Assembly (NCBI GenBank): GCA_012845835.1
Contig: JABAKD010000021.1
Coordinates: 4,774,706-4,838,705 of the forward strand
DNA: 64,000 bases
From: Undaria pinnatifida
Taxonomy: Eukaryota > Sar > Phaeophyceae > Laminariales > Alariaceae
Direction of reading: 5' to 3'
Shown here: piece after piece, positions 1-64,000 of the stretch
How positions within the stretch are numbered: the stretch's first letter is position 1
Layout of the letters: each line of letters opens with the position of its first letter
Made by a program: the position numbers and the translations under genes
The notes under the pieces: model-generated
The model's input: the letters and a program-made list of their open reading frames with translations, nothing else
Database searches by the model: none
What the model was told of the DNA's origin: nothing

Positions 1-234
1 TGTGCATCGGCTTGCATTTTCATATTTTTCAAAATCGGTTTTTCGGTGGGGTAGTCTATACTCGTACAATAGCCACCCCTGTAAAACGGAAGAATCAACG
101 CCGGACATGCTCTGTCCACACACAGCCTCGGCGATGAACCGCCGGCTGTAGCTGCGTCAGATGCTATCAGCGCCCTGCGCCAAAATTCCAATTCAGAAAA
201 AACTTGAAATTCAAACTTTCGATAAAACCGAAAA

Positions 235-500
235 TCAGCAATTCAAAATTCGGGATCCCCCCCAAACCACAACATGATCAAAACGCAGCCCATACTGCTG
301 TTCGAGTCCCCGCTTCCGATCCATCTTCATCCGCAGCGCCTTGAGCTCTTTTCGCAGCACGGCCGGCGCGCCATCAAACACGCGCAACACCGGCTCCCAG
401 GTGCTCCCCGCCTCCTCCGGCCCCTCCCAGGCCACCTTGACGACCAAAGTTGGGGCACGACTCTGCCGCACTCCACCGCAGGCGATTACGCTCAGGTGGG
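235..500 (-). pseudogene. C-terminal (chromodomain-like) tail of element C polyprotein
   Basis: In the frame shifted from the protease, the minus strand encodes a segment with VKVAWEGPEEAGSTWEPV, matching the W-G-...-TWEP core of chromodomain-type tails at the end of Ty3/gypsy integrases, then an Ala/Leu/Lys-rich helix up to the stop. Such tails guide integration to chromatin. It lies directly against the RT N-terminal edge, so the intervening 2.5-3 kb of pol has been lost. Confidence 0.6.
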
Positions 501-1339
501 GGCTTCGCCCGCACAACCCTTGCCCCTGAAAGAAGCCGGACCGCCCCAGGCGTCTTGCGTGCACGTGGGTCACCCGACAACGCCCGACATAACACGTCGA
601 GGTGCGTGCGAAAAACGATATATTGCAGCACCTTGGCACATTCCGGCGGGGAGCTATGGTCAACAGCGTTATCGACAGCCGTCTCCAACACGCCCACACG
701 GTCCCGCATTTCCACCTCAGAATCCTGGAATATCATGGGTCGTTGAGACGGCAGCGTCAGCGCGACCATATCGTCCACGTCGACTGGCGCGTCACCGCCC
801 GGCACGAACGCTGTGACAGCCATCGCCGCTCGCAGCACAGCATCATCGTTGGGCTCGCCCACAGAACGAGCTGTAACCTCCATCCCAGCACCATCTTGAC
901 GCCCTTGTCCCTTCAGTACAGGGGCCTTGAGCTGCGTCATGACGTCGATGCCGACTTTCTTCCTCAGCGTCTTCTGCCCGATGATAACCACATCGCCCCC
1001 CCCAGGGAAAACGAAAAATGGCATGGTAAATCGGACTGGTCCCCATGGTGTTTCGATCGTTAAGTGGAGCGGACACGATTGCGTCCCAATATCACACTCC
1101 TCGCCCAACGACGTCACTACACGCGCATGCCCAATAAACGCGTGCCTTAACGCGGTTTGCGTCATCCCCGGCTGTCCCTGCAGGGCCTCTACCAGCTCCT
1201 CCGATATAGCTGTAATGCCTGAACCAGAATCCATCAGCACCTTAGCCTCACCAGCCCCGGAAGCACCGGGAACCGCGAGACGCCCTGCGATATGCTGCGT
1301 CAGGGCCTCCAAGTACGGTTCGGTCTCCACCGTATTCAC
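480..1339 (-). pseudogene. Retropepsin-like aspartic protease plus start of RT region, element C
   Basis: The minus-strand frame shows the active-site loop VLMDSGSGITAIS (D-S-G) about 35 residues from its first Met, and a later VVIIGQKTL segment matching the conserved second half of retropepsins. This enzyme would cleave the Gag-Pol polyprotein. Downstream residues (EMRDRVGVLE..., then a conserved stretch ending VRAKPPP) match my recollection of the spacer and N-terminal edge of RT in this family. At about 480-500 the RT sequence stops and a different part of Pol follows in another frame, marking the deletion. Confidence 0.72.
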
Positions 1340-1403
1340 GCCCGTGTCACCACTTCCACCCGGCTGTAAGACCTAGACACGCGCGTATGAAATGGTGCTG
1401 GTA

Positions 1404-1880
1404 TCACCACATGACTGCTGCGACGCGGGTGCTGGCAGCTGCACCGGAACGGAGTGAAGAACTGGCGCTGCATTCTGTGGCCCAGCGCTCTTGAGATACC
1501 TGGTGCTGCACCGTCTCGGTGAGCCCACAATCCACTGGCACCATCCTTTCACGCCGCACGTGAATGTACACGTAGTCGTCGTCATTCCACCTAGATGGTT
1601 CAGGCGCAGCAGTTTCGGTCTCCGTAACCACCGCCTTTGGAAAGGTCTTGTACGCACTAGCTCGAGGGGTGGCAGTCGCAGGGGACATTCCGGTTTTCTT
1701 GCTCCGGGTATGCTGAGCGGGACCACTTGGGGACTGCTGCTGCTGTACAGGGGTCTGGCAACGGACGCCTTTCCCCGCCTTGCCCTTCTGGCTTTGGGGG
1801 CAGTCCCACTGCATGTGTCCCTGCTTGCCACATACGACACACTCGTTATTGTCGTACCGATGACTTCGCTCTGCTTTCAC
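1404..1880 (-). pseudogene. Gag zinc-knuckle segment of element C
   Basis: The minus-strand translation contains one retroviral-type zinc knuckle, CVVCGKQGHMQWDC (C-X2-C-X4-H-X4-C), near 1,800-1,845. A Lys/Gln/Ser/Pro-rich linker follows. In LTR retrotransposons this knuckle sits at the C-terminal end of Gag and binds element RNA. Its position between the gag-like region and the protease is as expected. The segment is in a different frame from the protease that follows. Confidence 0.8.
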
Positions 1881-2809
1881 ATCAGCGGCCTTGTCATTCT
1901 CGCGTGAGTCGTGCTCGTCAACAGCACGTCCCTGCGGCTTGGTCCTCGCAGCAGCCGTCGACCTAGAGTCCCGCCGTTTTGCTGTTTGCCGACGTCAGCA
2001 TCATTGGCCTCAATTTCAGCTTGGCCCCGTTGCTGCTTGGCAATAATGTTGAACAACGCGTCAGGGCCATGCGTTACGAGATCGAAACGCATCCTTTTTT
2101 CCAACTTGAGGCGGAACTCGAGTGGCTCGATTCCCGCCTCTATTGCCTCAACGAGCACCTTGCCATGCTTTAGCGTGTACTGCCGACCGTCGGGCCTCAC
2201 CACCTCCGTGAGCCGCTGTTAGCAAGGTATTTCCGCAAGGCAAGTTTTTTGCATAAACACCCTGCTATCTACCGGCACGTTCGCATCCATCGTCAGCACA
2301 CGGAATATCTGACGGCAAAATCCCTCATCACTCGTCTGCTGCATATCAACGCCAGCAAACCTTATGAGCCCTTGCATTAGCTCCTTCTCAGAGAGGTCGA
2401 CCCAGGGCTTGCCATCGTAGAACTCGTCAGCCACCGTCATTTGGGTCTCCGAATCTACCAGCTCTCGCCTCCTCGCGGTTACCCGGTCTCCTCCATCTTG
2501 GTTTGTGATATTCATCTGCCGCTCATACTTGGAGTAGGCAACAAAAAATTCACGCATATCTTTGAAGGTAACAACATCATCACGCAACCTAGGCGGTTTA
2601 TTTTCCCCGATCGTCACCTTGACGTCCGGCTTCAGCCGGCCGCCGGCTTGGCCCCCACCTCTCGGGTTGCCCCAGCTTGCAGACTGGACTCCGTCAGTGC
2701 CCTGCTCGTGCTCCCCTTGCTGCTGTAGGGTCTTCCATTGCGTTCGGCTGGTGTCCCACACCAGCACGCAAAACAGTGATTTCCGGCCTCCGAAAAGTAA
2801 ATAGGTCAC
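1877..2809 (-). pseudogene. gag-like region of element C
   Basis: Two consecutive minus-strand open stretches (2809 to 2219, then 2203 to 1877) in different frames form one gag-like region. The first is rich in charged and polar residues with a Gly-rich N-terminal part. The second carries a repeated Glu/Lys/Arg pattern consistent with an alpha-helical capsid segment and leads into the zinc knuckle. Gag would package element RNA into cytoplasmic virus-like particles. I assign it by position and composition, not by a diagnostic motif. The stop at 2,219 and the frame change make it non-functional as a single protein. Confidence 0.6.
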
Positions 2810-2829
2810 GGTTTGGGCAGTAAGCAGAA

Positions 2830-5800
2830 CTTATCCAATTCAATTGAATTGTGTACTGACTCGCGCGACCGCGGGCCCGGAGGTATCAGCTCCGAGGACC
2901 TCCCCTCGTAGGCTCGGAGTGGGTTTGTCTACAATACAATAGTTCGTTCGTTATCGCACGGAGAAATGACATGCCATCGGCCATGGATCTTCCAGTTCGT
3001 ATCCCAAGATCTCAAGAGCTCACAAGAAACGCCAATCATGACAATTGAACTGCCTGATAAAATGCATCCAACCATTCTATGTAAGGTAAAAAGCCCAACT
3101 CGATACGACCACAGCGGTAAAAAACATCGATGCCACACTTTTGCCAGAAAATATGTTGCGGGAGCCTCTTTCGCAGCCCCTTATTTTTTCTCGTGAGCCT
3201 CCTGGTCAGGACATAGCGGTATCGCGTGCCTCCTTTCGCGGGCGAGGCCTCTGGCACCCGCATATGCTCCATTCCGTGAGTCCTATGCCATCCAATGTGC
3301 ACCGATACCCTCATCTGCCTTCTGCGTATGGAGCAACACCTCTCAGCACCAATCAGCTGCCGTAAATCTAGCTACAAGTGCGCCCCGGTCGTTTTTTCTT
3401 TGCTGAACGATATAAAAATTTTATGATGTACTCTGGGACACAACTTTGCCTCTTCCAAAAGTAGCGGGCATGAAGATCAGGGTGGGAACGCTAGGAATTG
3501 GTTCCATTTAAATAATCGATCCGATTTAATGACCAATCAATAGCAAGCCCAGTTATTTTCCGTTCCAGGTTCCAACTGTTCCAACGTTTTTATCGGGGGC
3601 GTTAAGATACACCCTCAGAGACCCTATGAGCGAAGGAAGAAATAAGAGGATGAGTTGAGACTCCGTCCACCCTCCCCGCCGGATGGGCCAACATTAGTAT
3701 CGTAAACATTTGGGCACATAGCCTAGAGGTAGCTCATGAAATGGAACCAAGAGATTTTTCACGGAACCTGGTCGCAGATAGTTCTTTTTTATCGCCGGAG
3801 AAAACAGCACAGAGTAGGTGACATGGACAATATGCCACCACCCGGGGCTGCGTTCGCTCAGGGAGTGGAAAAACTTCTTTCGCAGAGGTCCCCCCACTCT
3901 TTCATCTCATACTACCTGAAAAAGAAGAACTATCGACAAGCTACAAACGTATAACAGCTATAAACCATGGCATTTTTCATCAAGAAAAGCGGGAACAATT
4001 ATCGAGAGCCTTTTTTTTGTTTTTGTGCGGTTTCAGACTTATAGACCGTGGGATAGATCTTTCATCCAAACCAATCGCGAAATAGCGACAGTCAGTTTAC
4101 TGTGGGGCTACGGAGCGCCGCAAGACAATGTTCGTCAACCCTTTTCGTCGCACGCGCATCCTATCGCCCTCATTTCTTCCTTTACCTCGACGAGGCCGAC
4201 TCCTCTGAATTCGGCCTTCCTGGCCAGAATCCACGTAGCCGACCCGAAAGCAAGCGCCGGGAAGAAAACCTGGCCAAAAAAAAATGCACACAACGGGGAG
4301 GAGGGGGGCGACAAACCAATGTGTGGGGGGGGGACAAACGGAGAAAATGCGTAATACGAATGGGGGGGGGGGAATATACACACTTAATGCACAGCCGTGG
4401 TCGTATGACCATTCATCTCTGGGGGAGGGACGATAATGTGTGGGGGAGGCGATAGGGAAACGATGGGAGTACGAATGAGGGGGGGGGCGAGAAAACGATT
4501 GAGGGGGGGGTGAGGAAGGGGGGCGGGAGTGGGTACAGAGCGAGGGACAGAGGTCGAAGAAGGGCTAAAAAAAGAGGAAGTGCAAGATGGGGGGGCGGCG
4601 GGGGGGGCGAGTTGGGAGATACCCGGTACCTATTCCGGTAGCACACTCGATTGCTGTGGGTAGTAATTGCCTCCCTCTGGTATTAATACTGTGAACGGCA
4701 AATCAGTACCCCCTAGGCAGGATACAGCAAACGTACCTGGCAGATAAGAATTTTCATTTTTTTCTGGTGCATTCCTCTACTCCAGTGACTGGAGAAAGTC
4801 CGCGGTCAGCGACGACGACTTAACGAGAGAAATACAACAAGCCGAGTGAGATCTCGCTTCACTGTGTATAGAGGAACACGAGCTGCACCAACGCAGGCCA
4901 ACGACGACCCTCGCCCCCCCCCCCCCCCCGGGGGCTCCCTGTGTCGTTATCCCGCCCCCTCTCAAAATATAATGCCTCGTGCGAGCGCGTGGAAAACGAC
5001 GAGCAACCGAAGATTGAATGGCAGCAAAGTACAGTATTTCGGCGCATCGCTTTCCCTCGGCAGCGCTCGACCATACCACGGCAACAGCACGAACACGTCA
5101 CGGCAACGGCTGCGGCGACAACAACAGGTTAGTTAACAGGAACAGCAGCAACACTAGCAACAGCGCGACCAATAGCATCAATAATAACAACCATCACTAG
5201 CCCCACCCCACTAGCACTTCCTTCTGAAATGTTTTCTGAACGACAGGACTCCTCAACCCAAAATCTTCGGAAAAATGACATATTTCTTTTCATGATTCTC
5301 GTTGCGTACCTAGGGCCATGGGTTTTTAATCCGGTAGCAGTTTTTTTTACATCAGCTTTTGGGAGAGGTCTTAAGCTCCCGAATTGAGGAAACTCGGAAA
5401 AAAAAGTAGTGCACCTCTTTCGTAGCACGCGTCACAAATACTACCACAACCAAACCTACGACAATCATCATCACCATCACAAAACCCCGAACCGCCACCA
5501 ACACCCTCGCCCCCTCGGACCACTGTGATCACCATCAACACAATGCACATACGATCACTATCACCGCCAAGTCACCTGACAGACTGGGTTGTGCCGCCTC
5601 GACATGAGGCTATGATGTACGCACTCCGTCCCGCAGTGGACAGTCCACGCTAACACCAGTATGACATACGACACGTCTGCGTACATGCATTCACGAAATA
5701 ATCCGGCCAGTCATTCATCCAACCAGCCAGCCATTCATGCATCCAGCCAGCCAGCCAAGCAGCCAACAACGCACCCGTGAGTCAGGGTAGTACGGCAGAC

Positions 5801-7430
5801 AGTCCATACCACGCGAGTCCAAAAGGCGGAATAGGGGAGGGGAAAAGGGCGAGGGGGGGGGAGGCGGGGGGGGAAGAGAGAGAGATGGGCGGTTGGTAAG
5901 GTTAGAGCGCTGGAAATACATAGTCACGATTTAGTCCAGCAGCGACATAGTTAACCCTAATCTCTGTAGATAGCGGAACTGTGCTGTAGGTGCACCTCTA
6001 TAACCGTGTCCTACAGAAGCAGTGCGCCTGAAATACTGCATCCATGCCACGTGAAGAATGTACGAAAATGAAAACGTACTAATCTGTCGGCGGCAGCTTG
6101 CCTGTCCCTACGTAGTCTCGGGGATAACCACTCGGTGCGGAAATACAGGGATCCTTGGTGCATCAACATGAATAACAGACGGTTCCTACATTTCGGTGCA
6201 CACCTTGCACTCTGCGTATCTTTGTCTTGGATTGAACATACCACGTCATTAATTCGTTGTTGGGTTCATTCAGTATTCATTGGGATTACGTACAACGACA
6301 CTAGTTCGTCTCATAGTTTTAGTAGAACTCTGGCATTCGTCCGTCTCAATAGCTACGACGAATAGCTTTTGAAAACAATTCGCCGGCAGTTGGGGAAAAA
6401 GTAAAGATCGCCACACTTCACGTTTATGTTTTCATGTAGGTCGTGAGCGGCGTTACCTCAGCTATATTCGCAATCCAGCGCTAGCTGGCGTATCCTTCGG
6501 TTCTCGTGGCAATGACAGCTCGATCTGTCGCTACCGGCGGTCACCACTACTACTACAGCAGTGCGCACCCCGCCTTGGTACACGGATGCGCGGGTATGCA
6601 GATCCAACTTGATGCCTGAGGATCGCGTGCGGTGGAGGTAGCCATCCGGTAGCCATTCCCTCCGGGGTAGCGTGCGATTTGCGCAACCTCGCCCACTAAC
6701 AAAACCCCGGGCATGTGGTATGTACGACACAATGAATGCTGTGGAGTAGTTGCGTAATGGCCCCTCCATGGCGCCGGTCGGGTGGTGCCGGTTGCCTGAT
6801 AAAGTGCCTGCATAATGGCTTGGCCCGCCGGGAACAACCACTATTAATGGTGGAAGTACATGAAGTAGCAGTTCTAGTTGCCACCACCAGATATATGGTA
6901 GGATCGGTTTTTCCGGCTGAAAAAAACTGGCACTTTTTGAAACTTTAAGACTATCTTTCTTATGACTCCATTTAGTAGGTCGGACGGAAAATTACAAATT
7001 GATAACGCTGCTGTAGAACAAGAGTTGACGTCGCGTTCTTCTTAGCTTTGCATTCTGACGTCGGCCGCCAGCCCGTTACGAATCTAAGAAGTTATCAGGT
7101 AATATGTTAAGGCAAATGTCACGACCAAACAACAAACCCGGTTCGAGCAACCCTGCTTTAAATGTTCGGAGGCTTTGGAGTCGCGGTGACTTGGCCTTGC
7201 GCGTTCACGCAAAAAACCTTGTAGGAGTGCAGCTAAGAAAACCTCATGCTTCGTGAAAACCTCATGCTTCGTGTAGTAGGAACTACGTTTGCTCTACTCG
7301 TTGAGTCGTTCAAAGCTGACATTTTAGGATAGGCTGGTGTCGACAAGCATTTTTTTGTGTCGATTCTAATTTTGCCTCATGGCCCGGAACAACACTAAGC
7401 AAAGCATTAATTCGTGGTACGCTAATAATG
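2830..7430. other. No recognisable gene; G-rich tracts and short repeats
   Basis: Nothing here has a family signature I recognise. G-rich stretches lie at 4,322-4,600 and 5,845-5,885 on the plus strand, and a C-run at 4,913-4,930. CCAG-type short repeats lie at 5,712-5,765. A perfect 18-bp tandem duplication (aaaacctcatgcttcgtg) lies near 7,238-7,273. A 92-codon minus-strand open frame (3,036-3,314) looks protein-like, with several aromatic and basic residues, but I cannot place it. Confidence 0.5.
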
Positions 7431-7439
7431 CTTGGCGTA

Positions 7440-8300
7440 CCGCCGGTGCAAGATAAGAGTCTCCATGGCCGCCCGGGTGTGCGCTCAAGGTTGAAGGTGC
7501 GGATGCTGAAAGCCGAGGTGATCGAGACATTTCTCTACGGGTGCGTGATGAGGAACCTGACACGCGTGACTACGACAGGCTACGGCAGGTTCACCAGTCC
7601 GTGCTCGTCCGATGCCTCGGCTGGTGGAAACGGAAGCGGTACGGCCACAACCTCTCGTACGCTGAACCGCATGCCAATACAGCCTAAGAGAGCATAGAGG
7701 TGACGATGCGGAAACGGAGGATGTTGTTTCGCGGGATTCGTGGCACGTATGGGGGAGGAACATCTGCCACGGAGGGTGATGTTTGGGGGAAATGGTTAGG
7801 GGCAAGGGCTACACAGGGGGGCAAGAGAAGAATTGGATGGTGCGCCTGGACGAAAAATCAGAATTTAGCATTGAGTTCAAAGGGTGGCGAAAGGCTTGGA
7901 AAGCAGGCCAGCAAATGGTTTGGACGCTTTGAGGAGAGTGCACTGTAGACCTGCACAGCGACACGCGAAGGTCTCGGCAGCGACACTCGCCGTCGGCCTC
8001 TCCACGCAGGGGGGGGGGGGGGGGGGGGGGGGGCGAGAGGGGGGATGGAGGAGGAGGGAAGCGGTGAAGACGGGGGACGTGAGGGAGGGAGGGATAGCGT
8101 GCTGCCCAAGAGACTGAATTCTGAGTCTGACCATCGTCATGACGTCTATGTGCCTTCCCGTGGGCGTATGTCAACAGCATAAGGCCACGCGGACTTCTTC
8201 GCTTTGTTGCCCCCTGGTGCCCCTTATGCGCTTGATACCCTCTACGTGCCCAATGCCGTTTTCAGTCATTGTCTAGGATCTGCTACGTAGCAGGGCATTC
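7440..8300 (+). mobile_element. LINE 3'-end fragment (RT C-terminus plus 3' UTR)
   Basis: This matches the 3' part of the LINE at 18,960-21,340. The coding part (about 7,470-7,930) aligns with its C-terminal region from the 'RPGVR...LK' segment onward and is frame-broken. The 3' UTR also aligns: a poly(G) tract (about 8,009-8,033), then the 'gcccaagagactgaa' block, ending in the shared 'cccaatgccgt.ttcagtca' motif. It is a typical 5'-truncated retroposon copy. No clear A-tail or target-site duplication is visible. Confidence 0.8.
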
Positions 8301-9400
8301 ATTAGTGATATAGCGTCTGTTGCGGGCAGCGCAACAGGCGACGGAAGGCGTGTTGCGCGCCGCAGGTGCGCAAGCCCCTCGGAGGGGGCCCTGGAGGGAC
8401 CCCACGGGGCCGACAGAGGCGACAAAACTGCGATTTATGCGCGAATATCCGCCTGAAAACCGAGTAACGAACTGCGTGTAAACGCCTCCCAAACCTCCAA
8501 AAGGCGTGTAGCAGGATGGCATGGGATATCTTGAAGCTGAAACGAGCTGATCGCAGTTACACTCCTGAACTCAGGAGTGGCTCGCGGTCAGCATGGCTTC
8601 ACCCAGGTCAATCCACAAATAAGATAGAAACCTTTCAACATCATATTCGCCATTCGCCATAGACGGTGATCGGTGACGTTCCCAATACCCAGTCTCTGTG
8701 TCGTTTCCATGTTACGGCTGGAGGAGCACATCAGCAGCAGCAGCAGCAGCAGCAGCAAACCTGACGGGAGGCCAGCAGTATGGACAAAGACGCCACACCA
8801 GAAAGATATCGCAAAAAAAGGACCCCCCTCCCTCCCTAGATCGTTCTTTGTACCCACGCAATATATATATATATCTGCCTGGTCGGTGAAACCCAACATG
8901 CTCCCGGCACTTTGTAGTCTACATCGTTCACCCGCACTCGTCGGTTGAGTGCGAGCGCGGGTTCTTTGCGCGAAACAAGATTAAACCGCATACCCGAAAC
9001 AGCCTTTCGGTGGGACGCCTTGAGCTTGTGACGCTGCTTTCTTTGTTGAACAAGGCGCAAGGCGCTAATCTCGCGGCTCAATCATCGGATGATATCCTTA
9101 TCCAAGTCGGTGTGATTTTCGACAACGACCTTGTTGGGATTGTTGGGCGAAAGAGAACAAGGCAGCTATTGCGTTTGAGCTCGAAACGCATTATTAACTG
9201 TCGGTTGCTGTACGGTGATAGTGTGACGCGTGATGTCATGCCATAACGACGGCAAACTGCTACTGCATTGGCTGTGCTGAATTTGCAGCACCAAGGTGGG
9301 GAACTGGGAGGGGAGGGTTGTGCTCGCTTCATCCATGGCCGTGGCCGGAAGACCGTAGACGTGCTGTAGACCCTCGCATCCACTACTCGCCGACGGCCGA
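8300..9400. other. No recognisable gene; short CAG repeat
   Basis: I see no supported gene. A (CAG)n tract of about eight units lies at 8,732-8,757 and a short (TA)n tract at 8,862-8,875. Open frames here are short and carry no family motif. Confidence 0.5.
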
Positions 9401-9402
9401 CG

Positions 9403-10767
9403 ATGCACTCGGAAAACAATTAGAACAGCAGCTCCACGAACTGCCCCGACCCCGAAGCCAATACACATAGGTACGACGAACTAACATACAAACACTACCC
9501 CATCCCACTTCACACCATATCACCCCGGACCATTCATACACAATGAGTATGGTTTCAACTAAGTGACAGTTACGGCTGTTGGATATCAAGGTACCCAAAA
9601 AAAGATACCCAATCTAAAGATACCCAATCTATAGTCATAAGACGGTAAGGAAATACCGTATTACACATACCATACTTATAACAAGTGAAACATCTCATCT
9701 CCTCGCCAGTCCGACCTACTTATAATTACCCACTTGCCGACGGCCAACTATCCTCTCCGAAAAAACTTGGAACAGCAGCTTCACGAACTGCCCCGACCCC
9801 CAAAACCAATACACATAGGTACGACGAACCAACATACACCCACTGCCTCATCCCATTTCACACCATATCACCCCGGACCATTCATACCCAATGGGTACGG
9901 TTCTAACCAAGCGACGGATACGGCTGTTGGATATCAAGGTATATCCAAAAAAAAGTACCCAATCCAAAGTGATGGGCGGTAAGGAGATACCGTATTTCAC
10001 ATACCATACTCAGAACGAGTGAAAAATCTCACCTCCTCGCCAGTCCGACCTACTTATAACTACCCGCTTGCCGGCGGCCAACGATCCTCTCCGAAAAAAC
10101 TTAGAACAGCAACTCAACGAACTGGCCCGACCCCGAAACCAATACACAATAGGTACGACGAATCAACATACACCCACTACCCCATCCTATTCCACACCAT
10201 ATCTCCCCGGACCATTCATACCCAATGGGTACGGTTTTAACCAAGTGACAATTACGGCTGTTGGATAACAAGGTATCCAAAAAAAGATACCCAATCCAAA
10301 GTCATAGACGGTAAGAAAACCACTAATAAGGACAGCTCACGCTATCGCTACAAGATAGTGGGATCAGAAGGGTGTGCCAGCTAGCGTTGGGTTGCGAAAG
10401 CAACTGAGTTAAATCGACACACGACGCGTATGAAAATACGTTGAAGTGTGTTCATTTTGCCCCATCCGCCGGAGGATGAAAGAAAAAAAAAAAAAGGCAA
10501 GGAAATATCGTATTACACGTACCATGCTGAGAACAAGTAAAAAATCATACCTCCTCGCCTGTCCGACCTAATTATAATTACCCACTTGCCGGCGGCCAAC
10601 GATCCTTTCGGAAACCAATTAGAACAGCAGCTCCACGAACTGGCCCGACCCCAAAACCAAAACACGTGTGTACGACGAACCAACAAACACCCACTACCTC
10701 ATCCCATTTCACGCCATATCACCCCGGACAATTCATACCCAATGAGTAAGGTTCGCGAAACAGTGCA
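9403..10767 (+). repeat. Tandem repeat, about 333-bp unit, about 3.5 copies
   Basis: The landmark 'cgtattacac.taccat' recurs near 9,658, 9,991 and 10,508. The first spacing is 333 bp. The second is longer only because a SINE of about 170 bp lies inside it. A partial unit begins near 9,403. Each unit carries the same blocks ('ctcctcgcc.gtccgacct', 'gaacagca.ct.cacgaact', 'tcaccccggac.attcatac'). No coding frame is conserved across units. Confidence 0.85.
10325..10495 (+). mobile_element. SINE family S1, long copy
   Basis: A retroposon ending in an A-rich tail (about 10,479-10,495) interrupts the 333-bp tandem repeat. The body ('tgccagctagcgttgggttg', 'actgagttaaatcgacacac', 'catccgccggagga') recurs at 18,325, 26,622 (minus), 27,978, 28,438 (minus) and 34,439. 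This copy and the one at 27,978 share an additional 5' block (ggacagctYacgctat). Approximate flanking repeats (ggtaagaaa / ggcaaggaaa) suggest a target-site duplication. I see no clear Pol III boxes. Confidence 0.8.
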
Positions 10768-10804
10768 ACAACAAATTAATACCCTGCCACGTACGTAGTG
10801 TGAT

Positions 10805-10935
10805 GGTGTTTTGTTCCCCTTTTCCTTTCCTTGCTTCCTCTTCTTTTCATCCTTTCCTTTATTTTTCTTTCCTTTTCTATACTTATTTTCCAAGTTACTT
10901 GGGTCTGTCGTACGCATGCGTCTTGATGGCGTTGG
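10805..10935 (+). repeat. Fragment of dispersed repeat family P (T/C tract end)
   Basis: A T/C-rich tract is followed by a block close to 'ctgtcgtRcgcatgcgt'. The same combination occurs at 21,345-21,545, 23,395-23,500 and, inverted, at 17,600-17,820. It is the A-rich-tail end of family P read on the opposite strand. Confidence 0.65.
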
Positions 10936-11008
10936 CTGGTTGGTTCGCTGTTATATTATCTTCGCTACGATTTTAGTTGTTTTGTCATATTCTGCAAGAG
11001 AGCTCACC

Positions 11009-11092
11009 TGTTAAGGAATTAGTAGGGTATTAGTCCGTTTGACCACTTGCAACTGGTTAACCAATAGCTTACCCAAACTAAGCCTTATAACA
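11009..11092 (-). repeat. 84-bp LTR of TRIM-like copy 1 (3' LTR)
   Basis: Same length as the 11,299-11,382 repeat and nearly identical; visible differences include agtaggg/agtgggg and gcaactgg/gcaaaagg. It is flanked on its right by ctctccccccc, the complement of a polypurine tract. Confidence 0.75.
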
Positions 11093-11222
11093 CTCTCCCC
11101 CCCTGAAACGGCGGGATAGCAGGTCGGCCGGATATACGGGCGAACCTGTCAATTTTCCAAGCCGTTTCATTTCCTGGGGATACCAGGGAGAGTATTTTTC
11201 AAGTTCGACATGGGGAAAATCT

Positions 11223-11298
11223 GAAAAAGTTTATTCTACGGTGGATGTGGGACTCGAACCCACGACCCAAAAACCCACGGTCTGTCGACTACGCCATT
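11223..11298 (-). other. tRNA-like Pol III-type unit inside TRIM-like copy 1
   Basis: On the minus strand there is an A-box-like TGGCGTAGTCGA, a B-box GGTTCGAGTCC within a perfect T-arm (GTGGG/CCCAC stem), a 3' acceptor-like CATCCAC, and a TTTTT run shortly after. The 5' acceptor strand is absent, as if the LTR replaced it, and the anticodon arm is degenerate. It is therefore not a tRNA gene but could be a Pol III transcription unit. The same stretch also serves as the candidate primer-binding site. Confidence 0.6.
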
Positions 11299-11382
11299 TG
11301 TTAAGGAATTAGTGGGGTATTAGTCCGTTTGACCACTTGCAAAAGGTTAACCAATAGCTTACCCAAACTAAGCCTTATAACA
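11299..11382 (-). repeat. 84-bp LTR of TRIM-like copy 1 (5' LTR)
   Basis: Its inner (left) edge is two bases from TGGCGTAGTCGAC on the minus strand, the expected primer-site spacing. Its outer side carries another PPT-like ctctccccccc, showing that a second unit once followed. Confidence 0.75.
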
Positions 11383-11391
11383 CTCTCCCCC

Positions 11392-11470
11392 CCTGAAACG
11401 GCAGGACTCGAACCTGCGCGTGAAATCACAATGGGTTTCGAATCCATTGTATCTTCACTTACTACGCGTA
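11392..11470 (-). pseudogene. tRNA-Ser(CGA)-like pseudogene at the TRIM-like array edge
   Basis: On the minus strand: an anticodon arm with loop TTCGAAA (anticodon CGA) and one A.C mismatch in the stem, a variable-arm hairpin (GTGATTTCAC) typical of type II tRNAs, and a perfect T-arm (GCAGG TTCGAGT CCTGC). An acceptor-like CGTTTCA then runs directly into the G-rich PPT of the LTR element. The 5' acceptor and D-arm do not fold, so it is a captured or degenerate tRNA-Ser, not an intact gene. Confidence 0.55.
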
Positions 11471-11479
11471 ATAATACCT

Positions 11480-12030
11480 AGTGCCTGGTTGTCTCAAAAA
11501 TTTTACGTCTTGGCTTTTAGACCGGACGCGTCTTCAGGTTGATTTTTGTTGTAGCGCTGTGGAGCTTTGCCTTACCTCGCTACACCCCCGCTGCAGGTGG
11601 GTCTGCCTTTTTTTTTTCCGTACGTCTTATTTTCCTTGCGTCGTTATATAATTCCTTTGTTTTTCTTCTTCCCTTTTTATACGGAGTATATTTTTGCTTT
11701 CTCACCGTATTTGTACTTTGGTTTGGTATCCTGGGTGGCATGCGGCGTGGTCAGTTTTAGCTGAGTCTTTTAATGTATTTTTATGTTTGGTTGTTTTTCT
11801 CACACAAACCCGCGTAATCAAGTCCGTGGTCTAAGAACAGGCTCCAGTGGAGTATAAGAATGCCCCATGGAAAATAAAGCGAACCAAAATTGGTATTATA
11901 CAACGCGTAAACCAAACTCGTATGTAGCTGAAGCAACTGGCGAGTTATGCATCCGCCAAATTACAAAATATGAAAAATGAAATCAGACGCTAGCCTACCT
12001 ACTACGTATATTATAAAAAAAAAACACACT
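11480..12030. other. No recognisable gene
   Basis: T-rich sequence without a supported coding frame. A short stretch near 11,805-11,870 resembles the 'aagtccgtggtc...ggctccagt' part of family P. Confidence 0.45.
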
Positions 12031-12039
12031 CCAGCTGTG

Positions 12040-13480
12040 AGATTGAATATACTGTCGAAACTACGTGAATTATAAAAAATGAAAATACACTCCAGCTGTG
12101 AGATCGAAGATTTTGTCGAAACTCATCTTTGCAAGCTGTGTGTGATACTCCGATCGCGCGTATTACGGGTTGTGTGTCCTCATGAAGGATATAGGTCGGC
12201 GACTCCCCTTGCAACTACAGTGTAGCCATCAGGGTCAACAGGGTGATGTTAGTCAGTCTGCGCGCGGAAACTATAAAACCCGTCTCTGAGGGGGACAAAA
12301 TCTGACGGCTGTGGAGGGAAATGCATCCGTTTATCAAGTGAATCCTGTAAGTCGAATAACCGGTGAGGGGAGGGCGGAGTTTTGAAGGACGTGAGGGCCT
12401 GGTTTCGATCAAAAGGGAGCGGGGTTAGGATGCGCGGGTTAAGGGGGGGCGGGGGCGGGGGGGGGCAGGCGGGGCGCAGCTCAATTTGTGCGTGGAAACT
12501 AAAAAACCTTCAAAGGGATAAATCTGACGGTTTTGGAAATGCACCAGTTTATCATGGTGGGGGGTTGGGGCGGGGGCGGGGCGGGTGGGGCAGCTCAATC
12601 CGTGCGTGAAAACTATACACTCTTTTAAGGGGATAAATGTGACGGTTTTGGAAAGAAAGCACCAGTTTAAGATGGATATCCTGTAAGTCGTACAACCAGT
12701 GAGTAGAGGGCGGAGTGTTTGAGGGGGTGGGGGTGGGGTGGGGTGGGGGGGTGGGGAGGTGGGGGGTGGGGAAGGGGGGGGGGGAGGGGGGTGGGGGGGA
12801 AGGGAAGGGCTCTAGGTGGCGTAGATGTAGGGGTTTGCTATACGTGTGGTGATAGGTCTAGGCGATGGTGCGGGTGGTGGGGAAGGAGGGGGCGTTGGAG
12901 GCGGGGGCGGGGGGGGGGGGGGGGGAAGCAGCGGCATGGATGGCTCTAGAAAGATATGAGGTGATCTCCAGTGCGTGGAAGTGTTTATTACTCTGGCGGA
13001 TTTCAGTTTTAGGTGGGGCGTTTGAGCAAGGAAGAGCGGGGGGGAGGGGGGGGATGGTTTTCAAAAGGTTCAGGTCACACATAATATTCAAAAATACTCC
13101 GGCAGTGAGATCAAAGATATGTAGGGGCTTGTTATACTCGTGGTGCTAGGTCTGGGCGATCGTGCGGGTGGTGGGAAAGGAGAGGGCGTTGGAGGGGGGG
13201 GGAATAATAAAACTACGTCATGGATGGTTAGAAAGATACTGACGTGATATCAACTGCGTAGAGGTGTTTATTGCTTGGCCGATTTCAATTGTAAGTGGAG
13301 CGTTTAAACAAACTGGGGAAAGAAAAAAAAAAGGAGGGGGTGGGGGGGGGGGGATCGGGGGAGGGGGGGGGAAGGAGGGGATGCGGGACATTTCAATATG
13401 TGCGCGGAAACTGTAAATCCCTGAAGGGGACAAATCTGACGGTTGTAGCAAGAAGACACCCCTTTATATCATCTGTCTGG
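12040..13480 (+). repeat. GR cassette 1: conserved modules separated by poly(G) spacers
   Basis: A head block of about 300 bp ('cactccagctgtgagat', 'catctttgcaagctgtgtg', 'actccgatcgcgcgtatta') is followed by a module repeated several times ('cgYggaaact', then 'ggggacaaaatctgac', then 'agtttatca'). A second module ('gcttgYtatacgtgtggtgc' to 'gcggatttcgat' to 'ggtggggcgtttg') follows. Modules are separated by G-rich spacers of 20-90 nt. The same arrangement recurs at 14,700, 33,110, 34,560 and 36,455, and inverted at 37,425-38,770. I see no coding potential. Confidence 0.75.
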
Positions 13481-13484
13481 TAAT

Positions 13485-13905
13485 GTGTACTATTCTAGAA
13501 GGTTTGATGTTAGATGCAGTATGCAACCCAGTGTTTAGGTGTAGTAAACAACGTGTTAAATCTTCTTAATTTGTTTTTGTACATGGATCAAGAGATAGAA
13601 TATTTGTAGTTACCATTCTTTTCTGACATCGCTAATTTTAAGAAAGAGATATGTATTGCCAAATACAACAGGCGAGGTGATGTGGTCATGCAATGTCACC
13701 GCCATTGGGCACGAGAGGGAGAAATGCGAATCGTCTGTGTTTTGAAAGGAACGCTTGGTGTACACGCTCTCAATTACGTTACCTCGTTAGTCATACTTCG
13801 CTTGGCATAGGATCGGAGGCGATCGTTCAGACGGTATGTAAGAAATACCCTACGTAATGGGATGGTAGTGTGGTTTACCGCAATTTTAACATATCTGCCT
13901 GTGCT
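13485..13905 (+). repeat. Tail segment of the GR repeat
   Basis: This non-coding stretch ('gaaggtttgatgtta', 'tatgcaacccagt', 'aacaacgtgttaaa', 'caacaggcgaggtgatg') matches 35,880-36,300 in order and orientation. The full GR repeat is therefore head, G-rich modules and this tail, about 1.9 kb in total. Confidence 0.7.
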
Positions 13906-14049
13906 TCCTTTTCAAATTATTATTATATAAAATGAAAATACACTCCAGCTGTAAGATCGAAGATTTCGTCGAGACTCATCTTTGCAAGCTGTGTGTGATA
14001 CTCCGATCGCGCGTATTACAAGTTGTGTGTCCTCATTAAGGATATAGGT

Positions 14050-14162
<113 letters not shown>

Positions 14163-14265
14163 GCCTCAAATGTACGATTTCACGCCCATGATTTTTACCC
14201 TGCCGATGTGGGGCTCTGAGGTCGCCAATTCTAAGACAGAGATACATCTTACAAATACAGCAGGC

Positions 14266-14452
14266 GAGGTGGGCATGCGATGGCACCACTATTGAACGCG
14301 AGGGTGACTTTACTTCGTTAGGCATATGCTACTGCGTTTGGTAGAGGTTGTCTCATGTGGGCATGCGATGTCACCACTAATGAACGCAAGGGTGACTTTA
14401 CTTCGTTAGGCATATAATATGCTACTGCGTTTGGTATGGTAGAGGTTGTCAG
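14266..14452 (+). repeat. Direct duplication of about 90 bp
   Basis: Two imperfect copies of a block starting 'gtgggcatgcgatg.caccact' and running through 'gggtgactttacttcgttag' to 'gctactgcgtttggta' lie head to tail, differing by a few substitutions and short insertions. Confidence 0.75.
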
Positions 14453-14699
14453 GCAATCATGTAAACGGATGGAGGTACGAAATACCCTGCGTAATAGGTT
14501 GGTCGTGTTGTAAACCACAGTTTTAGTGTTGACATTTCTGTCTTGACTTCTTTTTCACATTATTATAGACTATGGTGTATGATTATACGTCCTGTTTTTT
14601 CCCGCTGTCGTCGAAGATATTGTGGTTGTAGATGTCACGTCCATGTCGGGTGCTCTTGTTAGCGGTGCTCATGAAAACATGCCCTAACGTGTAGTAGAT

Positions 14700-15690
14700 G
14701 ATCGCTGCGTAAATTATAAAAAATGAAAATACACTCCAGCTGTGAGATCGAAGATTTCGTCGAAACTCATCTTTGCGAGCTGTGTGTGACACTCCGATCG
14801 CGCGTATTACGAGTTGTGTGTCCTCATTAAGGATATAGGTCGGCGACTCCCCTTACAACTACAGTGTAGCTATCAGGGTCAACAGGGTGATTTTAGTCAG
14901 TCTGTGCGCGGAAACTATAAAACCCGTTTCTGAGGGGGACAAAATCTGACAGCTGTAGAGGGAAATGTATCCTTTTATCAAGTAAATCCTGTAAGTCGAA
15001 ACACCGGTGAGGGGGGGGGGCGGAGTTTTGAAGGACGTGGGGGCCTGGTTTTGATCAAAAGCGAGCGGGCTTGGAGGGGGGGGGGGGGGGGGGGGGGAAG
15101 GGGGGGGGGGGGCGGACGGGCGGGCAATTTATGCATGTAAGTTATAAATCCTTTCAAGGGGATAAATCTGACGATTTTGGAAGAGAAAAAAAAAAAAATG
15201 CACCAATTTATCATGGGGGGGGGGGGTTGGGGCGGGGGGGGGGGCGTGTGGGGCAGCTCAATCTGTGCGTGGAAACTATACAATATTTTGAGGGGATAAA
15301 TGTGACGGTGTTGGAAATAATGCATCAGTTTATCATGTATATCCTGGGGTAAGTCGAGCAATCAGTGAGTAGCAAGAGGGTGGAGTGTTCGAGGGGGTGG
15401 GGTTGGGATGGGTTGGGGGGGGGGGGAGGTGGGGGGGGAGGGGGGGGGGGAAGGAAGGGTTTTAGGTGAGGGGTTTGTTATACGTGTGGTGCTAGGTCTG
15501 GGCGATGGTGCGGGTGATGGGGAAGAAGGGGGCGTTCGGGGCGGGGGGGGGGGGGGGGGGAAGCAGCGGCATGGATGGCTCTCGAAAGATAATGAGGTGA
15601 TATCCTGTGCGTAAAGTGTTTATTAATCTGGCGGATTTCGGTATTAGGCGGGGCGTTTGAGCAAGGGAGAGCGTATATATACCAAGTATA
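14700..15690 (+). repeat. GR cassette 2
   Basis: Carries the same head block and repeated G-spaced modules as 12,040-13,480, in the same orientation, but ends earlier: after one copy of the second module ('ggcgatggtgcgggtgatgg' to 'ggcggggcgtttgagcaagg') it abuts a SINE. Confidence 0.75.
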
Positions 15691-16002
15691 ATCTTTTTTG
15701 GCACACTTCTACGTTGCAACTTAGGGACAAGCCGTGGAGTCACAAGTGTTGTCCCTTCTTCCCCCGGCTTCTTGCCTTCTTTTATTTCGCGTAGGGTTCA
15801 GCAATCCCACTGCTCGTCGATTTTTCATCGAGTGTTGCTACCCACGCTCTCACGTTTTCCGCTAGCCAATTTGTGCGCAAGAAAAAGTCCCCACGAACTT
15901 ATACGAGAATGCACTCGGGGGTTCGAAGTCACAAAACTGACCTATGCCAGGCTCGAGGATAACCTGATACGTCACCGGGGGCGACCGGCATTATATTGTT
16001 GT
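15690..16002 (-). mobile_element. tRNA-derived SINE family S2, minus copy
   Basis: Read on the minus strand it begins with a tRNA-like head (ggtcgcccc, A-box-like region ending in gttatcctcgagcc, B-box-like ttcgaaccccc) and continues with the S2 body shared with 16,655-16,968 and 29,351-29,677. The tail end is the T-run near 15,690. It is somewhat diverged from the other copies. Confidence 0.75.
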
Positions 16003-16104
16003 TCTTCTCGCATTAACTCGCATAATCATTACTACGTGCCAGGTCCACACGGAGCAATAGGTAAGGAATAGCTAGTAAGGAAGAAGGAAAAACGAAAGGA
16101 ACAG

Positions 16105-16255
16105 AGCACGAACCAAAACGTTTTTTCTGGCGGAGGCATGAATTGCGCAGTTATGATACATGCCTGTATCACCTTGGTTTGTTTGTGTTTTGCCTGGGGT
16201 ATCCCTCCATTCAAGAGTGACTGGAGCCTGTCCTGTGACACAACAGCAACAACAA
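16105..16255 (+). repeat. Family P fragment leading into a CAA/CAC microsatellite
   Basis: The blocks 'ggcggaggcatgaattgcg' and 'agagtgactggagcctgtcc' match 25,870-25,985 and 23,630-23,745. The copy runs into (ACA)n, as other family P copies do at this edge. Confidence 0.7.
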
Positions 16256-16530
16256 CAACACCAACACCAACACCAACACCAACACCAACACCAACAGCAA
16301 CAGCAACAGCAACAGCACCAACAGCAACAGCAGCAGCAACAGCAACAGCAACGCCTACACCAACACCAACACCAACACCAACACCAGACACCAACACCAA
16401 CAACAACAACAGCATCACCACCAACAACAACAACACCATCACCACCACCACCACCACCACCACCACCACCACCACCACCACCACCACCACCACCACCACC
16501 ACCAACAACAACACCACCACCACCACCGCC
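16240..16530 (+). repeat. Compound (CAA/CAG/CAC)n microsatellite
   Basis: About 290 bp of CAA, CAG and CAC triplets. It produces long Gln/Thr/Pro frames on the plus strand and a Val-rich frame on the minus strand, none of which is credible as a protein. Confidence 0.95.
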
Positions 16531-16654
16531 ACCACCAACATACTGTACTCAAATGTACCTGGTACGCACAAATCTAAATTTCTCAACAACACGTAAAGTA
16601 CGAAGCGCGATGACTGAACGAAAGAACGGTGGCATATGACGTGCGTTTCTTTCC

Positions 16655-16968
16655 TTTTTTTTTTTTTTTTCACACACTTCAACTTTCCAGCTTCTGGACA
16701 AGCCGTGGTCACAGGTGTCGTCCCTTCTCGCCCCCGGTTCTTGCCTTCAATTTTTATCGCACATAGGGATCAGCAATCCCACTGCTCGTCGTTTTTGTAT
16801 CGAGTGTTGCTAACTCACGCTCTCACACTTTCCGCAAGTCAATTTGTGCGCAAGAAGAAGTCCCCACGAATTTATACGAGTATTCACTCGGGGGGGTTCG
16901 AAGTCACGAAATCGACCTATACCGGGCTCGAGGATAACCTGATACGCCACCGGGGCGACCGGCATCAT
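16655..16968 (-). mobile_element. tRNA-derived SINE family S2, minus copy
   Basis: The minus-strand head near 16,940-16,968 carries the A-box-like and B-box-like elements of S2. The tail is the uninterrupted T-run at about 16,656-16,671, a poly(A) tail on the element strand. 'tatgacgt' occurs just outside both ends (about 16,636 and 16,973) and may be the target-site duplication. Confidence 0.8.
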
Positions 16969-17279
16969 CGTATGACGTCTATTGATGTGGACCGCGACTG
17001 CATGCAGCAAATATTCTAGGATCCCGATCGTCAGAATGCTGACGTCAACAGGTGAATAATGACGAGAGAGCGAACATGTGCGGGTATGTACCAAAAGGCC
17101 CAAGTCAACTGGAATAGGAAGCAGCAAACGTGGTCCCGGTAGGGTAGTGTCAACCATTGCTGGTGCCGATGGCCTCATAAAGCTCCTAAACATTAGCTTG
17201 GCGTAGCGGGGAACAACCTGTCGAGGTAGCAGGTAGCAGTCCATGAAGCAATGCAATAGTTGTCGGTATATGGCCTGTG

Positions 17280-17825
17280 TGTTCTGGCTGGCCCTTGCCG
17301 GCACCATCCATAGAGGTTGTTGTTGTTCTCCCATTAACGCGCAAAATCAAGTCCGTGGTCACAGGACAGGCTCTAGTCACTTTAGAGTTGAGGAATACCC
17401 CAGGGAAAAAGCACAAACAACCCAAGGCGGTGCACGCATACATCACAGCTGACGCAATTCATTCCTCCACCAGAAACATTCAAAAGTGAAATCGGGAGTC
17501 GGTCTACGATGTGCCAGGTCCATACCGGTGCATACGTCTCATTAACCGCGCCTGGGAAAACCGACTATACCTCTTGCCACCCAAGAAAGACTACCACGTA
17601 TATATTACACGTACGAAGTATCTATCACTACGCATACGCACGACAGACGCAAAGTCAATTGGAAAAAAGAATCGAAGAAAAGAGTACAAGATAAAGGAAA
17701 GGAAAGAAAAGCGAAGAAAGAAAAAAAAAAATGAAAAAGGAAAGAAAAGAAAAGAAAAGACAAGAGAAGACAAGAGAAGACAAGACAATAAGAGGAAGCA
17801 GGGAAAGGAAAAGAGAAAAAAATGT
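17280..17825 (-). repeat. Dispersed repeat family P with A-rich tail
   Basis: On the minus-oriented element the order is (GTT)n, 'ctcccattaacgcgc', 'caagtccgtggtcacaggac', then 'ccaggtccataccggtgcat', 'gactataccRcttgccaccc', 'cgcatacgcacgacagacgc', and about 150 bp of A-rich simple sequence. Other copies are at 23,395-23,790 and 25,512-26,030 (opposite orientation). The A-rich end suggests a retroposon. I see no tRNA or 7SL homology. Confidence 0.65.
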
Positions 17826-18955
17826 CATACTAGCAGGCGTTGGGAACTGACTGAAGACGGCATTGGGCTCATGGAGGGTATCAAAATTGCATCATCAATA
17901 TACTTCGGGAGAGAACGCAACATGGCGAAGAAGTCAGAGCGGTCTTACGCTATCTTGTGACGGTCATTGGAAAGCCCACAACTTTCAAGGGGATGACGAC
18001 CAAACCCAGACTTCAGTCTCTTGGGCATGACGCCCCTCCCCCCCCCCCCCCCTTCCATCTTCCAGCCGCACGCATGCTTGCATACCGTCGTGAAATTGGC
18101 GGATGACAGCGAGCATTCTCGGTGGCACGCCAAACCGAGCTAGGACATCCCACTAAAGGGTTCGGTCGACGGAGTCGTATGCTTTGGTGAGGTCGATAAA
18201 GCACAAGTACAAGGGGGTGTCCTTCTTCCGCACCAGTTCCTGCAGCCGTCGTACTACGAACATCATGGCAACCGTCGAGCGTTGGGGTCTGAACCCACAC
18301 TGTTCCTCCGGCAGAATGTTCTCGTGGGACCCGAAGGGTGCGCCAGCAAGCGTTGGGCTGCGAAAGCAGCTGAGTTAAATCGACACACAACGCGTATGAA
18401 AATACGTGGAAGTGTGGTGAGCTCAAGCTTTATTTTTCCCCATCCGCCGGAGGCTAAAAAAAAAAAAAAAAAAAATCTCGCGTTCGCAACAATCACTCAC
18501 GCGACCCGCGATAACTTTGAGGATTACTTTGCCGGCGTGAGCCACGAGGGAGATGCCACGATAATTGTTACACTCAGTCCGATCTTTCTTCTTGTAAATC
18601 ACCTTAATCGTTGCATATTTCCATTGCTGCGGTACGCCACCTCCCCTCCACACAGCGACGATGACATCGTGGAACTTTCCGAGGATGTTGAATTTTCCTT
18701 CGTCGGCCAAAACCTTCGAGAGCTCGGCCGCGAGACCATCGGGCCCTACCGCATTTCGGTTCGCCAACGCACGGATCGCCTCCACTACTTCGTACCTAGA
18801 CGGGACATCGACCAGTGGTCTGCACGGGGGCCACTGCGTAAGCTCGTCCACAATGCTCGGATCAAGGGTCGGCGACTTGGTGTTAAGCAGTTTGTGAAAC
18901 CACCTCACCCACCGCTCGCGGATGAGGGCATTATCCCGCAGCAATCGAGGTACCT
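17825..18955 (-). mobile_element. LINE copy, minus strand, internally deleted and SINE-interrupted
   Basis: The minus-strand translation contains RT segments including [18 protein letters not shown] and [19 protein letters not shown], the conserved N-terminal RT motifs of LINEs. The coding sequence then skips to the 3' UTR at a C-run near 18,035-18,050, so the catalytic YADD part is missing. A SINE (18,325-18,475) interrupts it. The 5' end starts inside RT, with no endonuclease. Confidence 0.85.
18325..18475 (+). mobile_element. SINE family S1 inserted in the LINE, with target-site duplication
   Basis: The element starts tgggacccgaagggtg and ends in an uninterrupted A-run of about 20. It is flanked by TCTCG on both sides (18,320-18,324 and 18,476-18,480). 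The related LINE at about 19,640 reads straight across this point, confirming the insertion. It lacks the extra 5' block seen at 10,325 and 27,978, so it is 5'-truncated. Confidence 0.92.
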
Positions 18956-18959
18956 CTGT

Positions 18960-21340
18960 ACGGCTTTACTGTGCTGCTACTCTGTCGCGGTGATACACAT
19001 TACCATCTAAAACGTACGTGGGCGGAAGCTGTTCAGAGGTTCTTCGAAGATTACGTTAGCCAACTCGAAGGGCGTATCCGAGCAGGTGACCAATTTAGCT
19101 TCTACGAACACCTCAAAGGGATGAATGTGGAAGGAAAGAGGACATTTGATTCGCAGTACGTCAAAGACGAGGAAGGTCGATTGCTGCGGTATAATGCCCT
19201 CATCCGCGAGCGGTGGGTGATGTGGTTCCACAAACTGCTTAACACCAAGTCGCCGACCCTTGATCCGAGCATTGTGGACGAGCTTAAGCAGTGGCCCCCG
19301 TGCAGACCACTGGATGATGTCCCGTCTAGGTACGAAGTAGTGGAGGCGATCCGTGCGTTGGCGAACCGAAAGGCGGTAGGGCCCGATGGTCTCGCGGCCG
19401 AACTCTTGAAGGTTTTGGCCGACGAAGGAGAATTGAATACCCTCGGAATGTTCCACGATACCATCGTCGCTGTGTGGAGGGGAGGTGGCGTACCATGGAA
19501 AGATGAAACGATTAAGGTGCTTCACAAGAAGAAAGATCGGACTGAGTGTAACAATTATCGTGGCATCTCCCTCGTGGCTCACGCCGGCAAAGTACTCGTC
19601 AAAGTCATCGCGGGTCGCCTGAGTGACTGTATTACGAACGCGAGAACATTCTACCGGAGGAACAGTGTGGGTTCAGACTCCAACGCTCGACGGTTGACAA
19701 GATCTTCGTAGTACGACGACTGCAGGAACTGGCGCGGAAGAAGGACACCCCCTTGTACTTGTGCTTTATCGACCTCACCAAAGCATACGACTCCGTCGAC
19801 CGAACCCTTTAGTGGGATGTCCTTGCTCGTTTTGGCGTGCCACCGAGAATGCTCGCCGTCATCCGCCAATTCCACGACGGTATGCAAGCATGCGTGCGGC
19901 TGGATGATGGAGAGTGCTCGGATAAGTTCGACGTGTGGGGCAAGGTCTCAGGCAAGGATGCGTGCTCGCGCCACTGCTGTTCAACATGTTCACGGCAGTA
20001 CTGCGTGTGGCCGAGAAACGCTTTCTCGCGGATGCAGCCATCACGGACAACATGGTGCAGCTCCAACGAAAGGAGGGAGGCGAGAAGAAGGGCAATTCAC
20101 ACACAGCAAAGTCGACGGGCGGAGGGGGCAGGAGGGGGATGAGGTGCAGAGATTGTGGGCTATGCTGTACGCGGACGATGCGGGCATCGTATCGCGATCA
20201 TCAGAAGGGCTGTAGAGGATGATGACGGTGATCGTGACTGCGTGCTCGTCGTTCGGGCGTACGGTATCCGAGGCAAAAACGGAGATAATGTGCCTGGAAA
20301 ACAAAGGCGGGGAAAAGGTGTACTTCACAATCAATGCAGCCGGCCAGGTATACAAACAAACAGTCGAGTTTGTGTACTTGGGCGGGGCTATCACCGCAGA
20401 CAGAGTCCTTAGCATTGAAATAACTCGGCGTCTTCAGAGGGCCTGGGCGTGCTTCCAGCGGTACAAGATGGAAATGCATGATCGCCCGGGTGTGCGCATA
20501 CGGTTGAAGGTGCGGTTGCTGAAAGCTGAGGTGGTCGAGACGCTTCTCAACGGTTGCATGACGTGGAGCCCGAAGAAGCCTGACTATGACAGGCTACGAC
20601 AGGTTCACCACTCCATGCTCCCCCGATGCCTTGGATGGCGGAAACGGAAGCGCGACGACCACACCCTATCGTACGCCGACGCGTGTGCCAAGACAGCTTC
20701 CGAGAGCATAGAGGCGATAGTGGGCAAACGGAGGATATTGTTTGCGGGATTCGTAGCACGTATGGGGGAGGAGCGTCTTCCACAGAGGGTGATGTTTGGG
20801 GAGCTTGTTGGGGGTAAAGGCTACTTAGGGGGGCAAGAGAAAGACTGGATGGATCATCTGAAAGAGGATATGTCGATCTTCGGAATGAAATTCGAAGGGT
20901 GGCGAAAGGCTGATTAGCAGGCTGGAAGATGGTTTCGACGAGTAGAGGAGGGATCCGAGTTGTTCATGCGGAGGCGGCATGAAACGGAGAGACGCAAAGC
21001 TGCAGAGCGACGCGCATAGGCTGCGGCAGCGCCATCCACCGTGGCATCTCTAAGCGGCCGGGGGGACGGGGAAGGGGGGGAGGGGGGAGGGGGGGGAAGG
21101 GGGAAGGGGGGAGGGGGGGCGGGGGGGGAGGGGGAACGTCACGCCCAAGAGACTGAAGTCTGGGTTTGGCCATCATCGTCTTGAAAGTTGTGGGCCTTCC
21201 AAAGGCCGTCACAAGATAGCGTAAGACTGCCCTAACTTCTTCGCCATTTTGCGTTCTCTCCTCAGTGCCATTGATGATGCACTTGGTACCCTCTATGAGC
21301 CCAATGCCGTCTTCAGTCAGTTCCTACGACGTAGGGTCTG
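18960..21340 (+). mobile_element. LINE non-LTR retrotransposon, 5'-truncated
   Basis: This is the longest LINE copy here. It holds most of the reverse transcriptase ORF and the 3' UTR, including a G-rich tract (about 21,060-21,136) after the ORF, then 'gcccaagagactgaagtctg' and the terminal 'ctgctagtatga'. The upstream endonuclease domain is absent. No poly(A) tail is visible; the copy runs into family P T/C sequence. Confidence 0.88.
18971..20917 (+). pseudogene. LINE reverse transcriptase, frameshifted
   Basis: RT copies element RNA onto nicked target DNA. Visible motifs in order: a thumb-proximal helix region ([14 protein letters not shown]), [18 protein letters not shown], the NNYRGISLV motif near 19,550, [13 protein letters not shown] (motif A, catalytic Asp; about 19,765-19,803), [18 protein letters not shown] (motif B, about 19,937-19,990), and LYADDAGIVSRSSEGL with the YADD catalytic box at 20,168-20,179. 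A C-terminal region of about 230 residues follows, from 20,219 to 20,917. A TAG stop follows motif A at 19,810, and at least three frame changes break the ORF. The motifs fit a LINE rather than an LTR-element RT. Confidence 0.9.
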
Positions 21341-21549
21341 CTAGTATGAAATTTTTCTTCTCTTTTCCTTTCCCTGCTTCCTCTTCTCGTCTTGTCTTTT
21401 CTTGCTTCTCATCTCTTTTCTTTTCTTTCCTTTCCTTTCTCTTCTTATTTGTTCTTTGTTCCTTTTTTCCAATTGACTTGTGTCTGTCGTGCGAATGCGT
21501 AGTGATAGATACTACGTGTAATATAAATATATATAAAATCATTCCTTGG

Positions 21550-22120
21550 TGTCACGTGTATTTGGTCAGATGTTTTTTGTCTCGGCGGAAGCATGCGATT
21601 CGCGGAACTGGAATTCTCGGTCGAATATAGCTTGGTTCGAGCGCCGCCTTCGGGGGGCGGCTTCAACGCCCCTCGCCCTGCCGTGTCCGTTCCGCACATC
21701 GACGTGAACTCGGACGGGTGCCGAGCGAGACAAGCGAGAAGTTGCAAAAATACCGCATGTCGAGGAGGAATTTTAGAAAAATTGTTGAATCTTAATGGCT
21801 GCAACGCCTGAATGATTAACAAAATTGGAATCATTTCCGAACGGTACGTGATAATGTTCGGAATTTTGCGGTGGCATACTCTCGAGCATTAGTTTCTTTG
21901 CTGTACTTTTCTACTAGTCCGTTTGGTTTCTTGCCCGGCCTTTTTATTGCGTTTGTTTCTGCTCGTTTTGCCAGCTGGAAATTCATTTTTTTAGTGTGGG
22001 TTCACCTAAAACGTGACACAAGTTACCGACGATATCCAACAACTTTGCGACACAAATTACCGACGGCAAAACGTTTCGTGACAAAATAACTCCCAAACCA
22101 TGGATTCATGACATTTTCAT
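21550..22120. other. No recognisable gene
   Basis: No family-like frames. A G/C-rich patch at 21,640-21,700 (gccgccttcggggggcggc) forms a hairpin-like inverted repeat. Confidence 0.45.
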
Positions 22121-22124
22121 GTAA

Positions 22125-23030
22125 CAGAATCTCGAGACAAAACCAAGCAGGTAGAGCCGTCTCTTCGGCCTTTGGCCCTGGCTTTAGCATGGCCGCTGAC
22201 ACTCCAGGCAGCCTCTGCTGTAGGCATGAACGAGTGCGATTGATTCACAACGAACTATCCCGCTGTGCTCGCTTCGATTTGGCCATTGTCGACGCCATTT
22301 CATGTCACCTCCCTTCTGTTTTGAGCTCGTTGTCGTGCCGTCGAGGTACGAGGAAACCGGGTGAGAACAGCAGTATGTACGACGAGCATGAACGCCAACT
22401 GACGACATTGGCAAACACACAACATCAGGTGCAGCAGCAGTAGCCGAAGGGCGAAACTTCTGGCACATACTGCAGCAACTAGTAGCAACCAGAACCACAG
22501 CAGATAGCTCAAAGTGCAGTACGAGTGCAGTCGGCAAGTTTAGTCGTGCACGCATCACTCTGTCCAATATTTATGACGGAATCTCGAGACAAAACCAAGC
22601 AGGTAGAAGAGCCGTCTCTTCGGCCTTTGGCCCTGGCTTTAGCATGGCCGCTGACACTCCAGGCAGCCTCTGCTGTAGGCATGAACGAGTGAGGTTGATT
22701 CGCAGCGAACTACCCCGCTGTGCTCGCTTCTATGTGGCCATTGTCCATGCCATTTCATGTCACCTCCCTTTTGTTTTGAGCTCGTCGTTGTGCCGTCGAG
22801 GTACGAGGAAACCCGTACGTACTGGGTGAGAATAGCAGTATGTACGACGAGCATGAACGCCAACTGACAACATTGGCAAACACACAACATCAGGTGCAGC
22901 AGCAGTAGCCGAAGGGCGAAACTTCTAGCACATACTGCAGCAACTAGTAGCAACCAGAACCACAGCAGATAGCTCAAAGTGCAGTACGAGTGCCGTTGGC
23001 AAGTTTAGTCGTACACGCATCACTCTGTTC
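22125..23030. repeat. Tandem duplication, about 450-bp unit, two copies
   Basis: Unit 1 (22,125-22,572) and unit 2 (22,573-23,030) start 'ggaatctcgagacaaaacca'-like or equivalent and end with 'cacgcatcactctgt'. They differ by scattered substitutions and a short insertion near 22,815. The same Leu-rich minus-strand frame of about 50 residues survives in both, but I recognise no protein. Confidence 0.9.
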
Positions 23031-23394
23031 TATATATAACAACCGTTTCATGTTCATATTGATGGAGAAAATATTACATTTCCTATAAGAATGATACGTC
23101 GTACGAGCGGACGTTCTGATTCTGGTGTGCTGCTGCTGTGAGACCATCGAGCACACCGCATGTTTTACCCAAACAAGAGCCAACAAGAGGCAGCGCACAG
23201 GGGCCCTCAAAACAGAGACACGTGACAACCACGGCCAGCTGTCGATCGCGTAATTCGCCGGTAGTCCGTGCTTCGGTGGGTGTATCGGAAGTCGTTCGTA
23301 GTACTGCTGTTGATCGCCGAAAAACCACGTGGCATCGTTCTGGTGGCAGACTTGCCAGTAGACCCCCCAAAATTTATTTGCCTTTTCTTTTTCT

Positions 23395-23790
23395 TGGCCC
23401 CATGCACCCATTTCCTTTCCTTTCTGTTCTTTGTTCCTTTTTTCCAATTCACTTGCGTCTGTTGTGCGTATGCGTAGTGATAGACACCACGTGTAATATA
23501 TACGTGGTAGTCTTTCTTGGGTGGCAAGCGGTATAGTCGGTTTTTCCAGGCGCGAGTAATGAGACGTATGCACCGGTATGGACCTGGCACATCGTAGACT
23601 GACTCCCGATTTCACTTTTATATGTTTCTGGTGGAGGCATTAATTGCGTCAGCTGTGATTTATGCGTGTACCACCTATGGTTTGTGTTTTTCCCGTAGGG
23701 TATTCCTCAGCTCCAGAGTGACTGGAGCCTGTCCTGTGACCGCGGACTTGATTATGCGAGTTAATGTGAGAACGACAACAACAACTAAAA
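23395..23790 (+). repeat. Dispersed repeat family P, near-complete copy
   Basis: Runs from the T/C-rich tract through 'gcgtatgcgtagtgataga', 'gggtggcaagcggtatagtc', 'tggacctggcacatcgtaga', 'agagtgactggagcctgtcc' to (ACAACA). It is the reverse of 17,280-17,825. It contains the small hairpin gctccag...ctggagc. Confidence 0.7.
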
Positions 23791-23799
23791 TACTGCCTG

Positions 23800-24350
23800 T
23801 TTCTTGCCCTTTCAGCTGCTTCCTGCAAATTTGGTTTTGCTGACAACACGATTTTGAACTTTTTCGCTATTTTTCTTTCTTTTTGTCTAGTAAGTTGAGC
23901 TTCCTACCATTTGCCGCTAATTTGCCGCCTGTGCATTAGTTGCGGAACGGTCCAGCTTTGGCTTTTCTTTGATTCGCACCATTTGTTTTGTACTTGACGA
24001 AGCTTCATCGGCTGAGATCTGGGCTTGGCTCATTAGCTCGACACCGCCCAGCACCCCATCGCAGCGCTATGGCTTACAGCAACGAAGCGCCGTGCAATGC
24101 CCTGCGATGCCCTGCGGCTCAGCTCAGCAGCGCACCGCAGCGCAGCGCTAGCTCAGCACAGCGAAGCGCTATGCTTTGCCGTGCTCTGCCGTCGCGGTCG
24201 TTCGTTATTCATGATATCTAAAACTCCGCGTACGCTGATATTTAGGTATTTGGTGCTTTATTCTATACATATCGCGTCAACCATCGTAATATCATACAAT
24301 ATGGGGGAGGGAATGTAATCTCTATGCAAAGATCCTGTTTTGTTTCAATC
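23800..24350. other. No recognisable gene; GC-rich AGCGC-type repeats
   Basis: The interval 24,040-24,190 is rich in AGCGC, GCAGC and CAGCGC words that form many short inverted repeats. I see no coding or RNA family signature. Confidence 0.45.
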
Positions 24351-24356
24351 AATTGT

Positions 24357-24445
24357 CAGCCGGCCGCCCCGGTGGTCTATTAATAGTGGTTTTACCCTCG
24401 AACTACTAACGTTTGGTTGTCCTTGAGTTCGACACCCACCACGAT
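24357..24445 (+). repeat. tRNA-like SINE head, related to family S2
   Basis: The sequence begins 'ccggccgccccggtgg' and contains an A-box-like stretch and a B-box-like 'gagttcgacacc', matching the S2 head in layout but not the S2 body. A-rich sequence follows. It may be a diverged or chimeric SINE. Confidence 0.45.
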
Positions 24446-24449
24446 GAAA

Positions 24450-25510
24450 TTTGACTTTATTTGCAAAAATGCAAAAACAAAACAAGGATCAACTGCTGAG
24501 AGCGCCTAGCAGCGTGGGTTGGTTCGACGCGAGTCGACGAGGGAACAAAATGCTGGATTCTCCTCGCGGGAAAAATGAAAGCACGTGCCGAAGTGGGGAG
24601 GGAGAAGGAGGGCCCGCTATGTGACCCCGGATCTGAGTTACTACTGGGAGGGAGCGCGAGAGTGGTGCGGGGATAATAAATGGGATGAAGAAAAAAAAAA
24701 TGTTGCAAAGGTATATTGTTATTATAGAAAATAATATGTCAGTCTCTAGGAAATACGCACGGCACTATCAGCAGTCGTCATGGTAGAGACACTCCGGATA
24801 TTATGCATTGAGGGGACGCGTCCGATTTCGACACCGTGAAAGCCCCCACAAAAAAAAGACGGCAGGCACACATACCCCGCCTTCTCGAGAAAAAACAGAG
24901 AAGAAGCGCTACGCCAACCTCCCGTGCGAGCAAAGCCACCCCCGCACCAATCTTAGACAACGCCGCCTCAACGAGAGATCGCCCTCCTCTTCTACGTTTT
25001 CCTCCTCGCCCGCGACCACGCAGACCAATCAATGCGACAGCCTTCACGTGACAAACAAAGAAATCTTCCTAAACCTCGCCGGCTGACATGTCCTCATGTC
25101 GACGTTTGATGTAAACCCACTTTGCATCCTGTCGACTTCGAACCTCCATTGCCACGGGGACAGCAGTGCAGCCTCTTCATTAAAGCCAAGGCCTCTTTTG
25201 TTTCACCTAGAGGCGACGCAGGTTCTCAATAGTACTCTTTTCGGTATTTTTGTTTGATAGACGCCAACTTTTACTTGGCGCAATTAACACAGTTTGTTTC
25301 GCCTATCCTTGCTTTCTTTGTTGCATAATATTACGTTTTTTCTTTTGTTAAAGCATGACTTTCATAATCCCATGTTCGTATTAAACTTCTGGCATTACTT
25401 TAAAGTTCAATGCATGCCAAATCGGACAGCTACACCTTAATTTGTCGAAGTGCTGCCCTGCCCTACCCGAAGCATGGGCGCCGGCGAATGCTGGCGCCCA
25501 TGCGGAGCCC
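24450..25510. other. No recognisable gene
   Basis: Open frames are short and show no family motif. A plus-strand Arg/Pro/Lys-rich frame at 24,808-25,086 looks compositional rather than conserved. Confidence 0.45.
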
Positions 25511-25511
25511 T

Positions 25512-26030
25512 TGTATACGTGGTAGTCTTTCTTGGGTGGCAAGCGGTTTAGTCGGTTTTTCCAGGCGCGAGTAATGAGACGTATGTGTGTGTGTGTTCTT
25601 CACATTAAACCGTTCTTCTACTCGTCGACATCCAGCACACCCAGTGTCCGTACTGATTCTTCACCCTAGAAAGATCAGCTCTGTGGTCACAAGCTACGAC
25701 AAAGAGATAATGCATCGTAATGCATTCGACAACGCAATGTCATGCCCTAGTACTGGGTACGACAGGCACAACATACATACGTCAGCAACATAAATACGTT
25801 GGAAGAGAGAATACGTATACACCGGTACGTATGGACCTGGCACATCGTAGACTGACTCCCGACTTCAATTTCTATGTTTCTGGTGGAGGCATGAATTGCG
25901 TCGACTGTGATATATGCGTGGTTGTTTGTGTTTTCCCTAGGGTATTATTCCTCAGCTCCAGAGTGACTGGAGCCTGTCCTGTGACCGCGGACTTCATTAC
26001 GCTAGCTGATGTGAGAACAACAACAACAAC
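25512..26030 (+). repeat. Dispersed repeat family P interrupted by a 230-bp insertion
   Basis: The copy starts at 'tacgtggtagtctttcttgg' and runs to (AACAAC). Between 'gagacgtatg' and 'tatacaccggtac' it holds a 230-bp segment absent from the family P copies at 17,280 and 23,395. Confidence 0.75.
25583..25812 (+). repeat. 230-bp dispersed repeat, copy 1, with possible target-site duplication
   Basis: Inserted in family P and flanked by ACGTAT on both sides. It starts with (TG)n then 'ttcttcacattaaaccgttc' and ends 'ggaagagagaatacg'. It is nearly identical to 26,712-26,947. It carries the small palindrome atgcatcgtaatgcat. Confidence 0.8.
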
Positions 26031-26043
26031 TATTGTGATTGTT

Positions 26044-26110
26044 TCAACCATTTCACCCCCAGTGACGTCATCAGGTCACCATTTCACCCCCAGTGACGTC
26101 ATCAGGGGGC
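26044..26110 (+). repeat. 33-bp tandem duplication containing the palindrome TGACGTCA
   Basis: 'ccatttcacccccagtgacg' followed by 'tcatcagg' appears twice in a row. TGACGTCA is the consensus cAMP-response-element/bZIP site. Regulatory function is only a possibility. Confidence 0.7.
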
Positions 26111-26214
26111 ACTCCGAGCGTGTCGCTACTACATATTAAAATCACACCCCCCCTCTGGACAATTTCTATTGTAATACGTATTGTAGTCTATTGTGACCAC
26201 GATTGATTCGGGGT

Positions 26215-26560
26215 ACGACTACTGCTGTCTATTGATTGGAATTGAGGCCACATTTTGGGTGCTGCCGATTATTAGTTGGACTATCGGCTGCAATTGATTT
26301 CGAGTGCTGTCTGTTAATCGGAATTGCGTCTACAACTGATTTCTGGTGCTGCTGTCGATCTATCGGAATGGCGTATACAATTGATTTGGGGTGCTGTCGA
26401 TTTTATCGGAATTGCGGCCACGACTGATTTGGGGTGCTGTCTATTAAATGCGTCTACACTTGATTTCGGATGCTGTCTATTAATCGGAATTGCGGCCACA
26501 ACTGATTTGGGGCCCACAATTGATTTGGGCTGCTGTCTAATACTCCGGAGTAGTTGGCAT
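26215..26560 (+). repeat. Degenerate tandem repeat, about 43-bp unit, about 7-8 copies
   Basis: The phrase 'atcggaattgcggccac' followed by 'aactgatttggggtgctgtc' recurs with substitutions and small deletions across the interval. No coding frame is conserved. Confidence 0.75.
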
Positions 26561-26621
26561 TGCGGTAGTAAACGACAATAGACTACTTGTATGAGTTCAA
26601 CAATCGAGTTCCGTGGGTAAC

Positions 26622-26710
26622 TTTTTTTTTTTTCTTCGTCCTCCGGCGGATGGGGAAAAATAAAGCTTTAGCTCACCACACTTCCACGTATTTTCATACG
26701 CGTCGTGTGT
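26622..26710 (-). mobile_element. SINE family S1, minus, 5'-truncated
   Basis: The T-run at its left edge is the poly(A) tail of an S1 copy on the minus strand. The body 'catccgccggaggacga' and 'cgtggaagtgtggtgagc' matches the other copies. It abuts the 230-bp repeat at 26,712. Confidence 0.8.
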
Positions 26711-26711
26711 A

Positions 26712-26947
26712 GGTGTGTGTGTGTGTGTTCTTCACATTAAACCGTTCTTCTACTCGTCGACATCCAGCACACCCAGTGTCCGTACTGATTCTTCACCCTA
26801 GAAAGATCAGCTCTGTGGTCACAAGCTACGACACAGAGATAATGCATCGTAATGCATTCGACAACGCAATGTCATGCCCTAGTACTGGGTACGACAGGCA
26901 CAACATACATACGTCAGCAACAGAAATACATTGGAAGAGAGAATACG
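26712..26947 (+). repeat. 230-bp dispersed repeat, copy 2, followed by an A-rich tail
   Basis: Near-identical to 25,583-25,812. Here it is followed by about 190 bp of A-rich simple sequence (aaacaaaaacaaaaac..., then aataaaataaaat), which suggests a retroposon tail missing from copy 1. Confidence 0.8.
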
Positions 26948-26949
26948 AA

Positions 26950-27977
26950 ATAAACAAAAACAAAAACAAAAACAAAATAATAATAAGAAAACAAATAAAA
27001 ACAAAGATAAAAATAAAACAAAAATGAAACAAACAAAATGAAGGGGAAATCGAAGAAACAACCCAACCGGAAAGGAGAGCCAAAGCTCGGAAAAGAAACA
27101 TAATAAAATAAAATAAAATAAAGTAAAGTAAAACCAAAATAAGATAATCCGAACACGAGCCAAAAACCTGGACACGCGAGTAACTACTGTTAATAGCAAT
27201 TGATTCGACCATTAATGTAATACGTGGATTTTTTACCTAGATTGGGGTGTATTAATAGAAATGGTCTGAACAATACGGCCTGGTGGGCGTCCATGAAACA
27301 GAATTTGTCGGTGCCATAGAGCTTAATGGGTTTCAATTTATTGGAATTAGGGACAACAATTGAAAGTCAAATAAAACGTGAAACTATTACTAGACTACTG
27401 GACTATTGTACCAGTTTTGTCTAATGTCCAGCGCATTATCGGTCATCAGGGACACCAGCCTTCTTCTGAACGTCAGAACGCTCGCGCGGTACGAGATCCT
27501 GAGAGCCGAGGGCCGGGCAAGCAACTTTGTCTACGAGTGGTCATCTGCGTTGGGTTTGTCTTTTTCCCACCCACCCTGTCGATAGACATTTTCGCAACGA
27601 ATGCTCAGACGGGGAAGAATGCGCAGTGGTCGATTAGCGGTGGCACATTCCCGATCGCACGGGCCGTTAGAAACGGAATCACTACAAGTAATCTACTCTC
27701 ACATCAGTTAATGATCGTTTGGCAACAGAGTTGTCAGGGTTCGTCTTTGAATACGAATGCAATACTGTTTGTTTTACCGAGATCACAGCACAGGCCCGCA
27801 ATATTGCGTTAAAGAATGGGAAATACCAAAAAAAAAAACTAGCCCCGGAAAGATTACATTCTGGGTGGCCATCTCCACCGAAACTGACCCTCAGGGGACA
27901 GACAGGCCGGGTCGACATACACACGCATCCGTATACAACGGCAGCTTGCGCTGCCGGGGTTGTAACGGAGACCACTG
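26950..27977. other. No recognisable gene; A-rich simple sequence then unique DNA
   Basis: 26,948-27,140 is A-rich. The remainder has a 144-codon plus-strand frame (27,378-27,812) with no motif I recognise and no homologous copy in this window. Confidence 0.45.
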
Positions 27978-28150
27978 ATATGGACAGCTTACGCTATACC
28001 TACAATGGGACCCGAATATTGTGCCAGCTAGCGTTGGGGTGCGAAAGCAACTGAGTTAAATCGACACATGACGCGTATGAAATTACGTGGAAGTGTGGTG
28101 AGCTAAAGCTGTATTTTCCTCATCCGCCATAGGAAAAGAAAAAAAAAAAA
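27978..28150 (+). mobile_element. SINE family S1, long copy
   Basis: Includes the 5' block ggacagcttacgctat shared with 10,325, then 'gtgccagctagcgttggg', 'aaatcgacacatgacgcgta', 'gtggaagtgtggtgagc' and an A-rich tail ending near 28,150. Confidence 0.82.
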
Positions 28151-28437
28151 CTAGACTACTCTAGTCTTCAGTCTATACCCTATAAAGCGGCAATTAATGG
28201 CTGTAGAATACGTGTTGATCGTTATGCGTTATGCACTCTGCACTCTACAGCAGCAGCGTTTCTATGTTGTGTTTAGCCCGGCATGCCGGCATCACCGGTT
28301 GGGCTTATACAAATACGTAATGCGTACCAATAGTACGTACGTATTATTGTAGGTGCCCGGCATAACAAACAACCAGGACTAGACACCAAGTTTGCTTCGA
28401 CCGACCACTACTGCTGTACTGCTGTCGTGGGATCGCA

Positions 28438-28533
28438 TTTTTTTTTTTTCATTACCCTCCCACGGATGGGAAAAAATAAATATTTGAGATCACCCCGCTT
28501 CCACGTAATTTCTCATACACGTTGTGTGTCGAT
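28438..28533 (-). mobile_element. SINE family S1, minus, 5'-truncated and diverged
   Basis: The T-run at the left edge is the element's poly(A) tail. The body ('cgtggaagcggggtgatc', 'tgagaaattacgtgg' on the minus strand) is recognisable but diverged from the other copies. Confidence 0.65.
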
Positions 28534-29350
28534 CGCGATCACTCAGCGTTGTTGCAAGTCAGCGCAGAACCTTGAGCGAATCGGACTCAAGTGTACCTGA
28601 GTACCTCCGTTCCCCTTGCCGCCTTGGTAAGGCATATTTCGAAACATGCCCTCGCAGGCTTGTAGCGAGTGGGGGGGGTCTTTCTGGCGGGGTAAGGCTG
28701 GACCCACCCTCAAGGAGTGATACATTCTTGCTGCTGCGTGTGGCCGCGAGGCTTAGGCGTGGCGGTAGAGTTAGGTCGTACGTGGTGCGTTACGCATGGT
28801 CACCTACGATTGGCGCGTCTTTTTAGGCAGCAGCGGCGGAGCAACAATGCTTTATCGGGATGCTCAGCATGCGCGGAGGCAGGCGCCACCACAAACCACG
28901 GTGCGGCGCAGTCTCGGTTTGCGTGGAGGGAACTGCGCCGGCAGGAGGTTAGATTCGACGACGAAGGAGGAGGGCGACTGGCCGTCGACGGGCGGGGAAG
29001 AGACGGATTGAACTCTCCCTGAACGAGATTTTCTGTTTTTCAGATCGGCACCGCAAGCTGCGAGGAGCATTTCGTTTTTTTGGGACGGGGGAGAAGGGGA
29101 ATCGATTGAAGTTGAGTGTCAACGAGAGCAAGTGCGAATGAGCGGGCCGAGTGAGCTAATGCGATGAGGCGGCCATGGAGAACCACAGCAGGAGGGTGGC
29201 ACACGGAGACCTACGACCCGCACGCACACCATCATCATAAGAGCAGCGATCGTCTTTTTTTTCAGGTCTTTTTTACGAGGCAGTAGTAAAACATGTTACT
29301 TACGTTACTGATTTTCGTAGAGTTTGTAGAAGGGTTGTATACCCTTCATG

Positions 29351-29643
29351 ATACCGGTCGCCCCGGTGGCGTATCAGGTTATCCTCGAGCCTGGTATAGG
29401 TCAGTTTCGTGAGTTCGAGCCCCGCCGAGTGCATACTCGTATAAATTCGTTGGGACTTTTTCTTGTGCACAAATTGACTTGCGGAAAGCGCGAGAGCGTG
29501 AGTCAGCAACATTCGATGAACAATCGACGAGCAGTGGGATTGCTGAACCCTATGCGCGATAAAAATTGAAGGCAAGAACCGGGGAGGAGAAGGGATGACA
29601 CCTGTGACCACGGCTTGTCCAGAAGCTGGAAAGTGAAAGTGTG

Positions 29644-29677
<34 letters not shown>
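29351..29677 (+). mobile_element. tRNA-derived SINE family S2, full copy with 12-bp target-site duplication
   Basis: The head (ccggtcgccccggtggc..., A-box-like TGGCGTATCAGG, B-box-like GAGTTCGAGCC) is tRNA-like. The body ends in about 30 A residues. atacccttcatg flanks both sides (29,339-29,350 and 29,677-29,688). The opposite arm of the surrounding inverted repeat holds the empty site with one copy of this 12-mer (reverse strand, 32,154-32,165). Confidence 0.95.
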
Positions 29678-29680
<3 letters not shown>

Positions 29681-29984
29681 CCTTCATGGGGAACGACCCC
29701 CCGCAATTTTCAAATTTCAGGCACGGGCGTCGTGGATGCAATGCAACCTTTCAAATAACTCTGGAAGGGGCGATCATTGATATTTGTACGTATGGTGTTT
29801 TTTGGTTCGATTGCTCTTGTTTGACTGCATGGCCGCGGGAGTCAGTCTACAAGCACTCCAGACAGCAGCGGCGCTCGTCTGCGATCACGATTACCGTGCG
29901 GTTTGTACAGTGCAGGCAGCCCAACCGCTGTAGTTTGTAGCCGCGAGTTGGTTAGTTGTGGGAACATGGGAGCTCTATGCTGTA

Positions 29985-30090
29985 GTTGAGTTGTTGTTGT
30001 TGTTCTCACATTAACTCGCATAATCAAGTCCGTGGTAACAGGACAGGCTCCAGTCACTCTGGAGCTGAGGAATACCGTAGGGAAACCCGC
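29985..30090 (-). repeat. Family P fragment inserted in the left inverted-repeat arm
   Basis: (GTT)n, 'ctcacattaactcgcataat', 'ggacaggctccagtcactct' match family P. The homologous point in the right arm has no such segment, so this is a later insertion or an arm-specific loss. Confidence 0.7.
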
Positions 30091-30403
30091 GGCCATGTGA
30101 GTTCAGTTTGCACATTGGATGTTTTCACTAGTGCGCCTTCTTCGTATCGTGCGTTTTAGGCGGGAAAGCGTAGTATTCCCTGGACTAATTTTTATTTCTT
30201 TTGGTTTTTCGGATCTTCCTACTAGGGCTCCAGCACGTTTGTGTGACCACGGACTCTAGTTTTTTTTTTATTCAGCAGTTCGTAGGTAATGTAAGAAAAC
30301 AACAACAACCTGCACGCGGAGTAGGTCCCTAAAAAAAGTCATCCCCTCACTACTCTGAACTCGAGAAGGAACAAACTCACGGCTGACGTCCTTTAAAATA
30401 TTG

Positions 30404-31018
30404 TTATAAAATCGGTGTGGCGTCCAAAACGTTATTCGCTGCCCTGTTTGCAACTATGATGCAAACGGCAGCACAGCAAAACTCACACTTGTATGGGTCG
30501 TCCGGCTCGGCGTCCCCTATATCGAGCGCCCCTTCCCCGATATGATACGCCGCCTGCGTCCAGTACAAGAGAAGCTTCAGCCAGTGCACCCCCGTGCCCT
30601 TTTTGCCTTGCTTCGCCATCGCGCCCCTGCCCCTCCTCCTGGCATAGCTCTCCTCGCTCTCGCCCTCCTCGTCCTCCTCATGATCGTACTCGTCGTCTGA
30701 TCGGTCTTCTGTATTCAAAGCGGGTGCAAAAGAGCTGTCGGTGACGCTTTTGTCATCGCCTCCCTTCTTTGGCTTGTCCCAACCACTATCTCTCTTGGGC
30801 TCGGTGAATTCCTGGTAGTTCCGCTTGGCCCCGTAGCTGCCTGTTGGGCTGCTCGACCAGAGGGCTAGGACAGCGCAGAAGGTCAACAGGGCCGCTAGAA
30901 ACGAAGCAGCCGCACCCAGCGTAGTCAAAGAGCACAAGCTCTTCATTCCCAAAAAGGATGACCACGTGACCCCGGCCTCGCCGTCGCCGTTGCCGCAAAT
31001 ATCATTTGGGAACCCCAT
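30404..31018 (-). CDS. Hypothetical protein with one N-terminal membrane segment
   Basis: A 204-codon minus-strand frame that I do not recognise. A hydrophobic stretch at about residues 27-53 (LGAAASFLAALLTFCAVLALW) would span a membrane. It is followed by a Lys/Ser-rich stretch, a strongly acidic segment at about residues 107-121 (DDEYDHEEDEEGESEE), a basic RRRGRG patch, and a Cys-containing hydrophobic C-terminus (CEFCCAAVCIIVAN). The domain-like layout and even amino-acid use make it the best candidate for a real coding region here. It lies alone in the spacer of a long inverted repeat, so it could be element cargo or one exon of a host gene. I see no intron signals I would defend. Confidence 0.4.
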   Translation of the reverse strand: MGFPNDICGNGDGEAGVTWSSFLGMKSLCSLTTLGAAASFLAALLTFCAVLALWSSSPTGSYGAKRNYQEFTEPKRDSGWDKPKKGGDDKSVTDSSFAPALNTEDRSDDEYDHEEDEEGESEESYARRRGRGAMAKQGKKGTGVHWLKLLLYWTQAAYHIGEGALDIGDAEPDDPYKCEFCCAAVCIIVANRAANNVLDATPIL

Positions 31019-31149
31019 AGTAGCTGTATCTGATCTCGGGAGTGAGAGCTCAGGGGGCTGTCACGATAAAGGTGCTGCCTTTTCTGGCCCGGCCTCTGCG
31101 GATACAAAAAAACGAGAAAAGCGGGGATATGTGGAGAACAGGTTCGGTT

Positions 31150-31260
31150 GTTGTGCAAGTAGTAGTTGTTGTTGTCGGTGGTGGTGGTTGGTGGTGGTGA
31201 TGGTGGTGGTGGTGGTGGTGGTGGTGGTGGTGGTGGTGGTGTACTTGGTGGTATTGGTGT
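31150..31260 (+). repeat. (GGT)n microsatellite
   Basis: Mostly GGT triplets, joined on the right to a family P fragment (ttgttctcacatt..., 31,255-31,330). Confidence 0.9.
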
Positions 31261-33109
31261 TGTTCTCACATTTTCGTTTGCATAACCAAGACCGTGGTCA
31301 AAGGACCGGCTCCTCCAGTCACGACAGAGTCACTAAGGAGTAAAGAGTATATCGCGTGAAACAAACGAAACAAGTCAAAACTGATACGGGTTGTATACGT
31401 ATGGTCTATACCGTTCAGGTGAGCTCACGTATGGTTTAATGTTCACGTGTGCGTGGCTGTCTTCCCAAAAATGTTTTTAGACCGGGCGGGTATTTTTACC
31501 TTGAAAAAAAATTGACGCGTCCGCCGTGAGTACAACCGATTAGACGGTTGTAACTCCACTTTTCAAGCTGGGTGGTACATTGGATCTTCTGTGATTCGTT
31601 GTTGTTGCTGTTGTTGTTGTTGTTGTTGTTGTCTCACATCAACTCTCGTGAAACATGTTGTCATAGAGTCAGTGGTCACACAGAGGTCCTGTAGCCCTAG
31701 GGAGATCCGAAAAACCCAAAGAAAAAAAAAAATAGTCCCGAGAATACTACGCTTTCCCGACTCAAAACGCACGGTACGAAGAAGGCGCACTAGTGAAATG
31801 ATCCAATGTGCAAACTAAACTCACATGGCCGCGGGTATCCACTCAACTACGGCATACTCGTAGAGTTCCTCCGTTCGCACAACTAACCAACTCGCGGCTA
31901 CAAACTACAGCGGTTGGGCTGCCTGCACTGTACAAACCGCACGGTAATCGTGAGCACAGACGAACACGCCTGCTGTTTGGAGTGCTGTCCTAGTGACGAC
32001 CCGCGGGCATGCAGTGAAAACAGAGCAATCGAACCAAAAAACACCATACGTACAAATATCAATGATCGCCTCGTCTTCCTGGGTTGTCTGACAGGTTGCA
32101 GCGCAGCTACGACGCCCTTGCCTGAAATTTGAAAATTGCGGGGGGTCGTTCCCCATGAAGGGTATACAACTCTACCAACCCTACAAAAATCAGTGACGTA
32201 AGTAACATGTTTTACTACTGCCTCGTAAAAAAACCCTGAAAAAAGACGATCGCTACTCTCGTGATGATGGTCTGCGTGCGGGTCGTGGGTCTCCATGTGC
32301 CACCCTCCTGCTGTGGTTCTCCATGGCCGCCTCATCGCCTTAGCTCACTCGGCCCGCTCATTCGCACTTGCTCTCCTTGGCGCTCAATTCCAATCGGTCC
32401 CCCTTTTCCCCCGTCCCAAAATAATAAAATGATCCTCGCAGCTTGCGGTGCTGATCTGAAAAACAAAGTTATCGTTCAGGGAGAGTTCATTCCGTCTCTT
32501 CCCCGCCCGTCGACGGCCAGTCGCCTTCCTCCTTCGTCGTCGAATCCAACCTCCTGCCGGCGCAGTTCCCTCCACGCAAACAAATTAAGACTGCGCCGTA
32601 GTGTGGCTCGTGGTGACGCCTGCCTCCGCGCACGAGTATCCCGATGAAGCATTGCTGCTCCGCCGCTGCTGCCCAAAAAGACGCGCGAATCGTAGGTGAT
32701 CATGCGTAACGCACCACGTACGACCCAACTCTACCGCCTTGCCTGAGCCTCGCGGCCACACGCAGCAACAAGAAGGTATCACTCCTTAGGGGTGGGTCCA
32801 GCCTTACACCCGCTAGAAAGACCCCCCCACTCGCTACAGGCTTGCTAGGGCGTGCCTCGCAGCATGCCTTACCGAGGCGGCAAGGGGAGCAGAGTGGGGT
32901 ATACGATACCAAGGAATGGTGTTTGTGAAATAAACCTGGTTGTTAATATACACGGAATTTTACCGAAGGTCGTTCGCCCGTGTTCTATATTTTGACATCT
33001 AGTCCTTATCGAGGATGTAGGTCGGTGACTCCCATGCATGGATGTTGTCCGGGCCAACAGGACGATTTCCATACCAATCTGTGCACTGATACTATAAAAA
33101 CACGCACAT

Positions 33110-34400
33110 AGGGTAGTTAGGTATTATATTATAAAAAATGAAAATACACTCCAGCTGTGAGATCGAAGATTTTGTCGAAACTCATCTTTGCGAGCTGTGT
33201 GTGATACTCCGATCGCGCGTATTACGGGTTGTGTGTCCTCATTAAGGATGTTGTTGTTGTTGTTGTAAGGATATAGGTGGACGACTCCCCTTGCAGCTAC
33301 AGTGCAGCTACCAGGGTCAACGCGGTGATGTTAGTCAGTCTGTGCACGGAAACTATAAAACCCGCTTCTGAGGGGGACAAAATCGGACAGCTGTGGAGGG
33401 AAATGAATCCGTTTATCAAGTGAATCCTGTAAGTCGAATAACCGGTGAGGAAAGGGCGGAGTTCTGAAGGACTTGAGGGCCTGGTTTCTATCAAAAGGGA
33501 GCGGGGTTGGGGGGGGGGGAAGGGAGGGGGGGGTGAGGCGGGCGGGCGGGCCAGCACAATTTGTTCGTGGAAACTATAAATCCTTCAAGGGGATAAATGT
33601 GACGGTTTTGGAAAAAAATAAAATAAAATAAAATAAATGCACTAGTTTATCATGGGGGGGGGCGGGGGCGGGGCGGATGGGGCAGCTCAATCAGTGCGTG
33701 GAAACTATACATTATTTTATGGGGATAAATGTGACGGTTTCGGAAAGAATGCATCAGTTTATCATCTATATCCTGTAAGTCGTACAATCAGTGAGTAGAG
33801 GGCCGAGTGTTCGAGGGGGTTGGGATGGGTTGGGGGGGGGGGGGTGGGGAGGTGGGGGGTGGGGGCGGGGGGGGGGGGGAAGGGCTTTATAAAGGGTTAG
33901 GTGGCGTAGATGAAGGGGCTTGCTATACGTGTGGTGCTAGGTCTAGGCGATGGTGCAGGTGGTGGGGAAGAAGCGGGCGTTCGGGACGGGGGGGAAGCAG
34001 CGGCATGGATGGCTAATAAGGTGATATTCAGTGCGTGGAAGTGTTTTATTACTGTGGCGGATTTCGATATTAATTATTAGGTGGGGCGTTTGAGCAAGGG
34101 AGAGCGAAAGGGGGGGGGGGGCGTTGAGAGGTTTGAGTCACATATAATATTCAAATACACTCCAGCTGTGAGATCAAAGATATGTAGGGGCTTGTTATAC
34201 GCGTGGTGCTAGGTCTAGGCGATCGTGCGGGTGATGGGAAGGGAGGAGGCGTTGAAGGGGGGGGTTGAGGGGGGGGGGGGGGGGAGAATGAAAACTACGT
34301 CATGGATGATTAGAAAGATAATGACGTGATATCAACTGCGTAGAGGTGTTTATTACTCTGGGCGATGTCGATTGTAAGTGGGGCGTTTGAACAAACAGGG
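33110..34400 (+). repeat. GR cassette 3
   Basis: Head block, three 'ggaaactata' modules and two 'ggcgatggtgc...ggtggggcgtttg' modules separated by poly(G), as in cassette 1. A (TTG)4 insertion (33,249) sits in the head. The cassette ends at an S1 SINE. Confidence 0.78.
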
Positions 34401-34438
34401 CCGAAACAAATATATGTATATACTCCGAGTATATATTA

Positions 34439-34530
34439 AGCAACTGAGTTAAATCGACACACGACGCGTATGAATGTACGTGGAAGTGTGGCGAGCTAAG
34501 GCTTTGTTTGTCCCCATTCGCCGGAGGATA
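34439..34530 (+). mobile_element. SINE family S1, 5'-truncated
   Basis: 'gcaactgagttaaatcgaca' through 'cgccggagga' matches other S1 copies. The tail is short and mixed (taaatatacac), so it has probably decayed. It sits between two GR cassettes. Confidence 0.75.
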
Positions 34531-34559
34531 AATATACACAAGTATATTAATAATTGTAA

Positions 34560-35880
34560 AAATTACTAAATACACTCCAGCTGTGAGATTGAAGATTTTA
34601 TCGAAACTCATCTTTGCAAGCTGTGTGTGATACTCCGATCGCGCGTATTACGGGTTGTGTGTCCTCATTAAGGATATAGGTCGGCGACTCCCTTTGCAAC
34701 TACAGTGTAGCTACCAGGGTCAACAGGGTGATGTTAGGCAGTCTGTGCGCGGAAACTATAGAACCCGTTTCTGAGGGGGACAAAATCTGACAGCTGTGTG
34801 TGGAAGGAAATGCATCAGTTTATCAGGTGAATCCTGTAAGTCGAATATCCGGTGAGGGGAGGGCGGAGTTTTTAAGGACATGGGGGCCTGATTTTAATCA
34901 AGAGTGGGGCGGGAGGGGGGGGGAAGGGGGAAAGGGCACGGGTGGGGCAGGTCTATTTGTGCGTAGAAACTATAAATATTTCTTGTGGGGGAGGGGGAAT
35001 GTGGGGGGGGGGGGGCGGGGGGCGGGGGGGAGGGCTTTAGGTCGCATAGATATAGGGGTTGGTTATACGCGGGGTGCTAGGTCTAGGCGATGGTGCGGGT
35101 GTTCGGTGAAGGAGGGGGCGTTGGGGACGGGGGTGGGTGGGAATTGCAGCAGCGGCATGGACGGCTCTGAAACGATAACGAGGCGATATCCAGGGCGTGG
35201 AAGTGTTTATTACTCTGGCGGATTTCGATAGTAGGTGGGGCGTTTATGCAGGAGGAAACGATGGGAACAACAACAAAAAAAGAGGGGGGGGGGGGGGTTT
35301 CGAGAGGTTCAGGTCACAGATAATAGTAAAATTAAGGATTTGGTCGACACTGCTGATGTTCGCAACATTGTGTGTGATCTTTCGATCGCGCGTATTAATC
35401 ATATATGTAGGGGCCTACTATACGCGCGGTGCTGGGTCTAGGTGATCGTGCGGGGTGTGGGGAAGGAGGGGGCGTTGGAGGGGGGGAGGGGGGATGAATG
35501 AAAGCTACGTCATGGATGGCTAGAAAGATAATGACGTGACATCAAAGGCTTTTTATTCATAGTGTTTATTACTCTGGCCGATTTCGATTGTAAGTGGGGC
35601 GTTTGAACGAGCTGGGCGGGGAACAAAGGGGGGGGGGGGCATGAATTGGAGCTACGGCATGGATGGCTAGATGGATAATGAGATGATATCAGCTGGCTGG
35701 TAGTGTTTACTACTCTGGCAGATTTTGATTTCAGGTGGTGCGTTTAGACAAGAGGAATCGGGGGGGGGGGGGGGGGGGGGGGGGGGCGAGCATTTCAATA
35801 TGTGCGCGGAAACTATAAACCCTTGAAGGGGACAAATCTGACGGTTGCAGCAAGAAGACACCCCATTAAATCACCCGTCT
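34560..35880 (+). repeat. GR cassette 4
   Basis: Same order of modules as cassette 1. It includes G-runs up to about 30 nt (for example 35,760-35,786), and the second-type module is repeated about four times. It continues into the GR tail at 35,880-36,300. Confidence 0.78.
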
Positions 35881-36300
35881 GGTAATGTTTATTTTCCTAG
35901 AAGGTTTGATGTTACATGTAGTATGCAACCCAGTTCTTAGGTGTAGTAAACAACGTGTTAAAAGGTTCATAATTTGTTATTATTGTACGTGGATCGAAAT
36001 ATAGAATATCTCAATCGATAGGTACAATCATGTAGATACCATTATTTTCTGACATCGTTAATTATAAGATGCATATCGCCAAATACAACAGGCGAGGTGA
36101 TGGTCATGCAATGTCACCGCCATTGAAAACGACAGGGAGAGGTGCGAATCGTTATTGTTTTGAAAGGAACGCTTGGTGTACACGCGCTCAATTACGTTAC
36201 TTCGTTAATCATACTTCGCTTGGCATAGGTCGGGAGGCGATCATGCAGGCGGTATGTACGGAATACCTTACGTAATGAGTTGGTAGTGCGGTTTACCGCA
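35880..36300 (+). repeat. Tail segment of the GR repeat
   Basis: Matches 13,485-13,905 in order and orientation. No coding frame is conserved between the two. Confidence 0.7.
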
Positions 36301-36454
36301 ATTTTAGCATACGTCTATCTCCTTTTCACATTATTATTGTCTCACATATACGATTTTGCCGTGCGGATGTGGGGCTCTGGGGCCGATAAATCCAAGACAG
36401 AGATACATCTTACAAATACACCAAGCGAAGTGACGTGGGCCTGCGATATATATA

Positions 36455-36771
36455 TTATAAAAATTAAAATACACTCCAGCTGTGAGATCGAAGATTTCGT
36501 CGAAACTCATCTTTGCAAGCTGTGTGTGATACTCCGATCGCGCGCATTACGAGTTGTGTGTCCTCATTAAGGATATAGGTCGGCGACTCCCCTTACAACT
36601 ACAGTGTAGCTATCAGGGTCAACAGGATGATTTTAGTCAGTCTGTGCGCGGAAACTATAAAACCCGTTTCTGAGGGGGACAAAATCTGACAGCTGTGAAG
36701 GGAAAGGGGGGGCTGGTTTTGATCAAAAGCGAGCGGGTTTGGAGGGGGGCGGGGGGGGGGGGGGGGGGGGG
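36455..36771 (+). repeat. GR cassette 5, cut by the assembly gap
   Basis: The head block and first module are present. The sequence enters a poly(G) spacer that leads straight into the N-run. Confidence 0.78.
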
Positions 36772-37271
36772 NNNNNNNNNNNNNNNNNNNNNNNNNNNNN
36801 NNNNNNNNNNNNNNNNNNNNNNNNNNNNNNNNNNNNNNNNNNNNNNNNNNNNNNNNNNNNNNNNNNNNNNNNNNNNNNNNNNNNNNNNNNNNNNNNNNNN
36901 NNNNNNNNNNNNNNNNNNNNNNNNNNNNNNNNNNNNNNNNNNNNNNNNNNNNNNNNNNNNNNNNNNNNNNNNNNNNNNNNNNNNNNNNNNNNNNNNNNNN
37001 NNNNNNNNNNNNNNNNNNNNNNNNNNNNNNNNNNNNNNNNNNNNNNNNNNNNNNNNNNNNNNNNNNNNNNNNNNNNNNNNNNNNNNNNNNNNNNNNNNNN
37101 NNNNNNNNNNNNNNNNNNNNNNNNNNNNNNNNNNNNNNNNNNNNNNNNNNNNNNNNNNNNNNNNNNNNNNNNNNNNNNNNNNNNNNNNNNNNNNNNNNNN
37201 NNNNNNNNNNNNNNNNNNNNNNNNNNNNNNNNNNNNNNNNNNNNNNNNNNNNNNNNNNNNNNNNNNNNNNN
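36772..37271. other. Assembly gap, exactly 500 N
   Basis: The round length suggests a placeholder of unknown true size. It begins inside a poly(G) run. GR sequence is plus-oriented to its left and minus-oriented to its right. Confidence 0.98.
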
Positions 37272-37424
37272 GTGCGTTTCTTGACGTTACGACTCAACCA
37301 AGCATCCAGGGCCAGCAGAGGGATGTCCAAATGTTTGCTGCATGTTCTCTACGTAGCAACTGCCAGAGGCGTGCACTGAGCTTCTGCTACTACATGCATA
37401 ATACCATAATATTATAAGCACGAT

Positions 37425-37956
37425 CAGAGTATCACACACAGCTTGCAAAGATGAGTTCGACCAAATCCTCTATCTCACTTCAGCTAGCTGCTGGGGTGTA
37501 TTTCAATTTTTATAGTAAATATCTAGATCCGAGGTTCCCTCTCAGATCGACTGTACGGTATTATTATATGCGTGAAATACGGTGTCGCTGCCTTCGTCAC
37601 TAAATTCCTCGAATGCTATTACATAATACCCTTTCGCCCCCCCCCCCCCCCCCCCGCTTCTTCCCCTCCCCACCCCCACTCCAAACCCCTCGAACGCTAC
37701 GCCCTCTCTTCACTGGTTGTACGACTACAGGATACGATTTATAGGATATATAGTTTCCACGAACAGATTGAGCTGCCCCGCCAGTCCCGCCCACCCCCTC
37801 TCTCTTGGTCAAACCCAGGCCCCCACGTCCTTAAAAACTCCGCCCTCCCCTCCCTGGTTATTCGGCTTACAGGATTCACTTGATAAACTGAAACGGGTTT
37901 TATAGTTTCCGCGCACAGACCGCCTAGCATCACCCTGTTGACCCTGATAGCTACAC
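37425..37956 (-). repeat. GR repeat fragment, inverted
   Basis: C-rich spacers and the complement of 'ggaaactataaaacccg' and 'ctgtaagtcgaataaccgg' show that the GR repeat is on the minus strand here. It is interrupted by the TRIM-like element at 37,957. Confidence 0.75.
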
Positions 37957-38328
37957 TGTTATAAAGCTTAGTTTGGGTAAGCTATCGGGTAACCTTTTGC
38001 AAGTGGTCAAACGGACTAATACCCCGCGTATTCCTTCACAAATGGCGTCGTCGACAGACCATGGGTTTTTGGGTCGTGGGTTCGATCCCCACCATCCACA
38101 ACAATAAACTTTTCAGATTTTCCCCTTGTCAAACTTGAAAAATACTCTCCCTGGTATCCCCAGGAAATGAAACGGCTTGGATATTGACTGAGGTCCGCCG
38201 TATACCCGGCCGACCTACTATCCCGCCGTTTCAGGGGGAGAGAGTGTTCTAAGGGTTAGTTTGGATAAGCTATCGGTTAACCTTTTGCAAGTGGTCAAAC
38301 GGACAGATACCCCACTAATACCTTAACA
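37957..38328 (+). mobile_element. TRIM-like miniature LTR element, copy 2
   Basis: Two 84-bp LTRs (37,957-38,040 and 38,245-38,328) start TGTT and end CA and enclose 204 bp. TGGCGTCGTCGACAGACC starts 2 nt after the 5' LTR. A purine tract (gggggagagag) abuts the 3' LTR. It is inserted in a minus-oriented GR head block: 'ctgatagctacac' continues after it as 'actgcagttgcaagg', and the uninterrupted version is present at about 38,587-38,612. A target-site duplication beyond AC is not clear. Confidence 0.8.
38041..38115 (+). other. tRNA-like Pol III-type unit inside TRIM-like copy 2
   Basis: A-box-like TGGCGTCGTCGA, B-box GGTTCGATCCC in a perfect T-arm (GTGGG/CCCAC), acceptor-like CATCCAC and a TTTT run at about 38,109. 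The 5' acceptor strand is missing and the anticodon arm is degenerate, as in copy 1. Confidence 0.6.
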
Positions 38329-38770
38329 ACTGCAGTTGCAAGGGGAGTCGCCGGCCTATATCCTTACTGAGGACACACAACCCGTAATACGCGCGATCGG
38401 AGTATATAACACAGCTTGCAAAGAAGAGGTTCGACAAAATATTCGATCTCACAGCTGGAGTGCATTTTGATTTTTACAATAAACTGATCAGATGCATTTC
38501 CTTCCACAGCTGTCAGATTTTGTCCCCCTCAAAAACGGGTTTTATAGATTCCGCGCACAGACTGACTAGCATCACCCTGTTGACCCTGATAGCTACACTG
38601 TGGTTGCAAGGGGAGTCGCCGACCTATATCCTTAATGAGGACACGCAACCCGTAATACGCGCGATCGGAGTATCACAAACAGCTTGCAAAGATGAGTTTC
38701 GACAAAATCTTCGATATCATAGCTGGAGCGTGTATTTTATTTTTTATAATCTACGTAGTTTCGACAAAAT
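38329..38770 (-). repeat. GR repeat head blocks, inverted, two partial copies
   Basis: The complement of the GR head ('gcgactccccttgcaactac', 'cgcgcgtattacgggttgtg', 'gaaactcatctttgcaagct') appears twice, near 38,330-38,460 and 38,590-38,735. Confidence 0.75.
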
Positions 38771-38774
38771 ATTC

Positions 38775-39620
38775 GATCTCACAGCTGGGGTGTATTTTTT
38801 TCTCACAAATGAAAATGCTGCTACTTGTTGCTGGAGACCAAATTTGTCTGTCTGGTCGATGGAATATTGGTAGTACGCGATAGAACTGAACGAAGAATTT
38901 GGTAGTTAAGAATTTCGGGCTTGATCGAGTTTTTGACGGAAATATAAGGGCGAACGACCTTCCGTAATTTTTGTGCAACTACTGCTGTGTCGTACTCCGT
39001 ATATTAGTGAAGCATTGATGTACCACGCAGCTTGCAAAGTTGAGTTTCAACCATTCAATCGGTTGTCCTCACAGTGGATGTTTTCTATTTTTTTAAGAGT
39101 TTCAACCATTCAATCGATTGCACTCACAGCTGACGTTTTTTAATTCTTACAAAAAAAACATAAAATTCCTGGTATGGCCTTGTTGTCTGATTGCTGGTCG
39201 CCCATTGGCCGGAGATCGTACATAAAGAAACCGTCATCTGGGGACGATAGGGTCCATTCCTAGAATCATAATCCATTCACATGTATACCACTCCGACAAC
39301 CCGGGAACGAACACGGATATATCACCAGGATTGATACGACCTCCCCGCACAGTGTGGAAATCTCCAATGCCACCGACCGGTCGATCTCTAAATGGCTGGG
39401 GTTTGTCTATGATAGAGGCTTACCAACCGATGTGGGGCAGTTCCGTCGCACACGGGGCCCAACCCCGGTTCAGGAATCGTCCGAAAATCGCTGCAGCCCC
39501 AGCAACGCGGGAAGTATAACGATGATCTCCCGGGTCGATATACCTCCCCGCACGGCGTGTCAACCCCGACTCCATTAGCTTATTTCTCGTGATTGGCTGG
39601 TAGGCTTTGACCCAACGAGC
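38775..39620. other. No recognisable gene; flank of element A
   Basis: A 60-bp imperfect tandem duplication (gtttcaaccattcaatcg...ctcacag) lies at 39,035-39,140. The plus-strand frames at 39,331-39,578 overlap and look partly protein-like but match nothing I know. Confidence 0.45.
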
Positions 39621-39623
39621 TCA

Positions 39624-39892
39624 TGTTAAATTAAAGATGGGGGACACAGAGTGCCCCCTGCAGGTCTGCCAATTGAGCAGGTCCTCGGAGAGTACTCACT
39701 TTCGTTCCTTCGTAGAGATGTAGCTTTATTCGTTTCCACCAGAGCCCGGGATAGCTTCTGAGATCGGAGGCACGTGCCTCCGATCTAATTCCTAACTTCC
39801 CCGAATATAAACCGCCAACCTTATCATACGAAACCCATCCAAATGATCTCAAATTCGGATACCTACAGGTCTTTCGAGGCCGTATCTTAACA
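39624..39892 (-). repeat. 3' LTR of element A
   Basis: 269 bp, TG...CA. It differs from the 5' LTR at aagatg/aaggtg, ataaacc/atatacc and aggtct/aggcct, about 1.1%, which points to a recent insertion. On the minus strand it carries a TATA-like site (complement of 39,805-39,811), the palindrome and AATAAA (complement of 39,725-39,730), in the U3-R order expected for this orientation. Confidence 0.93.
39761..39786. promoter_or_regulatory. 26-bp perfect palindrome in LTR, centred on CACGTG
   Basis: The half-site agatcggaggcac is followed exactly by its reverse complement. The centre CACGTG is the E-box/G-box core bound by bHLH and bZIP factors. It lies about 20 nt downstream of the TATA-like site on the minus strand, near the expected transcription start, so it could be an enhancer or a hairpin at the RNA 5' end. 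It is also perfect in the 5' LTR (52,757-52,782) and degraded in element B (53,151-53,176). Confidence 0.7.
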
Positions 39893-39912
39893 CTAGCCCA
39901 CCCTGATGAGTC
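39893..39912 (-). promoter_or_regulatory. Candidate polypurine tract of element A
   Basis: On the minus strand the sequence next to the 3' LTR reads CAGGGTGGGCTAG, moderately purine-rich. The same sequence adjoins the LTR of element B (53,282-53,301). It would prime plus-strand DNA synthesis. Confidence 0.5.
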
Positions 39913-40370
39913 GCATATGCAGAAATATGGGAGATTCGGGGAACTCCTGTTCTACGAACTAGACCATGAGTCGAAGATACGGCTCCTCAAAACCCACTCC
40001 CACACCTCTAACCGTCTGGCTATGGAGCCAGGAACACGCAAAGAAAAGCAGTAGAGAGAAACGAAGACCCTACGACCCTACAACAAGGCAATAGTCACCC
40101 ATCGAAAACCTGCCGCATGCCACCGGTGTGGCGGGGGGGGCAGGAAAGGCTCTACGGCAAACCAACCACAGAAAAGGTACTATGGCGAGGCGAGCCCTCG
40201 CCGATATGGAGGGGAACACAGGCGCTAACACAAGGGAGAAGTCATGCGAAAAACCTCCCGCGGGCCATCGGCAAGGCGGGGGGTTAAACGAGGAAACGAC
40301 AAATGCCCGGGATGGAAGGTGGCAACAACTACAGCCCCGCTAGGGAGAAAGTGTTTAGACGAAAAAAAAC
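39900..40370 (+). pseudogene. Antisense ORF region between pol and 3' LTR, element A
   Basis: On the plus strand, opposite to pol, a protein-like sequence is shared with element B. It contains ELDHESKIRLLK, a CHRCGGGG Cys-pair motif near 40,120 that resembles the start of a zinc knuckle, and later a Gly/Trp/Arg-rich part. A stop after the 'AMEPGT' segment (about 40,050) and frame differences break it here. Antisense extra ORFs at this position are known from some plant LTR elements (for example Grande). Function unknown. Confidence 0.45.
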
Positions 40371-40739
40371 AAAGTAGAACAAATACAACACATACAAGAT
40401 AAAAAATGACACACAGACCCGTACATAGTCCTATACCACGTTACGCGCGAACAGGGTACCCTGGTCGCCCCCCGGCTCTGGGCTGAGGAGGGCGTCGGCA
40501 GGGCGAAATTGAACAATGACGAAAGGCGACAGCCTGCGCCTCAGGTAGCGGCGTTTTACCCGAACCCTGAGCCGGCACTGAGCAGGGGGTTCGGCAGGAC
40601 AGAAAGAAAAATTAATGGAAAAACCGCCCCAAAACCCGACGAAGACTCTCAGAACACTACAAACAACCCAAAGACAAAGACTCAAAACTCAAAACTCCAA
40701 AAAATGAAGAACTATCGAGGAGCGGTGGCGGCTTGGAAG

Positions 40740-41060
40740 TCAACTAGCCACGGCCGCGCCTCGAGATTCGTCTACGTTACGTTGGATTCCCCGAGGTAAC
40801 GCACTGGCGATGTGAACTTGCAAGAACCAAGAACCTCGTACGGCTCCCGTTGAAGTCGTGTAGCGCGCCGGGAGAAGAGGGAGTTTAATCGGTCCAGGGT
40901 CGTCCAGAAAGCGGACCAGATATACCTTGTCCTCGGTAGTGCTCGTGATAATTTTTCCAAGTCACCATGAACCATCGTCTCCCTGGTACCAAACGTGGGC
41001 TCCCTTAGGGAGTACTGTGTCGTGGTATCGACGGAGCCAATCGGCGCGGGGAACACAGGC
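40740..41060 (-). pseudogene. Tudor-like C-terminal module of element A polyprotein
   Basis: The minus strand encodes YGYACVPR-type sequence followed by a KG-x-VWYKGDDG-x-W segment, a YLVRFLDDPGPIKL segment and a conserved tail (RYTTSTGAVRGSW). The alternating aromatic and acidic pattern resembles Tudor/Agenet-type chromatin-reader barrels, but the assignment is by pattern only. A TGA at 40,962-40,964 replaces the second Trp of a WW pair. Element B has the same stop at 54,396. Confidence 0.5.
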
Positions 41061-41159
41061 GTAGCCCAGCGCTAGGAAACGTTCCCCGTTGTTGCGGGAG
41101 AGCTCAGGCTGTGCCGCCCCGATCCGCATTCGACGGTAGAGGCGGTTGGTTTGGCGGTG

Positions 41160-41400
41160 CTAGTCCGGGGTTCCGGCCCAATAACGCAAGATGTGGGAGC
41201 GGGCGAGGTGAAGGTCTATTTCCCGCTCCCAGGAGGGTTCGGAGAGTCCCACCCAACGCGTCTTGTATAGCACCGCGATGACGCCACCTCGCCCCCGTAC
41301 CGACTGATGGCCAGTGATTTGCTCCACCACCAGCCGTTGGAGGGGAGTCGAAACGTCGTTGAAAAATTGTTGAGTACACACTGTGTCAGCCCCGCCGGTA
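41160..41400 (-). pseudogene. Integrase-linked chromodomain, element A
   Basis: The minus-strand frame contains VEQITGHQSVRGRG, then AVLYKTRWVGLSEPSWE and a C-terminal helix ending HILRYWAG. This follows the chromodomain pattern (V-E-x-I-x-x-H, two strands, W-x-G-x-x-x-x-x-W-E, helix). In Ty3/gypsy chromoviruses this domain follows integrase and directs insertion to specific chromatin. The segment is open here but separated from the integrase core by frame changes. Confidence 0.75.
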
Positions 41401-42937
41401 GGTATTAGGGCATGTCCCCGCTGTCGAGGGGGTTGGCACAGGGTTTGCAGCGCTCGATGGCCACACACCGACGAGCGTCCGAACCAGGCAGGTCGGAAGG
41501 GAGATCCAAATAGAGGAGGTTGCTTCCGAACGGCGAGCCGTCCGGGTCTCGGCGGCGGAGCAGGGACCGACGGCCAGGACCTTGTATGGGCCCGTCCAGT
41601 TAAGCGAGAGTTTGGCCTTGAGTACCTTGGCGTTGGTGTTCGCCTTCACACCCTGGCGGATGGTAGAGACAGAATTGTATACCCATGCCCAACCATCCAC
41701 AGTGAAGTTAGGTGCTGGACGCAGCGCGTCGGCGAGGGCGGAGTTTCTGCGGTTGACACGGGAAACGGTGAGGGCGTGGTGTGCGCGGACAATGTCGTTC
41801 GCGCGCTTTTGCCGGTCGGTGACCAAATCACAATAGGCCAGGTGGTCACGGGTCAGACTCTGGTGTCCCACGACACCTGTGCGGTCGAAAATCGTCAGGG
41901 GGAGCCGTGGGAGTCTGCCCATGTGGACCTCGTTGGGCGCCAAACCCGTCGCCGCGCTGACGTAATTATTGTAAGCATTTTTACGTGGGGCAGATGCAAA
42001 TATCAAACGTCTTGTCGCTCGTTGACGACCATGGCCAGCATTTGGGCCATAGTGTGGTTTACCCACTCAATGCCCACGTTACAGTTGGGATAATAGGAGC
42101 TTGTAGCAAGCTTGTGCACACCCAACATCTGATATACAGCTTGTGAAGGCTTGGAGCAGAACTGCAGTCCGTTGTCTAAGAGTATGGTGCGCGGGAACCC
42201 CCACAAGGGGGTGTATTGGTTCACTAGGATATTGGCTGTACCCTCCTCCTGAATTCAGCGGCAGTGACGGGGAACATGTCGGCCCGACGACTGAAGCGAT
42301 CGGTGAACAGCAGGATGTAGGTGTTGTCTCGTGGTGTGACCGGAAGGGGGCCGAAGTAGTCAACACTGACGGCGATACCTGGACTTTCCGGCAGACGCAT
42401 TGTGATGATGGGCCAGCGGACAGTCAGCGGTGAGGTTTTCCGCGCTTGGCACTTCAAGCAGTGGCGAAGCCACCACCGGGAACACACACTCATGCCAATC
42501 CACCAATAAAACCGCTCCAGCATGCGCAACGTGCGCGTAGTGCCAAAGTGGCAGGAGACCGTCGAGTGGCAAGCTTGCATGATCCAAGGGCGCATGAGCA
42601 GGGGAACGTAGATGCGAACTGGCTCGTCGTTTAGCAAGCAAGCAGCTCGCCCCACAGAGTTCGGTTTGTCAGAGCTTGTTGGCGGGAGTGTCGGGTTACG
42701 GACAAGTAGAACGAAGTCGTCGTCGGTTGAATGTAGTCGACCCTTACCCGCCAGCTCCTGGATGTCTGAGAGGGAGGGACGCTTGGCCGAGGGGTAGCAT
42801 GCCAAGAAGTCGGGTGGCAGGGCCGACGGCCGGCCGATAGAGATGTAACGTATCGTGGCGTGGCACGTCGGCTCTGCGTGTTGTTCGCGCTTCCAATCGG
42901 CATGTGAATAACGCGCGACGAAATCCGCGAACCGCAA
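41385..42937 (-). pseudogene. Integrase (HHCC + DDE core + GPY/F-like region), element A
   Basis: Integrase inserts element cDNA into chromosomes. On the minus strand, zinc-binding HHCC residues appear in QACHSTVSCHFGTTRTLRML and HCLKCQARKT. Core Asp 1 is in VDYFGPLP (about 42,360), Asp 2 in LLDNGLQF (42,174-42,176), and the Glu in GIEWVNHTM (about 42,070). The post-core region holds LNWTGPYKVLAVGP, a GPY/F-type motif. Three lesions break the frame: a -1 shift near 42,245, a TGA in place of Trp at 42,003, and a -1 shift near 41,975. Element B has all three at matching positions. Confidence 0.85.
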
Positions 42938-42939
42938 CT

Positions 42940-44480
42940 CAGCAGCGTCGCCGAGGGCGTCCGACCTTGTATATGCAGTCGGCGTGTCACCGGGAGAAGG
43001 CGTGAGCCGTAAGAGAGGAGTTCCCGTATAGGCTCTGCGTGGTCGCGGTCGGACGGTAGTGGCACCGTGCGGACCGGCGAGTCGGCAAGAGCAGGGGTCG
43101 CGGCGGTCGACGGGGTCGGCCGCGGCCGTGGGACTCGCGGCGGGGTCGTACCTCGTCTAGAAGATGGCCGAGGGGCCCCGCCGAGCCCCAATCCATAATC
43201 TGCAGCGGGGTGCATTACCTGTTGTTGTCGCTGTTAGTCAGCGCGTCGTCGACGACGAAGGGGCTGGAGTGCCAAGCATGGCGGAGACGGACACAGTCGA
43301 ACCGGTGGTCGCGGCGGGGGCCGTCTCCTGTAAAGAACTCCGGGACAGATAAGTCGGCTGTGCGATGAGCGTCGCTGCAGCCAGGGCTTCTGCGGAGCCC
43401 GTGCCGCCCTCGATGGGTATGGCAAAAACCGAAGCGAAAACAGTGTCGGCGGCAGGTGAAATCGACCCGCGGCCGGTACACCCTTCGGTTGTGGCGACGG
43501 AGGCAGAAACACGAGCGACGAATCTCCCCGGGGAAACAGAAAGGCCGTCAATCCTTACACGTGGCTCGTGTGTGCGAAAATCGTGAAACGCGGTAGAGGT
43601 GAAAGGGAGCCCACCCAAGGCAGCATGTTCAGTGCGGGGCACGAGCTCACCCAAGACAGTGCTTTCGGCGAGGGGTTCGAGTCCACCCAAAGCAGTGCTT
43701 TCGGTGTGGGGCACGAGCCCACCCCAGACAGTGCTTTTGGCGAGGGGCGCGAGTCCACCCGAACCGACTCCTGGGATCGGCAAAGAGTGAGCGCGCAGCC
43801 CGCGGTCCGTAGGAGGTAGATACCGCTATCTCCAACGGGGTTGGGGCTTGTCAACCCCACGAGGTTGAATTTTTCCAAGCCACTGCGGTCGTACTCCGTA
43901 GCGGGCTCTGGAAAACGGGCCGGAAAAATCGGCGATGCCCTTGGCGCTGCCTTTGCGGTACTCGAGTGTGCAATCGAACGCGGTGACGAACTCAAGCTAC
44001 CGCTGGACTCGTGCATTGAGGGTCCCCACTTCGTCAATGCTCTCCTATGTCTTGTGGCCGGAGGATATGCGGAACTTTGTTCTCCTCAGTATCCTCGGAG
44101 GCGTTTGGGAACCCAAGCAATGCTGCCGGTCCCCAAATCTATAGGAGTCCAGTGCCTCTCCGAGTCGAGCGTTGCTCGACTGATATACGCGATTTTCATA
44201 GTGAACAAAACGTCATCCAGCGTCACAGTACCCTTGACGAAACAGGGGCCGTGTTCTGACAGTGCGCGGTCTGAGGCGCCGCGAGAAGCTATCACCAAAA
44301 CCTCCGGGCTTTGATCGGCGGGTGTACCCGAAAAATAGGCCGAAGGAGGGCCTTGGTCAGCGCCGGCCGCGATCCCCAAGCGCGACTGCTGAGCAGGCGA
44401 AAATTTCGTGGATCCCAGCATTCCCGGTGGGCCTGCGGAATCGACGAGGGGAGGCCGGGTGTGGCGATCCGTCCTCGCTG
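42940..44480 (-). other. Pol linker region of element A: Pro/Ser-rich, with 39-bp tandem repeats
   Basis: Between integrase and NADAR no enzyme motif is visible. The minus-strand frame at 43,600-43,783 shows four imperfect 13-residue repeats of the type GGLxPxxxSTxLG, encoded by 39-bp units; element B has the same at 57,064-57,240. The region is conserved between copies but shifted in frame. An aspartic protease would be expected somewhere here; I do not see a D-T/S-G motif I trust. Confidence 0.5.
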
Positions 44481-45020
44481 TCGCGAACTGCTTCGCGAAC
44501 GGCAGAGAGTGCCTCACCGAGCAAATATTTTTCCTCTCCACTTGTGTGGATCCTTGGCGTGGGGGTCGTCCGCCCGGAGACCTATACCCCACACTGTGTC
44601 TAGAGGACTGGCCTCTGCCAGAAATTTGTTGCCAGTGCTCAAAAGGTGTTTTTTCATGGCTTGGTTCTGCGTAAATTTGGCGTAGGTGCCAGGTGACACG
44701 GCGTTTTGCTTCTCCCTGTCCCCAACAGCGGAATCAAAGTTGCGCACGCCTCGACCGATGCGTTTGCGTGTGCTTGGACGAGGCGACGACATAATGAGCC
44801 CCACTGCTCGATGGTCTTGCAAAAACTTGGTCTTTTCGGCCATCATGTCCAGCTCCGCGCAAGAATATGGCACGTCGTCCACGGCAAACGACGAAGGGCA
44901 CCACGGTGAAAAATATAATTGGGACTGCCAGAATAACACCACTTTGTCTGTGGAGTATTCGAGAGAAGGGCCAAAAGCCGTGTTGGAATTTGGGGCTGCA
45001 ATGTCCCCGTCCGGGAACAC
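44480..45020 (-). pseudogene. NADAR (YbiA/DUF1768-like) domain of element A
   Basis: The minus-strand frame carries the NADAR signature in order: an Asp-Asp-Val-Pro-Tyr segment before CAELDMMAEKTKF (family pattern E-x-Y-M-M-A-x-K), RKRIGRGVRNFD, AKFTQN, LLSTGNKFLAEASPLDTVWG (family pattern L-L-x-T-G-x-x-x-L-V-E-A-S-P-x-D-x-x-W-G), and W-R-G-K followed, after a frameshift near 44,535, by LLGEALSAVREA. NADAR proteins include YbiA, an N-glycosidase acting on riboflavin-pathway intermediates, and enzymes reported to remove ADP-ribose from guanosine. One residue at the E-x-Y position is Leu-Asp here, and the usual Trp after NFD is missing. The shift makes this copy inactive as read. Confidence 0.85.
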
Positions 45021-45640
45021 CAGGCCTCGGAAGCACGACGCGAATCCGAAGCCGTGGTATCTCGCCTCGGGTCTTTCATCGTTCGTTGGCGGAAAAGCGC
45101 GAGAATCCGCTCTAACTGCGCCCGAAAAATGGCAAAAACCGACGGTGCCAACCCGTCGGTAGCCTCGTTGGACATTTGTGGGTCTGCAATGTCCCCTTCT
45201 GGAAACACCAGTCCTCGGCTATTTGGGCCTATAATGTCCCCTTGCGGGAGCACCAGGCCTCGGGAGCAAGATGCGAGTCCGAACCCGGGGTTTCTTGCCT
45301 CGGGTCCTCCTCACTCGCTGGCGGAAACTCGTAAGAAGCCGCCCGCATTGCACCCGAAAAAGAGTCCAACACCGACGGTGTCAACCCGTCGGTAGCCTCG
45401 TTGGGCATTTGGGTCTGCAATGTCCCGGTCCGGGAACACCAGTCCTCGGCTCTTTGGGCCTGTTGTGTCCCCCTCAGAAACACCAGGCCTCGGGAGCACG
45501 ACGCGAGTCCGAACCTACGGTTTCTCGCCTCGTGGCCTCTTCGCTTCTTGGCGTATAATTGCAAGAAAACTGCTCTAACTGCGCCCGAAGGGGCAGGGGC
45601 TCTGAGCTGTTTCTGCTTGACGAGAGGCGCGATTCTTCCG
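45010..45640 (-). repeat. 231-bp (77-codon) tandem repeats upstream of NADAR, element A
   Basis: 'tcctcggct' followed by 'tttgggcct' recurs at 45,212 and 45,443, exactly 231 bp apart, and a related unit begins near 45,013. Each unit encodes an 'EATDGLxPSV' segment and an Ala/Arg-rich stretch. Element B has the same 231-bp period (58,693 and 58,924). The length keeps the reading frame, suggesting selection on the protein at some time. Confidence 0.85.
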
Positions 45641-46960
45641 TAAATTTAAAGGAATAGCGTCCAGCTGATCAGCCTGGAGGCCGTGGAGGCACCACTGGCC
45701 CGTCGCGCAGTGTCGGATCTTCTTCCTGTGCCACTGGGGCAGACGTAGCCTGAAACACGTGGGTTAGCGTGTTAAAAGACGAAGCAGGGTCCGTAAACCC
45801 TGTGGGCGTCTTCTGGAGCGGGGCTCGGGCAAGGCAATAATATTTTTACCCGAGGAGGCTCTCTTCCGTTATGCCTCTTGGAGAAGGGAGAAGAGGTAGC
45901 TAATCTTGTCGCCTCCTCCTTGATGGAAAAAAGGACAGAGCGCCCGCTCTTATCGCGAGCAAACACCGGATTGAGCCTCGCAAAAGATCTCGGTGTTTTA
46001 GTGTTGGCCTTCCCACACCTCAAATCGACCGCCACCTCGTGGTCAGAAAAAGTGTTTCGAGGGTCGACCGTCCCACACCTCAAACCGACCGCCACCGCCT
46101 AGTCAGGGAGAGGGGGGGATGAACACATACGCGTAAAAAGGCGACGCGCCGTCGCTGCAGCTATATTGTTGCGCGGCGCGTACCTAGAGGGGGAGCGCGC
46201 AAAGCGCAGGCTCCCGTGCCATGGATGATGGGGGCGGCGTTTGGAGCGCGTACCCCCATTGCTGAGATGGCGCGGCTGAGGGAAACGGCGCTGAAAGCGC
46301 GGTTCCCGTTGCCGAACTCAGACCATGACCGAGGGGAACGTCGCTGAAAGCGCGCATTCTCGCCGTCGAAAAAGAAGGAAAGAAAAGAAAAACAATTACC
46401 TGGCTGAAGGAAACCACGCATGAAGCGCTAGTTTCCGCCGCCGGTACTACGCCGTGAGAATCGTCCGCAGACGGCGTAGGAGCCCGTGGGCTCTTGACAG
46501 AGGCAATCTGTGCTGCGTTACTGGACAGGCTAGCAACGGAACACGAGCATCTTCTGAAAACGAAATAGGTACCCCCCAACAGTGTTGTCGACGGTGCCGT
46601 ACCGCTGTCGAGCTGTCGATTGCCGTTACGGAATGTGCCAGGTTGGCGCCCAAATTTATTTTCGCCCGGGTCGTGGGCGGCTCCAAAGCGCATTCGAGGA
46701 GCAGGAGCGGGGGCAGAAGAGGCGGGCGAGCGCAGGATACCACCATGGTGATCCGACGTGTATGTGGTATCGTTGTGACAGTTTACCTGGCCCTGATATC
46801 GAAAGATGGCAACGATTTTTCTTGTGCTTGTTCGGGCGAGAAGACTTGTCGTCTCGGCGGTAGCAGACCATGCGTGTGTGTCAACGTCGGTGAGCGTCAT
46901 CGTCGCCAAGTTGGTCAAGTTCAGGGTTCAAGCAGCCACTCGCACTAATGAATAGATGCC
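45640..46960 (-). other. Gag-NADAR spacer of element A
   Basis: Ser/Thr/Pro/Ala-rich coding-like sequence with several frame changes, conserved in element B (59,140-60,430). No RT, RNase H or protease motif is visible. A poly-purine stretch (gaaggaaagaaaagaaaaac) at 46,376-46,396 is specific to A. Confidence 0.5.
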
Positions 46961-46961
46961 T

Positions 46962-47003
46962 ACAATGCTTGATGGAATGGTTGTCTTCGGGGCGGTTGAG
47001 GCA
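46962..47003 (-). pseudogene. Gag zinc knuckle, element A (second Cys lost)
   Basis: The minus strand reads CLNRPEDNHSIKHC: the C-X2-C-X4-H-X4-C motif with Arg in place of the second Cys. In element B the motif is intact (CLNCHKVNHSFKHC). The knuckle would bind element RNA in Gag, so this copy should be impaired. Confidence 0.85.
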
Positions 47004-47099
47004 AAGCCCCCGGTTTTCTCGGAGGGCATCAGCGCGAGGTGAAAGGAGGCCGCTCCAAAAGGGAGGGTCGTCTGTCTTAAACGAGGCCTTAACGGCGAA

Positions 47100-48970
47100 G
47101 CCTTCTGCATAATGATGCTCTTCTAGTGGCCAGCAGTTCGATGTGCGGTCAAGCCAAGGGTCAGATGAATCATCGATGGGCATGACAGTTGAATGATGGC
47201 TCGATCCCGTCTGCCACGAAAGCGACTGGGACGGCACTCGGCCCTGGCCGCGCCCATGATCGGCGGGCCGGGGCCCCGGCAGGGCGCATGACCACGCTTC
47301 CGTCGAAGAAACATGGAGAGAAAAAAAAAATGTTTCGCCGTTGACGGCAGGTGTCTTATTAGTCACTAAAATCCCGCCACATAGTATCCAACGAGGCGTG
47401 TGGCCGCGGGTCTGTTGCCTTCGAACCAGGGTACAACGCAGGCAGGAGAGCCGGAAATTGCTCATTCGCCGCCACCCGAACCACCTCCAACACCACATCC
47501 GTTCCCGGAGACAAAACACGCTCACTCTCCGTAGCGGTCGGCATAAGTACGCGAAACTCCACTGAAATCAGAAAAAGGCATGCCGTTACACATTCCAAAA
47601 GTATGCAACTTAGTGTAGCCCTCCTCCGTGTCAATCCCGTCGAAGTGCGTGATCAGCAGACGCAACAGGAGGGTGAAAGCCTCAGGCAGATGCTCCTCCT
47701 GCCATGGCTCTTGACACTTTTTGCCTGCTACCACGATCACCTCGCTGTGGTCCGTGCTCGAGGACGAAGACGAGCGGGAGGAGGTTGACGAGCCGTCCCA
47801 CGCTGAACGTCCTCTCGCGTCATTCCTCTGCCAGAGCTGCGGCCAACTGCCCCGGTTGTTGGAACGAAGTTGCCCCCTCGGCGGCGCCCTCAGGCACACC
47901 AGCACCCGATGCGCTGTCACCCCCGCGGCGGTGGTAGTGGTCGCCACTTCCACCATTTTTGCCGCCACCCCCACGGTTGCGGTCCCCGCGGTCGCGACTG
48001 TCGCGACATTTTCCCCGGTTTCGTTCTGCCAACTCTTCCTCCGGGGTTCGGCCAAAAGACAGGGTCGGGGTCCTCGTCGTGGGCTATCAGCAGGGCCTTG
48101 ACGAGGGCAAGGGTCGGGGCGGCTCTCGTCTGTCTAGCATAGGGCGTAAAATCCACGCCAGCCGAGGCCGCTTCCACTGAGGACGTCCGCTTGCCGCGAC
48201 GCCGGCCTGGCGCAGGCCGTTTCCACCACCGCGGGTCGCCAACGCTGAGGAGAAGTCTACCCTCGGTGCAGACGCCATGCACGCGACGATGCTCTTGAAG
48301 AAGGCGTCGTTCCCGGGTCGTGGTCGCTGGGATGCGACACCCTGCGGGCGCGAAGAAGGCAAGGGGGTCGCGGTAGCTCCCGCCGCAGCCGACGCAACTG
48401 ATTGGGCGAGGGCTTGTTGCGCTCTCTTCGCTACCAGGGACGCCTCCCGTGCAGCGGTCTTCGCCTGCTTGATATCTTCGTCAAACCGACGTCGGCGTCC
48501 TATCGTCTGGTTGGCGTCGTCGAGCGCCCGCTGGGCCCGCGCCGCCGCGTATGCCAAGTCCAAGGGGGCGGCATGGCCGCCCCGGTCCCGGGAGCTCTGG
48601 GGGTGGCGCTCTGTCGAGCGCGGAGAGCCCAGGTGGCGGCGGTGGTGCCCTGTCAAGCGCGGGGGGGGGCAGCTGGTGGCGCTCCCCCGGGGCTGGCGAG
48701 AGCTGGCGTCGAGACGCCCCCGAGTCCGGTGGGGGTTGGTCTGTCTTCTTCTCAGCGCGAACCGGTGAATCGACCCTCTTGGTTGGTGGGAACGGGTGGA
48801 GGTATGGTGCTCCGTCTTCTGTCTCGTCACCGGAACCCGCCTACGGTGGTTCCCCCCGTCTCTAGTCGCGGGATCTCGAGCGAGCTCTCCCTGTCTCGTG
48901 GGCATCCAGGTTGGGGTTCGTGGAAGACCTCAGCCTGCCCCGAGTAGCCCGCTTCCTCACTGGTAGACAT
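47100..48970 (-). pseudogene. gag of element A: RGG-rich region and capsid-like domain
   Basis: The likely start is the ATG at 48,970 (MSTSEEAG...), the first codon after the leader. It is conserved in element B at 62,623. In order: an acidic N-terminus, a Pro/Arg-rich region, an Ala/Lys-rich coiled-coil-like helix near 48,420-48,500 (FDEDIKQAKTAAREASLVAK), an RGG/RG-rich region (about 47,820-48,030; RDSRDRGDRNRGGGG), and a helical capsid-like segment (about 47,530-47,700; EAFTLLLRLLITHFDGIDTE). The first frame stops at 48,827-48,829 after about 47 codons and the rest continues in other frames. Element B stops at the same place. Confidence 0.7.
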
Positions 48971-49379
48971 GTTGCTTGTTGTCTGTATGGAGGGTAGCCG
49001 AAGGAGGGGGTGTGGGGGAAGTTGGCGGGATCGAAACGGCGCGTAAAGAAGCTATGGACGCAGATTTATTGTTGTGATGTCCCTGCTGTAAGTAGCGATA
49101 TATCTGTGTTTCAGCAAACAGCAAGACATGGGCCTCGACTCCGTCCAGCATCAGTCATGGTAGCAGCCACGCCAACTAGCCGTATAAAAGGAGTACAGCA
49201 GTAAGAAGGGTACCATCCACCAAAACCGCAACATAAGAGCAGCGCCCAGTCTGACCGTAGGGTATACAGGTAACGCCCGCACGAACCGCAGTAAAAGCAG
49301 CCAAAACTGGGCAGCACTGACCCTAACCGCAGTGCAGGGGGTGCAACACAGTAACGGTACGTCTGCAGCCATCGCACTT

Positions 49380-50520
49380 AAACAGGCACCATTCAACCCA
49401 GGCGGGGGGGATAGCACAAGAAAGCGTCGCCCAAACCGCCCACGCTCATCGTACCAAAACAGGCAGCATTTAACCTACGTGCAGTGTAGGAGTCATCACA
49501 ATAAAGGTTCGCCCAACACGCCGACGCTCATCGCACCAAAACAGGCAGCGTTTAACCTAGGTGTAGCGTAGGGGATAGCACAGTGAAGGGTCGCCCAACA
49601 CCCCGACACTCATCGCACCAAAACAGGCAGCATTTAACCTACGTGTAGTGTAGGGGTAGAAGCACAGTGAAGGGTCGCCCAACACGCTGACACTCATCGC
49701 ACCCAAACAGGCAGCATTTAACCTAGGTGTAGTGTAGGGGTGGATGCACAGTGAAGGGTCGCCCAACACACCGACACTCATCGCACCAAAACAGGCAGCA
49801 TTTAACCTAGGTGTAGTGTAGGGGTGGAAGCACAGTGAAGGGTCGCCCAACACGCCGACCTTCATCGAACCAAAACAGGCAGCATTTAACCTAGGTGTAG
49901 CGTAGGGGTGGAAGCACAGTGAACGATCACCCAACACGCCGACACTCATCGCACCGAAACAGGCAGCTTTTAACCTAGGTGTAGTGTAGGGGGTAGCTCA
50001 GTGAAGGGTCGCCCAACACGCTGACACTCATCGCACCAAAACAGGCAGCATTTAACCTAGGTGTAGTATAGGAGGGTAGCACAGTGAACGGTCACCCAAC
50101 ACGCTGACACTCATCGCACCAAAACAGGCAGCATTTATCCTAGGTGTAGTGTAGGGGTGGAAGCACAGTGAAGGATCACCCAACACGCCGACACTCATCG
50201 CACTAAAACAGGCAGCATTTAACCTAGGTGTAGTGTAGGGGTGGAAGCACAGTGAAGGGTCGCCAAACACGCCGACACTCATCGCATCAAAACAGGCAGC
50301 ATTTCACCTAGGTGTAGTGTAGGGGGGTAGCACAGTGAAAGGTCACCCAACACGCCGACACTCATCGCATCAAAACAGGCAGCATTTAACCTAGGTGTAG
50401 TGTAGGGGTGGGATCACAGTGAAAGGTCACCCAACACGCTGACACTCATCGCACCAAAACAGGCAGCTTTTAACCTAGGTGTAGTGTAGGGGGTAGCTCA
50501 GTGAAGGGTCGCCCAACAAC
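49380..50520 (-). repeat. 84-bp minisatellite array in leader of element A, about 13 units
   Basis: The phrase 'caaaacaggcagcattta' followed by 'acctaggtgtagtgtagggg' recurs about every 84 bp (for example 49,617, 49,701, 49,785, 49,869, 49,953). Because 84 is a multiple of three, minus-strand frames show a 28-residue repeat (MSVGVLGDPSLCFHPYTTPR...), broken where units are 82-85 bp. Element B has about five recognisable units at 63,040-63,400. Confidence 0.92.
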
Positions 50521-52599
50521 AAAACGGGCAGCATCCGCCCCAACGGTAGTGTAGGGGGGGGGTAGCACAGTGAAGGATCGCGCCGCCAACCGTATATAAA
50601 CGGGCAGCATCCGCCCCCACAGCAGTGTAGGGGGGGGTAGAACTGTAAAGGTTTGCGCACCAACCGCATAAAAAACGGGCAGTATAACCCCCTGACTGAG
50701 GTAGTTTCCCCCGACCGCACTAAAGGGGGACGGTCGCGCCTACAGTAGTGCTGATTGCTGCAGTATCATTGCTGTGTTAACAGGTAACGGCAATTTCAAC
50801 CGCACCAAGATGGGTAGCGTGTAGTACCAACACCCGCGCTGTAGAAAATTGTGTACGCCCACAGCCAAATAGAAAGGCTGTTTGCCCCCAAAGGTACCGC
50901 ATCAATTAGGCTGATCTCCACTGCACTATTAAAAGCTGTGAAGCGCAGTATCTCCGCGAACTGTGTAGTAAGCGCTCTGTAACGGGCAGTAGCTGTCCGA
51001 ACATGTGCAGAGAAGAAGAAGAAAAAAAATTCCAGCGTAGACCCTAGCAATATCGTGAAGGGCAGCACATGTACCGGCAGGAAGACGGCCTAACGCCCGG
51101 ACAGCTGAAAAAAAATCCGTACCCACTCCCACCGATAACGGGACAGTTACGTTGACAGCAGTGCAGAGTGCCGCACTGTCACAGCTGTGCATTCACAGAA
51201 AGTGGTATTATAGTCCCCGCGTACCCATGAATGGTGGAATATAGGGCATCGCACACACCAACAGCCTTGCCCAAAAAAGCCAGCACAGAGTTTCAGCGTT
51301 CACTAGGTTCAAGTTCTAGTCACGGGGGGGCCAGAACGAAAAAAAAAACTCTCGAATCGAACTTGCAAGGAGCACTCGCACAGCAGCGGAGGGTGTCAGA
51401 GCTGCGGTGCTGTAACTGTGGACGCTGGGGCAGTGAAGGATCGAGCTATGTGGTGGATGGGCAGGAGCAAAGTAGGCGGCTTGGCTGCTGTACAGTGACT
51501 TCTACAGCAGAGAATCCGGCGGTATGTGGCAGGCATTGACAGCGAGCCCATTGTGCTGCACTGTAGTTGGTACCTCTGCAAAAATGATGGTGGTTGAAGC
51601 TACGCGACGCACAGCAGTAGTGGAACGCTGTTGATCGAGAAAGATCGGAGAGGGGTCCGAGGTACGTCAAATTAGTAGCAGTACTAATTTCGGCAGAAAG
51701 GGAGCTGCTGTTTGTTCGACGCACAAGACGGATCGACGTATGTACTGAAAAACTATACGAAAACGCGTGTACTGGAAAATTCGCCAAACGAAAAAGCCCA
51801 AACATTCCACGAGCACCGCCTGTTCCTTCCCAGGTAGGATCACAAGGAAGGAGTCCCGACATGAGCTCCTAGAGCACGGTGCCCGTAGTCCAAGGGGGTC
51901 CCGCGAAGGGCGGTCTGGCTCGACAGCAAAGGTGTATGCTGGTCGATGGGCTCTCTCAGCAAGCGAAGTCTCCGTCGAAGGTCATTCGAAGGGTTGATTC
52001 CAGTATGCTTGTCCGTGGCGTGTCGTGTATATATATGCCTCCGAGCCCCAAAGCGCAAAAAAAAAAGTACAAGTCGATGGCCGATCTTGGGGCTTGTGCT
52101 GGCAACTCGCGGAGATGTGCTGTGCAACATGCTGGCAGAGCGCGGAGCGAACAAGTCTGATGGGTGGGGCTCGGGCAGTTCCACTGCGGAGTGGTCTATG
52201 ACCAGCTGGCGGTGAACTGATGCGACCAAAGGCGGGGATGAGGAGTGTGCTCCGAAGAGCAGTGTTGTCCGCCCGTACTCGGAGGGTGTCCTCTGTGTGG
52301 TGCGTGCCCAGCAACCAACAGGAGGGACCAAGATTCGAGACGAGAAGTGTGCTCCGCAGAGCAGTGTCGTCCGCACGTACTTGGAAGGTGTCGTCCGTGT
52401 GGTACGTGCGCGGCGACCAACAGGAGGGGCCACTGCCATCTCACTGCTGTTGTGGTCGCCGTTGTAGGAGGAAGGGCGCTCCCTCCATTGAGAAGCCACC
52501 CGAGAAGGAACAGGGGTTGTGGGCTCGATGGAAAGCAAAAGCAAAATCGCTACGAAAAAAAAATTGTAGAGATTTGAGGAACAATGCCACAATAGCATA

Positions 52600-52617
52600 T
52601 CAAGCTCGTCGACGCCA
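52600..52617 (-). promoter_or_regulatory. Candidate primer-binding site of element A
   Basis: On the minus strand TGGCGTCGACGAGCTTGA begins 2 nt after the 5' LTR. It would pair with the 3' end (CCA) of a primer tRNA. The first eight bases (TGGCGTCG) are the same as in TRIM-like copy 2 at 38,043. I could not name the tRNA. Confidence 0.65.
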
Positions 52618-52619
52618 CA

Positions 52620-52888
52620 TGTTAAATTAAAGGTGGGGGACACAGAGTGCCCCCTGCAGGTCTGCCAATTGAGCAGGTCCTCGGAGAGTACTCACTTTCG
52701 TTCCTTCGTAGAGATGTAGCTTTATTCGTTTCCACCAGAGCCCGGGATAGCTTCTGAGATCGGAGGCACGTGCCTCCGATCTAATTCCTAACTTCCCCGA
52801 ATATATACCGCCAACCTTATCATACGAAACCCATCCAAATGATCTCAAATTCGGATACCTACAGGCCTTTCGAGGCCGTATCTTAACA
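52620..52888 (-). repeat. 5' LTR of element A
   Basis: 269 bp, same termini as the 3' LTR. TATA-like (complement of about 52,798-52,806), palindrome (52,757-52,782) and AATAAA (complement of 52,721-52,726) are in the same relative places, giving the promoter and poly(A) signals expected for minus-strand transcription. Confidence 0.93.
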
Positions 52889-53012
52889 CTCACAATTATT
52901 TCGACCGAGTCCGGTTTTCTCACATATCTCTCGCTTACGGCAAACATGTGCAATACGAGCGCAGTTCAATGAGCTATTTGCATTATAGGTCACACAATAA
53001 AACGATTTTGAG
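52889..53012. other. 124-bp spacer between elements A and B
   Basis: Begins with the CTCA target-site duplication of A. No feature is recognised. Confidence 0.6.
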
Positions 53013-53281
53013 TGTAAGATTATTGGGCGGGGACACAGAGTGCCCCCTGCAGGTCTGCCAATTGAGCAGGTCCTCGGAGAGTACTCACTTTCTTTGCCTT
53101 CGTAGAGACGTAGCTTTATTCGATTCCGCCAAAGCCCCGGATTGCTGCTGAGATCAGAGGCTCGTGCCTCCGATCTGTTTCCTAACTTTCCCGAATATAA
53201 ACGCCAACCTTATCATACGAAACCCATCCAAATGATCTCGAATTCGGATAATTATAGGCCTTCCGAGGCAGTATCTCATCA
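53013..53281 (-). repeat. 3' LTR of element B
   Basis: 269 bp, TG...CA (starts tgtaagatt, ends ctcatca), the same length as A's LTRs but diverged. The palindrome is imperfect (53,151-53,176, agatcagaggctc against gtgcctccgatct). The complement of AATAAA is retained (ctttattcg). Confidence 0.85.
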
Positions 53282-53314
53282 CTAGCCCACCCTGATGAGT
53301 CGCATACGCAAAAA

Positions 53315-53719
53315 TTGGAAGATTCGGGGAAAATCCGGTTCCACGAACTGGACCATGAGTCGAAGATGCGGCTACTTAAAGCCCACTCCCACCCCTCTAA
53401 CGGTCTGGCTATGGAGCCAGGAACACTCGATAAAAACCAGACGGAAGAACCGCAGACCCTACATCAAGGAAAAAATCACCCATCAAAAACCTGCCGCGTG
53501 CCGCCGGTGTGGCGGAGGGGGGCAGAAACAGCTCTAGAACCTGCCGCATACCGCCGGTATGGAGGGGGGGGGCAGGAAAGGCTATACGGCAAACCAACCA
53601 CAAAAAAGGTACTGTGGAGAGGCGAGCCCTCGTCGATGTGGAGGAAAACACAGGCGCTAACAGAAGGGAGAAGTCATGCGAAAAAACTCCCGCGGGCCAT
53701 CGGCATGGCGGGGGGTTAG
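53315..53719 (+). CDS. Antisense ORF between pol and 3' LTR, element B
   Basis: A 134-codon plus-strand frame, opposite to pol. N-terminal MEDSGKIRFHELDHESKMRLL matches element A; the remainder is basic and Gly/Trp-rich. In a neighbouring frame the same DNA reads ACRRCGGGG and RYCGEASPRRCGG, which look like remnants of CCHC knuckles, so the true ancestral frame is uncertain. It could be an extra antisense gene of the family or a captured gag fragment of another element. I do not know a function. Confidence 0.35.
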   Translation: MEDSGKIRFHELDHESKMRLLKAHSHPSNGLAMEPGTLDKNQTEEPQTLHQGKNHPSKTCRVPPVWRRGAETALEPAAYRRYGGGGQERLYGKPTTKKVLWRGEPSSMWRKTQALTEGRSHAKKLPRAIGMAGG

Positions 53720-54179
53720 ACGAGCAAACGACAAATATCTGGGATGGAAGGTGGCAACACCTACAGCCCCGCGAGGGGGGAAAGTGTTTAGTCGAAAAAA
53801 CAAAGTAGAACAAATACCACACACAAAAAATAACAGGTGACACACAGACCCGTACATAGCCCTGTACCACGTTACGCGCCAACAGGGTACCCTGGTGGCC
53901 CCCTGGCTCTGGGCTGAGGAGGGCGTCGGCAGGGCGAAATTGAACAATGACGAAAAAGCGACAGCCCTACGCCTCAGATAGCGGCGTTTTACCGGAACAC
54001 TGGCCCGGCACTGAGCAGGGGGTTCGGCAGGACAGAAAGAAAAAAGAATGGAAAGAACCGCCCCAAAACCCGACGAAGACTCTCAGGACACTACGCACAA
54101 CCCAAAGACGAAGATTCAAACCTCATCACCCCCAAAAATGAAGAACTATCGAGAAGCGGTGGCGGCTTGAACGTCAACT

Positions 54180-54500
54180 GGCCACGGCCGCGCCTCGAGA
54201 TTCGTCCGCGTTACGTTGGGTCCCCCGAGGTAACGCACTGGCGATGTGAACTTGCAGGCACCAAGAGCCTCGTACGGCTCCCGTCGAAGTCGTGTAGCGC
54301 GCCGGGGAAAGATGAAGTTTAATCGGTCCCGGGTCGTCCAGAAAGCGGACCAGGTATACCTTGTCTTCGATAGTTCCCGCGCTGATTTTTCCAAGTCACC
54401 ATAACCGGTCGTCTCCCTTGTACCAAGAGTGGACTCCCTTAGAAAGTATTCTGCCGTGGTAGCGACGGAGCCAGTCGGTGCGGGGAACACAGGCGTAGCC
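54180..54500 (-). pseudogene. Tudor-like C-terminal module, element B
   Basis: Same pattern as in A (WYKGDDRLW, then after a TGA at 54,396-54,398 a YLVRFLDDPGPIKL-type stretch and RYTTSTGAVRGSW). The TGA at the Trp-Trp pair is shared with A. Confidence 0.5.
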
Positions 54501-54599
54501 CGGCGCTAGGAAACGTTCCCCGTTGTTGCGGAAGATCTCGCGATGTGCCCCCCGATCCGCATTTGGCCGTAGAGGCGGTGGATTTGGAGGTGCTGGTCC

Positions 54600-54850
54600 G
54601 GGCCTCCGGCCCAATAACGCAAGATGTGGGAGCAGGAGAGGTGGAGGTCCACTTCCCACTCTCAGGAAGATTCGGAGAGTCCCACCCAATGCGTCTTGTA
54701 TAGCACCGCGATGACGCCACCTCGCCCCCGTACCGACTGACGAACAGTGATCTGCTCCACCTCCCGCCGTTGGAGGGGGGTCGAAACGTCGTCTTGAGTG
54801 ACGTGGTACGGTGGGGATTTCTTGGAACAATTGTTGAGCACGCACTGCGC
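54600..54850 (-). pseudogene. Integrase-linked chromodomain, element B
   Basis: VEQITVRQSVRGRG, then AVLYKTHWVGLSESS and a stop (TGA, 54,662-54,664) where A has Trp-Glu. The helix ending HILRYWAG follows in the same frame. The domain is otherwise as in A. Confidence 0.72.
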
Positions 54851-56440
54851 CAGCCCCGCCGGTAGGTATTTAGGCATGTCCCCGCTGTCGTGGGGGTCAA
54901 CACAGGGTTTGCAGCGCTCAATGGCCACGCGCCGACGAGCGTCCGAACCGGGTAGATCGGAATGGAGATCCAAATAGAGGAGGTTGCTCCCGAGCGGCGA
55001 ACCGTCCGGGATCTCGGCGGCGGAGCAGAGACCGACGGCCAGGATCTTGTACCGGCCCGTCCAGTTAAGCGCGAGTTTGTCCTCGAGTCCTTGGCGTCGG
55101 TGTTCGCCTTCACACCCTGGCGGATGGTAGAGGCAGAATTGTACACCCATGCCCAACCACCTACAGTGAAGTTAGGTGTTGGACGCAGCGCGTCGGCGAG
55201 GGCGGAGTTTCTGCGGATAAAGCCGGAAACGGTGAGGGCGTGGTGTTCGCAGACAATGTCGTTCGCGCGCTTTTCCCAGTCGGTGGCCAAGTCGTAAAAG
55301 ACCAGGTGGTGACGGGCCAGACTCTGGTGTCCCACGACACCAGTGCGGTCGAAAATCGTCAGGGGGAGCCATGGGAGTCTGCCCGAGTGGACCTCGTGGG
55401 GCGCCAGATCCGTCGCCACGCTGACGTAATTGTTGTAAGCATTTCTACGTGGGGCAGATGCAAATATCAATCGTCTTGTCGCTCGTTGACGACCATAGCC
55501 AGCATTTGGGCCATAGTGTGGTTTACCCGCTCAATGCCCACGTTACAGTTGGGATGATAGGAGCTTGTAGCAAGCTTGTGCACACCCAACATCTGATATA
55601 CAGCTTGTGAAGGCTTGGAGCAGACCTGCAGTCCGTTGTCCAAGAGTATGGTGCGCGGGAACCCCCACAAGGGGGTGTATTGGTTTACTAGGATATTGGC
55701 TGTACCCTCCTCTCGAATTCAGCGGCAGTGACGGGGAACATGTCGGCCCGACGACTGAAGCGATCGGTGAACAGCAGGATGTAGGTGTTGTCTCGTCGTG
55801 TGACCGGAAGGGAGCCGAAGTAGTCAAAACTGACGGCGACACCTGGACCTTCAGGTAGAGGCATTGTGATGATAGGCCAGCGGAAAGTCAGCCGTGAGGT
55901 TTTCCGCGCTTGGCACCTCAAGCAGTGGCGGGGCCACCACCGGGTGTACACATTCACGCCAATCCACAGATAAAACCGCTCCAGCATGCGCAACGTGCGC
56001 GTGGTACCAAGGTGACAAGAGACCGTCGAGTGACAAGCTTGCATGATCCAAGGGCGCATAAGCAAGGGAACGTAGATGCGAACTGGCTCGTCGTTTAGCA
56101 AGCAAGCAGCATTCCCCACAGAGTTGGGTTTGTCAGAGCTTGTTGGCGGCAGTGTCGGGTTACGGACGAGTAGGACGATGTCGTCTTTGGTTATCTGTAG
56201 TCGACCTTCACCCGCCATCTCCTTGATGTCTGAGAGGGATGGGCTCTTGTGCGAGGGGTAGCACGCCAACAAGTCGGGCGGCAGGACCGATGGCAGGCCG
56301 ATAGAGACGTAACGCACCATGGCGTGGTACGTCGGCTCAGTGTGCTACTCTCGCTTCCAATCGGCATGCGAACAACGCGCGACGGAATCAGCAAACCGCA
56401 ACTCAGCAGCGTCGCCGAGGGCGTCCGACCTTGTATGTGC
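54850..56440 (-). pseudogene. Integrase, element B
   Basis: HHCC residues lie in QACHSTVSCHLGTTRTLRML and HCLRCQARKT, Asp 1 in FDYFGSLP, Asp 2 in LLDNGLQV, Glu in GIERVNHTM, and a later GRYKILAVG stretch replaces the GPY motif. The lesions match A: a -1 shift near 55,710, TGA at 55,467-55,469, and a -1 shift near 55,440. An additional stop lies near 56,345. Confidence 0.85.
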
Positions 56441-57800
56441 AGTCGGCGTGTCACCAAGAGAAGGCGTGAGCCGTGAGAGAGGAGTTCCCATATAGGCTCT
56501 GCGTGGTCGCGGTCGGACGGTAGTGGCACCGTGCGGACCGGCGAGTCGGCAAGAATAGGCGTTGCGACGGCGGGCGGAGCCGGCCGCGGCCGTGGGACTC
56601 GCGGCGGGGTCGTACCTCGTCTAGAAGATGGCCGAGGGGCCCCGCCGGGCCCGAATCCATAATCCACAGCGGGGGTGCATTACCCGTTTCTGTCGCTGTT
56701 CATCAGCGCGTCGTCGACGACGGAGGGGCTGGAGTGCTAAGCATGGCGGAGACGGACACAGTCGAACCGGTGGTCGCGGCGGGGGCCGTCTCCTGTGTAG
56801 AATTCCGGGATAGGTAAGTCGGCTGTGCGATGGGCGTCGCTGCAGCCAGGGCTTCTGCGGAGCCCGTGCCGCCCTCGATGGGTATGGCAAAAACCGAAGC
56901 GAAAACAGTGTCAGCGGCAGGCGAAATTCACCCGCGGCCGATACACCCTTCGGTAGTGGCGATCGAGGCAGAAACACGAGCGACGAATCTCTCCAGGGAA
57001 GCAGAAACGCCGTCAATCCTCATACGTGGCTCGTGTGTGCAAAAATCGTGAAATGCGGTAGAGGTGAAAGGGAGCCCACCCAAGGGAGCATGTTCAGTGT
57101 GGGGCACGAGCCCACCCAAGACAGTGCTTTCGGTGAGGGGTTCGAGTCCATCCAACGCAGTTCTTTCGGTGTGGAGCACGAGCCCACCCAAGACAGTGCT
57201 TTCGGCGAGGGGCGTCAGTTCACCCAAACCGACCCCTGGGATCGGCGAGGAGGGAGCGTGCAGCCCGCGGGTCCGTAAGAGGTAGATACTGCTATCTACA
57301 ACGGTGTTGGGGCTTGTCGACCCCACGGGGTTGAAGTTTGTCAAGCCACTGCGGTCGTACTCCGGAGCAGGCTTTGGAAAACGGGCCGGAAAAATTGGTG
57401 ATGCCGTTGGCGCTGCTTTTGCGGTACTCGAGTGTGCAATCGGCGGTGACGAACTCAAGCTACCACTTGACTCGTGCATTGAGGGTCCCCACTTTGCCAA
57501 TGCTCTCAAGTGTCTTGTGGCCGAAGAATATGCGGAACGTCGTTCCCCACAGTACCCTCGGAGGCATTTGGAATCCCAAACAATGCTGCCAGTCCCCAAA
57601 TCTAGAGGAGTCTAGTGCCTCTCTGAATCGAGCGTTGCCCGACTGATATAATCGATTTTCATAGTGAGCGAAACGTCGTCCAGCATCACAGTACCCTCAT
57701 CGAAACACAGGCAAAAACCATGGGCCGTGTTCTGACAGCGCAAGGTCAGGGCCGGCGCCAGAAGCTATCTCCAAACCTCCACGGCTTTTAATTGGCCAAG
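56440..57800 (-). other. Pol linker region of element B with 39-bp repeats
   Basis: Pro/Ser/Arg-rich and conserved with A. The 13-residue GGLxPxxxSTxLG repeats are at 57,064-57,240. No protease motif is identified. Confidence 0.5.
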
Positions 57801-57879
57801 GCGCCCGAGAAATAGGTCAGAAACGACGAAGGGGAAGCTTTGCGAGCGCTGGCCGCTGTTAACGGCCCAGCCGCGGCGC

Positions 57880-58440
57880 GGACGAGACTTTTTGGTTCTT
57901 GCAGTCGCAGTGCAGGTGCGGAACCGACTAAGGGAGGCCGGGTGCGCCGATCCGGTCTCATTGTCGCGAATAGCTTCGCGAACGGCAGAAAGTGCCTCAC
58001 CGAGCAAGGTTTTCCTCTCCCCTGGCATGGTTTGTTGGCTCTGGGACCATCCACCCGGAGATCAATGCCCCACACTGAGTCCAGAGGGCTGGATTTATCC
58101 AGAAGCTTGTTGTCAGAGCTCAAACGGTGATTTTTTTATGTCTGGATTCTGCGTGGATTTGTCGTAGGTGCCAGATAACAGGGCGTTTTGCTTCTCCCTG
58201 TCCCCAACACCGGATTCAAAGTTGCGCACGCGTCGACCGATGCGCTTGCGTGTGCTTGGACTAAGCGACGACATGATGAGCCCCATTGCTCGATGGTCTT
58301 GGAAAGGCCTGGTCTTTCCGGCCGTCATGTACTGCTCCGCACAAGAATATGGCACGTCGTCCACGGCAAACGACGAAGGGGACCACGGTGGAAAATAGGA
58401 TGGTGCAGCCAGAATAACAACACTTTGTCTGTGGAATATT
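57880..58440 (-). pseudogene. NADAR (YbiA/DUF1768-like) domain of element B
   Basis: Read across three minus-strand frames: DDVPYSCAEQYMTAGK (E-Q-Y-M, closer to the family pattern than in A), RKRIGRRVRNFE, LLDKSSPLDSVWGIDL, and TLLGEALSAVREAIRDN at the C-terminus. Frame changes lie near 58,115 and near the W-x-G-K segment (about 58,015). Position in the element is the same as in A. Together the copies show that the domain belongs to the family and was not a chance insertion into one copy. Confidence 0.8.
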
Positions 58441-58479
58441 CAGGAGAAGGGTCAAAAGCCGTGTTGGAATTTGGGCCTG

Positions 58480-59110
58480 CAATGTCCCCGTCCGGGAACA
58501 CCAGGCCTCGGGAGCACGACGCGAATCCGAACCCGTGGTTTCTCGCCTCGGGTTTTCCTTTGCTCGTTGGCGGAAAAGCGCGAAAATCCGCTCTAACTGG
58601 GCCCAAGAAATGGCAAAAACCGACGGTGCCAACCCGTCGGTAGCCTCGTAGGACATTTGTTGGTCCGCAATGTCCCCTCCTGGGAACACCAGTCCTCGGC
58701 TCTTTGGACCTGTAGTGTCCCCTTGCGGAAGCACCAGGCTCCGGGAGCAAGATGTGAGTCCGAACCCGGAGTGTCTCGATTCGGGTCCTCCTCACTCGCT
58801 GGCGGAAAATCGTGAGAAGCGGCCCTCGCTGTACCCGAAAAAGAATCCAACACCGACGGTGCCAACCCGTCGGTAGCTGCGCTGGACAGTTGGGTCTGCA
58901 ATGTCCCCGTCTGGGAACACCAGTCCTCGGCTCTTTGGGCCTGTAGTGTCCCCCTCAGGAACACCAGGCCTCGGGAGCACGACGCGAGTCCGAACCCGCG
59001 GTTTCCTGCGTCGTGGCCTCTTCGCTCTTTGTCTTATAATCGCAAGAAAACTGCTCTAGCTGCGACCGAAGGGGCAGAGGCTCTGAGCTGTTTCTGCTTG
59101 ACGAGAGGCA
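58480..59110 (-). repeat. 231-bp tandem repeats, element B
   Basis: 'tcctcggctctttgg.cct' at 58,693 and 58,924, 231 bp apart, with a third related unit near 58,500. Same position and period as in A. Confidence 0.85.
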
Positions 59111-59139
59111 TGATTCTTCCGTACCTTTACGGGAATAGC

Positions 59140-60430
59140 GTCCAGCTGATCAGGCTGGAGGCCGTGGCATCACCATTGGCCCGCCGCGCAGTGCCGTATC
59201 TTCTCTCTGTGCCACTGGGGCAGACGTAGCCTGACATACGTGGGTTACCGTGTTAAAAGACGAAGCAGGGCTCGTAGACCCTGTGGGCGTCTTCTGGAGC
59301 GGGGCTTGGGCAAGTGGCAATAATGCTTTACCCGGGGAGGCTCTTTTCCGTTGTGCCTCTTGGAGAAGAGAGACGAGGTAGCTGATATTGTCGACTCCTC
59401 CTTGATAGACAAAAAACAGAGCGCCCGCTATTGTCGCGAGCAAACACCGGATCGAGCCTCGCAAAATATTTCGGTGTTTTAGTGTTGGCCTTCCCACACC
59501 TCAAAACTGATCGCCATCTCGTGTCAGAAAAAGTGTTTGAGGGTCGACCGTCCCACACCTCAAACCGACCGCCACCGCCTGGTCAGGGAGAGGGGGGGAT
59601 GAATACGTTCGCGTAAAAAGGCGACGCACCATCACCGCAGCTATATTGCTGCGCGACGCGTACCTGGGGGGGAGCACGCAAAGCGCCGGCTCCCGTGCCA
59701 TGGTTGATGGGGGCGGCGTTTGGAGCGCGTACCCCCGATGCCGAGTTTATGCCGCGGTTGAGGGAAACGGCGCTGGAAGCGCGGTTCCCGTCGCCGAGCT
59801 CAGACCATGACCGAGGGGAATGTCGCTGGAAGCGCGCGTTCTCGCCATCGAAAACAAAAACACCTGGCTGGAGGAAACCACGCTCGAAGCGCTAGTTCCC
59901 GCCGCCGGTACTACGCCGTGAGAATCATCCGCAGACGGCGTAGGAGTCCGTGGGCTCTTGACAGGGGCAATCTGTGCTGCGTTACTGGACAGGCTAGCAA
60001 CAGAAAACGAGCATCTTCTGAAACCAAAAGAGGTGCCCCCGACAGTGTTGTCGACGGTGCCGTACCGCAGTCGAGCTGTCGATTACCGGTACGGAATGTG
60101 CCAGGCTGGCGCGCGTGAGTATTTCCGCACGGGTTATGGGCGGCTCCAAAGCGAATTCGAGGAGCAGGAGCGGGGGCAGAAGAGGCGGGCAATCGCGGGA
60201 TACCACCATGGTGATCCGACGTGTATGTGGTATCGTTGTGACAGTTTTTTTGGCCCTGATCCTGGTGGTACCCTCGCGATTGACCTGAAAGATGGCGACG
60301 ATTTTCCTTGTGGTTGGTCGGGCGAGAGGATTTGTTGTCTCGGCGGTAGCAGACCATGCGTGTTTGTCAACGTCGACGCCAAGTTGGCCAAGTTTAAGGT
60401 TCAAGGAGCCACTTGCAGTAATGAAACGAT
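59140..60430 (-). other. Gag-NADAR spacer of element B
   Basis: A colinear match to A's spacer. A frame continuing from the knuckle is open for about 135 codons (60,404 to 59,994). No enzyme motif is visible. Confidence 0.5.
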
Positions 60431-60434
60431 GCCT

Positions 60435-60476
60435 ACAATGCTTGAAGGAATGGTTGACTTTGTGGCAGTTGAGGCA
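60435..60476 (-). pseudogene. Gag zinc knuckle, element B (intact motif)
   Basis: CLNCHKVNHSFKHC on the minus strand, a perfect C-X2-C-X4-H-X4-C knuckle. The surrounding gag is frame-broken, so it is labelled as part of a pseudogene. Confidence 0.85.
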
Positions 60477-60559
60477 AAGCCCCCGGTTTTCTTGGAGGGC
60501 ATCAGCGCGATGTGAAATGAGGCCGATCCAAAGGGGAGGGTTGTCTGTGTCTTAACCGA

Positions 60560-62623
60560 GGCATTAACGGCGAAAACCTCTGCATAATGATGCTCTTCAA
60601 GTGGCCAGCAATTCGATGTGTGGTAAAGCCAAGGGTCGTATGAATCATCGATGGGCATGACAGTTGAATGACGGCTCGATCCCGTCTGCCACGAAAGCGA
60701 CTGGGACGGCACTCGGCCCTGGCCGCGCCAATGATCGGCGGGCCGGGGCCCCGACGGGGCGGTGCCCGCGCTCGGGTCGAAGAAACAGGGAGAGAAAAAA
60801 AATGTTTCACCGTTGACGGCACGTGGCTTATTATGCGCTTAGCCACTAAAACGCCCGCCACATAGCATCCAACGAGGGATATGGCCGCGGGTCCGTTGCC
60901 TTCGAACCAGGGTACAACGCAGGCAGGAGAGCCGGAAATTGCTCATTCGCCGCCACCCGAACCACCTCCAACACCACATCCGCCCCGGAGGCAAAACACG
61001 CTCACTCAACGTAGCGGTCGACACAAGTACGCGAAACTCCCGACTGAATCAGACAAAGGCGTGCCGTTACACATTCCAAAAGTATGCAACTTCGTGTAAC
61101 CCCCGTCCGTGTGAACCCCGATGAAGTGCGTCATCAGCAGACGCAGCAGGAGGGTGAAAGCCTGAGGCCCAGATGCTCCTCCTGCCGTAGCTCTTCACAC
61201 CTCTTGCCTGCTACCACGGCCACCTCGCTGTGGTCGTCCGTTCTCGAGAACGAAGACGAGCGGGAGGAGGGTGACGAGCCGTCCCACGCTGGACATTCCT
61301 CTCGCGCCATTCCTCCGCCCTCCTTTGCCTCCGCCAGAGCTGCGGCCACTGCCCTGGTTGTTGGACCAAAGTTGCCGCCTCGGCGGCGCCCTAAGCCACA
61401 CCCCCGTTCCTCCGCCCTCCGTTGCCTCCGCCAGTGCTGCGGCCAACCGCCCCGGTTGTTGGACCAAAGTGGCCCCCTCGGCGGCGCCCTCAGCCACACC
61501 AGCACCTGATGCGCCTCCCCCGCCTCCACCATCGCTGTCACCCCCGCGGCGGTGGTGGTGGTCGCCACCCCCACCATTTTTGCTGCCACCCCCACGGTTG
61601 CGGTCCCCGCGGTCGCGACTGTCGCTGCGTCGCTGTTTCCCCCGGTTGCGTGCCGCCAACTCTTCCTCCGGAGTTCGGCCAGAAGACGGGGTCGGGGGTC
61701 TCGTCGTGGGACATCACCAGGACCTTGACGAGGACAAGGGTCGGGGCGGCTCTCGTCTGTCCGGCATAGCGCGTACAATCCATGCGAGTCCAGGCCGCTT
61801 CCACTGAAAAGGCGTCGACTTGCCACGACGCCGGCCTCTCTGACGTGAGGAGGGCGGAGGCCGTTTCCACCACCGCGGTCGCCAATGCTGGGGAGAACTC
61901 TACCCTCGGTGCAGACGCCATGCACGCGACACTGCCCTTGAAAAAGGCGGCGTCCCCGGGTCGTGGTCGCTGGGATGCGACACCCTGCGGGCGCGTTGAA
62001 GGCGTGGGGGCCGCGGTAGTTCCTGCCGCAGTGACGCAGCTCATTGAATAAGGGCTTGTTGCGCCCTCTCCACTACCGGGGACGCCTCCCGCGCAACGGT
62101 CTTCGTCTGCTCGATATCTCCGGCAAAACGACGTCGGCGTACTTCACGCCGGAGAATCATCTGGTTGGCGTCGTCGAGCGCCCGTTGGGCCCGCGCCGCC
62201 GCATATGCCAAGTCCAAGGGGCCGGCATGGGCGCCCAGGTCCCGGAAGCCCTGCGGGTGGCGCTCTGCCGAGCACGGAGAGCCCAGGTGGCGGCCGTGGT
62301 GCCCCGTCGAGAGCGGAGGGGGCAGCTGGTGGCGCTCCCCCGGGGCTGGCGAGAGCTGGCGTCGAGATACCCCCGAGCCCGATGGAGGTTGGTCCGTCTT
62401 CTTCTCTGCGCGAACCGGTGAGTCAACCCTCTGGGTTGGTGGGTCCGGGCGGTGGTATGGTGGTTCGTCTTCTGTCTCGTCACCAAAACCCGCCTACGGT
62501 GATTACCCCAGTCTCGAGTCGCGGGATCTCGAGCGAGCTCTTCCTGTCTCGTGGGCATCCAGGTTGGGGCGCGTGGAAGACCTCAGCCTGCCCCAAGTAG
62601 TCCGCTTCCTCACTAGTAGACAT
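60560..62623 (-). pseudogene. gag of element B
   Basis: Start at ATG 62,623 (MSTSEEAD...). The first frame stops at 62,480-62,482, the position equivalent to A. Later frames show the RGG-rich region (about 61,480-61,660; RDSRDRGDRNRGGG, longer than in A through a Gly-rich insertion and a duplicated AEGATLVQQPGRL-type segment) and the capsid-like part (about 61,100-61,200). Gag lengths of A and B differ mainly in this repeat-rich region. Confidence 0.7.
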
Positions 62624-62879
62624 GTTGTTGTTTGTTGTCTGTAGGGAGGGCAGCGGAAGGAGGGGGTGTGGGGCAAGGTGTCGGGATGGGAACGACGCGT
62701 AAAGAAGATATGGAGGCAGATTTATTGTTGTGGTGTCCCTGTTGCAAGTGGCGGTGTATCTGTATTTCAGCAAACAGCAAGATATGGGCTTCGACTCTGT
62801 CCAGTAACAGTGATGGTGGCAGCCACGCCAACTAGCCGTATAAAAGGAAGACAGTGGTAAGAAGGGTACCATCTACCAA

Positions 62880-64000
62880 AACCGCAACATAAGAGCAGCG
62901 CCCAGTCTGACCGTAGGGTATACGGGTAACGCCCGCACGAACCACAGTAAAAACGGCCAAATATGGGCAGCACTGACCCTAACCGCAGAGCAGGGGGTGC
63001 AATACACTAAAGGTACGTCGGCACCCATCGCACTTAAACAGGCAGCATTTAACCGGGGTAGCACAGGAAAGTGTCGCCTAAAACGCCCACGCGCATCGCA
63101 CCAAAACAGGCAGTATTTAACCCATGCACAGTGTAAGGGAGCAGCACAGCGAAGGGTCGACTAACACGTCGACGCTCATCGCACAAAAACAGGCAGCATT
63201 TACCCTAGGTGCCGTGTAGGGGGTAGCACAGTAAAGGTTCGCCCAGCACGCCAACGCTCATCGCACCAAAATTGGCTTCATCTATCCCATGCACAGTGTA
63301 GGGGGGCAGCACAGGAAAGGGTCGCCTGACACGTCGACGCTCATCGCACCAAAATAGGCAGCATTTAACCTAGGTTCAGTGTACAGTGAAGGGTCGCCCA
63401 ACAGGAGTGTAGGGGGTGGTAGCACAGTAGAGGATCGTGCTGCCAAGCGTATAAAAAACGGGCAGCATCTACCCCAACTGTAGTGTAGAGGGGGGGTAGC
63501 AAAGTAGAGGATCGTGCCGCCAACCGTATGAAAAACGGGCAGTTGAAAAACGGGCAGCATCTGCCCCAACAGTAGGGTAGGGGGGGAGGGGTAGCACAGT
63601 ATATCGTTGTACATGTGCCAACCAGAGGACAAGGTCAGTACCACGCCCGAACAAGGTAGTTTCCCTACCGACTGCACTATAGAGGGAAGGTCGCACCTAC
63701 AGTAGTGCTGCTCGCTGCATTGCCGTTGCTGTGTCCATAGGTAACGACAATACCAACCGCACGAAGATGGGCAGTATAACCCCCGAACAAGGTAGTTTTC
63801 CCACCGTCCGCACCATCGGGGGACGATCGCGCCTACAGTAGTGCTCATTGCTGTAGTATCGCTGCTGTGTTAACAGGTAACGGCAATTCCAGCCGCACCA
63901 AGACGGGTAGTATAGCGTCTGAACAAGGCAGCTCCCCCACCGACCGCACTACAGAAGGACGGTCGAGCCTGCAGTTGTGTTGATTGCAGCAGTATTGCTC
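62880..64000 (-). repeat. Leader repeats of element B
   Basis: About five 84-bp-type units (63,040-63,400), then GGGCAGCAT-type shorter repeats (63,440-63,600) and unique leader sequence to the window edge. The array is shorter than in A. Confidence 0.8.

What the first reader, a model, noticed from the sequence alone, without database searches (positions are those of the whole stretch)
44480..45020. NADAR domain carried inside an LTR retrotransposon
Elements A and B both encode a NADAR/YbiA-like domain between Gag and integrase. Family motifs seen are E-x-(Y)-M-M-A-x-K, RIGRxVRNF, AKFxQN, L-L-x-T-G...EASPxD-x-x-WG, and LLGEAL...VRE. NADAR enzymes are N-glycosidases of the riboflavin pathway or, from recent work I recall, remove ADP-ribose from guanosine in nucleic acids. 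A retrotransposon carrying one could protect its RNA or cDNA from host ADP-ribosylation. That role is inference.
Basis: partly seen in the sequence, partly recalled or inferred. Interest (0 to 1): 0.92.

Follow-up and report, generated by a model that had tools for sequence, protein, structure and literature searches.

The report
ADP-ribose-cleaving-enzyme domain in a retrotransposon
A family of jumping genes, probably in a brown alga, carries a well-conserved enzyme domain whose relatives remove ADP-ribose from the DNA base guanine; the two copies in this window are damaged leftovers, the same combination was already reported in a related alga, and what the domain does for the element is unknown.

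Summary
Confirmed and extended. Window 44948-44453(-) encodes a NADAR domain (PF08719, E 4e-33) inside Ty3/Gypsy-like element A (39624-52888; LTRs 3 differences in 269 bases). Element B (53029 onward) holds a decayed NADAR. Both lack ~2.1 kb (protease motif, RVT_1, part of RNase H), and both have Gly for a conserved pocket Trp. A against B does not differ from neutral (pN/pS 0.89, p 0.65).

The same 511-Mb genome gave 150 scored NADAR places, a lower bound; nine lie in open frames of 2473 aa, five in frames of 2371 aa. Order in full-length copies, read in pieces: Gag, in-frame UGA, linker, NADAR, protease motif, RT, RNase H, integrase. Eight ADP-ribose-pocket residues are each kept in 78-83 of 83 loci (loci chosen by NADAR score). 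The model (pLDDT 94) matches the ADP-ribose-bound Phytophthora NADAR.

NADAR at the Pol N-terminus of an Ectocarpus Gypsy lineage is already in print (PMC12477816): new member of a known kind. Best mechanism, inferred: particle-borne NADAR removes ADP-ribose from guanine of element RNA or cDNA. No DarT match and one PARP exon match here; activity untested.

The parts
39624..52888 (-). Element A: Ty3/Gypsy-like LTR element, internally deleted, with NADAR; CTCA on both sides
   Evidence: terminal repeats 273 bp at 98.9%; TG..CA ends and flanks read by eye; 3 differences in 269
39624..39892 (-). 3' LTR of A
52620..52888 (-). 5' LTR of A
44453..44948 (-). NADAR domain of A; frame breaks near 44524-44529; conserved W89 (P. 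nicotianae numbering) is G
   Evidence: PF08719 E 4.1e-33; tblastn to a full-length copy 80% and, after the frame break, 92%; residues
44193..44199 (-). Junction of the ~2.1-kb deletion that removes the protease motif, RVT_1 and part of RNase H; same junction in B at 57656-57662
   Evidence: blastn of L002 and L085 pieces to the window; Pfam places in L085
42224..42937 (-). Integrase N-terminal region with H2C2 zinc-binding domain of A
   Evidence: PF17921 E 5.3e-13
46594..49100 (-). Gag-homologous region of A (decayed; right limit approximate)
   Evidence: blastn of L084 1-3999 to 50481-46594 at 75%; gag frames in L084
49370..50682 (-). 84-bp minisatellite ahead of gag; also in the full-length copy read
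53029..64000 (-). Element B, same subfamily and same deletion; 3' LTR at 53029-53283; its 5' LTR was not found inside the window
   Evidence: 88% over 6.6 kb with A
57936..58421 (-). Decayed NADAR of B, with frame changes and stops
   Evidence: tblastn 53% over 162 aa; frames

Best explanation
The window holds two internally deleted copies of a Gypsy-like LTR retrotransposon family whose full-length copies encode a NADAR enzyme at the N-terminus of Pol. Shown: the predicted fold and pocket residues, the order Gag-UGA-linker-NADAR-protease motif-RT-RNase H-integrase, retention across divergent lineages, and decay in the deleted subfamily. Inferred: UGA read-through makes a minor Gag-Pol that is packed into particles; NADAR rides along and hydrolyses ADP-ribose from guanine bases of the element's RNA or cDNA, clearing a modification that would stop reverse transcription or mark the nucleic acid. 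Deleted copies such as A use proteins supplied by full-length copies, so they need no working NADAR of their own.
For: Profile match. Model pLDDT 94.1, pTM 0.87; best PDB match 8bau, P. nicotianae NADAR with ADP-ribose, E 2.9e-12, TM 0.84, then YbiA 2b3w. Residues named in PMC11543638 section 12 map onto identical residues: E43, K50, K75, R79, W89, E125, D130, W133; kept in 78, 80, 79, 83, 81, 80, 81, 81 of 83 own-genome loci, which were chosen by NADAR score. All eight kept in 56 of 72 pol proteins that cover them. 52 of 54 pol proteins with at least 300 aa before the protease motif carry NADAR, 109-152 aa ahead of the motif in 98. UGA followed by CAG in 39 of the 42 loci (70 looked at) where the lineage I border was found; UGA after AAC also in 6 of 7 lineage II loci looked at, of 21 held. 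Lineage I against II: Sd 76.2 of 100.5, Nd 131.8 of 352.5, Fisher p 6e-12. LTRs of one copy with a 2473-aa frame identical over 267 bp. Guanine de-ADP-ribosylation is reported for bacterial, oomycete and phage NADARs (PMC11543638, PMC11125620; passages).
Against: No activity, expression, packaging or read-through data. DarT (PF14487) has no match in this genome and PARP (PF00644) one exon-size match, so no host guanine transferase is identified; the PARP search rang in 0 of 14 control genomes, so its sensitivity is unproven, and the search for another transferase family did not complete. Nearest-neighbour differences among young copies give NADAR 0.58 against linker 0.90, not significantly different (p 0.35). 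Copy A moved recently although its NADAR is damaged, so the domain is not needed in cis. On the RT tree the label 'NADAR' is not clustered (10 changes, 237 of 500 shuffles as low); most rows without the label are too short at the N-terminus to tell, so this is uninformative rather than hostile. NADARs also act on riboflavin intermediates and may act on soluble ADP-ribose derivatives (PMC9503650 passages).
Confidence: 0.4

Rival explanations
1. The domain is an active enzyme, but on small molecules: it destroys soluble ADP-ribose or NAD-derived signals or RNA-processing by-products of the host, not adducts on element nucleic acid.
For: Same pocket residues would serve; PMC9503650 proposes this for phage NADARs (passages).
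Against: Fusion inside a presumably particle-bound polyprotein points to a local, not diffusible, substrate (inference); the same paper favours macromolecular targets for polyprotein NADARs of RNA viruses.
Confidence: 0.2
2. The domain has become a structural or RNA-binding part of Gag-Pol and its catalysis no longer matters.
For: Placed next to the protease in a polyprotein; one position often conserved elsewhere (LLGE) is R in the two lineage II rows aligned; 16 of 72 pol rows that cover the eight pocket positions differ at one or more.
Against: All eight pocket residues are kept in 56 of 72 pol rows although lineages are only 40-50% identical.
Confidence: 0.12
3. The domain is a neutral passenger captured once and carried by hitch-hiking.
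For: A-B comparison is near neutral (0.89); young copies differ almost neutrally.
Against: Present in 52 of 54 informative pol proteins with near-fixed spacing, strongly constrained between lineages (p 6e-12), beside a linker that gives no match between lineages I and II.
Confidence: 0.04
4. It is a riboflavin-pathway N-glycosidase of the host carried as cargo.
For: NADARs are reported to act on riboflavin intermediates (PMC11543638 and PMC9503650 passages).
Against: No obvious reason for Gag-Pol fusion (inference); single-gene algal NADARs exist in other brown algae that could do this.
Confidence: 0.05

Closest known systems
Gypsy-12_Ec32 lineage of Ectocarpus (PMC12477816; passages, section 5 part 1 of 2)
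   Same: [quoted passage not shown] C-terminal chromodomain reported there, a weak sub-threshold chromo match here (13.5 bits)
   Different: Different genome (511 Mb against 200 Mb); here the gag/pol UGA, residue-level pocket mapping, lineage constraint, a deleted subfamily with W89 lost, and the relation to algal single-gene NADARs are added. The paper's own element sequence was not compared; only Ectocarpus proteins such as P0046
P. nicotianae NADAR, PDB 8bau (PMC11543638)
   Same: Fold (TM 0.84), eight pocket residues identical
   Different: Stand-alone protein; 28% identity; Y84, D86, R93 of 8bau are F, A, K here
NADARs in polyproteins of nidoviruses and other RNA viruses (PMC9503650)
   Same: NADAR inside a polyprotein with a polymerase
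   Different: RNA-dependent RNA polymerase viruses; about 20% identity in the fold matches
Myxobacterial NADARs (Nannocystis)
   Same: 56-61% identity to lineage I
   Different: Stand-alone bacterial genes
Tx1 LINE ORF1 NADARs of Crassostrea gigas (PMC12477816)
   Same: NADAR in a retrotransposon
   Different: Non-LTR element, ORF1; not compared here

Membership tests
NADAR superfamily (PF08719) | significant profile match over the domain | tested here: met
   window copy 115.4 bits; full-length copies 172-177 bits against cut-off 35.1
NADAR superfamily (PF08719) | YbiA fold | tested here: met
   predicted model pLDDT 94.1; 8bau and 2b3w are the only two PDB matches at E 0.001 or better
YbiA subfamily of NADAR | glutamate (P. 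nicotianae E125) in the last strand, not Asp or His | tested here: met
   E in 80 of 83 own loci and 116 of 121 pol rows
Guanine-ADP-ribose hydrolase | hydrolysis of ADP-ribose from guanine | not testable with these tools
   residues present; no assay possible
DarT1 antitoxin | partner DarT gene | tested here: not met
   no DarT match in this genome at E 0.001 (the same search rang in 1 of 14 control genomes)
Ty3/Gypsy LTR retrotransposon | LTRs with TG..CA and target duplication | tested here: met
   A and one full-length-frame copy; the latter's flanks are TA-rich, so its duplication is less sure
Ty3/Gypsy LTR retrotransposon | order PR-RT-RH-INT with H2C2 and rve | tested here: met
   L085 Pfam matches; protease by motif DTGS only, no Pfam match in the L002 pieces
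Ty3/Gypsy LTR retrotransposon (window copies A, B as autonomous elements) | own protease and RT | tested here: not met
   about 2.1 kb missing in both
Gypsy-12_Ec32 NADAR lineage | RT phylogeny with that element | tested here: inconclusive
   RT of the window family lies with Ectocarpus NADAR proteins P0046 and P0056 in one 16-row half of the tree (100/100), but Gypsy-12_Ec32 itself was not at hand

The most novel reading that the evidence does not exclude
A retrotransposon-encoded nucleic-acid repair enzyme: NADAR packaged by UGA read-through strips ADP-ribose from guanines of element RNA/cDNA, revealing a so far unknown ADP-ribosylation defence against retroelements in brown algae; the single-gene algal NADARs, nested among element NADARs in the best tree (unstarred), would be the host's own or a domesticated copy.
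Probability: 0.3. Interest if true: 0.88.

Novelty: new member of a known kind. Interest (0 to 1): 0.55.

Why it matters
Reversible guanine ADP-ribosylation is established in bacteria; why many eukaryotes keep NADARs is open. An element family that keeps the ADP-ribose pocket over deep divergence, while its deleted subfamily loses part of it, suggests that the enzyme is useful to retrotransposition itself, and gives an experimentally handy protein to ask what substrate it has. If the substrate is element nucleic acid, it points to an unrecognised host defence.

Tried and rejected
Passenger hypothesis: rejected for full-length lineages, accepted as likely for the window copies. Two independent captures of NADAR by lineages I and II: the 85-row tree puts lineage II (4 rows) apart from the other 25 element rows, but one clade of all element NADARs is not rejected (p 0.107 alone, 0.214 with the algal genes; p 0.363 in a smaller tree), so single capture is kept but not shown. 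Host gene in this genome: the search with the Scytosiphon protein gave 150 scored places (capped) that largely repeat those, and I saw no separate gene among them; the search with its N-terminal piece did not complete. The ART (PF01129) search did not complete. Pfam recognised no gag. Two more copies gave no LTR pair: the window LTR matches their 3' stretch but not the fetched 5' stretch. Two LINE-like frames at 18-21 kb matched no Pfam family. The viral structure library and viral contigs gave at best 41% and 53% identity, less than bacteria. RT tree: the NADAR label is not clustered, mostly because rows without it are truncated.

Full report
WHAT IS THERE. ORF 44514-45020(-) matches Pfam NADAR with 115.4 bits, E 4.1e-33. 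It lies in element A, 39624-52888 on the minus strand: terminal repeats 98.9% identical over 273 bp (3 differences in the 269 bases between TG and CA), and CTCA on both sides (by eye). Element B begins at 53029 and runs to the window's end; its five long colinear matches to A are 85-91% identical. A's NADAR (44948-44453) is 80% identical to a full-length relative and changes frame before its last helix; B's (58421-57936) is broken by frame changes and stops.

THE WINDOW COPIES ARE NOT WHOLE. Compared with full-length copies, both A and B lack about 2.1 kb that hold the protease motif, RVT_1 and part of RNase H, with the same junction (44193-44199 in A, 57656-57662 in B). They form a deleted, presumably non-autonomous subfamily. 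In A and B the conserved Trp89 (P. nicotianae numbering) reads Gly. So it does in P0092, P0097, P0110, P0123 and P0136, database proteins of A's clade; in two further clade rows, P0094 and P0161, the printed stretch did not show the position, and whether these proteins come from deleted elements is unknown. Pairwise pN/pS in NADAR is 0.39 for A against a full-length copy, 0.45 for B against it, and 0.89 between A and B (the last not different from equal rates, p 0.65). In the integrase region the A-B value is 0.50. A's near-identical LTRs show that it moved recently although its NADAR is damaged; proteins in trans are the simplest reading (inference).

THE FAMILY IN THE GENOME. The window lies in an unnamed assembly of 511 Mb in 68 contigs. 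PF08719 gave 150 scored places, all over the cut-off, out of 1454 first-look candidates, so 150 is a lower bound. Nine places sit in open frames of 2473 aa (lineage I) and five in frames of 2371 aa (lineage II); the two NADARs are about 48% identical. All 40 loci L031-L070, the ranks 31-70 fetched with flanks, show the protease/RT region beside NADAR. A search with the protease region, blind to NADAR, scored 119 candidates. Of its 47 best places (over 700 bits), matched by hand to searches have a fetched NADAR, 3 a partial match in the lists, and 3 none in the capped lists. One copy with a 2473-aa frame has LTRs identical over 267 of 267 bases, with TATA on both sides in TA-rich flanks. The named relatives of the polyprotein are Ectocarpus proteins, so the host is probably a brown alga; it was not identified.

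ANATOMY OF A FULL-LENGTH COPY. Read in separate pieces of two copies: 5' LTR; an 84-bp minisatellite; a Gly/Arg-rich frame of 506 aa; a second frame of 498 aa with a CCHC knuckle (CLNCHEDTHSLRNC); a UGA; then, in the same frame as the second, the Pol frame: about 400 aa of linker, NADAR, a protease motif (DTGS), RVT_1, RNase H, H2C2 and rve. Pfam calls no gag and no protease in these pieces, so those two rest on motifs. How the first gag frame joins the second was read in one copy only and is not explained. A tolerant pattern found the lineage I border in 42 of 70 loci; UGA followed by CAG is kept in 39 of the 42. Seven lineage II loci of 21 held were looked at: six have UGA after AAC, with the frame above it open to the edge of the stretch in five; the seventh meets a TAG nearer to NADAR. 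Read-through is thus a reasonable guess for making Gag-Pol, and NADAR would be its first domain that Pfam recognises. A sub-threshold chromodomain match (13.5 bits, cut-off 25.1) lies at the C-terminus.

THE DOMAIN LOOKS FUNCTIONAL IN FULL-LENGTH COPIES. The model of the L002 domain has pLDDT 94.1 and pTM 0.87. Its two PDB matches at E 0.001 or better are 8bau, the Phytophthora nicotianae NADAR with ADP-ribose (E 2.9e-12, TM 0.84), and E. coli YbiA. Of the residues that PMC11543638 (section 12) names for ADP-ribose binding or hydrolysis and that I mapped, eight are identical (E43, K50, K75, R79, W89, E125, D130, W133) and three differ (Y84F, D86A, R93K). The eight are kept in 78, 80, 79, 83, 81, 80, 81 and 81 of 83 own-genome loci. 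Those loci were picked by NADAR score, which favours intact domains. Among 157 listed pol-type proteins from two database searches, 124 have a NADAR hit; 52 of the 54 that reach 300 aa or more ahead of the protease motif carry it (not P0054, P0066); the spacing to the motif is 109-152 aa in 98; 56 of the 72 that cover all eight positions keep all eight. On the RT tree the NADAR label is not clustered, but most unlabelled rows do not reach the NADAR region.

SELECTION. Lineage I against lineage II: 76.2 synonymous differences in 100.5 sites, 131.8 non-synonymous in 352.5, p 6e-12. The N-terminal linker of lineage I gives no match in lineage II loci while NADAR does. Within lineage I, of the 41 protease-picked copies with fetched NADAR I gave 40 (L072 is short), and 39 were in register (L045 dropped); flanking blocks used 29-38 of them. 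All-pairs pN/pS is 0.41 for NADAR, 0.85 linker, 0.61 spacer, 0.73 protease part, 0.61 RT start; nearest-neighbour values are 0.58, 0.90, 0.53, 0.85 and 0.93. The nearest-neighbour contrast of NADAR and linker is not significant (p 0.35). Reading: constraint acts in the lineages that give rise to new copies; after insertion copies drift. Sampling by score and shared ancestry limit these within-lineage numbers.

ORIGIN. The nearest stand-alone relatives of lineage I are myxobacterial (Nannocystis, 56-61%) and, about equally close, single-gene algal NADARs (Pylaiella, two Ectocarpus, Scytosiphon and one unnamed; 56-61%), four of the five with a Cys-rich N-terminal stretch. In the 85-row tree 25 element NADARs and the 5 algal genes form a clade (100/90) beside myxobacterial and planctomycete rows; the 4 lineage II rows fall elsewhere. 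Holding all element rows together, alone (p 0.107) or with the algal genes (p 0.214), is not rejected. One capture is simplest; two captures, or exchange between host gene and element, are not excluded. The Ectocarpus paper saw almost only bacterial blastp hits outside Ectocarpus; the algal single genes add a possible host source or product.

MECHANISM. Inferred: particle-borne NADAR removes ADP-ribose from guanine in element RNA or cDNA. NADARs of bacteria, an oomycete and a phage do this on DNA (PMC11543638, PMC11125620; passages). Against: DarT has no match (its control search rang in 1 of 14 genomes) and PARP one exon-size match (control 0 of 14) in this genome; one more transferase family was asked for and not answered, and others were not tried. 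So the modifying enzyme is unidentified, and action on soluble ADP-ribose derivatives is the main rival.

WHAT IS KNOWN. PMC12477816 (passages; [quoted passage not shown] No other such report was among the papers listed (20 of 104; 9 of 9; 10 of 161; 2 of 2; 2 of 2); only titles and abstract openings were seen there. This finding is therefore a new member of a known kind with added evidence on catalytic competence, expression layout and decay in a deleted subfamily.

Noticed in passing
window 49370-50682 and 63015-63403; L084 1-1187: An 84-bp minisatellite lies ahead of gag in elements A and B and in the full-length copy read.
   Followed up: partly
P0121, P0138, P0168, P0176 (proteins of Pylaiella, Ectocarpus, Scytosiphon): Single-gene algal NADARs with a Cys-rich N-terminal stretch that matches no Pfam family; they group with element NADARs.
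   Followed up: partly
L085 427-1500(-): C-terminus of Pol: sub-threshold chromodomain match, followed by a stretch that looks Tudor-like by eye.
   Followed up: partly
L084 1378-2895 and 2481-3974: Gag seems split over two overlapping frames ahead of the UGA in the one copy read; frameshift or splicing not examined.
   Followed up: no
window 18054-19911: Large inverted repeats (arms of 271 and 326 nt, 94-96% complementary) beside frames that read like a LINE reverse transcriptase by eye; no Pfam match.
   Followed up: partly
window 377-1372(-): 332-aa frame with a weak retroviral-type protease match (E 0.008, below cut-off), perhaps another LTR element.
   Followed up: no
window 36772-37271: A run of 500 N, an assembly gap or withheld stretch.
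   Followed up: no
window 12061-38753: Repeats of 129-300 nt occur five to six times in direct orientation, and inverted near 38.3-38.75 kb.
   Followed up: no
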